Positions 1-64,000 of a DNA stretch of 64,000 nt are shown here, one piece after another. The notes under the pieces are model-generated. The model saw nothing but the letters and a program-made list of their open reading frames with translations. It did no database searches and was not told the origin of the DNA. Origin of the DNA: Maribacter spongiicola. GTDB taxonomy: Bacteria > Bacteroidota > Bacteroidia > Flavobacteriales > Flavobacteriaceae. The stretch spans positions 744,001 through 808,000 of the forward strand of contig NZ_SOAY01000011.1 in NCBI RefSeq assembly GCF_004364165.1, in the 5' to 3' direction. Position 1 is the first letter of the stretch. Every line of letters begins with the position of its first letter. The position numbers were made by a program, and so were the translations under genes.

Positions 1-711
1 GACGATACTGTTATTGATGAACAATTTTCTGATGATGACGGCAACCTTTATAAGCCAGATGGTGATGCTGCAACCTTTGCTTCAGGTACATATGATGAAG
101 ATGAGTATGTTAAAAAGACTAATGAAGATGATGCCGATTTTTCTGATGTAGAAAGCCTATTGAATATTTTACATGATGCATCAAGAACAACAGATGCAGC
201 AACTTGGAGGTCAAATTTAGATGCTGTACTCGACACAGATGTATATTTAAAGTATTTGGCTACCAATACAATCATTCAAAATTGGGATACCTATGGTAGA
301 ATGTCTCACAACTACTATCTATATGACAATCCGGATACAGGTAAATTAACGTGGATACCTTGGGACAATAACGAAGCTTTACAAGCTGGGAAACAACAAG
401 GTGCTGCAGCGCTAGATTTTTCAAATATAACTGCATCTCAATGGCCACTAATATCATATTTGTATAGTGACGAGGTTTATCAAACCAAGTACGATGCATA
501 TGTTCAAGAAGTTATTGAAGGCGCGTTTAATGAAGCTACAATTCAAGCTTTATATTCTAACTATTCGACACTGGTTGAACCTTATGCAACTTCTGAAAAC
601 GCAGGTTATACATTTTTAAATTCTAGTGCAGATTTTCAAAATGCAATAAATGAACTTAATACACATGCTACTAGTAGAACAGCAGCAGTTAACAGTTATT
701 TAAATAGATAA
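1..711 (+). CDS. CotH-like kinase family protein, C-terminal part (5' end outside window)
   Basis: The reading frame is open from base 1 to the TAA at 709-711, giving 236 residues of the C-terminal part of a larger protein; an internal TTG at 160 is not the real start. The block around NWDTYGRMSHNYYLY followed by WIPWDNN matches the CotH kinase family, an atypical protein-kinase fold found in spore-coat CotH and in exported bacterial proteins of unknown substrate. In Bacteroidetes such proteins are usually exported lipoproteins, but the N-terminus is not visible here. The visible N-terminal stretch is very Asp/Glu-rich (first ~50 residues), which fits an acidic metal-binding or linker segment. 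A strong terminator follows directly, so this is the last gene of its transcript. Confidence 0.75.
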   Translation, partial: DDTVIDEQFSDDDGNLYKPDGDAATFASGTYDEDEYVKKTNEDDADFSDVESLLNILHDASRTTDAATWRSNLDAVLDTDVYLKYLATNTIIQNWDTYGRMSHNYYLYDNPDTGKLTWIPWDNNEALQAGKQQGAAALDFSNITASQWPLISYLYSDEVYQTKYDAYVQEVIEGAFNEATIQALYSNYSTLVEPYATSENAGYTFLNSSADFQNAINELNTHATSRTAAVNSYLNR

Positions 712-730
712 TTTTTGTTGAAGTTAGCCC

Positions 731-763
731 AAAGCTTCATGAGAAATCATGAAGCTTTTTTTT
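731..763 (+). terminator. Rho-independent terminator after the CotH-like gene
   Basis: A perfect 12-bp stem (731-742 with 747-758) closes on a GAAA tetraloop and runs into an unbroken T-tract to 763. It lies 20 bp after the CotH stop and before the DUF6090 gene. Confidence 0.92.
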
Positions 764-803
764 ACAAATGAAGTCTATAAGACTTGTATTAAGATAACTG
801 GTA

Positions 804-1556
804 ATGGTATTATTCAGAAAAGTTAGAAATGAACTTATACGGTTAGAGAAGTTTAAAACTTATTTCATTTATGCACTTGGCGAAATAGTACTCATAGTAC
901 TAGGTCTTTTAATTGCTTGGAAAATTAATGACCTAAATGAAATTAGAAAAAACCGAATCGTAGAGGTAAAAATTTATAAAAGCTTAAGTCAAGAGCTAGA
1001 CACGAATTTAATAGTTCTCGATAGTGCAATTGTAAGTTATACAAAGAGCATTCAAATGCAACATAATACTATAAATTATTTAGGCGATCAACCCCATGAA
1101 TTAACCCAAGAAGCGAAGTCATTGATTGTCAATTTAAACTATGATAAAACCATTATAAGAAATGAAGCTATTAATTCAATAAATGTCACTAGTAAGTTTG
1201 AGTTTATTGAAAGTGAAACCCTTAAAGAGTTGATTGCCGCTTACCCTAATGACCTGGATAGCTTCAATAATCAACAAATTAAAATTGAGGCTGTTATTTC
1301 AGACCGGTTAAAGCCCCAAATAGAAAAATACATCTCTCTGATGGAGATCTTACCAACAAACACCTACAGCTATCAGCGTGTAAAAAACTACGGTATACAA
1401 TCGAACTATCCAGATTTATTGGTGAGTAGAGAGTACCAAAACGGAGTAATAGATAGACTCTTACAGACTAAAAGTCAATTGGAAATAGCAAAAAACCTAA
1501 GAAGTAAAACTAAAACTATTGCCACGAAACTAAATCAAGAATTACACAGACCATAA
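804..1556 (+). CDS. DUF6090 family membrane-anchored protein
   Basis: A 250-residue protein of a family common in Flavobacteriaceae with no known function. The N-terminus has the diagnostic arrangement: a basic FRKVRNELIR segment, then one hydrophobic helix (about residues 20-42, YALGEIVLIVLGLLIAWKIN) followed by a charged NDLNEIRKN junction and a long, mostly helical region that is probably coiled and periplasmic. No catalytic motif is visible. It is a single-gene unit between a terminator and a 211-bp spacer. The family identification rests on the TM-segment pattern; the function is unknown. Confidence 0.75.
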   Translation: MVLFRKVRNELIRLEKFKTYFIYALGEIVLIVLGLLIAWKINDLNEIRKNRIVEVKIYKSLSQELDTNLIVLDSAIVSYTKSIQMQHNTINYLGDQPHELTQEAKSLIVNLNYDKTIIRNEAINSINVTSKFEFIESETLKELIAAYPNDLDSFNNQQIKIEAVISDRLKPQIEKYISLMEILPTNTYSYQRVKNYGIQSNYPDLLVSREYQNGVIDRLLQTKSQLEIAKNLRSKTKTIATKLNQELHRP

Positions 1557-1767
1557 ATGCGTAGAATAAATTGAAAACCTAATTGTGCTTTTAGCTAAAA
1601 AACTGATTGAATTAAAACAAAAGTCGTTAACGGTAAATCATTAATCTGAAAGTTACTGGGTATTCGCTGAAAACTATGTCCTATTCACTGATTTGCACAT
1701 TTTGGTGTGCGTTAAGTGCTTAGTATTGTATTGATTATAAATAGAAACTTAGCTCAAATTAAATATT

Positions 1768-2547
1768 ATGAAAAAAAATAATTTAAAAAATGTACTCTCA
1801 TTTCCCTTTGTTTTGGCATTGGCATTGATATCTGTAATCGCTTGTAGTAGTGACAGCGTAGATGATACTATTATCAGTGACGAATCTACTATAGAAGATG
1901 AAGAAGTAGTTACCGAATTACATGCTGCATATGCTGCATTTAATTCAGATGCCGTAACCGTTTATTTAGACGGCTCTGAAGTAGTTATCGAAACAACAGG
2001 TTTACCAAATCATGAAACAATTTATTGGGGTGAAGGTAATGCCTTGTATAGAGAAGAACCTGATGTTGACAAAACTCCAAGTATCATGTCTAGCAATAAT
2101 AATGCGACAACGATTCGTATAGATGCAACTCCAAATTTAACAGGTAGCACCATTGAAACCGAATTAGGTACCATTGGTATCGCTGTAAGTGGTTCTTCAT
2201 TATTTAATGATCAAGAAGGTGGTGGTCCTTTAGATGGTGCAGCAGGTAGTTTAGATTGGACGGGTGCTCATATTGGTCCTGGGGTTTATCACTATCATTT
2301 AGAGCCTGTAGCATTTTCAGATGATGATGAAAAATTAGTTGGTGTTTTATTAGATGGTGTTTTTATTTACGGTCGTAAGTGTAATTCTACAGGTGAATAC
2401 CCAACTGATTTAGACGCTTCTGGCGGACATACTTCTACTACTCAGTATACTGATGGCGAAGAAGAATACCACTACCACATTATTAATGAATTGTATTCAA
2501 CAACTGGTTCGTACTTAGCATTTGCAGGTCCTTACCAAGGATATTAA
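1768..2547 (+). CDS. YHYH domain lipoprotein
   Basis: A 259-residue exported protein. Residues 1-25 form a lipoprotein signal ending at a lipobox with Cys26 (VIACSS), followed by an acidic linker. The YHYH family motif occurs twice, at about 174-177 (GVYHYHLEP) and 234-237 (EEYHYHII), framing an LLDGVFIYG segment typical of the family. The His/Tyr-rich motif suggests metal binding, but no activity is established. It starts a tight operon: the next gene begins 3 bp after its stop, and the third gene is an SCO-type copper protein, which makes a role in copper or redox handling at the cell surface plausible. Upstream, TTTGG at 1701 and TAGTATTG at 1721 could be a weak Bacteroidetes promoter. Confidence 0.85.
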   Translation: MKKNNLKNVLSFPFVLALALISVIACSSDSVDDTIISDESTIEDEEVVTELHAAYAAFNSDAVTVYLDGSEVVIETTGLPNHETIYWGEGNALYREEPDVDKTPSIMSSNNNATTIRIDATPNLTGSTIETELGTIGIAVSGSSLFNDQEGGGPLDGAAGSLDWTGAHIGPGVYHYHLEPVAFSDDDEKLVGVLLDGVFIYGRKCNSTGEYPTDLDASGGHTSTTQYTDGEEEYHYHIINELYSTTGSYLAFAGPYQGY

Positions 2548-2550
2548 AAT

Positions 2551-3171
2551 ATGAAAAAGTTCCATTTCCATATCATTTATTTTATACTACTTTTTCAAGT
2601 CGGTTGTAAAAATACAGCTGAACCAGAAACTGTAGCCGAAGAAATTATAACGATAAAGGAAGAAACAAAATTTAAGGAAGAATTAGTCCTTAATCAACTT
2701 GAAGGAACTTGGTATTACAAAAACTCACCTTATGATGGTTATGCACTGACCTTACATGAAAATGGAACTTTAGCTGAGAAGGTGGGTTTTGTAAAAGGCA
2801 AAAGAGAGGGTGTTGCACAAAGATGGTCAGACACCGGTGTTTTACGAGTAAAATACCATTATAAAAATAATCGCTTAGAAGGTTCTTATAAAAGTTGGTG
2901 GGAGAATGGGCAGTTAGCGCAAGAAGCTACCTATGTTAATGGTAATATGGAGGGAGTAGAAAAAAAATGGTACTCAGATGGTCAATTGGCAAAAGAACGC
3001 CAGTTGATTAATGGAAAAGAAGAAGGTCTACAAAAAGCATGGTTGCAAAACGGAACCTTATACGTGAATTACGAGGCTAAAAACGGACGCATATTCGGAT
3101 TAAAAAGAGCGAATTCTTGCTATCAATTAGAAGATGAAGTTGTTGTAAAATCAGAAAACGAATTATTATGA
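2551..3171 (+). CDS. MORN-repeat (YwqK-like) lipoprotein
   Basis: 206 residues. A signal peptide with lipobox (LLFQVGCKN, Cys at about residue 20) is followed by four or more ~23-residue repeats of the MORN-variant type (WSDTGVLRVKYHYKNN, WWENGQLAQEATYVNG, WYSDGQLAKERQLING, WLQNGTLYVNYEAKNG). These repeats resemble the YwqK antitoxin family, but nothing here shows a toxin-antitoxin function; in Bacteroidetes they are common in surface lipoproteins. The gene sits 3 bp after the YHYH gene and overlaps the SCO gene by four bases (ATGA), so the three are surely co-transcribed and probably translationally coupled. The last residues after the repeats contain no recognisable domain. Confidence 0.85.
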   Translation: MKKFHFHIIYFILLFQVGCKNTAEPETVAEEIITIKEETKFKEELVLNQLEGTWYYKNSPYDGYALTLHENGTLAEKVGFVKGKREGVAQRWSDTGVLRVKYHYKNNRLEGSYKSWWENGQLAQEATYVNGNMEGVEKKWYSDGQLAKERQLINGKEEGLQKAWLQNGTLYVNYEAKNGRIFGLKRANSCYQLEDEVVVKSENELL

Positions 3172-3842
3172 ACAAGACAGTACTTTATATAGTTGCGATT
3201 CTAATGTTTACTGCTTGTAAACAAACGGTGAAAAAAGAAAACATAAAGGTTATAGAAAACAGTAGGGTAGAGTACTTGCCTTATTATAACGATGAATCTT
3301 TTACTCCGCATTGGATCACTCCTAATTCTGCAGAAGAGAAGCAATTTCACAAGATTCCCGATTTTAAGCTGGTTGATCAATTAGGTGATACATTGACGCA
3401 AAAGTCTTTTGATAATCAAATTTATATCACTGATTTCTTTTTTACGAGTTGCCCAGGTATTTGTTTGAAGATGACCAATAACATGACGAAAGTGCAAGAG
3501 GCGTTTTTAGATAATGATGAAGTTTCTATATTATCACATTCCGTAACTCCTTCAATAGATTCAGTTTCTGTTCTTAAAACATATGCTGAAAAGAACGGAG
3601 TTATAGATGCTAAATGGCATTTGGTTACAGGTGATAAAACTGAAATTTACAACTTAGGTAGAAACGAATATTTTGTAGAAAATGATTTAGGTATTCCTAA
3701 GGATATCAATGATTTTTTACACACAGAAAATTTTCTGTTGATTGATAAAAACAAGCACATAAGAGGTATTTATAATGGACTCAACCGAGCTTCGATAGCG
3801 CAATTGATTACAGATACTGAAACATTATTGAAAGAAATGTAA
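3168..3842 (+). CDS. SCO family (Sco1/SenC/PrrC) thioredoxin-fold lipoprotein
   Basis: 224 residues. A short lipoprotein signal ends at Cys17 (MFTACKQ). The thioredoxin-fold part carries the SCO copper-binding CxxxC as Cys95-PGI-Cys99 within DFFFTSCPGICLKM, and the conserved distal histidine at about 185 (DFLHTENFLLID), followed by the usual IRGIYNG. SCO proteins deliver copper to the CuA site of cytochrome oxidase or act as periplasmic thiol/copper redox proteins. All three metal ligands are present, so it should bind copper. Its start codon overlaps the stop of the MORN lipoprotein gene. No cytochrome oxidase gene is next to it in this window, so its client is not evident. Confidence 0.92.
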   Translation: MNKTVLYIVAILMFTACKQTVKKENIKVIENSRVEYLPYYNDESFTPHWITPNSAEEKQFHKIPDFKLVDQLGDTLTQKSFDNQIYITDFFFTSCPGICLKMTNNMTKVQEAFLDNDEVSILSHSVTPSIDSVSVLKTYAEKNGVIDAKWHLVTGDKTEIYNLGRNEYFVENDLGIPKDINDFLHTENFLLIDKNKHIRGIYNGLNRASIAQLITDTETLLKEM

Positions 3843-3884
3843 TATCTACTAGCTTAGTTTTACGTTGAATACACTATATGATTG

Positions 3885-3904
3885 TATACCTAGTATTAGG
3901 TATA
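3885..3904. repeat. 8-bp inverted repeat in the spacer before the AraC-fusion gene
   Basis: TATACCTA at 3885-3892 is mirrored by TAGGTATA at 3897-3904 around a 4-nt centre. There is no T-tract after it, so it is a poor terminator; an operator or an mRNA 3'-end hairpin for the SCO operon are both possible. Confidence 0.4.
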
Positions 3905-4032
3905 TTAATGTTAAAAATTGCATTACAATCTATTAACAATCAATCCCCTATAAAAAAATACTTACTTTTATATGGCTTACAAAACATAATCCTCCGGTTT
4001 TTACGAGCAGTAACCTTGTAAAAAATACCAAC

Positions 4033-5103
4033 ATGCCCATATACATGGATAGACACGATGTGTCTCAAGGAGTAACCGCAGAGGATGTAGCAGATCTACA
4101 TAATCAAGATTTAGTTGTTCAACATAAATATTGCTGTAAAGGTCTAAGCTATTGGTTCGACGAAGACCGTTCTACCGCATTTTGTTTAGTCGAAGCTCCA
4201 AATATGGAAGCGATTATAGAAATGCATACCAATTCACATGGTGATGTGCCTAACACTATAATTGAAGTCGATACTAGTATTGTCGAATCTTTTTTAGGAC
4301 GCATTGAGGACCCATCCAAATCTCAAAAAAAAGAACTAAATATTGTCAATAATCCTGGTTTTCGAATTTTGGCTGTACTTAAATTTATGGATAGACAGTA
4401 TTCAACTTCTCCGAAAAAAAGAGTACTAGAAAAAATAAAAAACATCATTGAAAAATATGCAGGTCGACTGATAGACAGTCATAAAGAATATTTGCTGATA
4501 TCTTTTTCATCTACAACCAACGCACTACATGGTATTTTAGAATTGAAAAAGTATTATGTTCTAAATAAAAAAAGTGCAGAACAAATTCGTATTGGTATTG
4601 GTGCTGGCGTTCCCATTACCCAAAACCATGGTTTCTTTGAAGAAACGATTAAAACTGCCAAACGTTTAACTGATATTCAACATTCACACATTATTATAAC
4701 TACTGAAGTTAAAGAGTTGTATGAAAGTGAAAATCAAAATAAAAAACTTGACCCTAATTTGTTTAAAACTTTACTTTTTCAAGAAGAAGAGTTTTTAAAC
4801 GATGTTATGAATTATTTAGAAAGCGAATGGCAAAACCCCAATTTAGGTGTTGACGATTTTTGCTCTCATTTAGGGTTAAGTACTTCGCAACTTTATCGTA
4901 AAACCAAAAGTCTATTACAGACATCAACTAATAATTTAATTCAAAGTCATCGTTTAAATAAAGCGATTAAACTTCTACTAAAAAAGGACCGTAATATTTC
5001 TGAAGTAGCTTTTGAAACGGGTTTTAATAGTGCTGCGTATTTTACAAAATGTTTTCAAAAAAAATATAAAGTACTGCCATCTAATTACTTAAAGAGCATT
5101 TAA
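4033..5103 (+). CDS. AraC-family regulator with DUF4242 and degenerate cyclase-like sensor domains
   Basis: 356 residues in three parts. Residues 1-92 (PIYMDRHDV...YWFDEDRSTAFCLVEAPN...HTNSHG) look like DUF4242, a small ferredoxin-like domain that binds nickel in one characterised member; His, Cys and Asp residues are retained. Residues ~108-235 resemble a class III nucleotide-cyclase fold (AGRLIDSHKEYLLISF, then IRIGIGAGVPI and TAKRLTDIQHSHIIITTEV), but the catalytic aspartates are missing, so it is likely a sensory relic. Residues ~255-356 are a two-HTH AraC DNA-binding domain (VAFETGFNSAAYFTKCFQKKY). It precedes a same-strand set of a membrane methyltransferase and two oxidoreductases and probably regulates them. 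The cyclase-like assignment is inference. Confidence 0.8.
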   Translation: MPIYMDRHDVSQGVTAEDVADLHNQDLVVQHKYCCKGLSYWFDEDRSTAFCLVEAPNMEAIIEMHTNSHGDVPNTIIEVDTSIVESFLGRIEDPSKSQKKELNIVNNPGFRILAVLKFMDRQYSTSPKKRVLEKIKNIIEKYAGRLIDSHKEYLLISFSSTTNALHGILELKKYYVLNKKSAEQIRIGIGAGVPITQNHGFFEETIKTAKRLTDIQHSHIIITTEVKELYESENQNKKLDPNLFKTLLFQEEEFLNDVMNYLESEWQNPNLGVDDFCSHLGLSTSQLYRKTKSLLQTSTNNLIQSHRLNKAIKLLLKKDRNISEVAFETGFNSAAYFTKCFQKKYKVLPSNYLKSI

Positions 5104-5221
5104 ACATATTTTTTGTTCCTTTTTATACTGAACGAAATGTTATAGTGTTTGGTTGAAATGTAGAATTAACAATGAAAAAGCATGACTAGTTTTGGAATGT
5201 ATAACCAAAACAAACAATGTC

Positions 5222-5998
5222 ATGAAAAAAATCATCATCCTTATTTACGGTATTCTAGCTTACATCATTTTTCTATTCGCATTTCTATATGCAATTGGTT
5301 TCGTCAATAATTTATGGGTGCCAAAAAGTATAGATTCTGGTATTGAAATAAATTACATAAATGCGCTACTAATAAATATTGGTGTGCTCAGTGTTTTTGC
5401 TTTACAACATAGTATTATGGCAAGACCGTCTTTTAAAAAGTGGTGGATTAAAATAATTGGCAAGGCTGCGGAACGGAGCACCTATATTCTTTTATCAAGC
5501 TTGGCACTAATACTGATTTACTGGCAGTGGAAGCCTATGACCGCTGTGATATGGTCTGTTGATAATGTAATCTTAGCTACTATTGTTCAAGGTGTATTTT
5601 TTATGGGTTGGTTGATTGTTTTATTATCCACATTTATGATAAGCCATTTTGAACTTTTTGGTCTTACCCAGATTGTGGATAATCTAAAAAATAAGGTTAC
5701 AAAAGAACCTTCATTTAGAGTAAATTATTTTTACGGATTGGTACGTCACCCTATAATGCTAGGATTCATAATCGCTTTTTGGGCTACACCAATTATGACC
5801 GTAGGTCACCTGTTATTTGCAGTAATAACAACTAGTTATATTCTAGTTGCCGTTAAATTCCTAGAAGAAAAGGATCTTAAAAAAGCATTAGGCAAAACCT
5901 ATGAAGAGTACCAAAAAAAGGTTCCCATGATTATTCCTTTCACAAAATTTTCTAACAATAATACCATAGAGCCAAAAGGTGTGCAAAGTGGACTTTAA
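5222..5998 (+). CDS. MddA/NnrU-type integral membrane methyltransferase family protein
   Basis: 258 residues from the ATG at 5222; an in-frame ATG at 5192 would add ten polar residues ahead of a clear membrane start (MKKIIILIYGILAYIIF), so I prefer 5222. Five to six hydrophobic segments are visible. The block QHSIMARPSFKKWW and the C-terminal YFYGLVRHPIMLGFIIAFWATPIMTVGHLLFA plus FLEEKDLKKALGKTYEEYQKKVPMIIPF are typical of the isoprenylcysteine-methyltransferase superfamily, best matching methanethiol S-methyltransferase (MddA) and NnrU-like proteins. MddA makes dimethyl sulfide from methanethiol with SAM. Substrate here cannot be told from sequence alone. It lies 118 bp after the AraC fusion and 22 bp before an FAD enzyme. 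Confidence 0.7.
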   Translation: MKKIIILIYGILAYIIFLFAFLYAIGFVNNLWVPKSIDSGIEINYINALLINIGVLSVFALQHSIMARPSFKKWWIKIIGKAAERSTYILLSSLALILIYWQWKPMTAVIWSVDNVILATIVQGVFFMGWLIVLLSTFMISHFELFGLTQIVDNLKNKVTKEPSFRVNYFYGLVRHPIMLGFIIAFWATPIMTVGHLLFAVITTSYILVAVKFLEEKDLKKALGKTYEEYQKKVPMIIPFTKFSNNNTIEPKGVQSGL

Positions 5999-6020
5999 TA
6001 CCAATCTAAAAATTTAAATT

Positions 6021-7412
6021 ATGAAAATAGAGACACAATCCTTTTTAAAAAAATTAGTTGACGACCTACACAACTTAATTAACTGTACTATAATAACACC
6101 TACAGACCAGGACTATAATATTTCGCGCAAGGTGTATAACGCTATGATAAATAAACATCCTGGCGGTATAGTCATGTGCAGTAATGTTACTGAAGTACAA
6201 ACCGCTGTAAATTTTGCACGTAAAAATAATTTACTTGTTGCAATAAGAGGTGGCGGTCATAATGGGGGTGGATTAGGCTTATGTGATGATGGTATGGTCA
6301 TTGACCTATCAGGTTTAAAATCAATCACCGTAAATGCAGAAAATAAAACCGTAAAAGTCGGCGGAGGTTGTATTTGGAACGAAGTAGATAATGCTACACA
6401 TGAATATGGTTTGGCAATCCCTTCTGGTATGGTTTCAAGCACCGGTGTAGGCGGACTCACACTTGGTGGAGGTGTGGGTTATCTTTCTCGAAAATATGGC
6501 TTAACCATTGATAATCTTTTAGAAGCTGAAATGGTTTTGGCAGATGGATCAATTGTAATAACTAATAAGGATGAACACTCTGATCTATTTTGGGCTATTC
6601 GTGGTGGGGGTGGCAATTTCGGAGTAGTAACAGAATTTACTTTTCAAGCACATCATCAAAAAATGGTGTATGGCGGGCCAACATTATGGCCTATAGAACA
6701 GACCGAGGAAATTATGGCTTGGTTCGATAGTTTTATTAGAACGGCACCAGATGATATTAATGGTTTTATAGCCACCATGATAATTCCTGAATCTCCATTT
6801 CCTGAACATCTACACAACAAGAAGTTTTGTGCCATTGTATGGTGTTATACTGGTGACATGGATAATATAAAAGAAACTTTTGCGCCGGTTTTAGATAAAA
6901 ATCCGCTGTTTGCCCATATGGGCGAAATGCCTTATCCAGCGTTGCAAGCTATGTTCGATGGTTTGTTTCCTACAGGAATGCAGTGGTATTGGAAAGCTGA
7001 TTTCTTCAAATCTTTAACTCCTGAAATAAGTGCCCAACATTTAAAATTTGGATCTAAAATACCTACTCCTTTATCACAAATGCATTTATACCCCATTTCT
7101 GGCGCAGCAAGCAGAGTGGGAGCTACAGATACGCCTTGGGCATATCGTGACGCTGAGTATTGTGGCGTATATGTTGGTGTTGACCCTGACCCCAAAAATG
7201 CCGATAAAATTACCAATTGGTGTAAAGATTATTACAACGCACTACACCCATACTCTGCTGGCGGAGCGTATTCCAACTTTATGATGGATGAAGGTCAAGA
7301 GCGAATTAAAGCAAGCTATAAACAGAATTATGAGCGACTAACCAAAATAAAATATCAATATGACCCAAATAATTTTTTTAGAGTAAATCAGAACATCGCT
7401 CCTAAAGCGTAA
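6021..7412 (+). CDS. FAD-binding oxidoreductase, berberine-bridge/GOOX-like
   Basis: 463 residues, the usual length for the PCMH-type FAD-binding family with a BBE C-terminus. The N-terminal FAD domain has RGGGHNGGG with His80 at the position that carries covalent 8-alpha-FAD, then GGGCIWNEV and GVGGLTLGGGVGYLSRKYGL. The cysteine that makes the flavin bicovalent in berberine-bridge enzymes is absent (MVSSTGVGG), so FAD is probably bound through His80 only. The C-terminal BBE segment (YYNALHPYSAGGAYSNFM, then YDPNNFFRVNQNI) is intact. No export signal is seen, so it is cytoplasmic and the substrate is unknown. It follows the methyltransferase by 22 bp and precedes the RibD-like gene by 19 bp, so the three form an operon. 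Confidence 0.88.
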   Translation: MKIETQSFLKKLVDDLHNLINCTIITPTDQDYNISRKVYNAMINKHPGGIVMCSNVTEVQTAVNFARKNNLLVAIRGGGHNGGGLGLCDDGMVIDLSGLKSITVNAENKTVKVGGGCIWNEVDNATHEYGLAIPSGMVSSTGVGGLTLGGGVGYLSRKYGLTIDNLLEAEMVLADGSIVITNKDEHSDLFWAIRGGGGNFGVVTEFTFQAHHQKMVYGGPTLWPIEQTEEIMAWFDSFIRTAPDDINGFIATMIIPESPFPEHLHNKKFCAIVWCYTGDMDNIKETFAPVLDKNPLFAHMGEMPYPALQAMFDGLFPTGMQWYWKADFFKSLTPEISAQHLKFGSKIPTPLSQMHLYPISGAASRVGATDTPWAYRDAEYCGVYVGVDPDPKNADKITNWCKDYYNALHPYSAGGAYSNFMMDEGQERIKASYKQNYERLTKIKYQYDPNNFFRVNQNIAPKA

Positions 7413-7431
7413 CTTATAGCTATATAAAATA

Positions 7432-7983
7432 ATGATTATTAATAAGATAATCTATTACGTTGCCATTTCTATTGACGGATTTATCTGTGGATTGAATGAT
7501 GATATTAGCGGTTTTGTAGGTGAGGGTAGTGGTGTTACAAAATACTTGTCTGATCTAAAAGAATTTGAAACCACTATCATGGGTAAAGACACTTATGAAT
7601 TTGGATACGCCTACGGATTAAAACCTGGTCAGCCAGCATATGCACATATGCAACACTATATTTTCTCTAAGTCTTTACAGTTTGATACCATAAGCGATCA
7701 GGTGCATATAATTGCTGATTATAGTTTGGGTAAAATAAGAGAGTTGAAACTAAACTCAACTACAGATATCTACTTATGCGGAGGTGGAATTTTCGCCGGA
7801 TGGCTATTTGACAATCAATTGATCGATATCATTAAAGTAAAAATTAATCCCTTAGTATTAGGTGAAGGCGTACGATTATTTGGGGAATCTAAACAAGGAC
7901 ATCAACTAGAACTTAACTTAACGGAAGCTTATGATGGCGGATTGGTATTTAACACCTATTCCGTTAACTATAATATGAAATAG
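7432..7983 (+). CDS. Dihydrofolate reductase / RibD C-terminal family protein
   Basis: 183 residues matching the stand-alone RibD-C/DHFR-like reductase family: YYVAISIDGFICG at the N-terminus, a TIMGKDTYEFGY segment and the nucleotide-binding DIYLCGGGIFAGWLFDNQLIDIIKV, then PLVLGEGVRLF. These proteins use NAD(P)H but mostly have unknown substrates; true DHFR is unlikely because such single-domain relatives rarely complement folate synthesis. It is the last gene of the run starting at 4033 and is followed 11 bp later by a bidirectional terminator. Confidence 0.85.
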   Translation: MIINKIIYYVAISIDGFICGLNDDISGFVGEGSGVTKYLSDLKEFETTIMGKDTYEFGYAYGLKPGQPAYAHMQHYIFSKSLQFDTISDQVHIIADYSLGKIRELKLNSTTDIYLCGGGIFAGWLFDNQLIDIIKVKINPLVLGEGVRLFGESKQGHQLELNLTEAYDGGLVFNTYSVNYNMK

Positions 7984-7993
7984 TCCTAAAAGA

Positions 7994-8029
7994 AAAAGTC
8001 CAGAAAATCAATTGATTTTCTGGACTTTT
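7994..8029. terminator. Bidirectional terminator between convergent genes
   Basis: A perfect 36-bp palindrome (AAAAGTCCAGAAAATCAA and its complement, centre between 8011 and 8012) with A/T runs at both ends. It lies between the RibD-like gene (+) and the DJ-1-like gene (-) and should stop transcription from both sides. Confidence 0.9.
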
Positions 8030-8052
8030 AACTAATAACCAAACTTAAACTT

Positions 8053-8730
8053 TTACTTTAAAGCAGCTAATAATTTCTCTGCTACTAATTCAGATGATGC
8101 AGGGTTTTGACCTGTAATTAAATTACCATCTTGAATTGCGTATGCTGCCCAATCTTCTTTTTTAGAATAGATTCCGCCATTTTCTTGTAACATATCTTCT
8201 ACTAAGAAAGGAACAACTTCTGTCAACTGAACAGCTGCTTCTTCACTATTTGTGAATCCAGTAACTTTTTTACCTTTAACTAATGGCTGACCATCAGTTC
8301 CTTTAACTCCTTTCAAAGCTGCAGGTGCGTGACATACAAATGCAACTGGTTTCGCTTGCTCATTGAATGTTTCAATCAATTTAATTGATGTTGCATCGTT
8401 AGCTAAATCCCATAACGGTCCGTGACCACCTGGGTAGAATACGGCATCAAAATCAGAAGCATTTACATCAGCTAATTTTTTAGTGTTGTTGATAACACTT
8501 TGCGCATCTTTATCATCCTTATAACGCTTTGTATCTTTTGTTTGAGCATCTTCAGTATCACTACTTGGGTCAATTGGTGCTTGACCGCCTTTTGGTGTCG
8601 CTACTGTAATTTCAGCACCTTTATCCAATAATGCGTAATACGGAGCTGCAAACTCTTCAATCCAAAACCCTGTTTTCTTTCCTGTGTCTCCTAATTGATT
8701 GTGGGACGTTAATACGAATAATATTTTCAT
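8053..8730 (-). CDS. DJ-1/PfpI family protein, Hsp31-like (class I glutamine-amidotransferase fold)
   Basis: 225 residues. The nucleophile elbow is Cys133-His134 in AFVCHAPAALKG, and the acidic partner is in TGFWIEEFAAPY (Glu25/26). The sequence KILFVLTSHNQLGDTGKKTG and YPGGHGPLWDL are characteristic of the Hsp31/YajL-related branch, whose members act as glutathione-independent glyoxalases, chaperones or deglycases of methylglyoxal-modified protein. Which activity applies cannot be read from the sequence. It lies 44 bp downstream of the CurA-like reductase on the same strand and probably shares its transcript, which places it in carbonyl/electrophile defence. Confidence 0.88.
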   Translation of the reverse strand: MKILFVLTSHNQLGDTGKKTGFWIEEFAAPYYALLDKGAEITVATPKGGQAPIDPSSDTEDAQTKDTKRYKDDKDAQSVINNTKKLADVNASDFDAVFYPGGHGPLWDLANDATSIKLIETFNEQAKPVAFVCHAPAALKGVKGTDGQPLVKGKKVTGFTNSEEAAVQLTEVVPFLVEDMLQENGGIYSKKEDWAAYAIQDGNLITGQNPASSELVAEKLLAALK

Positions 8731-8774
8731 TTTATTTTTGTTTTTAAGTTATTGATTTATAGCAAGTCTTGTAT

Positions 8775-9773
8775 TTAGACTTTAACTATCATTTTTCCTT
8801 TATTCTTACCATCCATCATATCTAAGAACGCTTGTGGCGTATGTTCAAAGCCTTCAACGACAGTTTCTTTATACTTTAATTTACCTTCACCTAACCAAGT
8901 TGCTAGTTGCTTCATAGCTACTGGGAATTTATCTGCGTAGTTGGAAACAATAAATCCTTGCATTAAAGCACTATTCTTAACCAAGAACGGTTGTACAGCC
9001 ACTGCCATCGGAATTTCCGTTTTGTTGTACACAGAAATTGCACCACAGATGATAATACGTGCAAACTGATTGATATTAAATAGAACAGCGTCAGATATTG
9101 GTCCGCCTACATTATCAAAATATATATCTACGCCATTAGGGGCTGCCTCTTTTATAGCAGCTTGCATATCTTTTGTAGTTTTATAATTGATACCATAATC
9201 AAATCCGAATTCAGATTTTATCATATCAACTTTTTCATCTGAGCCTGCAATACCGATAACATTCAAACCAAGAATTTTACCAATCTGACCTACAACACTA
9301 CCAACGGCGCCTGCAGCACCAGATACTACTAAAGTTTCACCTTTCTTAGGATTCCCGATTTCGTTTAGACCTAAAAATGCCGTTAAGCCCGTCATACCAA
9401 CGATACCTAAATAAGCACTTAGTGGCGCTTTGCTTTTATCTATTTTCTGCAAGCCTTCACCCGTAGAAACCTGCTTTTCTTTCCATTGTAATAATCCTGA
9501 TACAAAATCACCTTTCTTAAAACCTTCGTTGTTAGATTCTATAACTTCTGCAACAATTCCAGAACTTATCGGCTCCCCTAATTTAAAAGGAGGAACATAA
9601 GATTTGGCATCGTTCATACGACCTCTTAAATAGGGGTCAACAGAAATATATTTGGCTTCTAACAATAGTTGACCATCAGATATACTAGGATTTATATCAG
9701 ATTCAACAAACTCAAAGTCAGAAAGAGTAGGAGTACCCACCGGACGTTTTTTTAAATTAATGGACTTATTCAT
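8775..9773 (-). CDS. NADP-dependent enone/alkenal reductase, CurA-like (zinc-free MDR)
   Basis: 332 residues, the usual length of the CurA / leukotriene-B4 12-hydroxydehydrogenase / alkenal reductase group. Visible signatures are SVDPYLRGRMNDAKSY near the N-terminus, GMTGLTAFLGLNEIG, the NADP-binding VVSGAAGAVGSVVGQIGK, and DIYFDNVGG followed by ICGAISVYN. No zinc ligands are present, as expected. These enzymes reduce the C=C of alpha,beta-unsaturated carbonyls such as acrolein, hydroxynonenal or curcumin. Its promoter region holds a TATCTTTG -7 element and, just upstream of it, a TetR-type palindrome nearly identical to the one in the tetR promoter at 38.57 kb, so it is likely under that repressor. 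Confidence 0.9.
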   Translation of the reverse strand: MNKSINLKKRPVGTPTLSDFEFVESDINPSISDGQLLLEAKYISVDPYLRGRMNDAKSYVPPFKLGEPISSGIVAEVIESNNEGFKKGDFVSGLLQWKEKQVSTGEGLQKIDKSKAPLSAYLGIVGMTGLTAFLGLNEIGNPKKGETLVVSGAAGAVGSVVGQIGKILGLNVIGIAGSDEKVDMIKSEFGFDYGINYKTTKDMQAAIKEAAPNGVDIYFDNVGGPISDAVLFNINQFARIIICGAISVYNKTEIPMAVAVQPFLVKNSALMQGFIVSNYADKFPVAMKQLATWLGEGKLKYKETVVEGFEHTPQAFLDMMDGKNKGKMIVKV

Positions 9774-9894
9774 AAGTTATTATTTAAATTCTATGCTAAT
9801 TTATAGTCTAAGAAATATGTGATAATTAGTGCATTCACTAGTATACTTTTATATTATAAATTGCAAACTTATAATCTGTGTTTCTTAGACACTT

Positions 9895-9928
9895 CAAAGA
9901 TATTACAAAAAAAGAATGAACATTCATT
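9895..9928 (-). promoter_or_regulatory. Promoter of the CurA-like gene with TetR-type operator
   Basis: On the minus strand TATCTTTG (9902 to 9895) matches the Bacteroidetes -7 element. Immediately upstream, 9915-9928 reads AATGAACATTCATT, an AATGAA/TTCATT inverted repeat around CA. It would occlude the region between -33 and -7. It differs by one base from the palindrome at 38573-38586 before the tetR gene. A second -7-like element, TAAGTTTG, lies at 9864-9871. Confidence 0.7.
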
Positions 9929-9968
9929 TTTTAACAAAGGTTTATAAAACGAATTACTTTTTTGCATT

Positions 9969-9996
9969 AAAAAAAGCATCTGTAAAGATGCTTTTT
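9969..9996 (-). terminator. Terminator of the aldehyde dehydrogenase operon
   Basis: A 10-bp stem (9971-9980 with 9987-9996) with a 6-nt loop; on the minus strand it ends in a T-run (complement of 9969-9975). It lies 16 bp after the stop of the aldehyde dehydrogenase gene. Confidence 0.85.
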
Positions 9997-10011
9997 AGTT
10001 CTTATTATAAT

Positions 10012-11406
10012 TTATTTCTTTATAGTAATGGCTTTCACATTCACAAATTCTTTCATTCCGAATCCGCCATGTTCTCTTCCGTAACCTGAGTCTTTAACAC
10101 CACCAAATGGCATCATCGGATTTGCTAATCCGAAGGAATTTATAAATACCATTCCCGTATCAAAATGCTTTTCTGCCAATTCAATTGCCTTATCAACATC
10201 TCTAGAAAAAATTCCGCCGCCTAATCCGAATCTACTATCATTAGCGATACGCATTGCATCTTCATTGTCCTTTGCCTTAATTAACGAAGCAACTGGTCCG
10301 AATAACTCATCATCATATGCTGGTTGACCTGGCGTTACATTACCTAAAACCGTGGCAGGGTAGAAGTAGCCCTCACCATCAGGGATTTTTCCGCCACATA
10401 AAATTTCAGCACCTTTATCAACACTTTCTTCAAGCTGTTCGTGAATCTTTTTTCTTAAATCTTCACGCGCCATTGGTCCTAATTCGGTTTCCTCTTTTTT
10501 AGGATCACCCACTTTTAAAGCATCCATTGCTTTAACAAATTTCTCTTTAAACTCGTCATACACCTTTTCGGTAGCTACAAATCTTTTAGCCGCGATACAG
10601 GTTTCTCCATTATTATAGATTCGCCCCATAACACTTTTTTCTATTGCCAAATCAATATCTGCATCATCAAGCACCAAATAGGCATCATTGCTACCCAATT
10701 CTAATACTGTCTTTTTTAGTTGTGCACCGGCTAGTTCTCCGATTTTTTCACCTGCAACCGGACTACCAGTTAAGGTAACACCTCTAATTAATTTGTGTTC
10801 TATAATCGCATTAGACTGCTCATGGTCAATAACCATTACATTAAATAAATTCTCTGGTAAACCAGCGGTATCAAAAATGGATTTCAATAATTTTGCCGTA
10901 CCCGTAACGTTAGATGCATGCTTTAATAAAATACTATTACCAGCCATTAGGTTTACAATAGTATATCGCAATACTTGATAACTTGGGTAGTTCCAAGGTT
11001 GAATACCATAAATTATTCCCATGGGTGAATAGGTGATTATTCCTCTTCCGCCATCTGATAATTTTCTTTCTTCATTCTTTAAAAATTCTGGAGCGTTCTC
11101 TGCAGAATAATTACAAATTGAAGTACATAGGTCAACTTCGTGTTCGCTTTGCGATAAAAGTTTACCCATTTCGTCGGTCATTAACTCTGCTAGTTCTTTT
11201 TTATAATTCTGAAGCTCTTTACCTATAGATTTAATAATCTCGCCGCGTTCTTCAATAGATTTCATTTTCCATTTCAAAAATGCTTTCTGAGAGTTTTGAA
11301 TGCTTTCTTCTACCTGTTCATCTGTCATGTAGGTGTGTGAAGCTATTTCTTTACCTGTTGTTGGGTTAATTGTTTTGAATGTATCTTGTTTTGTTGTCGT
11401 AGACAT
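10012..11406 (-). CDS. NAD(P)-dependent aldehyde dehydrogenase, succinate-semialdehyde type
   Basis: 464 residues of a class I aldehyde dehydrogenase. The catalytic cysteine is Cys270 in YNNGETCIAAKRF and the general base is Glu236 in VLELGSNDAYLVLDDAD; GSPVAGEKIGE is the cofactor-binding loop and PWNYPSYQ the oxyanion Asn. The short length and the LELGSNDA variant fit the Bacteroidetes group annotated as NAD-dependent succinate-semialdehyde dehydrogenase (Sad/GabD-like). In this setting a broader role in oxidising reactive aldehydes is equally plausible; no GABA transaminase is nearby. It follows an SDR gene by 21 bp and ends at a terminator, so the two form an operon. Confidence 0.9.
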   Translation of the reverse strand: MSTTTKQDTFKTINPTTGKEIASHTYMTDEQVEESIQNSQKAFLKWKMKSIEERGEIIKSIGKELQNYKKELAELMTDEMGKLLSQSEHEVDLCTSICNYSAENAPEFLKNEERKLSDGGRGIITYSPMGIIYGIQPWNYPSYQVLRYTIVNLMAGNSILLKHASNVTGTAKLLKSIFDTAGLPENLFNVMVIDHEQSNAIIEHKLIRGVTLTGSPVAGEKIGELAGAQLKKTVLELGSNDAYLVLDDADIDLAIEKSVMGRIYNNGETCIAAKRFVATEKVYDEFKEKFVKAMDALKVGDPKKEETELGPMAREDLRKKIHEQLEESVDKGAEILCGGKIPDGEGYFYPATVLGNVTPGQPAYDDELFGPVASLIKAKDNEDAMRIANDSRFGLGGGIFSRDVDKAIELAEKHFDTGMVFINSFGLANPMMPFGGVKDSGYGREHGGFGMKEFVNVKAITIKK

Positions 11407-11427
11407 ATCTTGTGTTTTAAGTTAATT

Positions 11428-12168
11428 TTACTGTTGCTCGCTTGGTACCAAATAGACATCGTTGATATTGACACGTTTTGGTTGAGTTAATACGTAGTAG
11501 ATAGAATTTGCAATGTCTTCTGCCTCTAAGGTTTCCATTTTTTGCATTTCTTTCATTTTGTCCTTAATATCTTCATCGCTAATCGTACTTGTCAAATTGG
11601 TAGCAACGGCACCAGGTTCTATTGACGTAATATTAATTCCGTATTTAGGTGCCAATTCTTGACGTAGCCCTTCTGAAAACATTTTTACTGCCGATTTGGT
11701 AGCGCAATACACAGCCCCACCAGGAAAATACCTGTTCGCAGCCATGGATGAAATATTAATAATATTACCGCCCTTATTTTCTTTTAATTCTGGTAATACA
11801 GCCGCTACACCATTTAATACACCTTTTATATTAACATCTACCATCTTATCCCATTCATCTGTCTTCAACTTTTCTACAAATGAAAGCGGCATTAAGCCTG
11901 CATTGTTTATTAATCCTGATATTTTACCATATTCGCGTTTCGTTTTAGAAACTACATTTTCGAAATCAGCTTTCTTAGTTACATCACCGGCTACTGCTAA
12001 TGCTTCTCCGCCCTTTTTAGTAATATCAGATTTTAAATCGTTTAGCTCATCTTCGCTTCTCGCCATCAAAACTACTTTTGCTCCGTTTTCTGCCAATTTT
12101 ATTGCTGTAGCTTTACCGATACCACTAGATGCTCCTGTTATAATTAGTACTTTATCTTCTAAATTCAT
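11428..12168 (-). CDS. SDR family NAD(P)-dependent oxidoreductase
   Basis: 246 residues, a classical short-chain dehydrogenase. TGASSGIG at 11-18 binds the dinucleotide, NNAG is at 88-91, Ser140/141 in NISSMAA and Tyr154-xxx-Lys158 in VYCATKSAVK form the catalytic set. ARSEDEL after the second strand suggests preference for NADP. The closest well-known types are YdfG-like 3-hydroxy acid / carbonyl reductases. It is the first gene of a two-gene operon with the aldehyde dehydrogenase and is transcribed divergently from the racemase-like gene across 239 bp. Confidence 0.92.
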   Translation of the reverse strand: MNLEDKVLIITGASSGIGKATAIKLAENGAKVVLMARSEDELNDLKSDITKKGGEALAVAGDVTKKADFENVVSKTKREYGKISGLINNAGLMPLSFVEKLKTDEWDKMVDVNIKGVLNGVAAVLPELKENKGGNIINISSMAANRYFPGGAVYCATKSAVKMFSEGLRQELAPKYGINITSIEPGAVATNLTSTISDEDIKDKMKEMQKMETLEAEDIANSIYYVLTQPKRVNINDVYLVPSEQQ

Positions 12169-12407
12169 TGTGTCTTATTTTGATTTGAAGGCAATTTACT
12201 GGGTGTGACTAGATTCTTTTAGCTAGATTAAATGAAGAATTGACGGATATGGAAATGAGCTAAGAATGAAACTTTACGAGTCAAAAAAGTGACCCTGACT
12301 ATATCGAATGAAAGCCGATTTAGAAATTATAGATTTATTAAGACCATTACTTATTTAAATGCCATTAATTTGATGCCTTAATTCTTTTTCAAGAAAAAGA
12401 CGGAGTT

Positions 12408-13163
12408 ATGATGACAAATAAAATGATCGGCATAGTTGGCGGAGTAGGTAGCTATGCCGGTATCGATTTAATTAAGAAAGTGTACGACTTAACCGAAGCT
12501 ACATCTGACCAAGACCATTTGCCTGTTTCTATGCTATCGGTGCCTCATAAAATTATTGACCGTACCAAATACCTTTTAGGTGAAACAGAAATTAATCCTG
12601 GTATTGCGATATCTGAAATTATAGCTTCTTTAATTGCCAGTGGTTCTAGTATTATAGGTATACCCTGTAACACTGCACATGCCAAGCCGATTTTAAGTTT
12701 AATTGAAAAAAGCATACCAGAATCATGTGTTTTAGTAAACCTTATTGAAGAAGTAGGATTATACATTTCTGAAAAGCATCCTGAAATTACTAGAGTAGGT
12801 GTACTGGGCACAACAGGTACTATTCTTGCGAAAGTTTACCCCGAAGTACTTGCTAAATATAATATTGAAGTGATTCAACCATCCGAAGATATTCAAGTTT
12901 TATTTGTGCATCCGTCTATTTACGATACCAGCTATGGTATTAAAGCTTTTTCAAATCCTGTAAATCAAAAAGCAAGAGAAAACCTAAGCATGGCAGCAAC
13001 CTATTTGTCTAGAAAAGGCGCCCAAGCCGTTATATTAGGTTGCACAGAAATTCCGTTAGCCATTCAATACGAAAAAATTGAAGACAGTTTAATTATCGAT
13101 GCAACCACAGTATTAGCACGAGCACTGATCAGGGAATCTAAAAAAATGGAAATGACTGCTTAG
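12408..13163 (+). CDS. Aspartate/glutamate racemase family protein
   Basis: 251 residues. The two-cysteine PLP-independent racemase signature is complete: GIPCNTAHA (Cys87) and ILGCTEIPL (Cys212), with an N-terminal IGIVGGVGSYAG. The motif set fits the broad-specificity YgeA/aspartate racemase group rather than MurI. It may be translated from the second of the tandem ATG codons at 12408/12411. It is transcribed away from the SDR gene and collides with the AraC gene: their stop codons overlap by four bases (13160-13163), so mutual transcriptional interference is possible. Confidence 0.88.
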   Translation: MMTNKMIGIVGGVGSYAGIDLIKKVYDLTEATSDQDHLPVSMLSVPHKIIDRTKYLLGETEINPGIAISEIIASLIASGSSIIGIPCNTAHAKPILSLIEKSIPESCVLVNLIEEVGLYISEKHPEITRVGVLGTTGTILAKVYPEVLAKYNIEVIQPSEDIQVLFVHPSIYDTSYGIKAFSNPVNQKARENLSMAATYLSRKGAQAVILGCTEIPLAIQYEKIEDSLIIDATTVLARALIRESKKMEMTA

Positions 13164-14056
13164 GCACTTGCCGTTGGTGAGCAAGATGCTCTTTTCAATA
13201 ACATGTATTCTCCCTTTATTTTAAAATCACGAATAGACGAACCTGTATAACGTTTAAAGGTTTTTGAAAGATGACTTACATCGGTAAAACCTAAATCATC
13301 TGCAATTTGGGTTAATGTGTAATCTGAGTTTAGAAGACGAATTTCTACAAGCTTCAACTTTGCTTTAATGATGTATTCTCGCAAAGACATGCTCACTTGC
13401 TTTTTAAAATATTCACTCACATATGTAGGCGACATCATAAAAACATCAGCTAAATTTTCAACTTTCAGTAATTCGGTTTTGTCAATATTTGTGTTGATAT
13501 AAGTCAGCATATTAGTAATTCTATCATCAGAATTGTTCTTTGGTAATTCAAAGTAGGTGCTCTTTTTAATATTGCGAATTAAAATCTCTAAAATACTGGT
13601 CATTAAACTAGTAACCAGGTTTATAGATTCTTCACCATAATTTCTAGATTCTTGAAGAATCATGCCAATAAGGTTTTCGAGATAATTTCGATCCAGTTCA
13701 TTTTTAATGATATCTCCTGGTAATTGGTTGTAATTAGATAAGATATACGAAGCTTCCTTAAACCATTCGTTTCTATCAATGGTTATTCTGTTCGCATTCT
13801 TAAAAAACGAATCGGTAAATTTTAGAAATACAAATCTGGTAGGTTTTTCTATAGTAAAAGAATGACATTTCAAAGGTGGTAACAAAAACATGCTATTCTT
13901 CTCATAAGTATAGTCATTATAGTTTATGCATTGTGTGCCTTCTCCATCTTTAATTAAAACCAGTTCAAAAAAATTGTTTTTAACGGGACGTTGTTTCCAA
14001 TCTGTCAACTCAATTTCTTGTATTTCAAAAGGTTTGTAGGCTTCTAATACTTGCAT
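13160..14056 (-). CDS. AraC-family transcriptional regulator (paralogue of the one at 21193)
   Basis: 298 residues. The N-terminal ~160 residues are a cupin-type effector domain (LVLIKDGEGTQCINYNDYTYEKNS style), and residues ~185-285 form the two-HTH AraC domain (LADVFMMSPTYVSEYFKK, then IADDLGFTDVSHLSKTFKRYTG). The recognition helix FTDVSHLSKTF is nearly the same as FTDSSHLNKTF in the AraC protein at 21193-22059, so both probably read similar half-sites. Four promoters nearby carry matching 21-bp-spaced TACC-type repeats, one directly across the divergent spacer, upstream of alkB. It likely activates stress genes in response to an unknown small molecule. Confidence 0.92.
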   Translation of the reverse strand: MQVLEAYKPFEIQEIELTDWKQRPVKNNFFELVLIKDGEGTQCINYNDYTYEKNSMFLLPPLKCHSFTIEKPTRFVFLKFTDSFFKNANRITIDRNEWFKEASYILSNYNQLPGDIIKNELDRNYLENLIGMILQESRNYGEESINLVTSLMTSILEILIRNIKKSTYFELPKNNSDDRITNMLTYINTNIDKTELLKVENLADVFMMSPTYVSEYFKKQVSMSLREYIIKAKLKLVEIRLLNSDYTLTQIADDLGFTDVSHLSKTFKRYTGSSIRDFKIKGEYMLLKRASCSPTASA

Positions 14057-14129
14057 TTACAGAATTATTAAAGGATATATCAGCTAAAATAGGTCAAATC
14101 TGTATTCACTATCAAAATTTAACCTTTAT

Positions 14130-14187
14130 TTATACAATTATCACCCATATAATTACCTATGGTTTTGCGGTAAAGCAAGTATCTTTG
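14130..14187 (+). promoter_or_regulatory. alkB promoter with AraC-like direct half-sites
   Basis: TATCTTTG at 14180-14187 is the -7 element. Half-sites TTTATACAA (T of TAC at 14133) and ATAATTACCTA (T of TACC at 14154) are 21 bp apart, and the proximal one is 26 bp from the -7. The -7 overlaps the upstream in-frame ATG at 14185's position, so translation must start later, at 14221. Confidence 0.6.
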
Positions 14188-14220
14188 TGTTGGCTTAAAA
14201 AACATAAAGCTTATTTACTC

Positions 14221-14850
14221 ATGGATATATTTAATCAAACCAATTTATTTTCAACAAAAGAAGTCTGTAAAACAGTATATGATTTACCAGGAGCAGATGT
14301 TACGTTGTTCGAAAATTTTTTCAATATAGAAGAAAGTAATAAGCTGTATAAGAGTTTATTAGAAAACACACCTTGGCAACAAGAGCAAATTATCATTCAC
14401 GGCAAACTGGTAGATTATCCTAGGTTAACCGCTTGGTATGGCGACATTAGTAAAGACATTCAATACACCAATACCAAAAGTAAAATGCATTTGTGGAACG
14501 ACGATTTACTTTTTATTAAAAATCGGATAGAGCAGGAGGTAGACGTCAAATTCTCACGTTGTCTTCTTAACTATTACAGAGACGGAAAAGACAGTGTAGA
14601 TTGGCATCAAGATTATAAAGGCGATCAACGTAAAAATACTGTAATTGCTTCGGTAACTTATGGAGCAACAAGACCTTTTCAGTTAAAACACGTATCTCGT
14701 AAAGATTTAAAACGTGTAGATATTCCTTTAGCAAATGGCAGTCTATTGTTGATGCAAGGTGCTACCCAAGAAAATTGGAAGCATAAAATTCCGAAAACGT
14801 CAAAACCAATATCGCCTAGAATTAACCTAACCTTTAGGTGGATTACATAG
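14221..14850 (+). CDS. alkB: AlkB-like alpha-ketoglutarate-dependent dioxygenase (alkylated DNA/RNA repair)
   Basis: 209 residues from the ATG at 14221; the longer in-frame start at 14185 lies inside the promoter -7 element and is rejected. The Fe(II) ligands are His129-x-Asp131 in VDWHQDYKGD and His188 in NWKHKIPK; the 2OG-binding arginines are Arg200 and Arg206 in SPRINLTFRWI. YPRLTAWYGD is the nucleotide-lid region of the AlkB/ALKBH2 type. The enzyme removes methyl or etheno groups from DNA bases by oxidative dealkylation. Its promoter carries the AraC-like half-sites shared with neighbouring redox genes, which links alkylation repair to the same inducer; it is divergent from the araC gene. 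Confidence 0.93.
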   Translation: MDIFNQTNLFSTKEVCKTVYDLPGADVTLFENFFNIEESNKLYKSLLENTPWQQEQIIIHGKLVDYPRLTAWYGDISKDIQYTNTKSKMHLWNDDLLFIKNRIEQEVDVKFSRCLLNYYRDGKDSVDWHQDYKGDQRKNTVIASVTYGATRPFQLKHVSRKDLKRVDIPLANGSLLLMQGATQENWKHKIPKTSKPISPRINLTFRWIT

Positions 14851-14910
14851 TCTTTCGTTCATCAATCTTTATATTTATACACCAATTGTAGAATCTATTT
14901 GAAATATCTT

Positions 14911-15210
14911 ATGAAAAAATCATATTTAACCCTTGTAGTAAACGTTGTAGTAAAAGAGGAATTTAGAGAAGAAATAAAATCAGAATTGCTGAAACTAGTA
15001 GGTCCTACTAGAGGCGAAGAAGGCAATATTGCTTACGATTTGCATCAAGATAACGAGAATCCCAATTTATTTTTATTCCACGAAAAATGGGTAAATCAAG
15101 CGTATTTAGACAAACATTCTCAAAGTAGCCATATAGCGGTGTATAGAGTAGCATCCAAAGACAAATTAGAAAATTTAAGTGCTTATAAAATGACTGAGTT
15201 AACTGCTTAG
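14911..15210 (+). CDS. Antibiotic biosynthesis monooxygenase (ABM) family protein, YgiN-like
   Basis: 99 residues from the ATG at 14911 (a TTG at 14899 is in frame but less likely). It is a single ABM ferredoxin-like domain: VNVVVKEEFREEIKSELLKLV, GNIAYDLHQDNENPNLFLFHEKW and HSQSSHIAVYR, with the conserved internal His/Trp pattern. Relatives include the putative quinol monooxygenase YgiN, which works on quinols and is often placed beside quinone reductases, as here. It lies 60 bp after alkB with no terminator between, so it may share that transcript. Confidence 0.85.
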   Translation: MKKSYLTLVVNVVVKEEFREEIKSELLKLVGPTRGEEGNIAYDLHQDNENPNLFLFHEKWVNQAYLDKHSQSSHIAVYRVASKDKLENLSAYKMTELTA

Positions 15211-15321
15211 TTTGTATTTATAAAGGTTTGCTATATAATTCAAGTATTTAAAACCTTAGTTTTTACTTGTTATAATTACGTATTAGGAAAATTTTAAGAT
15301 TTATCCCTTAAAAAACCTCTA

Positions 15322-15381
15322 TTTATACCAACATCACCTCTTTTTGTACTCAAATTTGGCGGTATCACCTATTTATCTTTG
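15322..15381 (+). promoter_or_regulatory. Nitroreductase operon promoter with 21-bp-spaced AraC-like half-sites
   Basis: TATCTTTG at 15374-15381 is the -7 element. Half-sites TTTATACCAA (T of TACC at 15326) and TTTTGTACTCA (T of TACT at 15347) are exactly 21 bp apart; the proximal one is exactly 27 bp from the -7. The same geometry recurs at 22.5 and 24.8 kb. The predicted transcript starts near 15388, which decides the start codon at 15419. Confidence 0.7.
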
Positions 15382-15418
15382 TTCTATAATATTCAATCAA
15401 CATAGTAAAAAGATAAAA

Positions 15419-16078
15419 ATGAATTTAAACGATACATTAAACTGGAGATACACTACAAAGGAATACGACATCACTAAGAAAATATGTGATGCAGATATGG
15501 CTGAAGTCAAAAACTTGTTGAGAATGAGCCCTTCAAGTGTAAATCTTCAACCTTGGCACTTTATAGTTGCCGAAACTACAGAAGGTAAGGCACGTATTGC
15601 AAAAGGAACACAAGGCTTTTTTAGTTTCAATGAGCCAAAAATAACTAATGCTTCTGCTGTTGTATTGTTTTGTTCAAAGATTGATGCAGATGACGCATAC
15701 TACCAGCATATTGCAGATACTGAAGATAAAGACGGAAGATTCCCTAATGAAGATATTAAAAACGGATTTCTAGGCGCTGTTAAAGCTTTTACAGGTATTC
15801 ATAAATACGATTTAAAGGATTTACAACACTGGATGGAAAAGCAGGTATACCTTAACATTGGTAGCTTTTTGTTAGGTGTTGCTAGTTTAGGTTTGGATGC
15901 AACACCAATGGAAGGTATTGATGTAAAGGCATTAGATGAAGAATTCGGATTAAGAGAAAAAGGATACACGTCATTAGTAGCTGTGTCTTTAGGATACAGA
16001 GCGCAATCCGATTTTAATTCTACCGAAAAAACACCAAAATCAAGATTAGCTGAAAGTGAAATTTTCACATTACTATAA
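15419..16078 (+). CDS. Oxygen-insensitive NAD(P)H nitroreductase, NfsB-like
   Basis: 219 residues from the ATG at 15419; the frame is open back to 15344 but that start precedes the promoter. Features of the NfsB/FRase I group are LNWRYTTKEYD at the N-terminus (FMN phosphate contacts), SPSSVNLQPWHFIV, a long central insertion (HIADTEDKDGRF) and GLDATPMEGIDVKALDEEFGLREKGYTSLVAVSLGYR at the FMN-binding C-terminal part. It is an FMN homodimer that reduces nitroaromatics and quinones by two electrons. It is first in a four-gene run (nitroreductase, MDR reductase, cupin, bicupin) and has the AraC-like promoter described above. Confidence 0.92.
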   Translation: MNLNDTLNWRYTTKEYDITKKICDADMAEVKNLLRMSPSSVNLQPWHFIVAETTEGKARIAKGTQGFFSFNEPKITNASAVVLFCSKIDADDAYYQHIADTEDKDGRFPNEDIKNGFLGAVKAFTGIHKYDLKDLQHWMEKQVYLNIGSFLLGVASLGLDATPMEGIDVKALDEEFGLREKGYTSLVAVSLGYRAQSDFNSTEKTPKSRLAESEIFTLL

Positions 16079-16098
16079 TTTCAAAATTTACAATTCAG

Positions 16099-17106
16099 AT
16101 GAAAGCAATAGGATATAAAGAGAATCTACCGATTGATAATATAAAATCGCTACAAGACATCACTTTAGATACGCCAAAAGCAACTGGAAGAGATATTCTA
16201 GTAGAAGTGAAAGCGATTTCAGTAAACCCTGTAGATTACAAAGTACGTGCCAATATGCCTGTAGAAGGTGATGATTGGAAAGTAATCGGTTGGGATGCAA
16301 CGGGAATTGTAACTGCTATTGGAGAAGATGTTACGCTATTTAAAGTGGGTGACGAGGTTTGGTATGCAGGTGATTTAACACGTCAAGGTAGTAATGCAGA
16401 ATATCAAGTTGTAGATGAGCGTATTGTGGGTAAAAAACCTGCAAGTTTATCATTTGCTGAAGCTGCTGCTTTACCATTAACTACACTTACAGCTTATGAA
16501 ATGTTGTTTCACAGATTACAAGTTTCTAAAGATGATGCCAACAAATCTATTTTAGTAATTGGTGCTGCTGGTGGTGTAGGTTCAATTTTGGTGCAATTGG
16601 CTAAAAAGCTGACAAAACTGCATATTATTGGTACCGCTTCTCGCGAAGAAACTACCGATTGGTTAAAAGAGTTAGGTGCAGATACGGTTATCAATCATAG
16701 ACATAAACTCAATGATGAGTTTGAAAAATATAACCTACCAGCTCCCGAATATGTGGTGAGTTTAAACGCTACCGAACATCATGTAGATGAAATTGTAAAA
16801 CTGATTAAACCTCAAGGTAAATTCGGATTTATTGATGACCCAAAAGTGATGAATGTGATGCCTTTTAAAGGGAAAGCAGTTTCTACGCATATCGAGTTAA
16901 TGTTCACACGTTCTATGTTTCAGACAGATGATATGATAGAACAGCATAACATTTTAAACGAGGTTTCTGAATTAATTGATAACGGAACCGTTAGAACCAC
17001 TTTGGGCGAAAACTTTGGAACTATAAATGCCGAAAACTTAAGAAAAGCACATGCTTTTTTAGAAACTGGTAAAGCAAAAGGTAAAATTGTTTTAGAAGGA
17101 TTTTAG
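16099..17106 (+). CDS. Zinc-type alcohol dehydrogenase family / quinone oxidoreductase (MDR)
   Basis: 335 residues of the medium-chain reductase family. N-terminal GroES-like part: VEVKAISVNPVDYKVRANMP and VIGWDATGIVTAIGEDVTLFKVGDEVWYAGD; Rossmann part: ILVIGAAGGVGSILVQLAKK, then TASREETTDWLKELGADTVINH. The sequence fits the zinc-binding-ADH-family (QOR-like) subgroup with a C-terminal TGKAKGKIVLEGF. Catalytic zinc ligands of true ADHs are not evident, so it is probably an NADPH:quinone or enone reductase. It starts 20 bp after the nitroreductase and is co-transcribed with it. Confidence 0.9.
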   Translation: MKAIGYKENLPIDNIKSLQDITLDTPKATGRDILVEVKAISVNPVDYKVRANMPVEGDDWKVIGWDATGIVTAIGEDVTLFKVGDEVWYAGDLTRQGSNAEYQVVDERIVGKKPASLSFAEAAALPLTTLTAYEMLFHRLQVSKDDANKSILVIGAAGGVGSILVQLAKKLTKLHIIGTASREETTDWLKELGADTVINHRHKLNDEFEKYNLPAPEYVVSLNATEHHVDEIVKLIKPQGKFGFIDDPKVMNVMPFKGKAVSTHIELMFTRSMFQTDDMIEQHNILNEVSELIDNGTVRTTLGENFGTINAENLRKAHAFLETGKAKGKIVLEGF

Positions 17107-17134
17107 GCTCAATGAGTCAAATAAATTAAGTAAA

Positions 17135-17611
17135 ATGAAAAACACATTAGCAGCATTAGCTGTGACAGCATTATTTGCCAGTTACACAGCAAATGCACAA
17201 GTAAATACGATAGATTCTATAGCCACTTCGAAAGTGCAACATTTCAATTTTGATGAAATGGAATCGGAAACTATTGGTGAAGGAATTAAACGCAAGTGGT
17301 TTCACGGTCAAAAAGGACAAATGACGATTTTCAATTTAGAAAAAGACGCGCATATTCCTTGGCACAAACACCCAAACGAGCAGATAACATACATAATGTC
17401 TGGTAAGGTTAAAATCAAGACTATTATTGATGGTAAAGAGGAATTTGTAGAAGTTGGAGCAGGAGAAGTGATTGTTTTTCCTGAAAATGTACCTCACGAA
17501 TTTTGGGCATTAGAAGAAACTGTAGATTTAGATGTTCACGTTCCTGTTCGTGAAGATTGGTTGTCTAAAGAGCTACCAGATTATTTAAAAAAGACAGAAA
17601 AACAAGATTAA
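17135..17611 (+). CDS. Exported cupin-domain protein
   Basis: 158 residues. A Sec signal peptide (KNTLAALAVTALFASYTANAQ) is followed by one cupin barrel. Motif 1, WHKHPNEQITYIMSGKVKIKT, carries the His/His/Glu metal ligands, and motif 2, GEVIVFPENVPHEFWALE, the fourth histidine, so a metal site is likely. Small exported cupins of this type can be dioxygenases, isomerases or quercetinase-like enzymes; substrate is unknown. It is third in the nitroreductase operon, 28 bp after the MDR gene, and precedes a second exported cupin by 21 bp. Confidence 0.87.
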   Translation: MKNTLAALAVTALFASYTANAQVNTIDSIATSKVQHFNFDEMESETIGEGIKRKWFHGQKGQMTIFNLEKDAHIPWHKHPNEQITYIMSGKVKIKTIIDGKEEFVEVGAGEVIVFPENVPHEFWALEETVDLDVHVPVREDWLSKELPDYLKKTEKQD

Positions 17612-17632
17612 TACTATTTATAAAACTTTAAA

Positions 17633-18469
17633 ATGAAAAAAAGTATCTTAATCGCATTGGCATTAGTCGCAGGCTTTTATGCAAATGCACAGACACCAAC
17701 TACAGATGCTGCAAAATCTATAAATGAAGTAGTAACCGCAGACAACGTAGAATGGGGATGGTTAAATCCGTTACGAGGCGATAAAAGTCCGGCTGCAGGA
17801 AAACTTTGGGGAGATCGTACCAAAAACGGACCAGCAGGATTTTTAGTAAAATTCAACAAAGGATTTTCTTCGCCACCACACATTCACAATATTACCTATC
17901 GTGGAGTAGTAATTCAAGGTTTATTACATAATGATGATGAACAAGCAGCAAAACAATGGTTGCCAGCAGGTTCTTATTGGCAACAACCAGCAGGAGAAGC
18001 ACACATAACTGCTGCAGATGGTCAAGAAAATATGGCTTTTTTAGATATTCAAGAAGGACCGTATTTAGTAAAACCAACTTCAGAAGCTTTTGATAATGGA
18101 GAGCGTCCAGTAAATGTAGATAAATCGAATTTGGTTTGGTTAAATGCTAACGATATTGAATGGGTTTCTGCAAAGAGTAATGTTGAAACTGCTTTTTTAT
18201 GGGGAAGCCACGAAAAAAATCAATTGCGTGCAACGCTTTTAAGATTACCAGCAGGTTTTAAAGGTAAAATTAAAAATTTGAGTCCAAATTTTAGAGCAGT
18301 TGTTATTTCTGGAGGATTAACACACCAGTTTTCTAAAAAAGGTGCAGTAAACCAATTAGATGCGCCATCTTATTTTGGTGCAGAAGAAAATGCAACTTCA
18401 ATAATTTCAGCAGAAAAAGAAACTGTGCTTTATATTAGAAGCAACGGAGATTTTGAAGTGAATATTTAA
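17633..18469 (+). CDS. DUF4437 exported bicupin protein
   Basis: 278 residues. A signal peptide (KKSILIALALVAGFYANAQ) precedes two cupin-like halves. NPLRGDKSPAAGKLWGDR, then PPHIHNITYRGVVIQGLLHNDD and GSYWQQPAGEAHITAADG are the hallmark of DUF4437, a family related to ChrR-type cupins. The second half (ANDIEWV...AFLWGSH...LRATLLRLPAGFKGKI) is less metal-rich. Function is not established; metal binding through the first half is likely. It is the last gene in the nitroreductase operon. After it, a 9-bp inverted repeat (18475-18483 / 18497-18505) without a T-tract may mark the mRNA end. Confidence 0.85.
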   Translation: MKKSILIALALVAGFYANAQTPTTDAAKSINEVVTADNVEWGWLNPLRGDKSPAAGKLWGDRTKNGPAGFLVKFNKGFSSPPHIHNITYRGVVIQGLLHNDDEQAAKQWLPAGSYWQQPAGEAHITAADGQENMAFLDIQEGPYLVKPTSEAFDNGERPVNVDKSNLVWLNANDIEWVSAKSNVETAFLWGSHEKNQLRATLLRLPAGFKGKIKNLSPNFRAVVISGGLTHQFSKKGAVNQLDAPSYFGAEENATSIISAEKETVLYIRSNGDFEVNI

Positions 18470-18723
18470 ATTATTTAGGTTGACGTATTTCGATTATCAA
18501 CCTAATACAAACTTAGTTTTTAGATGACTTGAGCTAATAGATGTAGAAATTTTTAAGGTTTTCGTAATTAGTAAAACAAATCTTACAGATTTAAAATTAG
18601 GAACTAAAAGTATTAATAATTATTGTAAATGAGCTATTTACAGATTATGAACAGCTAGTAAAAATCAATTTCTATGCTTAATTTGTCGGGGAAGTTTAAA
18701 AATTAAATTAAAAATAAAGGAAA

Positions 18724-19197
18724 ATGAAAACAAACATCGGAATTACAGAAGAAAACAGAGAAAAAGTTGCTGAACATTTATCTAAAATTTTGGCAGATGA
18801 ATATGTAATTTACACTAAGACATTAAGAGCGCATTGGAATTTAGAAGGTATTGATTTTCATACCAAACATGTATTTTTTGAAGACCATTACAATGCTATA
18901 AAAGAATTTACTGATGGGGTAGCAGAACGTATTCGTAAAATTGGTCATTATGCTCCAGCTACTTTAAAGCAATTTTTACAACTTACACATCTTTCCGAAG
19001 AAATAGAAGGTGACAATTCTAGTTTAAACTACATGAAAGTCTTGTTACAAGACCACGATACCATCATTGTAGAAATTAGAAAAATTATACCTACTATTGA
19101 AGATGATTTAAATGATGTAGGTACAGCAGATTTTCTTACGGGTTTATTACAAGAACATGAAGAAATGGCTTGGATGTTACGTGCTAGTGTAAGTTAA
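18724..19197 (+). CDS. dps: Dps family ferritin-like DNA-protection protein
   Basis: 157 residues of the Dps/MrgA family. The inter-subunit ferroxidase site is seen in RAHWNLEG (His37), HTKHVFFEDHYNAIKEF (His49) and TDGVAERIRKIG (Asp64, Glu68). Dps dodecamers oxidise Fe(II) with hydrogen peroxide and store iron, protecting DNA. The N-terminal tail is short with one or two Lys residues, so DNA binding is not assured. A 254-bp spacer separates it from the previous operon; no clear TAnnTTTG is seen in it. It is followed by the UBP zinc finger, reductase and AraC genes on the same strand. Confidence 0.94.
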   Translation: MKTNIGITEENREKVAEHLSKILADEYVIYTKTLRAHWNLEGIDFHTKHVFFEDHYNAIKEFTDGVAERIRKIGHYAPATLKQFLQLTHLSEEIEGDNSSLNYMKVLLQDHDTIIVEIRKIIPTIEDDLNDVGTADFLTGLLQEHEEMAWMLRASVS

Positions 19198-19249
19198 ACT
19201 TCACTGGTAATTTTCAACTTCTTATTTAAATTTTTAATACCAAAAAGCC

Positions 19250-19519
19250 ATGCAGCAAGAATCTTGTAGTCATATCAATGCTATTTCAGAATTAAAAACG
19301 GCTACCAAGCATGTGTGTGAAGAATGTGTAAAACTCGGCGATGGTTGGGTTCATTTAAGAACATGTCAAGAATGTGGCGTAACGCTTTGTTGTGACGACT
19401 CTAAAAATAAGCATGCTACTGCACATAATCATACTACGGGTCACCCGGTAATTAGTTCTGCAGAACCTAATGAACGGTGGCTTTGGTGTTATGCAGATAA
19501 AGCTTTTGTAACCTACTAA
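19250..19519 (+). CDS. UBP-type (ubiquitin-hydrolase-like) zinc finger protein
   Basis: 89 residues consisting of one ZnF-UBP domain: CSHI near residue 5, CEECVKLGDGWVHLRTCQECGVTLCCD, then HATAHNHTTGHPV and WLWCYADKAFV. The Cys/His spacing matches the domain that in eukaryotes binds ubiquitin C-termini. In bacteria such small proteins are often encoded beside the cyclic-nucleotide-domain thioredoxin-reductase-like enzyme, exactly as here (12 bp upstream of it), so a partner or regulatory role for that reductase is likely. No ubiquitin system is visible. Confidence 0.9.
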   Translation: MQQESCSHINAISELKTATKHVCEECVKLGDGWVHLRTCQECGVTLCCDDSKNKHATAHNHTTGHPVISSAEPNERWLWCYADKAFVTY

Positions 19520-19531
19520 ACCAAACTAAAT

Positions 19532-21178
19532 ATGATAGATGCCAGATTCCCTGAACTCACCAATCAACAAGTAGAAAAGTTGAAAGGTTATGGTATTGTA
19601 GAGAATTTTGAAATTCCTACTACGATACTAGATTATGGTGATAAGAGATATGATTTTTTTGTTGTTTTAGAAGGAGGTATTAAAATTATTGACCCAGAGA
19701 AGGACAAGGGCAATGTTACCATTCATGGTAGGCATCAATTTTCAGGGTCTAGTAGTATTCTTTCTCACCGAGCTATTGGAGTACGTGGAGAAACATTAAA
19801 AAACACTCAAGTAATACGCATAAAGCCAGACCAGTTAAAAAAAGCTATTTCAAAGTTTAGTGATATTAGCGATTTACTTTTAAACGCATTTTTATTGCGC
19901 GAAGAAAGTTTAAAAAACAGTATACAAGGGGTCAAGTTAATAGGTTCGGAACATTCTAATGAAACGTATGCTATTCGCGATTTCATGGACAAAAATGACA
20001 TTCTATATACTTTTGTCGATTCGGATAAAGATGATGGACTTAAAAGTATATTAGAAGCTTTTGACTTGAAAGAATCAGATTTACCTGTTATGATTAATAG
20101 TCAGAATGAGATTTCTATTCGTCCTTCTATTGATGAAATAGGGGAGTGTTCTGGTGTTCGATTAAAGTTAGATGATGAAATTTATGATGTATTGGTGATT
20201 GGTGCGGGACCAGCAGGTTTAGCTGCCAGTGTGTATGCTTCATCTGAAGGATTAAAAGTATTGACCATTGATAGTAATTCTCCTGGAGGACAAGCTGGTA
20301 AGAGTTCTAAAATTGAAAACTACCTCGGGTTTCCTACGGGAATTTCCGGTAGAGATTTAGCGAATAACGGCTACATACAAGCACAAAAATTTGGGTGTAC
20401 CATTTCGGTACCGCATAGGGTTGAAAGTATTCAAAAAAATGCAGGTCTTTATGAGGTAAATGCAAGCAATACATCAACTTTAAAGGCACGTACAGTTATT
20501 GCTGCAACAGGTGCGGCATATAGAAGATTGCCATTAGATGGTATAGAAAAATATGAAGGTGCAGGTATTTATTATAGCGCAACTTCTATGCATGCCAATA
20601 TGTGTAAAAACAGTGAAATTGGTATTGTGGGCGGAGGAAATTCCGCAGGACAAGCGGCATTATTCTTGGCAAATTACGCACATAAAGTCTATATAATTAT
20701 TAGAAAAGAAGATATAGGTGCAAAAATGAGCGACTATTTGGTTCAGCGAATTATTGCTTGTGAAAACATTGAAGTATTGACCAATAGCAACGTGGTCAAA
20801 GTAGATGGTGATACCTATTTAGAAAAAGTTGACATCAAACAAAAAGACACTCTTGTACCTAATGAAATAAGCTATCTTTTTACTTTTGTTGGTGCAAAAC
20901 CATGTACAGAATGGCTAGATAATATTATTGATACTGATGCGAAAGGTTTTGTACATACGGGACTCACCATTTGCGATAATGCTTTAAATAGCGAATCAGA
21001 ATTTAGCCAGAGAAAACCATACACTTTTGAAACCAGTTTACCAGGATTATTTGCAGTTGGTGATGTACGCTCGGGTTCTGTAAAGCGTGTAGCATCAGCC
21101 GTTGGAGAAGGCTCTATTGTGGTAAGCGATATTCATAAGTTTCTGGCGCAAGATAAATTTGCTACTACCACCAATTAA
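19532..21178 (+). CDS. cNMP-binding-domain thioredoxin-reductase-like FAD oxidoreductase
   Basis: 548 residues in three parts: a Crp-type cyclic-nucleotide-binding fold (about 20-135, FFVVLEGGIKIID, SGSSSILSHR), a thioredoxin-like linker domain (about 137-205), and a pyridine-nucleotide-disulfide oxidoreductase domain with FAD motif GAGPAG at 224-229 and NADPH motif GGGNSAG near 367. The redox CxxC of true thioredoxin reductase is replaced by SATSMHANMCKN, leaving one cysteine (358), as is usual for this fused family. The electron acceptor is therefore not ordinary thioredoxin. It lies between the UBP zinc finger and the AraC gene (14 bp spacing) and is probably part of one stress operon with them. 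Confidence 0.9.
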   Translation: MIDARFPELTNQQVEKLKGYGIVENFEIPTTILDYGDKRYDFFVVLEGGIKIIDPEKDKGNVTIHGRHQFSGSSSILSHRAIGVRGETLKNTQVIRIKPDQLKKAISKFSDISDLLLNAFLLREESLKNSIQGVKLIGSEHSNETYAIRDFMDKNDILYTFVDSDKDDGLKSILEAFDLKESDLPVMINSQNEISIRPSIDEIGECSGVRLKLDDEIYDVLVIGAGPAGLAASVYASSEGLKVLTIDSNSPGGQAGKSSKIENYLGFPTGISGRDLANNGYIQAQKFGCTISVPHRVESIQKNAGLYEVNASNTSTLKARTVIAATGAAYRRLPLDGIEKYEGAGIYYSATSMHANMCKNSEIGIVGGGNSAGQAALFLANYAHKVYIIIRKEDIGAKMSDYLVQRIIACENIEVLTNSNVVKVDGDTYLEKVDIKQKDTLVPNEISYLFTFVGAKPCTEWLDNIIDTDAKGFVHTGLTICDNALNSESEFSQRKPYTFETSLPGLFAVGDVRSGSVKRVASAVGEGSIVVSDIHKFLAQDKFATTTN

Positions 21179-21192
21179 ACCATCTATGCAAT

Positions 21193-22059
21193 ATGGCGCG
21201 TACTATCATAGAAAATATTGTAATTGCGAAATACGAAGAACAAACTTTTTTTGAGTTTTGTAAATACACGACCATTCGTTTTTTCGAAATTGTATATTTT
21301 GAAAAGGGAACAGGAACGATTAAGATCAATGGCAAAACCGTACCCTACGCTGCAAATAGTGTTTTTGTTTTTATACCTGATGATATTTATATCGTGAACC
21401 CTGATTCCGCGACGACTACTGTGGCTATAAAATTCTTAAAAAGCTTCTTTAGAAATACATCGGCTCAGAACGAAACACTGCCCGTTAACAATTGGTTTCG
21501 AAAAATTGAAGAAATATTAAATAGCGAAAGTCATCAGCTTCGCGAAATGCAATTTGAAACTGAATCAGATAGGTCGCATCTGGTATCTTTAATTAATATG
21601 GTTGCCACTGAATATATGAGAGAGCAGACCTTTGATATTTTTATCATTCAAAACTCTGTATCGGTTATTCTACATCTTATTGCGAGAAATATTCAGTTTA
21701 TCAATACTGCCGACACTGTAAAGGAGGTTAAATCATCTAAGATTCAGCAAATCATAAATTTTATTCACGCTAATATTTATAATTCCGAATTGCTAACTAC
21801 CAAAAGTCTGGCAGAGGAGTTTCATATGGCAGATAATTATATGAGTGAATACTTTAAAAAGCATACCGATGTCTCTTTAAAGAAATACATTATCAACTAT
21901 AAATTAAAACTTGTTGAAACCCGATTAAAATATACCGACTTACAGTTTTCGGAAATCGCAATAGAGCTTGGCTTTACGGATAGCAGTCACTTAAACAAAA
22001 CCTTCCAAAGTTATAAAGGAATGACGATTGGGGCTTTTAAGGCTAGTATTTCAGCTTAG
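21193..22059 (+). CDS. AraC-family transcriptional regulator (paralogue of the one at 13160)
   Basis: 288 residues with an N-terminal cupin-like sensor (VYFEKGTGTIKINGKTVPYAANSVFVFIPDD) and a C-terminal AraC double HTH (LAEEFHMADNYMSEYFKKH, IAIELGFTDSSHLNKTFQSYKG). It aligns over its whole length with the AraC protein at 13160-14056, including the recognition helix, so the two arose by duplication. It is the final gene of the dps/UBP/reductase run, 14 bp after the reductase. The operator-bearing promoter of the enoyl-CoA-hydratase-like gene lies about 480 bp downstream, making that gene a likely target. Confidence 0.92.
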   Translation: MARTIIENIVIAKYEEQTFFEFCKYTTIRFFEIVYFEKGTGTIKINGKTVPYAANSVFVFIPDDIYIVNPDSATTTVAIKFLKSFFRNTSAQNETLPVNNWFRKIEEILNSESHQLREMQFETESDRSHLVSLINMVATEYMREQTFDIFIIQNSVSVILHLIARNIQFINTADTVKEVKSSKIQQIINFIHANIYNSELLTTKSLAEEFHMADNYMSEYFKKHTDVSLKKYIINYKLKLVETRLKYTDLQFSEIAIELGFTDSSHLNKTFQSYKGMTIGAFKASISA

Positions 22060-22064
22060 AGAAA

Positions 22065-22475
22065 TTAAATACCGTCAAAAATTCCTGATACGAATTCTCC
22101 AACGCCTTCTAGTAAACCATCAAACACATCCCCAAAATCTAACCAAGAAGCATCTATATCCAAGTCCGGTATATCGGTCCAGTCAGTTACCGTAGAAACT
22201 GATAATCCGCTTAGCATTTCTGTTTTCATAGCTACATAATCACAAACCTCCCCTGTTTTTTCATGGTACAAATCAAAGTCTGTATGTGATGAGAAAATAC
22301 TCAATGCCCAACAAGACCAATCCACATAATCATACCATTTACTGTTTCTGTGCGCTTTTTTCACTTCTTCGGGCGTATAGTATTTCTTCTTACCGTTATC
22401 CTTTACTAGTATTTCACCTATATCAGAAATGAATTCTCTTTTATTCTGTGGTGCGGATTCGCAAGATGTTCTCAT
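22065..22475 (-). CDS. Conserved-looking hypothetical protein
   Basis: 136 residues, not recognised. It has a polar N-terminus with KDNGKKKYYTPEEVKKAHRNSKWYDY, then a Trp/Cys-rich centre (DWSCWALSIFSSHTDFDLYHEKTGEVCDY) and a C-terminal acidic, glycine-containing amphipathic tail (DFGDVFDGLLEGVGEFVSG). There is no signal peptide. Composition is protein-like and no opposing gene covers it, so I take it as real. It converges on the AraC gene, their stops being 5 bp apart, and stands alone on the minus strand within a plus-strand region. Function unknown. Confidence 0.65.
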   Translation of the reverse strand: MRTSCESAPQNKREFISDIGEILVKDNGKKKYYTPEEVKKAHRNSKWYDYVDWSCWALSIFSSHTDFDLYHEKTGEVCDYVAMKTEMLSGLSVSTVTDWTDIPDLDIDASWLDFGDVFDGLLEGVGEFVSGIFDGI

Positions 22476-22540
22476 AGAAATTTTGATTATAAAGCTGATT
22501 AAATTAGTTACTTAAACTTGAAAAAATACCATTTACCTCT

Positions 22541-22601
22541 TTTTTTACCAAAAGCACTTTGTTTTTTACCCATTTGAACCTTGTGTCCCCAGATACCTTT
22601 G
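22541..22601 (+). promoter_or_regulatory. Promoter of the enoyl-CoA-hydratase-like gene with 21-bp-spaced AraC-like half-sites
   Basis: TACCTTTG at 22594-22601 is the -7 element, with TTTG (22573-22576) 17 bp upstream as the -33. Half-sites TTTTTTACCA (T of TACC at 22546) and TTTTTTACCCA (T of TACC at 22567) are identical over nine bases and exactly 21 bp apart; the proximal one is exactly 27 bp from the -7. Confidence 0.75.
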
Positions 22602-22646
22602 TACTGTAATTAATACAGAACGAATAGCAACCAAAAATAAAATATT

Positions 22647-23492
22647 ATGGACTACAAGAACTTTCAAACATTTACAGCAGAACAAAAAGGCGGAATTTTA
22701 ACAGTTGACATCAACTTCGGACCAGTAAATGTACAGGGACAAGAAATGTTAGCAGATTTAAGCAGCTTATGCTTACGACTAGAGCGTGATAGAAGCGTAA
22801 AAGTAGTGGTTTTTGAATCTTCAAATCCGGGGTATTGGGTATGTCATTATGATACCGATTTATTAAAAGATATGTCTACCGAAGCTGTACCAAGAAACGA
22901 AGTACAGTTGTTGGATTTACAATCTGTTTTGGAGAGATTAAGCAATGTACCCCAAGCAACCATCGCAAAAATTGAGGGATTTGCAAGAGGTGGCGGACAC
23001 GAAATGGCATTAGCATTAGATATGCGTTTTGCAGCAAGAGGAAAAGCCAAATTCATGCAAATGGAAGTAGGTATGGGCATTTTACCTTGTGGAGGTGGTG
23101 CATCTCGTATGGCTAGACAAGCAGGATTAGGAAAAGCATTAGAAATTATTTTAGGTGCAAGAGATTGGGATGCTGATGAAGCTGAAAAATTTGGAACCAT
23201 AAATAAAGCCTTAGATGCGGATGAAATTGGTGCTTATGTAGATGCTTTAGCAGAACGAATTTCAAAATTTCCGGCAGAGTCCATTGCAGCATGTAAACGT
23301 GCAGTATATGCATCCATAGATTTACCAATAAAAGAAGCATTAAAAGAGGAAGCATACCAATTATTTCAAGCGACAAGTAAAACTCCGGCAGTAAAACGTT
23401 TCCAATATGCAGATGATAACGGAGCACAATTTGACCATAACAACCAAAAGAATTGGGAACAAATGGTAATGGATATTCAAGAAGTGAATTAA
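22647..23492 (+). CDS. Enoyl-CoA hydratase/isomerase (crotonase) family protein
   Basis: 281 residues with a crotonase fold: VKVVVFESSNPGYWVCHYDTDLL for the first CoA/oxyanion segment and IAKIEGFARGGGHEMALALDMRFAARGKAKFMQMEVGMGILPCGGGASRMARQAG for the second. The usual catalytic glutamates of enoyl-CoA hydratase (EVxxG and xxPExxLG) are replaced by MEVGMGILPCGGG, so it may not be a fatty-acid hydratase; several crotonase relatives without them are hydrolases, isomerases or of unknown function. It is preceded by the best AraC-like promoter of the window and followed, after a repeat-filled spacer, by a quinone-oxidoreductase-like gene. Confidence 0.88.
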   Translation: MDYKNFQTFTAEQKGGILTVDINFGPVNVQGQEMLADLSSLCLRLERDRSVKVVVFESSNPGYWVCHYDTDLLKDMSTEAVPRNEVQLLDLQSVLERLSNVPQATIAKIEGFARGGGHEMALALDMRFAARGKAKFMQMEVGMGILPCGGGASRMARQAGLGKALEIILGARDWDADEAEKFGTINKALDADEIGAYVDALAERISKFPAESIAACKRAVYASIDLPIKEALKEEAYQLFQATSKTPAVKRFQYADDNGAQFDHNNQKNWEQMVMDIQEVN

Positions 23493-23561
23493 GGCGATGA
23501 GCGCCATACGCTTTGCGCATAGCGCTTTTCAGTTTTTGCGTAGAGCGTCTAGCGCACAGCG
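23493..23561. repeat. GC-rich imperfect repeat block (GCGCATAGCGC-type)
   Basis: About 70 bp much richer in GC than the surroundings and built from related words: GAGCGCCATACGC, TTTGCGCATAGCGC, TTTTGCGTAGAGCG, TCTAGCGCACAGCG. It directly abuts the heptad array to its right. The words look like decayed tandem units of about 14 bp. It is non-coding; the function is unknown. Confidence 0.6.
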
Positions 23562-23659
23562 AAAAACGAAAAACCAACAACGAACAACCAACAACGAACA
23601 ACCAACAACGAACAACCAACAACCAACAACGAACAACAAACAACGAACAACCAACAACA
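23562..23659. repeat. Fourteen-copy tandem heptanucleotide repeat (AACAACC/AACAACG)
   Basis: 98 bp made of 14 direct 7-mers: two degenerate AAAAACN copies followed by twelve AACAACN copies. The last base mostly alternates G and C, so the larger unit is 14 bp. It sits between the crotonase-like gene and the quinone-oxidoreductase-like gene, ending 32 bp before the latter's ATG. On the minus strand it reads through as short Cys/Trp/Val/Leu-rich frames that are artefacts of the repeat. Confidence 0.95.
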
Positions 23660-23691
23660 ATTAAAAATTAACAAAATAAAAGAAGATAGAA

Positions 23692-24675
23692 ATGAAAGCA
23701 ATGTTACTAAGTGAATACGGAGAAAGCGCAAATTTCGAAGTATTAGAAATAGCAAAACCAGCAATAAAAGCAAATCACGTATTGGTGAAAATAGCAGCGT
23801 CAAGTGTCAATACTATTGATATGATGATTAAGAATATGGGGTCAGATTTACCATTATCGCCTGCTGCACCAGCCTTATTAGGTATGGATTTCTCAGGAAC
23901 AGTAGAAGCTGTTGGAGAAGGGGTAGAGGGATATAAAGTTGGCGATGAAGTATACGGTTGTGCTGGCGGATTAGCAGATTTACCTGGTACATTAACAGAA
24001 TACATTGTTGCCGATAGGAGTTTAATTGGTCACAAACCAAAAGACTTGACTATGCGTGAAACTGCAGCTTTACCTTTAGTTGCAATTACAGCTTATGAAG
24101 GGTTGACAAGAGCAGGCGTAAAAGCAGGACAAAAAATATTAATACACGGAGGTTCTGGTGGTGTTGGTCACTTAGCGGTACAATTGGCGAAATACTTTGG
24201 AGCAGAAGTTTATGCAACAGGAACAGGCGACAAACAAAAAGCGATTATTGAGAAATTTGGAGCAACCTTTATTGATTTTACTATAGAAAAAGCAGCAGAT
24301 TACACAGCAAAATACACCGATGGTGGTTTTGATGTTGTTTTTGATACTGTTGGTGGTCCAAACCTGACTAACTCTATGGAAGCAGTTGCCTTAAACGGAC
24401 ACATTTCTACTACAGTTTCCTTGTTGGAAATCGATTTAACTCCGTTGCACTTTAAAGGAGCGTCATTACACGTGGTCTTTATGTTGATCCCGATGTTACA
24501 TAACTTCAAAAGAGAAAAACACGGTAGTATTTTAGAAAAATTAGCTGAAATTTCTAACGAAGGTCATTTAACCCCGATTGTAGATGAAAATCAATTTTCA
24601 TTAGAACAAGTCGGCGATGCTTATGCACACTTAGCTAGTGGTACAGCCATTGGTAAAGTTGTGGTTGAAAACTAA
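23692..24675 (+). CDS. NADPH:quinone oxidoreductase-like MDR reductase
   Basis: 327 residues, QOR-type medium-chain reductase. KIAASSVNTIDMMIKNMG and LLGMDFSGTVEAVGEGVEGYKVGDEVYGCAGG are the GroES-like half; LIHGGSGGVGHLAVQLAKYFGAEVYATG and DVVFDTVGG the NADPH-binding half; the C-terminus GTAIGKVVVEN is standard. No structural or catalytic zinc ligands are seen. It should reduce quinones or enones with NADPH. The upstream spacer holds the GC-rich block and the heptad array; no separate promoter was recognised, so it may depend on the crotonase-gene promoter. A strong terminator follows. Confidence 0.9.
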   Translation: MKAMLLSEYGESANFEVLEIAKPAIKANHVLVKIAASSVNTIDMMIKNMGSDLPLSPAAPALLGMDFSGTVEAVGEGVEGYKVGDEVYGCAGGLADLPGTLTEYIVADRSLIGHKPKDLTMRETAALPLVAITAYEGLTRAGVKAGQKILIHGGSGGVGHLAVQLAKYFGAEVYATGTGDKQKAIIEKFGATFIDFTIEKAADYTAKYTDGGFDVVFDTVGGPNLTNSMEAVALNGHISTTVSLLEIDLTPLHFKGASLHVVFMLIPMLHNFKREKHGSILEKLAEISNEGHLTPIVDENQFSLEQVGDAYAHLASGTAIGKVVVEN

Positions 24676-24745
24676 TAATAGATAATAAATATGCAGTAGG
24701 ATTAGAGTTGCACGCTCTAAACATGCCGATTAATATGTTTTGTTG

Positions 24746-24772
24746 AATGCCCCAGAAATGGGGCATTTTTTT
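24746..24772 (+). terminator. Terminator after the quinone-oxidoreductase-like gene
   Basis: An 8-bp GC-containing stem (AATGCCCC at 24746-24753 with GGGGCATT at 24760-24767), a 6-nt loop and a T-tract to 24772, about 70 bp after the stop codon. Confidence 0.92.
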
Positions 24773-24791
24773 GCTTTAAAATAAAACCTTG

Positions 24792-24852
24792 AAATTTACC
24801 TAAACAACCGTTTTTACTACCAAAAAATTACTGGTGTCTCATACTACCTTTG
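24792..24852 (+). promoter_or_regulatory. Promoter of the 2OG-oxygenase operon with 21-bp-spaced AraC-like half-sites
   Basis: TACCTTTG at 24845-24852 is the -7 element. Half-sites AATTTACCTAA (T of TACC at 24797) and TTTACTACCAA (T of TACC at 24818) are exactly 21 bp apart; the proximal one is exactly 27 bp from the -7, the same geometry as at 15.3 and 22.5 kb. Confidence 0.7.
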
Positions 24853-24918
24853 TTATCAGAATAAGTAAACAAAACCAAAAATACTTTTAAAGAGGTTTTG
24901 GTAAAAAACAAATATATC

Positions 24919-25881
24919 ATGAAAACAATAACAAATATTAATGCACTCGCACAAGCTCGTGCGCTTACACTACCAACTCGCGAAGCTTCACTAAATCGTG
25001 ATCCTTCTGTGTCACAATTTTGGAATAGTAACCGAGAGTTACTTGAAAATGCATGGAGCGAATGGGAAATAGAAAACAAAGACAGTTTATTAATTCCTGA
25101 TGAAACGCTACTTGACCCAAAATTGAGAAAAGCGATAAACGATGCTTGGGAAAATCCAGAAAAAGAAAACGCTGTAGCTGATTTATGGGAAGAGATTATC
25201 CCTGGAGTATATTCTGCTCAGTTTTTTGATTTAGAACGCTTAGCAGAGTTTCGCAAGTATTTAGAGGCTACTGTAAATTCTGAAATCCCTAGACGTGCAC
25301 CTTATGGTATTCAATTGAATCGTCATGGCGTTATGCTAGATCCGCGATCAGAAGGTCACCTTGCAGCACCTAATTTTCAGGCATTTTACAACGAAATCAT
25401 GGATCGTTATATGCGTCCAATCGCTCGTTTGTTATTGGGTACTTATGGTTATGACAATCAGACATTTGGATTCTCTATTCAGTACAATCCAGATAAAGAC
25501 AAAGATTTACATGCCCATACGGATGCTTCGGCTGCTACCTTGAATATCAATATCAACTTACCTGATGAAGGATTTACAGGTTCACAAGTGGATTTTCACG
25601 ATACAACTACAAGAAAGGTTGTTCAAACTATCTTTGAACCAGGAAAAGCAATAATTCACACTGGGAAAGTACCACATGCTACACACCCAATTACTAGCGG
25701 ACAACGTAGTAACTTAGTAGTGTGGCTATACGGAGACCGTATGCAAATACCGCGAGGTGGTGCAAGTAGCTATGGTAGTGTTGATAATTCAGCCGCTAAA
25801 GTTGTTACAACGGAAAACGTAACCGCTCGCGAGCGTTGGAGTATACCAAATAGCCCTAAGGATTCCTTTGCACCGTTTTAA
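24919..25881 (+). CDS. 2OG-Fe(II) oxygenase superfamily protein
   Basis: 320 residues from the ATG at 24919 (an upstream TTG at 24898 is in frame). The double-stranded beta-helix motif is His200-x-Asp202 in LHAHTDASAATLNININL and a distal His (253 or 256) in IIHTGKVPHATHPITSGQRSNLVVWLYG, with Arg263 placed to bind 2-oxoglutarate. GSQVDFHD is a typical turn before the distal half. The pattern fits prolyl-4-hydroxylase-like enzymes. The N-terminal ~90 residues are helical and not recognised. Substrate is unknown. It is first in a run with an SDR and a broken phytase-like gene and is preceded by an AraC-like promoter. Confidence 0.85.
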   Translation: MKTITNINALAQARALTLPTREASLNRDPSVSQFWNSNRELLENAWSEWEIENKDSLLIPDETLLDPKLRKAINDAWENPEKENAVADLWEEIIPGVYSAQFFDLERLAEFRKYLEATVNSEIPRRAPYGIQLNRHGVMLDPRSEGHLAAPNFQAFYNEIMDRYMRPIARLLLGTYGYDNQTFGFSIQYNPDKDKDLHAHTDASAATLNININLPDEGFTGSQVDFHDTTTRKVVQTIFEPGKAIIHTGKVPHATHPITSGQRSNLVVWLYGDRMQIPRGGASSYGSVDNSAAKVVTTENVTARERWSIPNSPKDSFAPF

Positions 25882-25897
25882 TAAAGAACAGAAGTCA

Positions 25898-25929
25898 GAA
25901 TTTTGGCAGAACATTTTCTGCCAAAATTC
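25898..25929 (+). other. Long intergenic hairpin without T-tract
   Basis: A perfect 14-bp stem (25898-25911 with 25916-25929, GAATTTTGGCAGAA arms) and a 4-nt loop (CATT) between the 2OG-oxygenase and the SDR genes. No T-run follows on the plus strand, so it is more likely an mRNA stability or processing element, or a weak terminator, than a classical terminator. Confidence 0.6.
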
Positions 25930-25957
25930 CATTTAGAATATTCAAAAGTTTAAAAAA

Positions 25958-26743
25958 ATGAAACATATAGTAATTACAGGAAGTACAGATGGTATAGGAA
26001 AACTATTAGCGCTTCGCTTAGCTAAAGAAGGTCATTTCGTGGGCGTTCATGGTAGAACTGAAGCTAAGTTAAAAGCTACTGTAACCGAAATCAAAGCAGA
26101 ATCAAAGAATGAAAATGTAGTAGGTTTTTTAGCAGATTTCTCAAACTTGTCAGAAGTAAAAAGAATGGCAAAAGAATTTGCTGAAAAAATGCCAAAAATT
26201 GATGTTTTGGTGAATAATGCAGGTATTTTTAAAGTCAAAACGGATACTGCTTCGAACGGAGTAGATGTTCGTTTAGTCGTGAATTATTTAGCGCCATATC
26301 AATTTACAAATGCGGTATTACCGTTATTGAAAAAAGCCGATGCACCTAGAATTGTAAATCTTAGTTCTGCGGCACAATCTCCTGTTTCTTTAAATGCGCT
26401 GCAAGGCGGTATGAGTTTAGGAGCGAATGATGCGTATGCGCAAAGCAAATTAGCCTTAACGATATGGAGTTTTGATTTGGCAAAAAAAGAACCTAGTATT
26501 TTGGTTGTTGCAGTCAATCCCGGTTCGTTATTGAATACAAAAATGGCTAATGAAGCTTATGGTCAACATTGGTCTCCCGCAGAAAAAGGTGTAGCTATTT
26601 TGTATGATTTAAGTATGACAGCAAAAGCAAAAACAAGCGCCTATTTTGATAATGACAAAGGCGATTATGCACAAGCACACCCAGATGCATATGACGCTAA
26701 AAAGATTGAAGAATTACTTTCATTGACTAATACATTGGTTTAA
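25958..26743 (+). CDS. SDR family NAD(P)-dependent oxidoreductase
   Basis: 261 residues of the extended-name retinol-dehydrogenase-like SDR group. TGSTDGIG (6-13) is the cofactor loop, GRTEAKL suggests NADP preference, NNAG is present (about 88), Ser in VNLSSAAQSP and Tyr-xxx-Lys in NDAYAQSKLALTIWSF complete the catalytic set. It lies 76 bp after the 2OG oxygenase, separated by a hairpin, and 83 bp before the broken phytase-like gene. Likely a carbonyl reductase; the substrate is unknown. Confidence 0.9.
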   Translation: MKHIVITGSTDGIGKLLALRLAKEGHFVGVHGRTEAKLKATVTEIKAESKNENVVGFLADFSNLSEVKRMAKEFAEKMPKIDVLVNNAGIFKVKTDTASNGVDVRLVVNYLAPYQFTNAVLPLLKKADAPRIVNLSSAAQSPVSLNALQGGMSLGANDAYAQSKLALTIWSFDLAKKEPSILVVAVNPGSLLNTKMANEAYGQHWSPAEKGVAILYDLSMTAKAKTSAYFDNDKGDYAQAHPDAYDAKKIEELLSLTNTLV

Positions 26744-26826
26744 ATAATATGGCTTGTTATTTTTTGATGGTACCTTTGAATTAGGAATATTTTCAAATTT
26801 TAACTTTCACTATTAAAAACCGATAA

Positions 26827-27945
26827 ATGAAGATTGTAGTTAGAACGTTAATTGTATTTATAGTATTATTAACCGTGATTTCTTGCCGTTATAAAAATGA
26901 GGTTAAAGAAACCAAAACCAATCTAAAATTGCGTTTTATAGATGAATATGTTTTGCCAGATGAAACTACATTTGAGAACACTAGAGTAGGGGGATTATCG
27001 GGTATTGATTATGCAAATGGAACCTGGTATGCTATTAGTGATGATAGCGATTTTCCTCGATTTTATAGCGTCAATATTTCTTATGACATCAACGGGTTTG
27101 ATTCGGTTACGATAAAATCTGTTACTCATTTCAAAGATTCTATTGGCGAAGTTATACCTAAAGGAATAGTGGACCCTGAATCTATTCGATATGATAATGG
27201 TGCTTTTATTTGGACAAGTGAAGGAAACATAAAAGATGGATTAAAACCTTTTGTACAAATAGCTGATTCTAGCGGAATGTTTGTAAATGAGTTTACACTA
27301 GCAAATCGATATTTGCCCAATTCAGACTTAAATTTTGGACCACACCACAACGGAGTCTTCGAAGGCATTACATTGAGTTTTGATAAAAAGGGATACTGGG
27401 TTGCGATGGAATTACCATTAAAAGAAGATGGAGAAGAACCTACTTTAGAAGAAACAGATTCCCCCGTAAGAATAGCTTTTATAAATAAAGAAACAGGGCA
27501 TTTCGAGAAGGAGATAGTATATGAATTGGACAAAGTTGCTCGCCCAGCAACTGACGGAGCTACTTTTGAATTGAATGGTATCGTAGAGATTTTAGAATAT
27601 GAAAAAAATAAGTTTTTTGTTTTAGAACGGTCTTATGCTATGGGATAACCTGACGGAGGTAATACCGTTAAAATTTACGATGTAGATGCAAGCAAAGCAA
27701 CCGATGTAAGTAGTTTTAATAGCTTAAAAGGTGAGCACTATACCAAAGTAACAAAGAAGCTTTTATTCAATTTTGAGGATATTAGAAAGGAATTAACCAA
27801 CGGTATTGTCGACAATATTGAAGGTATCAATTTTGGTCCTGATTTTGAAAATGGAAATCGCTCATTAGTCGTTGTAGCCGATAATAATTTTAGTCTTTAT
27901 GGTCCTCAGCTGAATCAGTTTATCCTGTTTGAAGTAGAGAAATAA
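26827..27945 (+). pseudogene. Phytase-like (esterase-like activity of phytase) lipoprotein gene interrupted by one in-frame stop
   Basis: The frame begins with a lipoprotein signal (VFIVLLTVISCRYK, Cys20) and reads through GGLSGIDYANGTWYAISDDSDFPRFY, FEGITLSFDKKGYWVAMEL and FFVLERSYAMG, then meets TAA at 27646-27648. The same frame continues without any indel to a second TAA at 27943-27945, giving a coherent tail (GNTVKIYDVDAS, NIEGINFGP, SLVVVADNNF) that is the normal end of this beta-propeller family. A single substitution (for instance Tyr TAT/TAC to TAA) explains it. The total of 372 codons fits the family. Either a recent nonsense mutation or, less likely, a sequencing error or readthrough. 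Confidence 0.85.
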
Positions 27946-28149
27946 AATTGCAAATAATTTTCAATAAATCATTGAAAACTTAATATTGCAATTAGACTAT
28001 AATATGCTATATAATTCATTAATAAGCTAAGATTAATTTAAAGTTTTCTCTTCTTTTCTTATATTCTAATAATTCACAAAAGATTCAAAATAAACTTGGA
28101 ATTTCAGTAAGAAATCAAGTTCTTGCGCGATTAAATTTTGCTTAAAATA

Positions 28150-28773
28150 ATGAATGATTTAACTACCTTTTCTATTGCTGTTTTTACTGGTTTTTTCGCC
28201 ATTACAAACCCAATATCTAACATGACCGTTTTTCTTTCTTTGACGCAAGGTGCAGATGAGAAAACCAAAGCTGACATTAATAAAAGAGCAAATATTATTG
28301 CCTTCATTATTGTATTAGTTTTTGTTCTTTTAGGAAAATATATTTTCGAACTATTTAATATTAGTATTCCTGCATTTAAGATTACCGGCGGTATTTTAAT
28401 ATTCTACATAGGTTTTGACATGCTTCAATCAAAACAGTCTAATGTAAAGAATATTAAACACGTAAATATTGATGAGAATATTGCGGTGTCGCCTCTTGCG
28501 ATACCTATTTTGGCTGGTCCGGGTACAATTGTTACAGCAATGAACTTTGTTTCAAATGCACAACCTATTCATATTACTATAGTAATTGCAATTTTTGCTT
28601 TTATGAGTTTACTAACTTACCTTACTTTTAGATTAAGTAATTTAATTGTTAGACTAGTAGGCTACAATGTTATTTCGGTTATCGGTAAAATTATGGGTTT
28701 GATCATAGCCATTATTGGTACCGGTATGATTATAGAAGGAATAAAAATTTCTTTTAATCTGGTTACTAATTAA
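28150..28773 (+). CDS. MarC family integral membrane protein
   Basis: 207 residues from the ATG at 28150 (an in-frame TTG at 28138 is less likely). Six hydrophobic segments are visible, starting SIAVFTGFFAITNPISNMTVFLSLT, which is the family's first helix with the conserved NP; a second repeat-like NP/GPGTIV motif appears in SPLAIPILAGPGTIVTAMNF. MarC (UPF0056) proteins sit in the inner membrane; despite the name no role in multiple antibiotic resistance is proven. It is followed 44 bp later by the KefF-like gene. Confidence 0.92.
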   Translation: MNDLTTFSIAVFTGFFAITNPISNMTVFLSLTQGADEKTKADINKRANIIAFIIVLVFVLLGKYIFELFNISIPAFKITGGILIFYIGFDMLQSKQSNVKNIKHVNIDENIAVSPLAIPILAGPGTIVTAMNFVSNAQPIHITIVIAIFAFMSLLTYLTFRLSNLIVRLVGYNVISVIGKIMGLIIAIIGTGMIIEGIKISFNLVTN

Positions 28774-28817
28774 TTACCAATACCAATAACTACTTATTTT
28801 CCTTAATTTAACGGAAC

Positions 28818-29348
28818 ATGAAGAAAGTCCTAATTTTATTTGCTCATCCTAAGTACGAAAAATCTAGAGCGAATATGGTTTTAGTAAATCATATAAAAAA
28901 TAAAGAGGGCGTTACTTTTCATGACTTGTATGAAGAGTATCCAGATTTTAATATAGATGTTCCGTTCGAGAAAAAATTATTAGAAGAGCATGATGTTATT
29001 ATATGGCATCACCCTATGTATTGGTACAGTTGTCCGCCGTTATTAAAACAATGGATCGATATGGTACTGGAATTTAATTGGGCTTACGGACCAAATGGAA
29101 AGGCTTTATCTTCTAAAATCTGCTTAAACGCTATCACCACTGGTGGTAGTAAAGAATTATATTGTACACAAGGAACAAATAGCTATACCATAACAGAATT
29201 TTTAAGACCCTTTGAGCAAACCGCAAATTTATGTTTAATGAACTATCACAAACCTTTTACCGTGATGGGAACTTATAAATTAACAGATGATGAATTAGAG
29301 GTTTATGGTGCTGAATACAGTTCGCTCATAGACAAGCTAAAAAATTAA
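28818..29348 (+). CDS. KefF/KefG-like NAD(P)H oxidoreductase (flavodoxin-like fold)
   Basis: 176 residues. KVLILFAHPKYEKSRANMVLV is the FMN-phosphate site of the NQO1/KefF family, and DVIIWHHPMYWYSCPPLLKQWIDMVLEFNWAYGPNGKAL the isoalloxazine-contacting block. Such proteins are quinone reductases and cytoplasmic ancillary subunits that activate Kef potassium efflux channels. The KefC-like gene starts 60 bp downstream, which supports that role here. Confidence 0.92.
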   Translation: MKKVLILFAHPKYEKSRANMVLVNHIKNKEGVTFHDLYEEYPDFNIDVPFEKKLLEEHDVIIWHHPMYWYSCPPLLKQWIDMVLEFNWAYGPNGKALSSKICLNAITTGGSKELYCTQGTNSYTITEFLRPFEQTANLCLMNYHKPFTVMGTYKLTDDELEVYGAEYSSLIDKLKN

Positions 29349-29408
29349 AACCAATAACTTCATTACCACAGTAATGTCTAAAAACACATTACAAATAAAC
29401 CAACCAAT

Positions 29409-31313
29409 ATGACCGGCAGCTTATTATTTGATGCAATTGTTTTCTTGTTAGGAGCAATTATTTGTGTTTCTATTGCGAAAAAATTAGGACTCAGCTCTGT
29501 TATTGGCTACTTAATGGCAGGGGTAATCATCGGACCTTATGTTTTAGGTTTTATTGGTGAGGAAGGTCAAGATATTCTTCATTTTGCTGAATTCGGGGTG
29601 GTGGTAATGCTGTTCTTAATCGGATTGGAAATTGAGCCTAAGAATTTCTGGAATATGCGAAAGACTATTGCTGGTTTAGGCGGGCTACAGGTGGGTGGAA
29701 CCATGGTGGTATCATATCTCTTTTTTATATTATTAGATTTTGATTGGAAAGTAGCTTTGGTTATTTCTATGGCAGTAGCGTTATCATCTACTGCAATTGC
29801 CATGCAGACCATAAATGAAAAAGGATTGATGGATACTACCTTTGGTAATTCTGCCTTTTCTATCCTATTATTCCAAGATATCATCGTCATCTTCATGTTG
29901 GGTGCTATTCCGTTACTTTCGAATACAGATGTGGCGGCAACTACCGATGCACATGAGGCAAGTAGCAACCTTTTAGATGGTTTACCTATGGGCTATCAAA
30001 CACTCGCCATTATTCTTTCTGTTGCATTAATTATTGGTGCAGGCCAGTATTTAATAGTACCGATGTTAAGAAAGGTAGCACAGACTGGGGTACGAGAACT
30101 ATTAATTGCTTCTGCGCTATTAATAGTGTTCAGTATTTCTTTTTTAATGGAATATGTAGGGCTATCACCTGCTTTAGGAGCATTCTTAGGTGGCGTAGTG
30201 CTATCTAATAGTGAATATAAACATGAGCTAGAAAGTACCTTGGAACCTTTTAAAAACCTGCTTTTAGGATTATTTTTTATTGCCGTTGGCGCTTCTATAA
30301 ACTTTGTGGTTATTGCCAAAATGCCGTTTACTATCGGCGGAATTTTAATTGCCGTAATCTTAATTAAAGCATTGGTTTTATTTGTTATAGGTACAATATT
30401 TAAAATGAAGCTTGACCAAAAATTATTACTGACCTTCGGCTTGGCGCAAATTGGGGAATTTGCTTTCGTACTTCTTTCATTTGCTTTTCAATTAAATATT
30501 CTAGAACAAGAAGAAATGGATATTTTATTGGTAATTACAGCATTAACAATGTCGTTAACACCTATTATAAGTATCATTAACGAACGATTAATTCTACCTA
30601 AAATTGGAACAAAAGAATCTATTAAAAGACCAATGGATCACATTGCTAAATCGCAAAATGTTATTCTTGTCGGCTTCGGTCATTTTGGTAGTACGGTTGG
30701 TCGTTTTCTAAGATCTCATGGTATAGAAGCCACTATTCTAGATCAAGATTCTAACCGTGTTGACTTTCTTCGTAAAATGGGGTTTGAGGTGTATTACGGC
30801 GACGCCACACGTATAGATCTATTAGAATCTGCAGGTATTGCACAAGCTAAAATATTAATATGCGCAATTGACAACCCTAGTGTTACCAAAGAAATTACAA
30901 AAATGGTAAAAGAAAAGTACCCGCATGTTGAACTCATGATTCGTGCTCAAAATCGGTATGATGCCTATGAATATTTGAATATGGGCTTCGAGAATATTTA
31001 TAGAGAATCTCTAGACACCTCTTTATCATTGGCCAAAGATGTATTAAGCAAGCTTGGCTTTAGAAAATATACCTTAAACCAACAGGTACAGAATTTCATT
31101 AAATATGATGAAACAAGTTTAAGGAGATTGGCCGCTGAACCAAAAGGTGAAGAGAATTATATTTTTAAAGCTCGTAAAGAATTAGAAGAGCAGCAAAGAT
31201 TGTTAGAAGAAGATTTCAAAAGAGGCATTGTTGAATATGATAATCATTGGGATAGTGAATCTATTAGAAAAGTCTTGGAGAACCAACAAGATGATAATCC
31301 GACTTCTAACTGA
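29409..31313 (+). CDS. KefB/KefC-like potassium:proton antiporter (CPA2) with RCK domain
   Basis: 634 residues. About twelve hydrophobic segments fill residues 1-385 (including SLLFDAIVFLLGAIICVSIAKKLG and GVVVMLFLIGLEIEPK, LFQDIIVIFML), the CPA2 exchanger core. From about 415 a KTN/RCK Rossmann domain follows (NVILVGFGHFGSTVGRFLRSHG, VYYGDATRIDLLESAGI). The C-terminal ~80 residues are charged and helical. Kef systems are opened by electrophile-glutathione adducts; the resulting K+ efflux and acidification protect against electrophiles. With the KefF-like partner immediately upstream this pair fits the detoxification theme of the island. Confidence 0.93.
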   Translation: MTGSLLFDAIVFLLGAIICVSIAKKLGLSSVIGYLMAGVIIGPYVLGFIGEEGQDILHFAEFGVVVMLFLIGLEIEPKNFWNMRKTIAGLGGLQVGGTMVVSYLFFILLDFDWKVALVISMAVALSSTAIAMQTINEKGLMDTTFGNSAFSILLFQDIIVIFMLGAIPLLSNTDVAATTDAHEASSNLLDGLPMGYQTLAIILSVALIIGAGQYLIVPMLRKVAQTGVRELLIASALLIVFSISFLMEYVGLSPALGAFLGGVVLSNSEYKHELESTLEPFKNLLLGLFFIAVGASINFVVIAKMPFTIGGILIAVILIKALVLFVIGTIFKMKLDQKLLLTFGLAQIGEFAFVLLSFAFQLNILEQEEMDILLVITALTMSLTPIISIINERLILPKIGTKESIKRPMDHIAKSQNVILVGFGHFGSTVGRFLRSHGIEATILDQDSNRVDFLRKMGFEVYYGDATRIDLLESAGIAQAKILICAIDNPSVTKEITKMVKEKYPHVELMIRAQNRYDAYEYLNMGFENIYRESLDTSLSLAKDVLSKLGFRKYTLNQQVQNFIKYDETSLRRLAAEPKGEENYIFKARKELEEQQRLLEEDFKRGIVEYDNHWDSESIRKVLENQQDDNPTSN

Positions 31314-31492
31314 TTCCAATTTTTATCTCTAAATAATAAGTTTTTAACTTCTATAGAATCCCTAGATTCATAGATAAAATTTACCTACCCGTCGATTTCT
31401 AATTTAATTATAGGGCAGTAGATTAAACCATTATTTAATTCATATGTCAAAGTATTGAACGCAAAAAAGTTTAACCTTTTAAATTCAATATA

Positions 31493-32083
31493 ATGATAAC
31501 AAATACTAAAACATACGTAGTACTAGGTTTATTTCTAATAGCTTTTGCTTTACCTAGCACAGCACAAACACGTAAAAGAACAGCAACAAAAACAATAACT
31601 ACGAGAACTACCACTGTTACCAAAACACCCGGAAGAGTTTCTAGTAAGAAAGTTCAATATAGAACTCCTACTAAAAAAGTAGTGTCGGTTAGAAATGTAC
31701 CAAACAGAAGTGTTGTTAAACATAATGGTCAGAATTACTACTACGCTAATAATAGGTATTACACGCAATCTCGAGGTAGATATATTGCTATTGCACCTAG
31801 GGTTGGCTTTAGAATAAATAGCTTACCTCCAAATTATGCAAGAATCAATTTCAACAATCATTTATACTTTAATGTTGGTGGTACCTTCTACGTAGAATCA
31901 AATGCCGGGTATGAAGTGGTAGATCCTGAAATAGGAACTATTGTTTACGAATTACCAGAGGGATATGAAAAAGTAACTATAGACGGTTTAACATATTATG
32001 AGTATTCTAATATACTTTATGAAAAAGTACAATTAGATGGTTCCAGAGCTTATGAAGTGGTTGGGATCATTGAAATGGAATAA
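31493..32083 (+). CDS. DUF6515 family exported protein
   Basis: 196 residues. A signal peptide (VLGLFLIAFALPSTAQ) is followed by a Thr/Arg/Lys-rich low-complexity stretch (residues ~25-60, KRTATKTITTRTTTVTKT) and a Tyr-rich domain with repeated hairpin-like units: HNGQNYYYANNRYYT, PRVGFRINSLPPNYARINFNNHLYFNVGGTFYV, LPEGYEKVTIDGLTYYEYSNILYEKV. This pattern matches DUF6515, a Bacteroidetes periplasmic or surface protein of unknown function. It is a single-gene unit ending in a strong terminator. Confidence 0.78.
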   Translation: MITNTKTYVVLGLFLIAFALPSTAQTRKRTATKTITTRTTTVTKTPGRVSSKKVQYRTPTKKVVSVRNVPNRSVVKHNGQNYYYANNRYYTQSRGRYIAIAPRVGFRINSLPPNYARINFNNHLYFNVGGTFYVESNAGYEVVDPEIGTIVYELPEGYEKVTIDGLTYYEYSNILYEKVQLDGSRAYEVVGIIEME

Positions 32084-32106
32084 CATATAATTTAGTTTTG
32101 AAAATG

Positions 32107-32140
32107 AAAAGGCTTACGAATTTCATCGTAAGCCTTTTTT
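32107..32140 (+). terminator. Terminator after the DUF6515 gene
   Basis: A 13-bp perfect stem (32107-32119 with 32126-32138), a 6-nt loop and a T-tract to 32140. Confidence 0.93.
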
Positions 32141-32246
32141 ATTGTAATCTATAAAACATGATATTGGTTAGGTTCAAGAAAAACCGAATTACTTACTTTT
32201 ACATTGGTCACTAGAATACATTTCTAAATTTATTAAACATTTTAAG

Positions 32247-32864
32247 ATGCCTTCAATTAATCAATTTGTTATAGTTTTTGCACTTCTCTTTTTAGGCACT
32301 GTTGGTTTTTCAGATAAAGATGTAGCGCATATAAAAAATACATTTTACTTTGATATTATACATAAAGATAACGTGATTGGTAGTTTAAAGGCATCAAAGA
32401 GTATTAAAGATTCTAAAGTTCATTACCAAAGTGTTACTACTATAAACACAAGGGTTATCAAAGAAATAGATGTAAATTATTTATATAATGTTACCTATGA
32501 AAATGATAAATTAAAAAGGGCAAACGTACTTATAGATGTTAATGATAAACCCTATGCAGATATTCTTACCAATTGGGAAATAGATTATTACCAAATATCC
32601 AAGAATGACAAAAATGAGTTAGTGATAGAGGAGGATATCAACTACGCCACTATATTGCTATATTTTGATGAACCTATAAATGTCAACAGATGTTATTCTG
32701 AACAAGACGGAAGTTTTAACATTATCATACCTTTAGGCAATCATACCTATAAAAAGATAAATTCTAAAAATCATGAGAATATTTACCACTATAAAAATGG
32801 TTTTTTAGAAAATGCAGAAATTAATGGAGGATTAATAAAATTTGGCATTATTGCTCAAAAATGA
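32247..32864 (+). CDS. DUF6134 family exported protein
   Basis: 205 residues. A signal peptide (FVIVFALLFLGTVGFS) precedes an antiparallel beta-rich domain. FYFDIIHKDNVIGSLKASKSIKD, then ITYENDKLKRANVLI-like and ATILLYFDEPINVNRCYSEQDG and NIYHYKNGFLENAEINGGLIKFGII fit DUF6134, found in Bacteroidetes and Proteobacteria with no known function. It precedes the patatin-like gene by 30 bp and is probably co-transcribed with it. Confidence 0.75.
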   Translation: MPSINQFVIVFALLFLGTVGFSDKDVAHIKNTFYFDIIHKDNVIGSLKASKSIKDSKVHYQSVTTINTRVIKEIDVNYLYNVTYENDKLKRANVLIDVNDKPYADILTNWEIDYYQISKNDKNELVIEEDINYATILLYFDEPINVNRCYSEQDGSFNIIIPLGNHTYKKINSKNHENIYHYKNGFLENAEINGGLIKFGIIAQK

Positions 32865-32894
32865 TTTTTTTAAAAGGTAATAAGAACATAAATT

Positions 32895-33662
32895 ATGATG
32901 AATACCGGATTAGTACTATCAGGCGGAGGTATTAGGGGAGTAGCCCATATAGGTGTAATCAAAGCCTTAGAGGAACATGGTATTTATGCAACTCATATAT
33001 CTGGCACAAGTGCAGGTGCTGTTGTTGGCGCCTTATATGCCGGTGGTGTAAAATGGGAAGATATTTTAGAGTTCTTTAAAGTAATCCCTATTTTTCATGC
33101 CAAGAAATTCGCTCGTAATAAACCCGGATTTTTAGACACCGAGAAGTTTTACGATGAGTTTAAAAAATTCTTTCCTCATGATTCTTTTGAATCATTACCT
33201 AAAGAATTATTTATTACGGCTACCGATATTATTAAAGGCGAATTAAAGATTTTTTACAAAGGAGAATTAATTAAACCTGTACTTGCATCTGCAACATTTC
33301 CTGGTGTTTTTTCCCCAATTAATATTGATGGATCTTTCTACGTAGATGGTGGTGTGTTAAACAATTTTCCTATTGAACCTTTAAAAACATCATGCGACAA
33401 AATAATCGGCAGCTATGTAAATGCTCTGAAGGGAATTAAAATAAAGGACTTAAAACATTCTTATAATGTACTGGAGAGAGCCTATAAAATAAAATCTGCC
33501 TCTGAATCTATTGCTAAATTTTCAGAATGTGAACTGATTATATCACCAGAAGAGCTTTGTGAATATGCTACATTTGATATGAAATCTATAGATCCCATTT
33601 TTGATATTGGCTACAATAGCACTATTGACGAACTAAGGAAACAGGGATATTCAAAACAATAA
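32895..33662 (+). CDS. Patatin-like phospholipase, RssA type
   Basis: 255 residues. The patatin oxyanion motif GGGIRGVAH (10-18), nucleophile Ser39 in ISGTSAGAVVGAL and catalytic Asp151 in YVDGGVLNNFP are all present, so it should be an active serine lipid acyl hydrolase. The compact size matches the bacterial RssA/YchK group. No export signal is seen, so it is cytoplasmic or membrane-associated. Substrate is unknown. It converges on the degenerate DEAD-box gene with an 11-bp gap and no obvious terminator. Confidence 0.92.
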   Translation: MMNTGLVLSGGGIRGVAHIGVIKALEEHGIYATHISGTSAGAVVGALYAGGVKWEDILEFFKVIPIFHAKKFARNKPGFLDTEKFYDEFKKFFPHDSFESLPKELFITATDIIKGELKIFYKGELIKPVLASATFPGVFSPINIDGSFYVDGGVLNNFPIEPLKTSCDKIIGSYVNALKGIKIKDLKHSYNVLERAYKIKSASESIAKFSECELIISPEELCEYATFDMKSIDPIFDIGYNSTIDELRKQGYSKQ

Positions 33663-33673
33663 TAAAGCTTATT

Positions 33674-34285
33674 TTATAACTTCACATGACTAGCACGTTC
33701 CATGAAATAATCTTCAAAACGTTGTAATTTTGGATGCATCTTTTCAGAGTATATCACATACTGGCATTTCATAATACTCTGTGCAACCGTGATCATTGCG
33801 GTATAATCTGATTTTTGAATTAAAAAATCACCATCATCTATACTGCAAATCTTTAATTGTGAAGTACTTACCCCATTTAATAAAAACAACTTGTGTAGGG
33901 TAGTAGGGGTAGTGATCAATACATCTATACCTTCGAAAATTTCAGACTTTTGAATATCAATATGTAATTCTTTATAACTAGCATATAGTCTAACATCGGT
34001 ATATTTAGTGTATTCAAAAAACTTGTCATAAAGTTCCAATACTTTTTCTTTATTCTCCACAACAACTACAGCTCTTGGTGCATTGCCTGCTGCTTTGCAT
34101 TTTAATTTTTGTAATGTGGTCAATATTAAAGTGGTTGTTTTACCACTATCTTTTGGAACGGTACAATATACATTAGCTCCACTTTTTACAACAGGTATAC
34201 TTTGCTTCTGAAATGAAGAAGGTTCTGTAATTGAATGATATTCTAATCGTTCTAATAAGTGTGGATTCAATTTTTTAAATGACAT
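33674..34285 (-). CDS. Single-domain degenerate DEAD-box-like protein
   Basis: 203 residues covering only the first RecA-like domain of a DEAD-box helicase. The Q-motif-like start (SITEPSSFQKQSIPVVKSG) and Walker A region (PKDSGKTT, 44-51) are present. The DEAD box is degenerate, reading SIDDGDFL (DDGD at 150-153), and motif III and the whole second domain are absent. Helicase activity is therefore unlikely; a regulatory, RNA-binding or dominant partner role is possible. The reading frame is clean and the gene has its own start, so this is not simply a truncated pseudogene. A full DEAD-box helicase is encoded at 41.4 kb. Confidence 0.8.
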   Translation of the reverse strand: MSFKKLNPHLLERLEYHSITEPSSFQKQSIPVVKSGANVYCTVPKDSGKTTTLILTTLQKLKCKAAGNAPRAVVVVENKEKVLELYDKFFEYTKYTDVRLYASYKELHIDIQKSEIFEGIDVLITTPTTLHKLFLLNGVSTSQLKICSIDDGDFLIQKSDYTAMITVAQSIMKCQYVIYSEKMHPKLQRFEDYFMERASHVKL

Positions 34286-34398
34286 ACTGCTACATTAACT
34301 AATTAAATATATTGTAATAATACAAAGATACAGCCTACAAATGGGCAATCATTATTATAACTCCGTATTTTCCTATTGCCTTTAATAAATTCAATATT

Positions 34399-35298
34399 TT
34401 AAGAGTATAGAATAAGAAAAACACCTAGCATTATACCTGCCAACGGCACTAATTTTTTACGCTTATTCTGCTCCTTAAAGATGAATCCGCCAACAACAAC
34501 TGCTATTAGTATCTGACTTCTTTTTATAGCAGATAATAGCATAATCAATGCATCTGGATCTTGTAACGCTTTAAAATAGAAATAGTCTGCCGTTTGCAAT
34601 AATATACCCACCATTGGTATGGTCCATCGCCATTTGAAAGAGCCTTTTAAATTGGAATTTGTAGAACGTGTAATAAGAACTAACATACCAATGATTAACA
34701 TGGTATAGGTACAAAACCAAAACTGAAGGGTAGGAGGGTTTAACGCTAAACTTTGAATCAAGAACTTATCGTACAAACCACTTGAAGCCCCTAAAAAGGT
34801 GGCTCCTATAATGGCAAATATCCACTTATTGTTCTTAAAATTTATACCTTCTTTTTTTCCGATTTTAGAATATAGAAAAACAGAAAATATAATTAGAAAG
34901 AAGCCGATCCATTGCAAAAAATTAGGGCGCTCTTGATATATTAAAATTGCACCGATAAAAGTGAAAAACGGACCAGCAGAACGAATTGGTGTTACAATAG
35001 TAATTGGTAAGTGCTTCAACGCTTGATATGCCAATACCCATGATGAAGCCATAATCATTGCCTTTATAAATATAAAACCGTGTGTCTTCAATGAAATATC
35101 CGATACAAATAAATCGATAGACTGAAATTCCTCCGGATAGTATTTAGAACCCAAAAACAAGGGTAAAAACAATAAAAAACCAGTTATCAGAGTGCCTAGC
35201 AAAACAGAGAAAGCATCATTACCTTGTACGGCATGTTTCTTACATAAGTTGTGTAATCCTAAAAAAAGCGCTGCTAAAAGTCCGAGGTACATCCACAT
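34399..35298 (-). CDS. DMT superfamily (EamA) transporter
   Basis: 299 residues with ten hydrophobic segments, two EamA repeats. Conserved family features are HAVQGNDAFSVLLGTLITG near the N-terminus, LPITIVTPIRSAGPFFTFIGAILIYQERPNFLQWIGFFLII at the end of repeat 1 and the equivalent IKRSQILIAVVVGGFIFKEQNKRKKLVPLAGIMLGV at the end of repeat 2. It is an inner-membrane metabolite exporter or importer; substrate cannot be inferred. It stands alone, separated from the Fe-ADH gene by that operon's terminator. Confidence 0.88.
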   Translation of the reverse strand: MWMYLGLLAALFLGLHNLCKKHAVQGNDAFSVLLGTLITGFLLFLPLFLGSKYYPEEFQSIDLFVSDISLKTHGFIFIKAMIMASSWVLAYQALKHLPITIVTPIRSAGPFFTFIGAILIYQERPNFLQWIGFFLIIFSVFLYSKIGKKEGINFKNNKWIFAIIGATFLGASSGLYDKFLIQSLALNPPTLQFWFCTYTMLIIGMLVLITRSTNSNLKGSFKWRWTIPMVGILLQTADYFYFKALQDPDALIMLLSAIKRSQILIAVVVGGFIFKEQNKRKKLVPLAGIMLGVFLILYS

Positions 35299-35384
35299 AA
35301 TGCGCGCGAAGATATTGGTTTTTAGCTATTCTGCCTTCTAGAATTCAAAATCAAATTCTATTTGTAATTGGCACAGGCGTACAT

Positions 35385-35417
35385 AAAAAAGGGCTGTCTA
35401 AAATTAGACAGCCCTTT
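35385..35417 (-). terminator. Terminator of the TetR/Fe-ADH operon
   Basis: A 13-14-bp stem (35388-35401 with 35404-35417) followed on the minus strand by a T-run (complement of the A-run at 35385-35390). It lies 20 bp after the Fe-ADH stop. Confidence 0.92.
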
Positions 35418-35436
35418 AATAAATAATCTATTTAGC

Positions 35437-36594
35437 TTAGTAAGCCATTTTCACAATCTTCTGTGCATCTTCTGGCATTAAAGCTTGACGCTCACCTAAT
35501 TTCCATCCGCGGTCTGTAAAACGTTTTGAAATTTCTTCGGCAGTACCTTCATACTCTTTAGTGTAATCAGATAACTTAGTATCGATGCCTAATTCATGAA
35601 AGAATTCCTCGGTCTTTTCAATGGCAGCATATGCTTTGTCATCGATACTACCTTCGGTAATATTCCAAACACGTTCCCCGTACTGTGCTAATTTTTCTTT
35701 TTTAGCTTCAAAATTGTACTTGTAGTGACTTGGTGCAATTACAGCCAATGTACGTGCGTGGTCAATACCGAATAATGCGGTTAACTCATGACCCATCATA
35801 TGTACTGCCCAGTCTCCCGGAACTCCTTTTTGAATTAATCCGTTTAAAGCCATAGTACAGCTCCACATAAAATCTGCAGCTGGTTTATAGTCCGTTGGAT
35901 CTTTTAATACTTTTGGTGCCACTTCAATTAGCGTTTGCAAAATACTTTCTGCAAATCTATCTTGTAACAATGCATCTATCGGGTACGTCATGTACTGCTC
36001 TAGAACATGTGTAAAAGCATCTGTAATTCCGTTTGCCAATTGACGCTCAGGAATAGATTTTATTACCTGTGGGTCTAGTATAGAAAATTCAGGGAATAAT
36101 CCTGGTCCGCCCATTGCTAGTTTTTCCTTAGTCTCTGCTCTTGTGATCACCGATCCAGAATTCATTTCTGATCCTGTTGCCGGTAAAGTTAGAACGGTAC
36201 CAAAAGGCATCCCTTTTTTAGTTCTAATGTTTTCCGTTAGAATATCCCATGGGGTATCTCCATCATATACCGCTGCGGCAGATAAAAATTTAGTTCCGTC
36301 AATTACAGAACCACCACCAACTGCTAATAAATAGTTGATTTTTTCATCTTTTATAACCTGTAGCGCCTCCATCAATATCGCGTACTCTGGGTTGGCAGGT
36401 ATACCACCGAACTCGATTACTTCAATACCAGACAATGCAGTTTTAACTTGATCGTAGATTCCGTTTTTCTTAATACTACCACCACCGTAAAGCATTAATA
36501 CTTTGGCATCTTCAGGTATTTCTTTATTTAATTTTTCTATCGTATCCTTACCAAAAATAATTTTAGTGGGATTTTTAAACTCAAAATTGTTCAT
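35437..36594 (-). CDS. Iron-containing alcohol dehydrogenase, YqhD/BdhA-like
   Basis: 385 residues, the usual length for butanol-dehydrogenase/YqhD-type Fe-ADH. FGKDTIEKLNKEIPEDAKVLMLYGGGSIKKNG and LAVGGGSVIDGTKFLS bind NADP; metal ligands are seen in ITDAFTHVLEQYM and HMMGHELTALFGIDHARTLAV. YqhD reduces a wide range of short aldehydes, including methylglyoxal and lipid-peroxidation products, using NADPH. It is the last gene of the four-gene TetR operon (TetR, NAD(P)-binding protein, nitroreductase, Fe-ADH) and ends at a terminator. Confidence 0.93.
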   Translation of the reverse strand: MNNFEFKNPTKIIFGKDTIEKLNKEIPEDAKVLMLYGGGSIKKNGIYDQVKTALSGIEVIEFGGIPANPEYAILMEALQVIKDEKINYLLAVGGGSVIDGTKFLSAAAVYDGDTPWDILTENIRTKKGMPFGTVLTLPATGSEMNSGSVITRAETKEKLAMGGPGLFPEFSILDPQVIKSIPERQLANGITDAFTHVLEQYMTYPIDALLQDRFAESILQTLIEVAPKVLKDPTDYKPAADFMWSCTMALNGLIQKGVPGDWAVHMMGHELTALFGIDHARTLAVIAPSHYKYNFEAKKEKLAQYGERVWNITEGSIDDKAYAAIEKTEEFFHELGIDTKLSDYTKEYEGTAEEISKRFTDRGWKLGERQALMPEDAQKIVKMAY

Positions 36595-36640
36595 TTTCTT
36601 TTTCTTTTAATTTTTATTCTTCACTTGCATTAATGACCGC

Positions 36641-37273
36641 TTATTCAATAACAGTTACCAATTCTTCCATTGGTTTTCTAACCTTCACTAAATTCACCAA
36701 CCAGTCTTCACTTTCATTTCTATACCCTAATGGTAACAGTACTGCACTGCGTAATCCTTTTTCGCGTAAGCCTAAAATTTTGTCTACAGCAGCTGGATCA
36801 AAACCTTCTATAGGTGTAGCATCTACTTCTTCAAATGCCGCAGCAGCAATCGATTGAGAAAAAGCGATGTATGCTTGCTTTGCAGCGTGATTAAAGTTTT
36901 CTTCAGGATCTCTCTGCGGATACATATCTAACAACATTTTACGGTAATTTTCCCATCCTTCGTTTTTAAAACCACGAATTTCATTGGTTAAATCGAACAT
37001 ATAGTTGATTCTATCCTCTGTATAATTATCCCAAGCTGCAAAAACCAATAAGTGAGAGCAATCCGTAATCATAGACTGGTTCCAAGCTACTGGTCTAATC
37101 TGTTCTTTAATATCTTGATTTTTAACCACTATAATTTCAAATGGTTGCAAACCACTAGAGGTAGGAGCAAGGCGGGCAGCCTCTAAAATACGTTCTACTT
37201 TATCTTCTGCTACTTTTTCGCCGTTCATTGCCTTAGCAGCATATCTCCAGTTTAATTTATCTAATAATTCCAT
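36641..37273 (-). CDS. NAD(P)H-dependent nitroreductase family protein
   Basis: 210 residues of the FMN nitroreductase fold. LLDKLNWRYAAKAMNGEKV (FMN phosphate contact Arg), APTSSGLQPFEIIVVKN and FEEVDATPIEGFDPAAVDKILGLREKGLRSAVLLPLGYR are the family signatures. It is related to the NfsB-like protein at 15.4 kb but belongs to a separate, TetR-controlled transcription unit. Likely substrates are quinones, enones or nitro compounds. It lies 46 bp before the Fe-ADH gene and 10 bp after the NAD(P)-binding gene. Confidence 0.92.
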   Translation of the reverse strand: MELLDKLNWRYAAKAMNGEKVAEDKVERILEAARLAPTSSGLQPFEIIVVKNQDIKEQIRPVAWNQSMITDCSHLLVFAAWDNYTEDRINYMFDLTNEIRGFKNEGWENYRKMLLDMYPQRDPEENFNHAAKQAYIAFSQSIAAAAFEEVDATPIEGFDPAAVDKILGLREKGLRSAVLLPLGYRNESEDWLVNLVKVRKPMEELVTVIE

Positions 37274-37283
37274 TTTAATCTTT

Positions 37284-37955
37284 CTATTTTAAGTTGCGTT
37301 TTGCTAATTGTTCTATATCGTTCGATGTAATAATAACATCGGTATTACTTGTTGTATTTGCTAAATTCAACATTGCCTGAGCAATGCTTTCTGCATTGAT
37401 AATTTTATATTTTTTAAGCGGACCAATAAATAACGGCTGAATGGCTTTAAATACTAACAATCCTATTTTTTCTAATATCCTTTGCTCTTCTCTTTCACCT
37501 CCAATTAATGACGGTCTTAAAATTGAAGTGTTTGGTATGCCTTGGTTGACAACATCTTGTTCCATTTCTCCTTTAGTTCTATTATAGAACACACTACTTT
37601 TTTTATTCGCACCCATTGCAGACACTACTAAATAAGTAGGGATACCGTTTTCTTTCGCTAATTTCGCTGCAGCTACTGGTATACCATAATCAATGTTCTT
37701 ATACATTGCTTTATCTGGAGTCTTCTTTGCTGTCGTACCTATACAACAATACACTTCGTCCGCTGTAAAATCATTTTTAAACTGATATAGCTCTAATAAA
37801 TTGCCTATATATTGATGTACTTTATTGGGCAATCCGTCTATTCGTGATCTTGAAAATAGTTTTATGGTGTCATACCTATCATCTGCTATTAATTTTTCTA
37901 ATAATAACCCACCAGTTAAGCCAGAAGCTCCTAAAATAATTGCCGTCTTTTTCAT
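37284..37955 (-). CDS. NAD(P)-binding Rossmann protein, HTATIP2/TIP30-like
   Basis: 223 residues of the atypical SDR group related to TIP30. TAIILGASGLTGGLLLEKLIAD is the GxxGxxG dinucleotide-binding loop, followed by VYCCIGTTAKKTPDKAMYKNIDYGIPVAAAKLAKENG and the conserved VVSAMGANKKSSVFYNRTKGEME, which supplies the Tyr-xxx-Lys-like pair, and SILRPSLIGGERE. These proteins are probably NADPH-dependent reductases or sensors; no substrate is known. The gene starts right after the tetR stop (1 bp apart), so it is tightly co-expressed with the regulator. Confidence 0.9.
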   Translation of the reverse strand: MKKTAIILGASGLTGGLLLEKLIADDRYDTIKLFSRSRIDGLPNKVHQYIGNLLELYQFKNDFTADEVYCCIGTTAKKTPDKAMYKNIDYGIPVAAAKLAKENGIPTYLVVSAMGANKKSSVFYNRTKGEMEQDVVNQGIPNTSILRPSLIGGEREEQRILEKIGLLVFKAIQPLFIGPLKKYKIINAESIAQAMLNLANTTSNTDVIITSNDIEQLAKRNLK

Positions 37956-37956
37956 A

Positions 37957-38541
37957 TTAGTTACAAACTTTTATACTACTCCATGCTGCTTGGTATGCTT
38001 GCTCTAATTCTTCTTCATCCATTTTTACAGAACCACGAACTTGAGTAATCATAAGAAAGGAAAGTGGATTAATTGAATACGCATACAACATGTAATCTGA
38101 CAAAGGCTTTATGACTCCTTCTTTTTTGCCACGTGCCCATAAATCGAGTAGGGGTTGTAAATGCTTAATGCCCTCTTGTCTGCTTTCTTCATCGATCATA
38201 GGGGTATTATCGCATTGTGCAAGAAACATGGCGTTAGCACTTTCTTTAAGTTTAAACTCCGCAATACGTTTCCAAATCACTTCAAAACCTTCTTCAACCG
38301 ACATGGTCTCGTTATAAGTTGCAAATGCATACGCCGTGTAGCTCGCCTTAACTTCTATATAGGTTTTGTTTACTAAATCTTGCTTGTTTTCAAAATAAAG
38401 ATATATGGTCGCTGGTGAGACACTTGCCATTTTTGCAATCTTGCTCATGGGTGTCGCATGAAAACCGTCATTGTTTACCAACTCTATGGTGGCATTTATC
38501 AGTGCGTTTCTTTTGTCTATACTTTTTTGAAGTGCTGCCAT
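37957..38541 (-). CDS. TetR/AcrR family transcriptional repressor
   Basis: 194 residues from the ATG at 38541. The frame is open to an ATG at 38562, but that codon overlaps the -7 element TATCTTTG, so the shorter start is right; it leaves a leader of only about 12 nt. The N-terminal HTH is classical: IELVNNDGFHATPMSKIAKMASVSPATIYLYFENKQDLVNKTY. The ligand-binding half is unrecognised. The operon it heads encodes three carbonyl/quinone reductases, and a matching operator lies before the CurA-like gene at 9.9 kb, so it probably senses reactive electrophiles, by analogy with NemR, although no conserved NemR cysteine can be claimed. Confidence 0.92.
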   Translation of the reverse strand: MAALQKSIDKRNALINATIELVNNDGFHATPMSKIAKMASVSPATIYLYFENKQDLVNKTYIEVKASYTAYAFATYNETMSVEEGFEVIWKRIAEFKLKESANAMFLAQCDNTPMIDEESRQEGIKHLQPLLDLWARGKKEGVIKPLSDYMLYAYSINPLSFLMITQVRGSVKMDEEELEQAYQAAWSSIKVCN

Positions 38542-38559
38542 TTTTATTATATCAGAGTA

Positions 38560-38586
38560 CAAAGATATAATAAATGAACGTTCATT
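38560..38586 (-). promoter_or_regulatory. tetR promoter with perfect palindromic operator
   Basis: On the minus strand TATCTTTG (38567 to 38560) is the -7 element, and 38573-38586 is the perfect 14-bp palindrome AATGAACGTTCATT. Its position between -33 and -7 means that bound TetR would block RNA polymerase, giving autorepression. Confidence 0.82.
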
Positions 38587-38785
38587 CTTTTTTATTAACA
38601 GAAATTTAATTTCTCATATCATTTGGAATAAAAAACAGAATATCCTCATATATTCTAAGAACTTCCTATGACAGCCTTATGCTATAATTCAGTAAATTTA
38701 AAATATTTAATAAAGGTAGTTCCCGCGTTACTTTTTTATTACCTGTTCAAGTACCGATATTTAGGCAATTAAAACAGCCATTGAT

Positions 38786-40000
38786 ATGTATAAAATTCTC
38801 TCTTTAGATGGCGGCGGAAGCTGGGCTATTATTCAACTACTAACCCTTAAAGACAGATACGGAAATATTAATGGACATCAGATTCTACAAAAATTCGATT
38901 TAGTAATTGCCAATTCTGGCGGAAGCATTGTTTTAGCAGCTCTTGCCGAAAACTATACTCTAGATAAAGCAATTTCCTTATTTAAGGAACAGAAAAATAG
39001 AGAACTCATATTCCATAAAAACACGTTTAAAGATCGTTATTTTCCGGTGGATTATTTGGGACTATTCAATGCCGGATTCGGACCAAAATATAGCGCTACC
39101 AAAAAGAAAGAGGCTTTTGAAAATCTGTTCCCTGAAATTGATAAAATGCAGATGGATGAACTGCCAACTCTTATTGGCAAAGAATCACTAAAAATAGTGG
39201 TTGCTACCTATGATGCCTTAAATAACCGAGCTAAATTCTTTAAATCATTCACAACAAATCCTGATTCGTATGATTCTGTTAGACTTACTCAGGCTATCAA
39301 CGGATCATCTAATGCGCCTGTTCAATATTTCGATTTCCCGGCACGGTTTAAAGCGAAACAAAGTGAAATATATTATGAGTTATGGGATGGCGCTTTGGGT
39401 GGATTCAACAACCCCATTTTAGCAGGAATCATTGAAGCTTACAAACTCGGTGTAGATTTAAAAACGATTCAGATTATATCGCTTGGCACCAGTAATTCTT
39501 TAATGTCAGCAGATGCGAAGAAAGATTTTTGGGATTGGAAACAGATTGCATTAATCTTTAGAAGAAAGAAATTTGCCTTCTCTAAATGGAAACCGCAGTT
39601 CAACTTTTTTAAAGAAACAGTAATTCATCAAGCTAAAACTATTTTATACCAACCCCCAGATACCGCCAACTATATCGCCATGATGTTTTTAAAGGTGGCT
39701 ACGGGTAAATTACTTAACGAGCAAATTATACGCTTATCGCCATTAATTCATTTCGACTCGAATACACCTAAAGAGGTAGTACCCTTGGTTCATGAATTAT
39801 ATCAATTAGATATGGACCTCACTAAAGATGAAGAAATTGAAACACTTATTAATTGTTTTAACGCATGGAAAGCCGGACAACTTTACAACCAGCCCATAGA
39901 GTTTAAAGTAGAGCGTAATAATGATTTAACGCTCTTACAAGGTGATAAGTTTTATAAAATCGGAATGAATAGATGGAGAAATTTGGATGGAACCAAATAA
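38786..40000 (+). CDS. Patatin-like phospholipase family protein (large type)
   Basis: 404 residues. YKILSLDGGGSWAI (DGGG at 8-11) is the oxyanion motif, ANSGGSIVLAAL holds the nucleophile Ser44 in an A-N-S-G-G context instead of the usual G-x-S-x-G, and Asp201 in LWDGALGGFNNP completes the dyad with Ala in place of the second Gly. The fold matches patatins of the CapV/plant type, but no nucleotide-cyclase (CBASS) gene is beside it, so I do not assign a defence role. The C-terminal ~190 residues are unrecognised. It is a single-gene unit, divergent from the tetR gene. Confidence 0.85.
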   Translation: MYKILSLDGGGSWAIIQLLTLKDRYGNINGHQILQKFDLVIANSGGSIVLAALAENYTLDKAISLFKEQKNRELIFHKNTFKDRYFPVDYLGLFNAGFGPKYSATKKKEAFENLFPEIDKMQMDELPTLIGKESLKIVVATYDALNNRAKFFKSFTTNPDSYDSVRLTQAINGSSNAPVQYFDFPARFKAKQSEIYYELWDGALGGFNNPILAGIIEAYKLGVDLKTIQIISLGTSNSLMSADAKKDFWDWKQIALIFRRKKFAFSKWKPQFNFFKETVIHQAKTILYQPPDTANYIAMMFLKVATGKLLNEQIIRLSPLIHFDSNTPKEVVPLVHELYQLDMDLTKDEEIETLINCFNAWKAGQLYNQPIEFKVERNNDLTLLQGDKFYKIGMNRWRNLDGTK

Positions 40001-40126
40001 AAATTTGAAAATTGGTAAACAAGATTGCTCAATTACAATTATTAAGTTAAATTTAACAAAATAGATATTTTTAATACAACTATTGTATTAAAAATTTGGA
40101 ACAATTATTTTAAACACTATATTTTT

Positions 40127-41167
40127 ATGAAGAACACTTTACAAAAAACAGGTAAATTTTTAGCTATGGGATGCGCTATGAGTGCATTTTTTATGACTTC
40201 TTGTACAGAAGAAAAAATAGATTCTGAAATTGAAACTACGCAAGAAATCAAAACGCTAGAAATTGCTTTAAAAGCCCCCAATAGTACCCCAATAATCATT
40301 GATGACTTAGGTATTACAAATTTGGAAACAGCCAAATCTAGCAATGCAGAGAAAGGTCGTTACAATATTACCTTAAAGTATTTATTACCCCCTACCGAAA
40401 GGCAAGTGGAAGTTTTTGAAGCTGCTGCAGCAAGATGGGAACGTATAATCATCAAAGATGTACCAGATGTTGCTGGTCCAATACCTTCAGCTTTCGCAGG
40501 TTTTCCAGATATTGATGCTATTGATGATTTGGTTATCGAAGTAGCGTTAGCCCCAATAGATGGTCCAGGTGGTATTTTAGGTCAAGCAGGTCCTCAATTT
40601 GTTAGAACCGAAGATTTCTTATCATTAACAGGTGTAATGTTCTTTGATGTTGAAGATTTAGATTTTCTTGAAGAAATTGATTTGTTCGAGGAAGTTATTG
40701 TTCACGAAATGGGTCACGTTTTAGGCGTAGGTACGCTTTGGAACACGGTACCTTTCGGTTTTGACAGAACCCTAAGAGCAGGACCAGACAGTAACCCCTA
40801 CTTTACAGGTAAAAAAGCTAACGTATTCTGGAATGCTGAAGGTGGAACTAATGAGTTACCTATTGAAAACATGGGTGGTCCAGGTACTGCTTTAGGTCAT
40901 TGGAGAGAAGCTACCCTAAATAATGAACTTATGACTGGCTTCTTAAACCTTGGAGAAAACCCATTAAGTAGAATAACTGCTGGATCAATGAGAGATCTTG
41001 GGTACGGTTCTGCTTCTGTTGGCGAGTCTTATGATTTACCTCGTGGTACAGAAGGTGTGGATATTAATGATCTTGGTGATTTTGGTACTGCTGAAAATCA
41101 AGGTTTAAATATTGCTAAAATGGAAGAATTAGTTCCGTTGAGAGGTTTTGTAAACGTTAAAAAATAA
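40127..41167 (+). CDS. Leishmanolysin-like zinc metalloprotease lipoprotein
   Basis: 346 residues. A lipoprotein signal ends at Cys26 (FFMTSCTEE). The zinc motif is HEMGH (His193, Glu194, His197) in EEVIVHEMGHVLGVGTLWN; the third ligand is probably His258 in GTALGHWREATLNNELMTG, which also provides the Met-turn Met269. This far-spaced third His is the arrangement of the leishmanolysin (M8) group of metzincins. It is expected on the cell surface, degrading proteins. A single-gene unit; TTG at 40096 and TATATTTT at 40118 give a weak promoter that would leave almost no leader, so the real one is uncertain. A terminator follows. Confidence 0.87.
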   Translation: MKNTLQKTGKFLAMGCAMSAFFMTSCTEEKIDSEIETTQEIKTLEIALKAPNSTPIIIDDLGITNLETAKSSNAEKGRYNITLKYLLPPTERQVEVFEAAAARWERIIIKDVPDVAGPIPSAFAGFPDIDAIDDLVIEVALAPIDGPGGILGQAGPQFVRTEDFLSLTGVMFFDVEDLDFLEEIDLFEEVIVHEMGHVLGVGTLWNTVPFGFDRTLRAGPDSNPYFTGKKANVFWNAEGGTNELPIENMGGPGTALGHWREATLNNELMTGFLNLGENPLSRITAGSMRDLGYGSASVGESYDLPRGTEGVDINDLGDFGTAENQGLNIAKMEELVPLRGFVNVKK

Positions 41168-41217
41168 TACTCATGTGCATCTAAGGTTATCATAAACCTA
41201 ATACCGTGTAACATTTT

Positions 41218-41256
41218 AAAGCTTGCATCATTTAAATATGGTGCAAGCTTTTTTTA
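41218..41256 (+). terminator. Terminator after the metalloprotease gene
   Basis: A 10-bp perfect outer stem (AAAGCTTGCA at 41218-41227 with TGCAAGCTTT at 41242-41251), extended inward by a G-T and two more pairs, followed by a T-tract. Confidence 0.9.
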
Positions 41257-41322
41257 ATCTTTAAATTAACTTTAAGTATAGAGTCAATGTACTTTAATCT
41301 TAAGCTTTGGCCTATATAATAG

Positions 41323-41350
41323 TTGCGTTATGAAACTGTACCTATCTTTG
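41323..41350 (+). promoter_or_regulatory. Consensus promoter of the DEAD-box helicase gene
   Basis: TTG at 41323-41325, a 17-bp spacer and TATCTTTG at 41343-41350 match the Bacteroidetes housekeeping consensus. The -7 lies 14 bp before the ATG at 41365, so the leader is very short; the in-frame TTG at 41323 is the -33 element, not a start codon. Confidence 0.8.
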
Positions 41351-41364
41351 CCAAAAATTATTTT

Positions 41365-42699
41365 ATGTCAAGCACGTTTTCAGATTTAGGAATTTCTAAC
41401 GATTTACAAAAAAGTCTAGAAGAATTACAGATTACCGCACCCACAGATATTCAGAAGAAATGTATTCCTGTTATTCTTAATCAAAAAGATGACCTTGTTG
41501 CCTTAGCAAAAACCGGAACCGGAAAAACCGCTGCATTGGGCTTGCCTTTATTACAATTGGTGAATACTAAAAGTACGACCGTACAAGCTGTTATTTTAGC
41601 CCCAACAAGAGAATTGGCGCAACAGATACATGCTAACCTGATTTCGTATGCAAAACATAGTCCTGCGATATCAATCGCTGCAGTTTGTGGTGGTATACCC
41701 ATAAAACCTCAAATAGAACGTTTAAAAGAAGCTACTCATATTGTAGTAGCTACACCTGGTCGATTGGTAGATTTGGTGAAACGTGAGGCTATAGATATTA
41801 AAAAACTAAAGTATTTGGTTTTAGATGAAGCCGATGAAATGGTTACAGCCTTAAAAGAAGATTTAGATACTATAATAGAAGCCATACCAAAGGCTAGACG
41901 TACATTATTATTTACCGCTACCATGTCTGGAGCAATAAAACAGTTGGTTCAAAATTACATGTCTAAACATGTAGTACATGTTGAGGCAGATATGTCTACT
42001 CTTGGTCATCAAGGAATTGATCATAAATATGTGGTTGTAGAGCCCATTGAAAAGTTAGATGTGCTTATGCATTTTTTAAATACAAAAGAAGGGCAGCGCG
42101 GTATCATTTTCTGTAAAACGAAAGCGGCAGTCAATAAGCTGGCGAAAAACCTAGCTATAAATAAATTTTCATCGGGAGCTTTACACGGTAGTTTATCTCA
42201 AGGTATTCGTGATCGTATAATGGGTCAGTTTAGAGAAGGTCATATCGATATATTAGTGGCAACCGATTTAGCTGCGCGTGGTATCGATGTAAAAGAACTT
42301 GGTTACGTAGTTAATTATCATTTACCTGATACTTACGATGCCTATGTTCACCGAAGCGGAAGAACAGCTAGAGCAGGGGAGAAGGGACTTTCATTGACTA
42401 TTCTTCAAAAAGAAGAAGTTGCCGAAGTTTTCGATTTTGAAAAAGAATTAGGTATTTCTTTCTCGAAATACCAAAAGGCAGATGCACAGAGTATCGAAGA
42501 GAACAACACCTTACTTTGGGCTAAAAAAATCTTTAAAACCAAGCCTAATCGCGAAGTGTCTGAAGAATTTAAAACTAAGGTAAGAACCATTTTTCATCAC
42601 TTAACGAAAGAAGAATTGGTAGAGAAAATATTGGCGAACCATATAGCACAAACTGCTAGTTTACATATGAAGTCAGAAGAGCCGAAAAGAAAAAAATAA
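41365..42699 (+). CDS. DEAD-box ATP-dependent RNA helicase
   Basis: 444 residues from the ATG at 41365. Q motif FSDLGISNDLQKSLEELQITAPTDIQ, Walker A AKTGTGKTAALGLP, motif Ia APTRELAQQ, motif II LVLDEADEMV, motif III TATMSG, motif V VATDLAARGID and motif VI HRSGRTARAGEKG are all intact. The C-terminal ~85 residues are charged and lack a recognisable RNA-binding (DbpA/CsdA) domain, so it belongs to the broad RhlE/CshA-like group. It acts in ribosome assembly or mRNA turnover. Single-gene unit with a clear promoter and terminator. Confidence 0.94.
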   Translation: MSSTFSDLGISNDLQKSLEELQITAPTDIQKKCIPVILNQKDDLVALAKTGTGKTAALGLPLLQLVNTKSTTVQAVILAPTRELAQQIHANLISYAKHSPAISIAAVCGGIPIKPQIERLKEATHIVVATPGRLVDLVKREAIDIKKLKYLVLDEADEMVTALKEDLDTIIEAIPKARRTLLFTATMSGAIKQLVQNYMSKHVVHVEADMSTLGHQGIDHKYVVVEPIEKLDVLMHFLNTKEGQRGIIFCKTKAAVNKLAKNLAINKFSSGALHGSLSQGIRDRIMGQFREGHIDILVATDLAARGIDVKELGYVVNYHLPDTYDAYVHRSGRTARAGEKGLSLTILQKEEVAEVFDFEKELGISFSKYQKADAQSIEENNTLLWAKKIFKTKPNREVSEEFKTKVRTIFHHLTKEELVEKILANHIAQTASLHMKSEEPKRKK

Positions 42700-42741
42700 T
42701 TATAATTAGTAATCTTCATCGTTTACAACACCTTACTGCAT

Positions 42742-42772
42742 AAAAAAGCCGACTACATAAGTCGGCTTTTTT
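42742..42772. terminator. Bidirectional terminator between helicase and sigma-factor genes
   Basis: A 12-bp stem (AAAAAAGCCGAC at 42742-42753 with GTCGGCTTTTTT at 42761-42772) and a 7-nt loop. A- and T-runs on each side allow it to work for both convergent genes. Confidence 0.92.
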
Positions 42773-42792
42773 AATTTCTAAAGATTTGTGAT

Positions 42793-43653
42793 CTACAAAT
42801 ATGCTTTCAACATTTCGTTTTGAGACTTGTTACGCAATTTACGTACAGCCTTTTCTCTAAGCTGTCTAACACGCTCTCTAGTCAAATCGAAAAGTTCTCC
42901 GATTTCACTTAAACTTTTAGGGTGACTCTCACCGATGCCATAATAGAGCTTGATTATTTCGCTTTCTCTACTAGGCAGGGTATTTAATGCTTGATTAAGA
43001 TCTGTTTTGAGGGAATCCATCATCATACCGGCATCTGGTCTGTTTGCATCTTTAGAGCTTACAACATCATATAAATTTGATGACTCTCCCTCTTGAAAAG
43101 GTGCATCCATAGATAAGTGTTTGCCTGAATTTTTTAAAGCGAGCTTTACTTGCGTACCACTCATATCTAGTTCTCTAGCTATTTCGGTTGTACTTGGTGG
43201 TCTTTGTAAAGATTGTTCTAAAGAAGAATAAACCTTATTAATTTTACTGATTTCCCCGATTTTATTCAGTGGAATACGTACCATACGCGATTGCTCAGAG
43301 ATTGATGATAGTATTGATTGTCTGATCCACCAAACAGCATATGATATAAATTTAAAACCTCTGGTTTCGTCAAAACGTTTTGCGGCTTTTACCAAACCGA
43401 TATTTCCTTCGTTGATTAAATCTGAAAGTCGTAATCCGCTACCTTGATATTGTTTTGCCGTAGAAACTACAAAACGTAGGTTGGCGTTTACTAAGGTATT
43501 TAGGGCAATTTGATCTCCTTCACGTATTCTTCTAGTTAGCTCCACTTCTTCATCTGCGGTAATCAAATCAATTTTTGATATTTCTTGAAAGTACTTTTCT
43601 AATGATTTAGTGTCTCTGTTTGTAATTTGCTTAGTGATCTTCAGTTGCCTCAT
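42793..43653 (-). CDS. RpoD/SigA-type sigma-70 factor (likely paralogue of the main RpoD)
   Basis: 286 residues, the short Bacteroidetes form of the primary sigma factor lacking region 1.1 bulk. Regions are clear: 1.2 DTKSLEKYFQEISKIDLITADEEVELTRRI; 2 NLRFVVSTAKQYQGSGLRLSDLINEGNIGLVKAAKRFDETRGFKFISYAVWWIRQSIL; 3 PSTTEIARELDMS; 4.2 SEIGELFDLTRERVRQLREKAVRKLR. From memory of Flavobacteriaceae RpoD, this protein deviates at many normally fixed places (QGSGLRLSDL, ILSSISEQSRMVRI, REKAVRKL), so I think it is a second, alternative primary-type sigma. The gene has a 344-bp AT-rich upstream spacer. Confidence 0.85.
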   Translation of the reverse strand: MRQLKITKQITNRDTKSLEKYFQEISKIDLITADEEVELTRRIREGDQIALNTLVNANLRFVVSTAKQYQGSGLRLSDLINEGNIGLVKAAKRFDETRGFKFISYAVWWIRQSILSSISEQSRMVRIPLNKIGEISKINKVYSSLEQSLQRPPSTTEIARELDMSGTQVKLALKNSGKHLSMDAPFQEGESSNLYDVVSSKDANRPDAGMMMDSLKTDLNQALNTLPSRESEIIKLYYGIGESHPKSLSEIGELFDLTRERVRQLREKAVRKLRNKSQNEMLKAYL

Positions 43654-43997
43654 ATATTATTTTTGTTTTTATCGTTGTTATAATTTAAGCTATTTTTTGA
43701 TGAAATCCTAATGAATTTTAATATTTATTGATATTATTTTAATGATTTCTTAATATCACTTAAATAAATATAATTATTTCTAAGAAAATGATATGATATT
43801 GTCAAATCTATAATACATAGGCATAGTATAACTGTTTAACTCAGAAACCCTGAAGACCTAAAGATTTTTCTGATGCTTTAATCTAGTGCTGTTGCAATGT
43901 GAAGTTCTCATCACTTTACAGGAATAAACAACATTTGTTTTGTAGCCTTTAGCTATTTTATTACAATTACTTAAAAACGAATACTAATTGAATGTTA
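43654..43997. other. 344-bp AT-rich spacer upstream of the sigma-factor gene
   Basis: No ORF or RNA gene is recognised. On the minus strand TAGATTTG (43810 to 43803) could be a -7 element for the sigma-factor gene, leaving a leader of about 145 nt. The distal part lies after the DctM stop and shows no clear terminator. Confidence 0.4.
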
Positions 43998-45275
43998 TTA
44001 ATCACCCATTAAGAGTTCAGGTAAAAACAGGGTTATTTCTGGAAATAGGGTAACTACAATCAACACTAAAAAGCTAATGCCTAAATAAGGTAAATTGGCT
44101 ATGCTTACTTTCTCTAAAGGTACTTTCCCTATACCAGATGCTACAAATAAACAAACCCCTAGAGGAGGTGTCGTTAAACCAATAATTAAATTCAATAGTG
44201 CAATAATTGCAAAGTGAATTGGATCTACATCAACACTTATAGCAATTTTTAATAAAATTGGAAATAGAATAAGTAGTGCCGCTATCGTCTCCATAAAGGT
44301 ACCCACAAGTATCAAGAGAATATTTATAAGTAGAAGCACTACATATTTATTATCCGAAAAACCCAAAATCATATTAGATATTTCATGAGGTACTTTTTCT
44401 GAAACCAATATATAACCAAACAAGTTAGCAAAACCGATAAGGACCATTAGACTCGCAGACGTTTTCATGGCATCAATAATAATTGCCATGGTTCTTTTAA
44501 AATTCAATTTCTTGTACACAAATGCGCCTACCACAAAGGCATAAAGTACTGCTATAATTGAGGCTTCAGTTGGCGTAAATACACCGCCTATTATTCCGAA
44601 AAGAATAATAAAAGTCATTAATAACGACCAAAAGGTATCTATGAATCCTCTAAAAATTTCCTGTAAAGAACTACGCTCGTGTTTGGGATAATTTCTTTTT
44701 TTAGCGATGTAATAGGTAAGTATCAACATTGCCACACCCAATAACAAACCCGGTATAGCACCTGCTAAAAACAATTTACCGACAGACAGACCACTTAAGG
44801 TTGCGGCTATAATCATTGGTACACTTGGTGGTATAATTGGACCAACGGTAGAGGAAGATGCGGTAACCGCACAAGCAAAGTCTGCATCATAACCTTCTTT
44901 TTTCATAGCGGGTATCATCACTGACCCTATGCTTGCCGTATCTGAAATAGCTGTACCAGAAATACCTGCAAACAGCATAGAAGATCCAATATTTGCCAAT
45001 GCAAGCCCACCAGGAACATGACCTATTAAATGATTACAGAATCTAATGATCTTTGCAGTTAGCCCACCTTGGTTCATTAAATTACCTGCTATAATAAACC
45101 CTGGTATACTTAACAAAACAAAAACATCTATACCAGAATACATTTTCATGGGCATTACAATCAAATCTGTCCCATTAAATATCAAAAATACCATACATGA
45201 TATACCAAGCGAAAATGCTATTGGAAATCGTAATAGTAGGCACACAACAAAAACCACAAAAAGAATAGTAATCAT
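43998..45275 (-). CDS. dctM: TRAP transporter large permease, DctM
   Basis: 425 residues, all hydrophobic, about twelve membrane segments. Typical DctM features are LLSIPGFIIAGNLMNQGGLTAKIIRF, GLALANIGSSMLFAGISGTAISDTASIGSVMIPAMKKEGYDADFACAVTASSSTVGPIIPPSVPMI and FAIIALLNLIIGLTTPPLGVCLFVASGIG. It is the ion-driven transport subunit of a tripartite ATP-independent periplasmic system for carboxylates or related acids. It follows DctQ by 10 bp and is the last gene of the operon. Confidence 0.95.
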   Translation of the reverse strand: MITILFVVFVVCLLLRFPIAFSLGISCMVFLIFNGTDLIVMPMKMYSGIDVFVLLSIPGFIIAGNLMNQGGLTAKIIRFCNHLIGHVPGGLALANIGSSMLFAGISGTAISDTASIGSVMIPAMKKEGYDADFACAVTASSSTVGPIIPPSVPMIIAATLSGLSVGKLFLAGAIPGLLLGVAMLILTYYIAKKRNYPKHERSSLQEIFRGFIDTFWSLLMTFIILFGIIGGVFTPTEASIIAVLYAFVVGAFVYKKLNFKRTMAIIIDAMKTSASLMVLIGFANLFGYILVSEKVPHEISNMILGFSDNKYVVLLLINILLILVGTFMETIAALLILFPILLKIAISVDVDPIHFAIIALLNLIIGLTTPPLGVCLFVASGIGKVPLEKVSIANLPYLGISFLVLIVVTLFPEITLFLPELLMGD

Positions 45276-45285
45276 AAGCTCGATA

Positions 45286-45738
45286 TTAAATTTTTGGTTT
45301 TTGATCTAATAGATGTACTAAAATGGAAAGTCCCATGATGGCTATTCCTGAAAATGATATGGCCATTTTATATTTTAAACTTGGTGATTTTTCTATTAAC
45401 CCCAACATTAAAAAATCTATAGCGTAATAGGTAAATAGAACAATGAATATAACAGTTACACCCCAAACAAAATAAGTAAGCCGTTTTTGTAAACGAGGTT
45501 TTAGTTTTTGAGCCAAGAAACCGAAATCGACGTAATAAGAACCCCTAACCGCTAAACCGGCCGCAAAGGCAATAGCATAAATAAAAGCTACCCTAGCTGC
45601 TTCTTCTGACCAAGAAGGCGCTTTAACCATAAAAAATCTACCATATATTTGAATTAATGTAATCCCTATAAATAATAAAGTACTGGTAATTGTACCCCAT
45701 ATCATTAATTTTCTAAAAGCTTTAAATAGTGATTTCAA
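45286..45738 (-). CDS. dctQ: TRAP transporter small permease, DctQ
   Basis: 150 residues with four membrane helices. APSWSEEAARVAFIYAIAFAAGLAVRGSYYVDFGFL is the conserved DctQ block (WSEE...R). It pairs with DctM in the membrane and bridges to the substrate-binding protein. Its start overlaps the dctP stop by four bases (45735-45738). Confidence 0.93.
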   Translation of the reverse strand: MKSLFKAFRKLMIWGTITSTLLFIGITLIQIYGRFFMVKAPSWSEEAARVAFIYAIAFAAGLAVRGSYYVDFGFLAQKLKPRLQKRLTYFVWGVTVIFIVLFTYYAIDFLMLGLIEKSPSLKYKMAISFSGIAIMGLSILVHLLDQKPKI

Positions 45739-46718
45739 GGCAAATCTTCTTTAACTGAATTATATATAATCTGCATTTCTGGCGAAAGAATATCATACAT
45801 GGTGGTACCACATTTTTGTACAAATGCTTCGTTGTCAACATCAACAAAAATCATCCCTTTAGCTTCTAATTCTTCTCGTATTTTCTTTTCATTTTCTAGA
45901 AACAAGGTTTGATGATAATCAATCATCTCTTTTGATGTTTTTAAAAATATCTTTTGTAAATCTTTCGGAAGCTTATTAAATGATTTCTCTCCAATAACCG
46001 GGTAGGTCCAGCTTACTACATGGTTGGTGAGGTTAACGTATTTTTGAACTTCATAAAATCCTGATACTTTGATTAGTGCTAATGGATTTTCTTGTGCATC
46101 TATAGTGCCTTGTTGTAATGAAGTAAATACTTCTGAAAATGCCATAGGAGTTGTTTTTGCGCCCAAGGCATCCCATGCGGTTACAAAAGATGGCACATTG
46201 GGCACTCTCAAAATTAATCCCTGTAAATCATCTGGATGTTTTATTGGTCTATTAGAAGTAAGTTGGCGAACACCTGCCTGAAAATAACCAAGTGGTATTA
46301 AGCCTGTGGTTTCTTGCATTTCTTGAGATATACGTTTACCCAAAGGTCCATTCATTAATATTTCAACGTCATCTGGACTCTTTAATAAAAAAGGCAACTC
46401 GCAAAATGTCATAATTTCTGTCCAGTTACTAAGTAATGAACTGGTAGTGGTCATATCTAGAACGCCCGTCTGAATCATTCGTATAGCCTCTACTTCTTTA
46501 GCCAATTGTTCAGAAGGAAAAGTTTCTAATTGTAAGCGACCATTAGATTCTGCTTTTAAGCGTTCTCCGAAAAATATAAATGCTTTATGCCAAGAGTGAT
46601 CTTCGCTTACTAAAAGACTTGCTTTTAAAACAAAGTTGTTTTGGTCGTTTGTTTTGCAGCCTAAAAAACATATTAGAAGACATGAAAAATAAATAATCCG
46701 AAACTTTTTACGAACCAT
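45735..46718 (-). CDS. dctP: TRAP transporter substrate-binding protein, DctP
   Basis: 327 residues. It has a lipoprotein signal (FSCLLICFLGCKTN, Cys at about 21) instead of a cleaved soluble signal, so it is membrane-tethered. SEDHSWHKAFIFFGERLKAESNGRLQLETFPSEQL, GVLDMTTTSSLLSNW and FGYFQAGVRQLTSNRPIKHPDDLQGLILRVPN, then PMAFSEVFTSLQQGTIDAQENP are the DctP signature, including the Arg (LRVPN) that binds the ligand carboxylate. The ligand is probably an organic or sugar acid; the neighbouring araC and hxl genes hint at a sugar-acid link, which is inference only. Confidence 0.93.
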   Translation of the reverse strand: MVRKKFRIIYFSCLLICFLGCKTNDQNNFVLKASLLVSEDHSWHKAFIFFGERLKAESNGRLQLETFPSEQLAKEVEAIRMIQTGVLDMTTTSSLLSNWTEIMTFCELPFLLKSPDDVEILMNGPLGKRISQEMQETTGLIPLGYFQAGVRQLTSNRPIKHPDDLQGLILRVPNVPSFVTAWDALGAKTTPMAFSEVFTSLQQGTIDAQENPLALIKVSGFYEVQKYVNLTNHVVSWTYPVIGEKSFNKLPKDLQKIFLKTSKEMIDYHQTLFLENEKKIREELEAKGMIFVDVDNEAFVQKCGTTMYDILSPEMQIIYNSVKEDLP

Positions 46719-46926
46719 AAAATCAGCTGAATTATTTAAATATTTAGGATTCTAAGATACAAAGATTAAAACTTTAAAAGCCAACCATTTTTCAAATTCA
46801 CTACTTATAATCAAATTGTTACATATTTATTTTATTGTATTAAATACACTTTAAAATATTTCTTATCTATATTTATAGTGCAATGCCACGAGGCATTCGA
46901 AAGGAAATTGTAGTAAAATCTATTAA

Positions 46927-47769
46927 TTAACTATACAAGGTATTATCATGCGAGATAACATGTTCTTTTACCTTGTTTTGAAACTCTTGTGGAGTCTGTT
47001 CTGCGTGTTGTTTAAAGAATCGACTAAAATAGGAATGATCTTTAAAATCTAGGTTATACGCAATTTCCTTTATCGTACTCTCACTATGAATAATCTGTCT
47101 TTTGGCTTCTAGAATTAATCGATCATGAATTAATTGTACTCCGGTTTTATCTAGCTTTTCTTTCAATATCTGATTCAATCGCTTTGCACTAATACCCAAT
47201 TGCTCTGCATAGAACTTGGCATTACGCTCTTCCTTATAATTATTTTCAAGCAAAAGCATGAACTCATAAACGCGCTTTTCATTTATATCCTGTAAGGTAA
47301 AATGTTGTTCTTTTAAATGTATCAACTTCAATAAAAACACCTTTAACAATGCTTTTATCATAATTAGGTTTACAGTCTCTTTGTTGTAATCATCTTTCAA
47401 TAATTGTAATACGGTCGCCAGTCCTTTACTGGTTTCTTCATTTACTTGTAAACAAGAAAACTCTCCTTGTATATTGAACATTCTAAAAACATCTAACAAA
47501 AACTCTTTTAGATCGCCTTCTAATAATTCTTGTTTAAAAGAAATTAGCACTCCGTTTTTACCTGCTTTATTCAATTGATGAACCCGGTGTGGGGGAATCA
47601 AATAGATCCAATCTCCTTTTAAAGTTTGAAAATCATGTTGTGGTACATGAAGAGCATCCTCATCAACCAACCATACAATTTCATAGAAATCTCTTCTAGC
47701 AGGGTCGTTTAAATAGGATGGGGGACAGTTACCTAAATCTTTAATGTATAAAACCTTATCACTCAGCAT
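46927..47769 (-). CDS. AraC-family transcriptional regulator next to hxlBA and TRAP genes
   Basis: 280 residues. The N-terminal domain is a cupin-like sensor (FYEIVWLVDEDALHVPQHDFQTLKGDWIYLIPPHRVHQL), the C-terminal part the AraC double HTH (YAEQLGISAKRLNQILKEKLDKTG, IAYNLDFKDHSYFSRFFKQHAEQTPQEF). It is unrelated in detail to the two stress-island AraC proteins. It lies between the TRAP operon (same strand, downstream) and the divergent hxlBA operon, whose promoter holds GTACCACA-type repeats, and probably regulates both. Confidence 0.92.
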   Translation of the reverse strand: MLSDKVLYIKDLGNCPPSYLNDPARRDFYEIVWLVDEDALHVPQHDFQTLKGDWIYLIPPHRVHQLNKAGKNGVLISFKQELLEGDLKEFLLDVFRMFNIQGEFSCLQVNEETSKGLATVLQLLKDDYNKETVNLIMIKALLKVFLLKLIHLKEQHFTLQDINEKRVYEFMLLLENNYKEERNAKFYAEQLGISAKRLNQILKEKLDKTGVQLIHDRLILEAKRQIIHSESTIKEIAYNLDFKDHSYFSRFFKQHAEQTPQEFQNKVKEHVISHDNTLYS

Positions 47770-47840
47770 AATTCTATTTTTTAAACACTTTAAAAGTTGA
47801 TTTTAGAAATTACAAGTTAAAACTTCATCATTTCCAAAAT

Positions 47841-47948
47841 GTACCACAAAAATAGGAAATAACACCAATGGTTTTTACGCTTTGGGCAGATTGTACCACA
47901 CATCTATCAAATTGTATAAGTAATAGAGCAAGTACCGCCATAACTTTG
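47841..47948 (+). promoter_or_regulatory. hxlB promoter with repeated GTACCACA operator elements
   Basis: TAACTTTG at 47941-47948 is the -7 element. GTACCACA occurs at 47841-47848 and again at 47893-47900; a third, weaker element ATTGTATAA (47911-47919) is exactly 21 bp downstream of the matching ATTGTACCA and 26 bp (T to T) from the -7. Spacings of 52 and 21 bp are near whole helical turns. Confidence 0.65.
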
Positions 47949-47989
47949 TACTCGAATTAGTGAAGCAGTAAAAAAATAACAAAGTAATT

Positions 47990-48574
47990 ATGGAAAATTT
48001 ACTAAAAAATAAGGATACCCAATTGGTTGAAAGTGCAATGAATATTATTATAAATGAGCACATAAAACTAGTACACACCATAAATTATGATGAAGTAGCC
48101 GCACTGATACCTATTATTACCAATTCCAAGCATATTTTTATAATGGGTGCAGGTAGAACAGGGCTGATGATGAAAGCTGCTGCCATGCGTTTAATGCACT
48201 TAGGCTATAGCGTTCATGTAGTAGGAGAAACGACTTCACCGGCAATTGCAGAAGGAGACTTATTAATTGCAGGTTCTGGTTCTGGTACAACTGGCGGAAT
48301 TGTGAATGCTGCAAAAACCGCAAAAAATGTAGGTGCAGATGTCGTCTGTATTACAACCAATAGTAGTTCTCCATTGGCTGAGTTATCAATACAAACAGTA
48401 TTAATACCTGCTGCACAAAAGCAAAAGCGTGACGAAAATGTTTCTCAACAATATGCGGGTAGCCTTTTTGAACAATCGTTGCTTTTGGTATTTGATGCAT
48501 TAATACAAACGCTTTGGGATCTTGACGGCAGTTCTGCTTCTGAATTATGGAAACGTCACGCGAATATGGAATAA
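47990..48574 (+). CDS. hxlB: 6-phospho-3-hexuloisomerase
   Basis: 194 residues of the SIS fold. IFIMGAGRTGLMMKAAAMRLMHLGYSVHVVGETTSPAIAEGDLLIAGSGSGTTGGIVNAAKTAKNVGADVVCITTN is the classical PHI signature, and the C-terminal SLFEQSLLLVFDALIQTLW is the helix bearing the catalytic Glu. It isomerises D-arabino-hex-3-ulose 6-phosphate to fructose 6-phosphate, the second step of the ribulose monophosphate cycle. hxlA follows 50 bp later on the same transcript. A stand-alone sugar isomerase is unlikely given that partner. Confidence 0.95.
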   Translation: MENLLKNKDTQLVESAMNIIINEHIKLVHTINYDEVAALIPIITNSKHIFIMGAGRTGLMMKAAAMRLMHLGYSVHVVGETTSPAIAEGDLLIAGSGSGTTGGIVNAAKTAKNVGADVVCITTNSSSPLAELSIQTVLIPAAQKQKRDENVSQQYAGSLFEQSLLLVFDALIQTLWDLDGSSASELWKRHANME

Positions 48575-48624
48575 TTAAGAATAGAAAAATAGATAAAAAT
48601 TAATAACATTTTAAATAGAATATT

Positions 48625-49254
48625 ATGGCAAAATTACAAGTAGCAATAGATTTATTAAACATTGATGACGCTATTGCATTAGCAACAAAAGTAGCTCCGT
48701 ATATTGATATTATCGAGTTAGGTACACCGCTTATTAAAAGTGAAGGTTTAGCAGGTATTAGAAAGATGAAAGATGCTTTTCCTGATAAATTGGTATTGGC
48801 TGATTTTAAAACTGCCGATGCTGGTGAACTAGAAGCTAACATGGCTTTCGGTGCTGGTGCAGACTATATTACAGTTTTAGGTGCAACGGGCGATTCTACA
48901 ATTGCAGGTGCAGTAAAAGCAGCAAAAGCACATGGTAAAGGTGTGGTTGTAGATACTATCGGTGTAAAAGATAGAGTAAAACGTGCACAAGAAGCTATTG
49001 CTTTAGGTGCCGAGTTCGTAGAATTGCATGCTGGTTTAGACGAGCAAGCTGAAGACGGATACTCTATTCAAGTATTAATTGATGAAGCAACAAGAGCAGG
49101 GGTGGCAGTTTCCATTGCCGGTGGTGTTAATTTAAGCAGTATTACCGCGGTTAAAAACTCTGGCGTAACAGTTGCAGTAGCTGGTGCAGCTATTTATGGT
49201 GCAGAAGACCCTGCTAAAGCTGCCAAAGAATTACAAGAGTTGGCAATGGCTTAA
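48625..49254 (+). CDS. hxlA: 3-hexulose-6-phosphate synthase
   Basis: 209 residues of the OMP-decarboxylase superfamily. The metal/catalytic motif DxKxxD is Asp60-Phe-Lys62-Thr-Ala-Asp65 in VLADFKTADAG. AFGAGADYITVLGATGDSTIAGAVKAAKAHGKGVVVDTIGVKDRVKRA and FVELHAGLDEQAEDG match HPS rather than the close relative 3-keto-L-gulonate-6-phosphate decarboxylase (UlaD). HPS condenses formaldehyde with ribulose 5-phosphate; run backwards it can make ribulose 5-phosphate. Together with hxlB it gives a route for formaldehyde fixation or detoxification. A strong terminator follows. Confidence 0.93.
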   Translation: MAKLQVAIDLLNIDDAIALATKVAPYIDIIELGTPLIKSEGLAGIRKMKDAFPDKLVLADFKTADAGELEANMAFGAGADYITVLGATGDSTIAGAVKAAKAHGKGVVVDTIGVKDRVKRAQEAIALGAEFVELHAGLDEQAEDGYSIQVLIDEATRAGVAVSIAGGVNLSSITAVKNSGVTVAVAGAAIYGAEDPAKAAKELQELAMA

Positions 49255-49290
49255 GCAAGTAGAAGGCGATAGTTACACTTTTACAGCAAC

Positions 49291-49327
49291 ACAAATCCTC
49301 ATTAGTTTAATGGGGATTTGTTGTTTT
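49291..49327 (+). terminator. Terminator after hxlA
   Basis: A 14-bp stem (49291-49304 with 49308-49321, one G-T pair) on a 3-nt loop, followed by TTGTTTT. It lies 37 bp after the hxlA stop. Confidence 0.85.
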
Positions 49328-49471
49328 ACACCCCTAGTTATATTTCGAAAGCCTTATTGATTTATCACAAAAAATTATAGAATCAAAGCCCAAGATTATA
49401 AATATTATTACAAATTTAAATCTTATCTAAACTATTATCAGATAGGATTTAAAATAACCTTACTTAAAGTA

Positions 49472-50164
49472 TTACTCGTAGAACTCAGAAACCTCATCTA
49501 TTGGTTTTCTTTCAATGTCTGGCACATACGTTGGTGTTTTTGGATAGCCAACTGGTAACAATAAAAATGCGCGTTCATTACTTGGTCGATCTAATAGCTT
49601 TGCTAGAAAGTTCATCGGACTCGGAGTATGTGTTAATGTAACCAAACCGGCATTGTGAATCGCTGTAATTAACATTCCTGCAGCAATACCTACAGATTCG
49701 TTTACATAGTAATTATTTACCTTTTTACCATCATCATCGAAATCATGTACTTTTTTGAAAATGATGATAAGCCAAGGTGCATCTTCTAAAAAGGGCTTGT
49801 ACATATTTGTACCCATCGGTTCTAAATCTTTTAACCAACGTTCGCTCATTCTACTTTCATAGCTTTCTTTCTCTTCTGCTTCAGCGGCCTCTCTAATCTT
49901 GGTTTTTAAAGCGGAATTAGAAACCGCGCAAAAGGTCCATGGTTGTTTATGTGCACCTGATGGTGCTGTAGATGCCGTTTTAATTAAATTTTCAATCACT
50001 TCTTTTGGTACATGGGTATTTGCATACTCCCTTATGGATCTTCGCTCATCTAAAACCTTATAAAATTCCTCGCTCTGTTTTATAAGTTCTACTTGAGACA
50101 AGGTATTATCTTTATAAAGTACATGTGTATGTCCATTTACAGATATATGAGATTCGGTCGCCAT
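49472..50164 (-). CDS. Nitroreductase-fold flavoprotein, iodotyrosine-deiodinase-like
   Basis: 230 residues. RRSIREYANTHVPKEVIENLI and TAPSGAHKQPWTFCAV are the FMN-binding part of the fold. The active-site lid matches mammalian iodotyrosine deiodinase: EEKESYESRM...TNMYKPFLEDAP, where Glu98, Tyr102 and Lys123 sit at the places of the Glu-Tyr-Lys triad that grips halotyrosine, and the tail LLLPVGYPKTPTYVPDIERKPIDEV is also shared. Activity on halotyrosines is therefore likely. It stands alone, with a TATCTTTG -7 element 36 bp upstream of its ATG. Confidence 0.88.
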   Translation of the reverse strand: MATESHISVNGHTHVLYKDNTLSQVELIKQSEEFYKVLDERRSIREYANTHVPKEVIENLIKTASTAPSGAHKQPWTFCAVSNSALKTKIREAAEAEEKESYESRMSERWLKDLEPMGTNMYKPFLEDAPWLIIIFKKVHDFDDDGKKVNNYYVNESVGIAAGMLITAIHNAGLVTLTHTPSPMNFLAKLLDRPSNERAFLLLPVGYPKTPTYVPDIERKPIDEVSEFYE

Positions 50165-50199
50165 TTTTCGAGTGTTGTTTAAATTTAAATTTCTACTCT

Positions 50200-50207
50200 C
50201 AAAGATA
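50200..50207 (-). promoter_or_regulatory. -7 promoter element of the deiodinase-like gene
   Basis: TATCTTTG on the minus strand (50207 to 50200), 36 bp before the start codon. No good TTG -33 element is seen. Confidence 0.55.
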
Positions 50208-50438
50208 TTGTTTTAAAAAGTTTCTATAAGTTCAGAAATTTAAAATTGACTTCGTTAAGTAATTCGCTATACAAATTTCAAGTAGACTGTTTTTAAAATT
50301 ACTTAATATTTTAAACCGTAATTTTCTTATGTATACACTAAATAAAAATTACATTTATGACACAAAATATGCACCTTAAACATGTTACATTTTCTTTAAT
50401 ATCAGCAACAAGTAGAATACGATCATCATATGTACAAG

Positions 50439-52472
<2,034 letters not shown>

Positions 52473-52491
52473 TTACTTTTTAGTTACTTTT

Positions 52492-52511
52492 TTATTATGC
52501 ATGCATAATAA
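52492..52511. promoter_or_regulatory. 20-bp perfect palindrome upstream of fadH (probable operator)
   Basis: Arms TTATTATGCA / TGCATAATAA meet at 52501/52502 with no mismatch. It lies 26 bp before the fadH start and just downstream of a -7-like TATCTTGT (minus strand, near 52522-52515), so a bound repressor would sit over the transcription start. No T-tract or loop suggests a terminator. Confidence 0.65.
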
Positions 52512-52651
52512 TTAACAAGATACGTTTTTAATTTTTGAAAACTAATTAAACATTTTTTAGCGAGTACTGAGCTTATTTTCAATCATACAGTTAGATTTTG
52601 AATATGCTCATTTCTTAAGCAGTATGTTTAAAACCTAACTGCCAGAATTAA

Positions 52652-52687
52652 AAAACCCCTATAAACTAAAAGTTTTATAGGGGTTTT
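52652..52687 (-). terminator. Terminator of the outer-membrane barrel gene
   Basis: A 14-bp stem (AAAACCCCTATAAA at 52652-52665 with its complement at 52674-52687), an 8-nt loop and a T-run on the minus strand. Confidence 0.9.
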
Positions 52688-52719
52688 CTTTATTTCTGAA
52701 AGAACTTAACCTTTTGTAA

Positions 52720-53580
52720 TTATTCTTTTATAGCACGCGTAAATTTGTACGTAATACCAAAGTTAATACCGAAAGATGAATAAGGCACTTTTTGAGATAA
52801 TTCATTTGAAGTATCTGTATTTGTATTCGATAATTCATCTACGTACGTGGTTTTATTATTTATACCCTCTGGTAAATTATCGATAGTATATAATCCGCTA
52901 ACCGCAACTGTACCATCAGGAAGTTTAACATCAGTATTAAATTCAGAAATCTCAGAATCTTTACGCTTTAAACTGATTCCGTAATACTCTACTTCAGCAA
53001 AAAGACTGAAATTAGAATCTAAGTCATACTTATAACCAAGTGCACCTACGAAACCTAAAGGAAAATGTCCGTGAAAATCTTCCTTATAATTTGTTTCAGA
53101 ATAAGAACCGTTAGGTACACCTAAGGCTTCTGCTTCTTGCTCTGAAAAAACCGATTTTTGATAGATAACTCCCTCAGTTTTACCACCTAATTTTAATAAG
53201 GCTCCAAAACGACCGTAAATATTATTAGTAAACTTATATACTACAGATGCGGAAGCACCAAAAGCTCGCGCTCTTGCTATAGCATTTACCTCGGTACTTG
53301 GAAAATCAATAATCGATATGTCTTGACCCGTACCATGTAAATAACCCACACCTAAGTCAAAACCGAAAGAATCGTCGAAAAAATAAGTTCCTCTAAGTTG
53401 AAAATTTGTTCCTTCACCGTAACTTCCATAAGAGTTTTCAGTAGAAGTAGCATTAACGCGTTCTCCTAATTTCATGGTCGCGCTACCTATTGCGTATCCA
53501 GAACTAGCAGATACTTGCCATTGACTGTAAGACATCGTGCTAATTAAAACAGCTGCACAAACAGCTACTAAGTGTTTCAT
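52720..53580 (-). CDS. Outer-membrane beta-barrel protein
   Basis: 286 residues from the ATG at 53580; the frame is open to 53643, but only the shorter form begins with a proper signal peptide (KHLVAVCAAVLISTMSYSQ). The rest is alternating hydrophobic/polar strands typical of an 8- to 10-stranded porin-like barrel: WQVSASSGYAIGSATMKLG, FGFDLGVGYLHGTG, GASASVVYKFTNNIYGRFGALLKLGG, GFVGALGYKYDLDSNFSLFAEVEYYG, ending SSFGINFGITYKFTRAIKE. Long acidic loops (residues ~210-260) face out. Function unknown. A -7 TAACTTTG lies at 53723-53730 on the minus strand. Confidence 0.82.
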   Translation of the reverse strand: MKHLVAVCAAVLISTMSYSQWQVSASSGYAIGSATMKLGERVNATSTENSYGSYGEGTNFQLRGTYFFDDSFGFDLGVGYLHGTGQDISIIDFPSTEVNAIARARAFGASASVVYKFTNNIYGRFGALLKLGGKTEGVIYQKSVFSEQEAEALGVPNGSYSETNYKEDFHGHFPLGFVGALGYKYDLDSNFSLFAEVEYYGISLKRKDSEISEFNTDVKLPDGTVAVSGLYTIDNLPEGINNKTTYVDELSNTNTDTSNELSQKVPYSSFGINFGITYKFTRAIKE

Positions 53581-54178
53581 AATAAATGATTTAGATTTGT
53601 AAAAACTATTAAAACTTAACCCTTTAGTAATACGAACGCACATAGTTAATTAACAATACTTTACGACGTATATCATAATGTATTACTAAACACAATAAGC
53701 GTCTGATTTAAAATCGGGATATCAAAGTTACTTTTTTAGGGAAAGTTCTTACATCTAAAGGCATGGTTTAACACTCTATTTGAAATTTATAACTGATTTT
53801 CTCCTCTGTATTACTAATTAAGCAATACAAAATCGATATAGCACACTTTATTGTAATTTATTGGGAGTCGATAATTCAGTTTTTGTTTAACCTCAGTCAT
53901 TTTTATTGGACCTATATACACTGACGTAATGTATTTAGACCACAATTTCGAGAAATAATTATGAATGATATATTCTAAACGCTCCATACCACCAAACTTA
54001 AATAAAGGTAATTACGCATGCTGTCAATATGGTTGCTAGAAATAGATTTGCAAATGCACAATTAGCAAACAGATGGTTCTTGACCTGTAGATATATATTA
54101 GCTTCTTACTGCCTTTGTTTATCGGCTATAAATACCTGTCTTATTTATTGGCGCCGTTATATGGAAGATAACGGAAAT
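53581..54178. other. About 600-bp non-coding spacer upstream of the barrel gene
   Basis: I see no ORF over about 30 codons, no RNA gene and no repeat. The first 150 bp should be the leader of the barrel gene (TAACTTTG -7 at 53723-53730, minus strand). The remainder is AT-rich with no recognised structure. Confidence 0.4.
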
Positions 54179-54210
54179 AAAAAAACCTATAGTTTCCTAT
54201 AGGTTTTTTT
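54179..54210 (-). terminator. Terminator of the 54238-54900 gene
   Basis: A stem of up to 14 bp (54179-54192 with 54197-54210) on a TTTC loop, with A/T runs at both ends. Confidence 0.87.
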
Positions 54211-54237
54211 ATATTTAATGATAGTTTTTATTCTAAT

Positions 54238-54900
54238 TTAATTACTACAATTTTCATTGTAATACAAAACAATAGCAGCTAATTCTGCGCCTTTACCATA
54301 TTCATCATCTTTGAAATCACCATCATTCATTTTTTGAATAAGTGATTTACAATCTCCTAATTGTTTTTTCACCTTTTTCTTGTATCCTATCCAATCTACA
54401 TCACCAACAATTAGGCGGTACACTTGTTCAATATTGTTAGCGCCTGGCTTTTTAATAAAATATTTAATAATAGTGCCTCTACTAGTAGGTCCTCGAACAA
54501 CCCTTCTTGAAACTTGTGTGCTTTGACTTGCTGTTAGTTTACCACTTTGAGCATAAGAAGTCTCGTTTTCAACCTTCATACTACCGTAGTTTGTTTGAAT
54601 GTTTCGTGCCACTAACATTGTTTCTCCAGAAATTATCACCTGAAATTCTTCTAATTTCTTAGAATTTGGTGAGCTTCTAAAATATTCAATATCACCTGTT
54701 TTTATATGTTCTATATCTTCATGATCAATTTTCTCAGGTTGCGAAGCTTCAATTTCAGTAAAGAGAATTTTACTTCCCTTATTCTCAATAAGGCCTTCTT
54801 TAATATCTCCATTTTTAAAAGTTACTACACCTTTGTTTTGTGCGAAAACATTTGAAATAAAAATAAAAAATACGGCAAACGATAACATCTTGAAATTCAT
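54238..54900 (-). CDS. Exported hypothetical protein
   Basis: 220 residues. A signal peptide (FKMLSFAVFFIFISNVFAQ) is followed by GVVTFKNGDIKEGLIENKGSKILFTE, a short beta-rich segment seen in many Bacteroidetes exported proteins that report on a 'nucleic-like' small barrel, though I cannot name the family. The centre contains KLTASQSTQVSRRVVRGPTSRG and the C-terminus a helical region with two cysteines (GDCKSLIQKM and NENCSN) that could form a disulfide. Single-gene unit with a terminator. Function unknown. Confidence 0.7.
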   Translation of the reverse strand: MNFKMLSFAVFFIFISNVFAQNKGVVTFKNGDIKEGLIENKGSKILFTEIEASQPEKIDHEDIEHIKTGDIEYFRSSPNSKKLEEFQVIISGETMLVARNIQTNYGSMKVENETSYAQSGKLTASQSTQVSRRVVRGPTSRGTIIKYFIKKPGANNIEQVYRLIVGDVDWIGYKKKVKKQLGDCKSLIQKMNDGDFKDDEYGKGAELAAIVLYYNENCSN

Positions 54901-54987
54901 TGATAATGGTTTTGAAATTTATAAGATACTAGAACGTACTTTTATCAGAAAAATTACTTTTTAAAAATTGCTGTATCATATTAAAGA

Positions 54988-56289
54988 CTACTTCATATGT
55001 ATAGGCTTAAGCCCAATAAACAGTAACGTATAAATAAACAAAAGAAGTAGATACCACGTATTACTTACCAAATCTATATAATCGATTTTCCCTTTGGAGA
55101 AGCTTAAAATCATTAAAACCTGAGCTCCATAAGGGAGTAAGCCTTGAAAAATACAAGCAAAAATATCTAAGATTGATGCCGTCTTTTTATTATCCAAATG
55201 ATACTCGTCATTTATAGTCTTTGCAATAGGACCAGCAATAATAATAGACACCGTATTATTTGCAATTGCCATGTTAATGGTACTCACTAAAGTCGCAATA
55301 CCAAACTGGGCAGATTTCTTATTTTTAATCAGCTTTTTAATATTGACCAGTATAAATTCAATTCCGCCATTTCTTTCCACTAAGGCAGCTAGCCCACCAG
55401 TTAACAAAGACAGCAGAAATATTTCGGTCATATTGGTAAATCCGGTATAGGCGATTTTGGTTGATTCTATTAATGAGAAATCACCATAAGCGATTCCTAA
55501 TGCACCTGCTGCAATTGTACCTAACAACAAGGTTACAAAGACATTGACTCCCACGACCGAAAGAACAATCACCAATACATATGGCAATATTTTAATGATA
55601 GAATAATTGTAAACTGTAGTTTGGTTTACATCAGATTCCAATCCTATTCCCTGAAATACTAAAATAGCAATGGTGAATAATGCTGCAGGCACCGCTATTT
55701 TGATATTCTGTTTAAATTTATCGCTCATTTTGCATCCCAAAGACTGAGTCGCGGCAATTGTGGTATCTGAGATAACAGATAAATTATCTCCAAACATACT
55801 ACCACCTAACAAAGCACCACATAGTATTGCCAAATCTGCACTGCTTTCATCTGCAAAACCAACTACAATTGGTGCCAATGCTACAATTGCACCAACAGAT
55901 GTTCCAGTAGAAACCGATAAAAATCCTGCAATAATGAAGATCCCTACATAAATATATTGAATAGCTATAACATCTAACCCAAGGTTAACGATGGCATCTA
56001 CACTTCCCGTTTCGTTTGTAATAGCAGCAAAAGCACCTGCTAGCAAATAAATAAGGCACATGGTCAATATTTTATCATCGCCACAACCTTTTAACAGAGT
56101 GTTAATTTTGGAAGTAATGCTTTGTTTAAAAAGTAAAAATGCTACAATTATACCGACAATTACCGCAATAGGAGCGGGTAGTGCATAGAAATCGTTTTGA
56201 TAGATACCTACGCCTAAAAACGTAAATACAAATACGAATAAGGGTATTAAAGCTGAAAATTTTGGTATAATCTTTTTAGTGCTTTCCAT
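54988..56289 (-). CDS. NhaC-family transporter, probable methionine transporter (MetT-like)
   Basis: 433 residues, about eleven membrane segments. GTSVGAIVALAPIVVGFADES and LCGALLGGSMFGDNLSVISDTTIAATQSLGCKMSDKFKQN are the NhaC signature, and NMAIANNTVSIIIAGPIAKTIN the matching second repeat. NhaC is named for Na+/H+ exchange, but members placed behind SAM riboswitches were proposed in comparative genomics to be methionine transporters (MetT). Here the leader holds a SAM-clan-like aptamer ending 78 nt before the ATG, so methionine or a related sulfur compound is a better guess than sodium. The substrate is inference; family membership is secure. Confidence 0.85.
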   Translation of the reverse strand: MESTKKIIPKFSALIPLFVFVFTFLGVGIYQNDFYALPAPIAVIVGIIVAFLLFKQSITSKINTLLKGCGDDKILTMCLIYLLAGAFAAITNETGSVDAIVNLGLDVIAIQYIYVGIFIIAGFLSVSTGTSVGAIVALAPIVVGFADESSADLAILCGALLGGSMFGDNLSVISDTTIAATQSLGCKMSDKFKQNIKIAVPAALFTIAILVFQGIGLESDVNQTTVYNYSIIKILPYVLVIVLSVVGVNVFVTLLLGTIAAGALGIAYGDFSLIESTKIAYTGFTNMTEIFLLSLLTGGLAALVERNGGIEFILVNIKKLIKNKKSAQFGIATLVSTINMAIANNTVSIIIAGPIAKTINDEYHLDNKKTASILDIFACIFQGLLPYGAQVLMILSFSKGKIDYIDLVSNTWYLLLLFIYTLLFIGLKPIHMK

Positions 56290-56367
56290 TTCTCTTTCTT
56301 CATTTTCAAAAAAGGAAATAGCTATAAATTAGAAGAATCATGTGTTAACATTTGTTCCAATTAATGG

Positions 56368-56433
56368 CTTATCTATTTAGCACCTTGCTTGTTATTGCAG
56401 GTTGCTATCTCCTTTTTCGAGATTCTTGATAAC
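56368..56433 (-). ncRNA. SAM-clan riboswitch aptamer (short, P4-less form)
   Basis: On the minus strand the leader shows P1 TTATC (56432-56428) pairing with GATAA (56373-56369), the joining AAGA, a P2-like hairpin ATCTC/GAGAT, the conserved GCAACC, a P3 helix CCTGC/GCAAGG with the bulged A, and GGTGCTAAA, then P1 closes at once. GCAACC...AAGGTGCTAA is the SAM-I core. The kink-turn/pseudoknot part of P2 and the P4 hairpin of standard SAM-I are missing, so this is a reduced variant. The downstream gene is a NhaC-type transporter. An AAATAG segment of the aptamer's 3' side can pair with CTATTT near the ATG, a possible switch. Confidence 0.6.
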
Positions 56434-56750
56434 AATTTTAAGGCGGCAAATGTAGTCTATAAATGCATCTTGTAAATCTTAAAAAAGGTTAATATTTCAC
56501 TTTTTAATTTGGAGGAAATAAACGTAAAAAGAAATTCAATATGATGGTAATGACGAGCGTTATAAATTAACAATCACTTGTTTCATCTGCGAAGACGTTA
56601 CAATAACTGATGCAACTGATGTTATAAATATGGTGTCAAATGATATTATTATAGGCGCGTTGAGCATTTACTATGGTTTAAATTATTATTGGCCATAACA
56701 AGTTCGAATTTCAAAATCCTTATAATTATTAAGAATTTTGAAATTCAAAA
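56434..56750. other. Spacer between response-regulator gene and riboswitch; 3' hairpin
   Basis: No ORF was seen. A 12-bp inverted repeat (56706-56717 with 56735-56746, with three more pairs inside) lies just after the response-regulator stop. It lacks a T-tract on the minus strand, so it may be an mRNA 3' end rather than a classical terminator. Confidence 0.5.
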
Positions 56751-57128
56751 TTATGCGCTTACTTTTTTTCCATAAATATTGGCGTAAACTAAATCTATGG
56801 CATTATGAAGTTCACTTTTTGTAAATGGCTTTCTTACAAAATCAACACAGCCAAGTTCTCTGGCAACAACTTCAAATTCTTGTTTGGTAGAACTTGATAT
56901 AAATGGCAAACGATCTGCGAACATTTCTAGAAAAGAGAGTCCGTTCATACCTGGCATCTCAATATCTGACATTACAACTTGTGGTTTCGCTATTTGTATA
57001 TGTACCCAAGCATCATAAGAGTCTTCAAAGGTAAGGACACTACGCACTAACGGGTGATTTTTGGCAAGCTTTTCGGCTAATGACAACCATAAAGGGGAAT
57101 CATCTACTATTATTAGTTCAAGTTTCAT
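56751..57128 (-). CDS. Single-domain response regulator (CheY-like receiver)
   Basis: 125 residues, one REC domain without output. Acidic pocket Asp9/Asp10 (IIVDDSP), phosphorylated Asp55 in VVMSDIEMPGMNG, Ser/Thr switch in FISSSTKQ and Lys100 in VRKPFTKSEL are all present, so it should be phosphorylated. The C-terminal tail YGKKVSA adds nothing. No histidine kinase is nearby, so it is an orphan; stand-alone receivers often act as phosphate sinks or bind a target protein. It lies 164 bp downstream of the 57293-58519 gene on the same strand. Confidence 0.94.
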   Translation of the reverse strand: MKLELIIVDDSPLWLSLAEKLAKNHPLVRSVLTFEDSYDAWVHIQIAKPQVVMSDIEMPGMNGLSFLEMFADRLPFISSSTKQEFEVVARELGCVDFVRKPFTKSELHNAIDLVYANIYGKKVSA

Positions 57129-57292
57129 TAATCTGCTTTCGGGGTTTGAGTGCCGAAAAGTACTTTAATGCCTTAGTATGAAAAAGTAATTCAGATGAAC
57201 AGCTTAAAAATATCTTTATATGTTAATATTACACTTTAAAAATGACCTTTTTGTTACGTATAACTAATTCTATTATCTAATTTTTCTACCAA

Positions 57293-58519
57293 TTATGCTT
57301 CGGTAAAATCAACATTTAACGAACCATTCACCAATCTATTTTCATTATCTATACCACTAAACACACCTTCTTGGTTTCTACTATTATTTTTTAAATAGTA
57401 GCTTTTAAAGTAGATATTTACACGTTCCAAAGCTATAATCCCAGAGAAGTTAAATCTGAAATTAATTACAGATCCTTTGTTCAACAGTTCTATTCGGTCC
57501 TTTTCTATATAGACATTATCGGTAAGTGTTACTATTTCAAAATTGGACTTCAAAATTTTGAATTTCAATTTTTCCTGAAATCCGTCAACAAAGTCAAAAG
57601 TTACATTATAGGTGCCTGGTAGTTTGCCATAAAGTGATGCGTACGGACTATTGCTTGATAGTTCTAGTGCATGTTTTGGAACAACACTAGGGTTTACAAT
57701 ACGCTTGTTTCTTATTTCCATAGCTATATAAGGAGGTATGCTAGGGTCCATAGATTTTTGTTCCATTTCTCGCTTACTCTCACATTTTTCTAAAATGGAA
57801 CGGCCGGCAACAGTATTTGTAAATAGATCGAATGTGCAATAGGTACCGATCAAGTATTTAATGTTAGATGGCGCTCGGTGTCCTAAATAATAGATTTCAC
57901 TAGCCCCATCAATATATCTGTCCCCAGAAAGGGTATTTGTCTTAATGGTCAAGGTATCTCCTTGGCGTTTTATATTGCCGTGGCTATAATATTCACGCAT
58001 GGTACCATCTTCTAAGGGATACATAAAAATATGCTGAATCTTTTTCCAATTTTTAGAAATGATACTTTGCCCTTTTAAAATGGTATTGTCTTCCCCGAAA
58101 TAGTAATTGATATAATAATAGGTAATGTCTTCATCATTACTTTTAAGAAGGGTTAACTGCTTATCGAACTCATCTTCAGAGGGTTTGTTTTCTGCAAGAA
58201 ATACTTCGTAGTCTTGATATCCTAAAAAAAGTAAGATGATGGTTTTATAATAATGATTCAGTTTTATAAGTGGTTTCCCTTTTTCAAATTCTCGAAACTT
58301 ATCATATAAGTACTTTCCATTTATAAACTCGGACCCTAAAGCTTCAAAATCGTTTTTAAGACTAGGTTTGTTTTCATCAAAAGCACCATAACCATACAAT
58401 TGAAACGTTTTTGGTAATTGGGTAAGTTTATGTTTTTTTATAAACTCATCATGTATCTTGTCTATTAAAATTTTAAAGTACTCTGAAGTAAAAACCAATG
58501 ACCCTGAACCTGTTATCAT
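57293..58519 (-). CDS. Hypothetical protein with an N-terminal helical module
   Basis: 408 residues, no signal peptide or membrane segment. Residues ~10-105 are helical with FALGSEFINGKYLYDKFREFEKG-like spacing and KLNHYYKTIILLFLGYQDYEVFLAE; the phrase 'LGY..YE.FL' is common in small N-terminal modules of Bacteroidetes cytoplasmic proteins. From ~120 the protein is beta-rich (GQSIISKNWKKIQHIFMYPLEDGTMREYYSHGNIKRQGDTLTIKT and a C-terminal YNVTFDFVDGFQEKLKFKILKSNFEIVTLTD). I cannot name the family. It may be cytoplasmic and signal-related because it precedes a lone response regulator, but that is only position. Confidence 0.65.
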   Translation of the reverse strand: MITGSGSLVFTSEYFKILIDKIHDEFIKKHKLTQLPKTFQLYGYGAFDENKPSLKNDFEALGSEFINGKYLYDKFREFEKGKPLIKLNHYYKTIILLFLGYQDYEVFLAENKPSEDEFDKQLTLLKSNDEDITYYYINYYFGEDNTILKGQSIISKNWKKIQHIFMYPLEDGTMREYYSHGNIKRQGDTLTIKTNTLSGDRYIDGASEIYYLGHRAPSNIKYLIGTYCTFDLFTNTVAGRSILEKCESKREMEQKSMDPSIPPYIAMEIRNKRIVNPSVVPKHALELSSNSPYASLYGKLPGTYNVTFDFVDGFQEKLKFKILKSNFEIVTLTDNVYIEKDRIELLNKGSVINFRFNFSGIIALERVNIYFKSYYLKNNSRNQEGVFSGIDNENRLVNGSLNVDFTEA

Positions 58520-58629
58520 AAATTCCTATTTTAAGAATAAAATTATTAAAAATATTTTTAGTATTAAGAATTAATAAGAATTAATAGATGTGTTTCTACA
58601 TTTAGCAAACAAACTAATCTAAACAGATC

Positions 58630-60984
58630 ATGAAAAAACTATTCTTACTTATTTGTTTTCTGGTTTCTACCTTCGGTTTTTCACAAACTTTGGTGACTGG
58701 TAAAATTACAGATCAAAATGGCGAACCGTTGCCCGGAGCCAGTGTTAGCGAAAAAGGCACATCTAATGGTGTAATTTCAGATTTTAACGGAAATTTTGAT
58801 ATTAGCATTGCATCTACCGAAGCAATACTATCTGTCGCTTTTATTGGGTTTGAAACTCAAGAAATAACAGTTTCAGGGCAATCTCAAATTGATGTTGAAT
58901 TGGTAGAAACCGCTGTTTCATTAACTGGTGTTACCGTACAAGGGTTCTCTGGTGTTATGGGTAAATCTTGTAAGCGAACAGAATCTATACAAACTACGCC
59001 AGAATCTGTTACGGCTTTGAATGCGGAAGGCATTGAAAGTGCCGGTATTACAGATGTAAGTTCATTTTCAACTTTAGTACCAAACTTAAAATTCAATTCT
59101 TCGCAATCTATTGGTCTAAATTTTATTACGGTTCGTGGTATTCCGCAAGTTAGGGGAGGCGATGCTCCATTGGCTTTCGTTATTGATGGTGTTACCATAC
59201 CTGATCCAAGTTTATTAAGTCAAGATTTGTATGACTTGGCTTTGGTTGAAGTGGTTAAAGGTCCGCAAGGTGCCTTATATGGTAAAAATGCAATTGGTGG
59301 CGCGGTTAATATTTACACAAAAGACCCTACCAATAAAATGAACAACCAAATTAAATTAGGTGTTGGTAATGGCGGATTTAAACAAGCACAGTTTGTATCA
59401 TCTGGGGCTATAGCGAAAGACAAATTGTTCTATCGTTTTTCAACACAATATAAAGATTTTGATGGTTTACTTACCAATGAATTTCTTAATGAAAAAGTTG
59501 ATTTTAGAGAAGACATTAATGTAAGAGGTCAATTGAAAGCAAAATTATCTTCTAACTTCTCAGTTACGGGTTCTTATCAGTATTTTAATATTGAAGGTGG
59601 TGCAACATATTATTCGGTAAATCCAACTGGTACAGATGGTGAATTTACGGGTGGTATTTTAGACCCCAATCCGTCTGATGGTAATAATGTAATATTTTCT
59701 GATGTGCTGGGAAGGTCGGATATGACAAATAACTACGGTACCTTAAAAATGGATTATAACCTTACCGGTGTTAAATTACAGAGTATCACTTCTATCAATA
59801 AAGTAGAACGTTCTACTAATGGAGATTTAGATTTTCTTGAGTTGGACGGCTTAACACAAGGTGAAGAAATCACTTCCAAAACATTCAACCAAGAAATTAG
59901 AATCAATAATTCAAAATCGGACACTAAGTTTGATTGGAGTTTAGGCGGATTCTATCAAAAAATAGAAAAAGACTTTTACCAAAACGGGACTACAGGTGTT
60001 GATTTTGGCGGTCCAGATGCTTACGATACAGCAGACTATATTAACGAAACCCAAACTATCGCTTTATTCGGATTCGGAGATTACAAACTAACCGATAAAT
60101 TAACCCTTTCTGCAGGATTCCGTTTAGATATGGACAACTTTACACAAGATGATGTATTGTTTGTTACCAATTCAGAAAGAGATAATAGCGAGTTTCAACC
60201 TAAAGTCTCTTTATCATATCAAGCGAATAAAAATGTTTTGATGTATGCAAACTATGGTCGTGGTTATAGAAATGGCGGATTTAATGCACAGCCAACTAAT
60301 CTGTTCAATAGAGAGTTTGACGATGAAACATCAGACAATTATGAATTAGGATTTAAAACTACTTCATGGAACGATCGCTTTATACTTAACGGTTCTGTAT
60401 TCTATTCTACTTTAAATAACCAACAACAATATATTTTAGACCTAACCACTTTTATTGCAGGTGTTTATAATTATGATAAGAGTGATGTATTCGGTTTTGA
60501 GTTGGAATCTCGTGCTAGACTTTCAAACTTCTTAGATGTATTTGCCAATGTAGGTGTAACAGATGCTAAAATTGTAGAAGGTGGTACTACTGGTGGTGAC
60601 GATGGTACTTTTACAAACAATTCAGCTTACGATGGTCAAAAAACACCGTTTGTACCTGTAAGTACTTTCGCTGTTGGTTTAGAATCTTCATTCAATATTA
60701 CCGATGATTTAAAATTCAACGGATTCTTAAACCTAGATACTACAGGAAAAACCTACTGGCATGAAAGTAATAGAGATGCTTTTACAACAGATGCTTATTC
60801 TTTATTAGATGCTCGTTTGGGACTATCATACAAAAACTGGAAACTTGAACTTTGGGGCAAGAACTTGACCGATAAAGCATATTACCAAGAATTCTCACCT
60901 GGTGAATTTGTTGGGAGTCCTGATGATGTTGCCTGGAGAGGTCAACCATTAACCGTAGGTACTGCAATTTCTGTTAAATTCTAA
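58630..60984 (+). CDS. TonB-dependent outer-membrane receptor
   Basis: 784 residues. Signal peptide (KKLFLLICFLVSTFGFSQ), CarboxypepD_reg-like domain (about 22-105, VTGKITDQNGEPLPGASVSEKGTSNGVISDFNGNFDI), plug (about 120-240, ITVRGIPQVRGGDAPLAFVIDGVTI and VEVVKGPQGALYGKNAIGGAVNIYTKDP) and a 22-strand barrel ending in LTVGTAISVKF with terminal Phe. A cysteine-containing insertion (GKSCKRTES) follows the N-domain. No SusD partner is adjacent, so it is not a polysaccharide-utilisation pair; the next two genes suggest uptake of a small, possibly N-heterocyclic, compound. A weak -7-like TACATTTA lies at 58597. Confidence 0.93.
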   Translation: MKKLFLLICFLVSTFGFSQTLVTGKITDQNGEPLPGASVSEKGTSNGVISDFNGNFDISIASTEAILSVAFIGFETQEITVSGQSQIDVELVETAVSLTGVTVQGFSGVMGKSCKRTESIQTTPESVTALNAEGIESAGITDVSSFSTLVPNLKFNSSQSIGLNFITVRGIPQVRGGDAPLAFVIDGVTIPDPSLLSQDLYDLALVEVVKGPQGALYGKNAIGGAVNIYTKDPTNKMNNQIKLGVGNGGFKQAQFVSSGAIAKDKLFYRFSTQYKDFDGLLTNEFLNEKVDFREDINVRGQLKAKLSSNFSVTGSYQYFNIEGGATYYSVNPTGTDGEFTGGILDPNPSDGNNVIFSDVLGRSDMTNNYGTLKMDYNLTGVKLQSITSINKVERSTNGDLDFLELDGLTQGEEITSKTFNQEIRINNSKSDTKFDWSLGGFYQKIEKDFYQNGTTGVDFGGPDAYDTADYINETQTIALFGFGDYKLTDKLTLSAGFRLDMDNFTQDDVLFVTNSERDNSEFQPKVSLSYQANKNVLMYANYGRGYRNGGFNAQPTNLFNREFDDETSDNYELGFKTTSWNDRFILNGSVFYSTLNNQQQYILDLTTFIAGVYNYDKSDVFGFELESRARLSNFLDVFANVGVTDAKIVEGGTTGGDDGTFTNNSAYDGQKTPFVPVSTFAVGLESSFNITDDLKFNGFLNLDTTGKTYWHESNRDAFTTDAYSLLDARLGLSYKNWKLELWGKNLTDKAYYQEFSPGEFVGSPDDVAWRGQPLTVGTAISVKF

Positions 60985-61013
60985 GTACACGTCAACCATT
61001 AACTGATATTTAT

Positions 61014-61034
61014 GGGCATTGTCTTAGGATGCCC
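61014..61034 (+). other. Short hairpin between TonB receptor and metalloenzyme genes
   Basis: GGGCAT (61014-61019) pairs with ATGCCC (61029-61034) across a 9-nt loop; a T-run follows within about 10 bases (from 61042). It may attenuate transcription into the downstream genes. The stem is short. Confidence 0.35.
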
Positions 61035-61058
61035 TTATCATACTTTTTTCAAATACAT

Positions 61059-62093
61059 ATGGAAACTAAAAGAGAACGTTTTTCAAGAATATTAATGGAA
61101 GATATGTTTCAGGTACAACCTGGAGAAACCATTGCCATTACATCAGATTTAGGTACAGATAGAGCTACTATAGATGCTATGGCGCAAGCTGCACAAAATG
61201 CTGGTGCATTGCCATTGGTCATGTACATTCCTCAAGCTGAAAAAGACAGTCAAGCCGGAATGAAAGATTGGCCTTCTGAAGCATTAACCGCAGCCTTATT
61301 AAAAGCTGATGTATGGATTGAAGCTAATGCGGTAGTGCTATTATATTCAGACATCTGGGAAACAGCTATGAGAGATAATAAAAAACTGCGCTACTTAATA
61401 ATAGCAGAAAGCTCTATAGATTCGCTAGATCGCGTGTTTACGGGTTATGAAATTCCCATTTTAAAGAAACTTCTGTCTAAAGTAACCAGTATGGTCAAAA
61501 CGGCAAATACGGTACGCATCACCAGTGAAAACGGAACAGATGTATCTTACGATATCGATATCAATTACACGTTCGATTATGATGATGGCGATTTTTCCAT
61601 GCCTAAGTTTGGTACAGCACCAGGTTTTGTAAATGTGGTTCCAAAATTAGATAGTATGAACGGGCGTATTGTTTTCGATTATTTACAACATGCAAAACTC
61701 ACTAATAAAGTTGCATTTGTAATGAAAGATGGTAAAATTGTTGATGTAGAAGGGGAGGGCGCTGCTCAGTTTAAAGAATACCTTAGTTCTTTTGAAGACG
61801 AGAACATGTATAAGATTTCTCATAATATGATAGGTCTTAATCCGAAAGTTCACGCCATTACAGGTGAACTTGTTGAAGACGAACGTATTTGGGGCGGTGT
61901 AGATTTCGGATTTGGACACACAAGCGCTATGGACATGCCGCCATTCGGACAAATGGCAAAATCGCATTTTGACGGAGTGGTAGCGAAAACCAGCATTTAT
62001 TTTGATGAAATACAAATTACCGATAATGGCGAAGTTTGTCATGAAGAATTGAGACCTTTAGCTGAGAGCTTATTAAGCGCCACAAATGTCTAA
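61059..62093 (+). CDS. M29-aminopeptidase / 2,5-dihydroxypyridine-dioxygenase-like metalloenzyme
   Basis: 344 residues from the ATG at 61059; an in-frame ATG at 61029 is inside the hairpin and adds unrelated residues. TKRERFSRILMEDMFQVQPGETIAITSDLGTDRATIDAMAQAAQNAGALPLV opens a fold shared by leucyl-aminopeptidase-like M29 proteins and the Fe(II) 2,5-dihydroxypyridine 5,6-dioxygenase NicX. Candidate metal ligands are His in VHAITGELVEDE, His in GFGHTSAMD and the H-F-D in AKSHFDGVV, the last matching the NicX His-x-Asp. An aromatic-ring-opening role is suggested by the NCS1 permease next door (8-bp overlap). Peptidase action cannot be excluded. Confidence 0.78.
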   Translation: METKRERFSRILMEDMFQVQPGETIAITSDLGTDRATIDAMAQAAQNAGALPLVMYIPQAEKDSQAGMKDWPSEALTAALLKADVWIEANAVVLLYSDIWETAMRDNKKLRYLIIAESSIDSLDRVFTGYEIPILKKLLSKVTSMVKTANTVRITSENGTDVSYDIDINYTFDYDDGDFSMPKFGTAPGFVNVVPKLDSMNGRIVFDYLQHAKLTNKVAFVMKDGKIVDVEGEGAAQFKEYLSSFEDENMYKISHNMIGLNPKVHAITGELVEDERIWGGVDFGFGHTSAMDMPPFGQMAKSHFDGVVAKTSIYFDEIQITDNGEVCHEELRPLAESLLSATNV

Positions 62094-63354
62094 CCAAGCA
62101 GATCAATACGCAACTACCAAAGTTCAACCCAAAGACTTCGTTTCTGGTTGGGTAGTTGCGTTGATTATTGCCAGTACCGGGTTATCCGTATCTACCTTGT
62201 TTTTAGGCTCTGAAATTGCACTTGGTCTTGGTTTTAAAGATGCTCTTATCGCATTTGGTATTTCTACCTTGGTATTGACCATTATGTGTATGGCGACTAC
62301 CCTAATAGGTAACCGTTCACGATTATCTACCTACATGATTCTCCATTTTAGTTTTGGAGAACACGGAGCAAAGATTGTCAATTTTATTTTTGGAGTAACC
62401 TTGGTCGGGTGGTTTGCCGTAGCATTAGAATTGTTGGGTATTGCTATTTTTGACACTACCGAAAGCACCTTTAGCTTTACAATTTCAAAAGAACTGATTA
62501 TTATCGCAACTAGTCTGTTTATTACGATTACCACGGTATATGGAATTAGAAGTATTGAAAAAGTCGCGAATATTTCTATTCCTGTTTTAACCGCTTTTCT
62601 AGGTTATGTTTTTTATCTGTCTCTAGAAAAATTAGAAAGTCCATCAGCACTGTTCAACTATGTGCCAGAAGAAAGTTCAATGACGCTTTTTAAGGCAACT
62701 TCAATTTTAGTAGGCGCTGCGGTTTTATTCCCTGTATTAATGGCAGATTTTTCTAGATTCGTAAAAACCGACAAACAAAGTCTAGCCTCCGTTTTAGGAT
62801 TAACCATTGGTACTCCGCTTGCCTATATTTTAAGTGCAGTACCTTCTATACAAACTGGTGAAGTAGATATCATAAAAATAATGGGTGAGTATAACTTGGT
62901 GATTCCTGCTTTTCTATTGTTGTTTATATCTACATGGAGTACCAACGCTACTAACCTCTATTCTGCAAGCTTAACGTTTACCACCATTAATAAAAAATGG
63001 ACCTTTAAAAATGTAGTTATTGTTTCAAGTATTTTCGGAACCCTATTGGCTCTGCTAGGTTTCGCTACCTACCTTTTTGAATTCTTAGAATTTTTAGGTA
63101 TTCTAGCCCCAGCAATTTCTTCTATCTATTTTATTCATTTCTTTTGGATAAAAAGACAACAGTACAACCTTGAAGATATTGTTAAATGGGAACCTGCAGC
63201 TTTAATTAGTTGGGTTTTGAGTTCACTGATCAGTATGCTAACTTACTTTGAAGTATTTCAGATTACAGGTGCTTATTTTCTTGATTCGTTTCTATTGGGA
63301 GCGGTTATTTATTTAGCCTTTAAATGGAAAGCAATTTTTAGGCCTACTGATTGA
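62086..63354 (+). CDS. NCS1-family nucleobase/cytosine permease-like transporter
   Basis: 422 residues with about twelve membrane segments. PKDFVSGWVVALIIASTGLSVSTLFLGSEIALGLGFKDALIAFGIS, NRSRLSTYMILHFSFGEHGAKIVNFIFGVTLVGWFAVALELLG and VLMADFSRFVKTDKQSLASVLGLTIG match the CodB/PucI type of the NCS1 family, sodium- or proton-driven importers of cytosine, purines, allantoin, hydantoin or nicotinate-like rings. It overlaps the end of the NicX/M29-like gene by 8 bp, so the two are coupled, and both probably share the TonB receptor's transcript. Confidence 0.9.
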   Translation: MSNQADQYATTKVQPKDFVSGWVVALIIASTGLSVSTLFLGSEIALGLGFKDALIAFGISTLVLTIMCMATTLIGNRSRLSTYMILHFSFGEHGAKIVNFIFGVTLVGWFAVALELLGIAIFDTTESTFSFTISKELIIIATSLFITITTVYGIRSIEKVANISIPVLTAFLGYVFYLSLEKLESPSALFNYVPEESSMTLFKATSILVGAAVLFPVLMADFSRFVKTDKQSLASVLGLTIGTPLAYILSAVPSIQTGEVDIIKIMGEYNLVIPAFLLLFISTWSTNATNLYSASLTFTTINKKWTFKNVVIVSSIFGTLLALLGFATYLFEFLEFLGILAPAISSIYFIHFFWIKRQQYNLEDIVKWEPAALISWVLSSLISMLTYFEVFQITGAYFLDSFLLGAVIYLAFKWKAIFRPTD

Positions 63355-63502
63355 TTTTATTTTTATAGCATGAGATTTATTCTTTTTTGTAATTATAGCA
63401 AAAGTTTACCTGGCGCAACTTAAAATAGCAATTAGAATTAAATATATTTATTGGTATGAAAACGATTATAAGTTTTGATAACAAAATAGTAGCATATACT
63501 GA

Positions 63503-64000
63503 AATAAATACAAGATTATTAGCCGACCAACCATCATACTAAAAGTCTTAAATCAATTAGACAACATTATTGATAATGCTATAATTAACAATGACCGCAT
63601 AGGCTATTTTGCTTTCTTATATCGAAGGGTTACTGCTGAAATATTGAAAGAGGTACAATTAGGGAATTTTGAAGATAATGCCAGAATGGAATCCTTCGAT
63701 GTTACCTTCGCCAATTACTATTTAGATGCCTATAATGGTTATATTAACAATCAACCCATTAGTGCATCATGGCAATTTGCCTTTGACACCAAAAATGACA
63801 CCCTAACCATTTTACAGCATATTATGCTGGGCATTAATACCCATATTAATCTAGATTTGGGTTTAGCCGCAAGTACTGCGATGAAAGGTTTAGAAATATC
63901 TGATATTGAGAAAGATTTCAATACCGTAAATACCAAACTTGGCAATATAGTAAATGAAATGCAAGACCGCCTTAGCCGTGTTTCACCTTTATTATTTCTA
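63503..64000 (+). CDS. DUF5995 family protein, 3' end outside window, 5' end possibly frameshifted
   Basis: A frame open from 63503 to the window end encodes VLNQLDNIIDNAI...RIGYFAFLYRRVTAEIL, FEDNARMESFDVTFANYYLDAYNGYIN and LTILQHIMLGINTHINLDLGLAAS, which is the DUF5995 pattern (Asp/His-rich, LGINTHINLDL). There is no ATG, GTG or TTG before the conserved N-terminal helix in this frame. An ATG at 63456 opens a different frame (KTIISFDNKIVAYTEINTRLLADQPSY) that stops at 63542, exactly where the family sequence begins. A one-base indel near 63538-63545, or a rare start, explains this. The function of DUF5995 is unknown. Confidence 0.65.

Follow-up and report, generated by a model that had tools for sequence, protein, structure and literature searches.

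A putative paired two-box operator lies at a fixed distance from the -7 box in three promoters of a gene cluster with two AraC-type regulators of Maribacter spongiicola

The window analysed here (the whole stretch of 64,000 nucleotides from Maribacter spongiicola) contains a cluster of oxidoreductase, cupin, crotonase and oxygenase genes in which two AraC/XylS-family regulators, AraC1 and AraC2, are embedded (Table 1). Judged by their tight spacing, QOR1, cupA and cupB would belong to the operon that starts with the nitroreductase gene NTR, and SDR2 is likely cotranscribed with OGO. Four promoters of the cluster, those of alkB, NTR, CRO and OGO, carry a pair of direct half-sites ahead of a -7 box.

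Table 1. Genes, operators and -7 boxes of the cluster (window coordinates)
Feature	Position	Strand	Evidence or remark
AraC1, AraC/XylS-family regulator, divergent from alkB	13160..14056	-	PF12833 8.8e-17
alkB operator, two half-sites, 21-bp period, adjoins AraC1	14122..14156	+	half-site T at 14133/14154; proximal half degenerate (2 mismatches)
alkB -7 box TATCTTTG	14180..14187	+	26 bp from second TAC
alkB-like 2OG-Fe(II) oxygenase	14221..14850	+	PF13532 3.7e-31; far below NCBIfam AlkB cut-offs
NTR operon operator	15315..15349	+	exact motif; half-site T at 15326/15347
NTR -7 box TATCTTTG	15374..15381	+	27 bp from second TAC
NTR, NfsB-type nitroreductase, operon gene 1	15419..16078	+	NF008275 298.9 bits (cut-off 227)
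QOR1 (zinc-type oxidoreductase), cupA, cupB (DUF4437)	16099..18469	+	QOR1 above TIGR02817 cut-off
AraC2, AraC/XylS-family regulator	21193..22059	+	PF12833 1.3e-15, PF02311 2.6e-6; structure model
CRO operon operator	22535..22569	+	exact motif; half-site T at 22546/22567
CRO -7 box TACCTTTG	22594..22601	+	27 bp from second TAC
CRO, crotonase-like protein	22647..23492	+	PF00378 5.2e-31
QOR2, zinc-type oxidoreductase, 199 bp 3' of CRO	23692..24675	+	PF00107, PF08240, PF13602; below NCBIfam cut-offs
OGO operon operator	24786..24820	+	exact motif; half-site T at 24797/24818
OGO -7 box TACCTTTG	24845..24852	+	27 bp from second TAC
OGO, 2OG-oxygenase-like	24922..25881	+	remote similarity to procollagen lysyl hydroxylase 6ax6 (1.7e-7); Pfam match below cut-off
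SDR2, short-chain dehydrogenase	25958..26743	+	PF00106 2.7e-32

Both regulators contain the domain PF12833. The structure model of AraC2 (mean pLDDT 74.6) superposes on 3lsg with a TMt of 0.93 and an rmsd of 1.3, its regulatory domain resembles those of RhaR, BgaR and AraC, and together with the PF02311 match the model points to an N-terminal cupin-like effector/dimerization domain. AraC1 aligned along its length and gave no PF02311 match in Pfam. The Ada regulator of the adaptive response, which controls alkB, is an AraC-type HTH fused to methyltransferase domains; in both AraC1 and AraC2, Pfam finds AraC-type domains only and, unlike in Ada, no methyltransferase domain.

The original prediction had placed half-sites 21 bp apart and 27 bp from the -7 element at the NTR, CRO and OGO promoters, and 21 and 26 bp at alkB; every coordinate and spacing proved exact. 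Across the genome its half-site, TTTnnTACCnA, shows scarcely any enrichment (580 versus 545), is thus not specific by itself and had to be replaced. The motif defined from 32 orthologous sites has ACCT-N7-TACC as its half-site, repeated after 21 bp, with a sigma-A -7 box TAnnTTTG 27 bp past the second TAC. The predicted TACC makes up half of this half-site. In the footprint of these 32 sites, the ACCT box, the inner C and the TTT positions emerged without having been selected for, and the distal half is better conserved than the proximal one. The two boxes of each half-site are one helical turn apart.

The short pattern TAC-21-TAC-27-TAnCTTTG occurs three times in the window and four times on both strands of the genome, where 0.007 and 0.48 matches, respectively, are expected under the assumption of independent letter groups. 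Of 598 spacing combinations tried in the window, (21,27) alone recurs. The fourth genomic match, on the minus strand at C2:669881, has no ACCT box and is regarded as a chance occurrence. When one mismatch is allowed, the short pattern shows no enrichment in the genome (21 matches versus 26 in the reversed control). The full motif, ACCTn5TnTACn8CYn3TTTn2TAC, has three exact matches in the 4.46-Mb genome, all at the NTR, CRO and OGO promoters; one match with one mismatch lies elsewhere, with no -7 box within 45 bp, and 22 matches with two mismatches include the alkB site. At up to two mismatches (26 in total) there is no excess over the 31 of the reversed control, and a genome-wide regulon extending beyond the cluster is not supported for this genome.

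The operator is conserved in orthologous promoters. All 48 AraC2-orthologue loci have the operator, 39 of them in its exact form, and these loci contain 109 sites with no more than one mismatch, every one on the strand of AraC2; TAnnTTTG follows at 27 bp in 105 of the 109 (77 of the 79 exact ones). AraC2 keeps an adjoining site even where CRO is gone and OGO or QOR2 comes next. Scanning the 300 bp 3' of AraC2 with the loose pattern detects a site for only 34 of 50 orthologues. In the 200 bp upstream of AraC2, ACC[TC]-N7-TAC is absent from the orthologues examined, and on this ground we rejected the idea that AraC2 regulates itself through that region. Across 249 genomes of the family, the operator is found in 14 of 14 genomes with AraC2 and in 9 of 235 others (nominal p = 3e-17), and the exact operator in 11 of 14 and 1 of 235, respectively; since the sites are kin by descent, these counts are not independent and the p values given here are nominal. 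In 6 of the 9 operator-containing genomes without AraC2, AraC1 or an AraC2-like gene adjoins a site.

Likewise, a loose operator is present in the 300 bp upstream of 28 of 31 unique AraC1 orthologues, 20 of these sites lying 64 to 67 bp from the start codon, and the site is kept whatever gene comes beyond. The sites thus keep company with AraC1 as well as with AraC2, in line with the original prediction that both paralogues are involved. Furthermore, 23 of 32 distant Bacteroidota AraCs have a loose operator (22 directly against the start codon; the remaining 9 have none), compared with 7 of 3,150 shuffled windows, and a -7-like box at 27 bp is present at 19 of them. The full motif is found at the 32 distant loci in no exact copy and in two copies with one mismatch. 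The distant AraCs with such sites are 33 to 39% identical, and the two-box grammar of 21 and 27 bp precedes unrelated genes with variable sequence between the boxes.

The -33 element is nearly always absent from these promoters: TTG at -33 is present in 2 of 110 unique site-bearing promoters, compared with 12.9% of 1,394 TAnnTTTG boxes, which fits activator dependence. The sigma-A box of F. psychrophilum is mapped at -12 to -5 (PMC9723704), and if this position is transferred by homology, the distance of 27 bp puts the proximal half-site at about -50 to -36. An AraC-type layout, with direct half-sites two turns apart and the proximal one probably in the -35 region, is supported, and by analogy the placement would match AraC/XylS-type activators such as MtlR and XylS.

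As in our promoters, the araI1-araI2 half-sites of E. coli repeat every 21 bp, and the proximal one lies at -35; XylS/Pm responds to benzoate-type inducers, and SoxS, MarA and Rob are AraC-family regulators of stress genes with an nfsB-type nitroreductase among their targets. According to PMC4514859, MtlR binds at PmtlE of Pseudomonas fluorescens to direct 15-bp half-sites at -72 to -58 and -50 to -36, the upstream one being stronger; the XylS operator at Pm reads TGCA-N6-GGNTA-N6-TGCA-N6-GGNTA; the araI1-araI2 half-sites are of the form TAGC-N7-...; and SoxS, MarA and Rob bind one asymmetric site (e.g., GCAC-N7-CAA) as monomers. PmtlE resembles our promoters in its paired two-box 15-bp half-sites (here at about -71 to -57 and -50 to -36, with the distal one better conserved) but differs in its boxes (AGTGC-N5-AGTAT), a 22-bp period, a -35 box and mannitol-type inducers. 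Pm shares the two-box half-site at a 21-bp repeat (here ACCT-N7-TACC-N6, then again) but has another sequence in a proteobacterial promoter. The AraC2 model matches the fold of the E. coli AraC regulatory domain (TMt ~0.6, 12 to 14% identity over the aligned domain); the inducer of E. coli AraC is arabinose. Binding to a single site in the manner of SoxS, MarA and Rob is disfavored by the conserved pair of half-sites; a cupin-type sensor domain is a further difference from these regulators.

Taken together, the NTR, CRO and OGO promoters are probably promoters of the class II layout activated by the AraC/XylS-type paralogues AraC1 and AraC2, as judged from sequence. The comparison demonstrates the motif, with its spacing, conservation, association with the AraC genes and loss where AraC1 is missing; from it we infer binding, activation, target sharing and a class of inducer. 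In our model, an AraC subunit would occupy each 15-bp half-site (ACCT-N7-TACC) and place its HTHs in major grooves one turn from each other; a pair of subunits would sit head-to-tail, 21 bp apart, at about -71 to -57 and -50 to -36; and the proximal subunit would contact RNA polymerase. With the -33 element missing, transcription would need the ligand-bound activator. The likeliest targets of AraC1 are the gene divergent from it (here alkB) and the NTR-QOR1-cupin operon, and the likeliest target of AraC2 is the CRO-QOR2 operon downstream of it; either regulator may control OGO-SDR2. To judge from its genes, the cluster may respond to quinones, nitroaromatics or comparable electrophiles.

We favor this division of labor over the single regulon with a single inducer that had been predicted, in which both AraCs would control the alkB promoter along with the other three and which we regard as unlikely. 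The half-site grammar is indeed common to all four promoters, but NTR sites track AraC1 and not AraC2: all 12 genomes that have AraC1 carry one, as against 0 of 3 without (nominal p = 0.002; AraC1 was searched for in 25 of the family genomes), and the same nitroreductase lacks a site in G103 and G187, where AraC2 is the only one of the two regulators. AraC1 is not the neighbor of NTR in 4 of the 12 (G293, G036, G237 and G186); where the site is situated between AraC1 and NTR, as in 8 of the 12, it could have left together with the AraC1 region as a single piece of DNA. Furthermore, AraC1-adjacent and AraC2-adjacent sites differ in sequence, which is partly a matter of shared ancestry. Of 18 OGO genes, only 12 come with their own site. 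A dialect classifier scored OGO sites as AraC2-like (28) or AraC1-like (10), and a site is present in AraC1-only G237 as well as in AraC2-only G097 and G230; targets can therefore be shared. Two probable chance matches (G155 and G217) were also scored AraC1-like, and weak scores of this kind thus carry little weight. No site was found in the 420 bp scanned ahead of OGO in two genomes lacking both AraCs. Exceptions to our model are OGO of G033 and the second NfsB copy of G023, which have no site, and CRO of G038, which lacks one although AraC1 (76%) and an AraC2-like gene (54%) are present. The predicted link to alkylation repair is weak: the alkB promoter has a site, albeit a weaker one, in 3 of 9 clusters (G000, G021 and G007, the last with two mismatches and 25 bp), always adjoining AraC1; G025 and G033, whose alkB neighbor is AraC1 or a fragment of it, lack the exact pattern, and G018, G023, G028 and G036 have no site. 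AraC2 as the sole regulator was rejected, as AraC1 was found farther away in G023, G028 and G036.

A different regulator of the same type might bind the sites, with AraC1 and AraC2 as mere neighbors in a co-inherited cluster. Co-occurrence does owe much to physical linkage, and in G225 NTR is preceded by an exact operator and a non-standard -7 box, yet neither AraC is found at E ≤ 1e-40. This reading is nevertheless improbable, because the site stays beside AraC1, AraC2 and the distant AraCs while the genes beyond vary, and because AraC1-only G237 has unlinked sites, on four contigs, ahead of NTR, cupB, QOR1 and OGO. We give even less credence to duplicated or inherited promoters whose sequence is kept by descent without regulation: likeness is expected among the orthologous sites of one promoter class, but not the same grammar before unrelated genes and such dissimilar AraCs, and the absence of the -33 element fits an activator.

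Beyond activation by AraC1 and AraC2, we tentatively consider an old Bacteroidota AraC subfamily that may use a single fixed operator grammar (ACC-N8-TAC repeated every 21 bp, a -7-type box 27 bp away and no -33 element) to sense stress by quinones or other electrophiles; in the Flavobacteriaceae it may have split into two paralogues, with operators that are diverging into two dialects and targets that are shared in part. It is conceivable, at a similarly guarded level, that this subfamily is a separately evolved counterpart of SoxS/MarA. If so, it would be a natural system in which to observe the evolution of regulator-operator specificity. To our knowledge, few AraC-family operators have been defined to the base in Bacteroidota, though AraC-type regulators are common there. 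Titles and abstract openings of the literature searched, a body in which subscription papers are thinly represented, name neither the regulator nor the operator; the subfamily and its signal seem undescribed, but their layout belongs to a known type. A motif of one fixed geometry, readable over 48 AraC2 loci, predicts targets and helps to separate the two paralogues, and natural losses and gene replacements serve as controls. Should the inducer be a quinone, a nitroaromatic or an algal phenolic, the system would show how these marine bacteria sense such chemicals and would provide an inducible promoter for a group short of genetic tools. The Zobellia cluster zgal_1071-1105, induced on macroalgae according to PMC9296495, is a possible counterpart of the cluster described here and offers a lead.

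The operator upstream of the nitroreductase (NTR), crotonase-like (CRO), and 2OG-oxygenase-like (OGO) genes is longer than the half-site TTTnnTACCnA of the original prediction, whose coordinates and spacings were all exact when rechecked in the window sequence. TAC-21-TAC-27-TAnCTTTG was found four times in the genome (0.48 expected) and three times in the window (0.007 expected), and the pair 21 and 27 bp, the sole one among 598 combinations tested to occur more than once in the window, bears out the predicted geometry. The motif was read from the 32 CRO, OGO, and NTR sites (29 unique) of the promoter comparison below, with TAC, TAC, and TAnnTTTG as the selection criteria. Beyond these positions, CCT at −10 to −8 and C at 11 were present in 32/32, an A preceding CCT in 31/32, and TTT at 16 to 18 in at least 30/32. 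This conservation argues that the true half-site is ACCT-N7-TACC, in two copies repeated at 21 bp, of which the proximal is weaker than the distal; TACC indeed belongs to it, and the ACCT-N7 part had been missed. The 35-bp motif has exactly three exact matches in the genome, at the NTR, CRO, and OGO promoters; the alkB site has two mismatches.

Sites lie beside orthologues of both predicted AraC paralogues, AraC1 (divergent from alkB) and AraC2 (ahead of CRO), which are 35 to 38% identical. The nearest relatives of AraC2 in named genomes are from Maribacter and Zobellia. An AraC alignment yielded 92 relatives in named genomes, chosen via two DNA-binding-domain peptides; the best 80 were retained, and 48 of these are AraC2 orthologues (75 to 95% identity). 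Every one of the 48 loci has a site with at most one mismatch, and 39 have an exact one. All 109 such sites (79 exact) are on the AraC2 strand, with TAnnTTTG at 27 bp in 105 (77 of the exact ones), whereas 32 distant-AraC loci gave no exact and two one-mismatch matches of the strict motif. With two-mismatch sites having a −7 box included (118 sites), the first gene downstream is OGO (38), CRO (36), NTR or its replacement (25), an MRJP/SMP-30-like protein (4), bestrophin (3), the zinc-type oxidoreductase QOR2 (3), ABM (3), AlkB (1), or an aldo-keto reductase (1), with four unassigned. Where CRO is absent, the AraC2-adjacent site is still present. A looser pattern in the 300 bp 3′ of AraC2 scored in only 34/50 orthologues.

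A search of 249 family genomes for the motif together with its −7 box, two mismatches allowed, gave 46 matches, compared to 9 for the reversed pattern. A site was present in 14/14 genomes with AraC2 and in 9/235 others (nominal P = 3e-17, the sites being homologous); exact matches were present in 11/14 and 1/235, respectively. Among the nine others, AraC1 lies beside the site in G130, G221, G299, and G237, and an AraC2-like gene (46 to 49%) in G252 and G108; neither was found in G155, G217, and G225, the AraC1 search covering 25 genomes. G237 has sites on four contigs, ahead of NTR, cupB (a cupin gene), QOR1 (zinc-type oxidoreductase), and OGO.

Of the 11 further genomes whose CRO surroundings were compared for conservation in orthologous promoters, 10 have the cluster and one, G038, has a solitary CRO. 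The exact 21+27 pattern is kept in 11/12 CRO promoters (exception, G038), 10/11 OGO promoters (exception, G033), and 11/12 NTR rows (exception, the second NfsB copy of G023); together with G225, these exceptions are counterexamples to the link between site and regulator. In 7/11 clusters, NTR is swapped for a nitroreductase only 26 to 28% identical, and the promoter is retained.

The NTR site follows AraC1. The replacement nitroreductase has it in 12/12 orthologues of genomes with AraC1 (−7 box at 27 bp in 11) and in 0/3 of those without. Two of the latter have AraC2 only (G103 and G187) and one neither AraC (G027); their NTR promoters have a common alternative palindromic element, and a different regulator may act there. 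Since AraC1 and NTR directly flank the site in 8/12 genomes, the site may have been lost with AraC1 as a single piece of DNA; in G293, G036, G237, and G186, AraC1 is elsewhere and does not adjoin the NTR site. An element resembling the alternative one precedes the second NfsB copy of G023.

OGO has its own site within 420 bp in 12/18 genes. No separate OGO site was found in G103, G187, G108, and G252, all with AraC2 or an AraC2-like gene (gene order CRO then OGO in G103 and G187), nor within 420 bp in G148 and G294, which have neither AraC at E ≤ 1e-40. AraC1-adjacent (24 unique) and AraC2-adjacent (33 unique) sites separated fully in leave-one-out scoring, a result inflated by shared ancestry. 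Of the sites not adjoining an AraC, those of NTR were AraC1-like in 21/21 (16 unique), and those of OGO were weakly AraC2-like (28) or AraC1-like (10, including the window's); four AraC2-like CRO sites are orthologues of a training promoter and hence no test. Likely chance matches in G155 and G217 also scored AraC1-like, so low scores count for little. Together, there is moderate support from sequence for AraC1 acting on NTR, AraC2 on CRO, and either on OGO. Alkylation repair as a shared theme is doubtful, because only 3/9 alkB promoters of the clusters have a site; all three are beside AraC1, their −7 box is 25 to 26 bp away, and their proximal half is poor. Doubt also attaches to the proposed single inducer for all promoters. 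The genes near the sites (NfsB-type nitroreductase, zinc-type oxidoreductases, cupins, and a short-chain dehydrogenase) point to electrophiles, e.g., quinones or nitroaromatics, as candidate inducers.

Upstream of AraC1, in divergent reading, a loose site is present in 28/31 unique orthologues, 64 to 67 bp from the start codon in 20 of the 28 regardless of the gene beyond; the −7 distance is 27 bp in 17, 26 in 5, and 25 in 1. The 32 distant AraCs (Chitinophagaceae, Cytophagales, and some Flavobacteriia, picked by DNA-binding peptides) have the loose form in 23, abutting the start codon in 22 (shuffled windows, 7/3150), with a −7-like NAnnTTT[G/A] at 27 bp in 19, mostly GAnnTTTG or CAnnTTT[G/A]. 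A QOR2 homologue is the divergent gene in 11 of the 23. The nine distant AraCs lacking the loose site precede genes that look MFS-like (4) or DoxX-like (5); the DoxX group has a near form failing at the last TAC. In a tree of 108 rows with some long branches, AraC1, AraC2, and 31/32 distant rows form separate supported groups.

According to PMC9723704, sigma-A TAnnTTTG is at −12 to −5 in F. psychrophilum, which would place the half-sites here at about −71 to −57 and −50 to −36. Per PMC4514859, those of MtlR are at −72 to −58 and −50 to −36, and the two-box half-site of XylS is repeated at 21 bp, as in the present operator. The predicted AraC-type layout is supported. TTG is 17 to 22 bp from the −7 box in 2/110 unique site-promoters versus 12.9% of 1394 TAnnTTTG in the loci. 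The layout would be that of activation by the proximal AraC subunit at the −35 region. The predicted structure of AraC2 (mean pLDDT, 74.6) combines a cupin-type sensor domain with a two-HTH domain; the best Foldseek E-values were to full-length AraC-family proteins (TM about 0.35), and the best domain matches were 3lsg and the regulatory domains of RhaR, BgaR, and AraC. Operator binding by AraC, activation, and an inducer are inferred. Searches of the open-licence literature, by title and abstract opening, showed no prior description of this regulator or operator.

Locations of the window and of additional features
Feature	Location	Strand	Observation
Window	G000:C2:744001-808000		Part of the 4.46-Mb genome
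NfsB-type nitroreductase slot	Window 15419-16078; L052-L062		Non-orthologous replacement in syntenic clusters, operator unchanged
Antisense ORF, 136 aa	Window 22065-22475	minus	Between AraC2 and CRO promoter
Simple repeats, CAACGAACAACCAACAACG-type	Window 23500-23680		Between CRO and QOR2, adjoining GC-rich inverted stretches
Solitary CRO	G038:C1:1637272-1638114 (L030, L059)		93% identical to the window's; genome of another family
Alternative NTR element	L215, L219, L226, upstream of AraC1-less nitroreductase		Conserved GACCGTTATTG with inverted TACTATC...GATAGTA around TATACTTTTG
Sporocytophaga AraC loci	L182, L185, just 5′ of AraC	minus	One-mismatch motif, −7-like box at 26 bp

The gene after the Sporocytophaga motif we take to be DoxX-like. 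The identity of the solitary CRO, which has neither a site nor the remainder of the cluster within 20 kb, suggests recent transfer or strong constraint. Repeats akin to those of the window precede QOR2 in G007 and G018. The antisense ORF had no match in a Pfam search; an 86% relative is at the equivalent position in G018.
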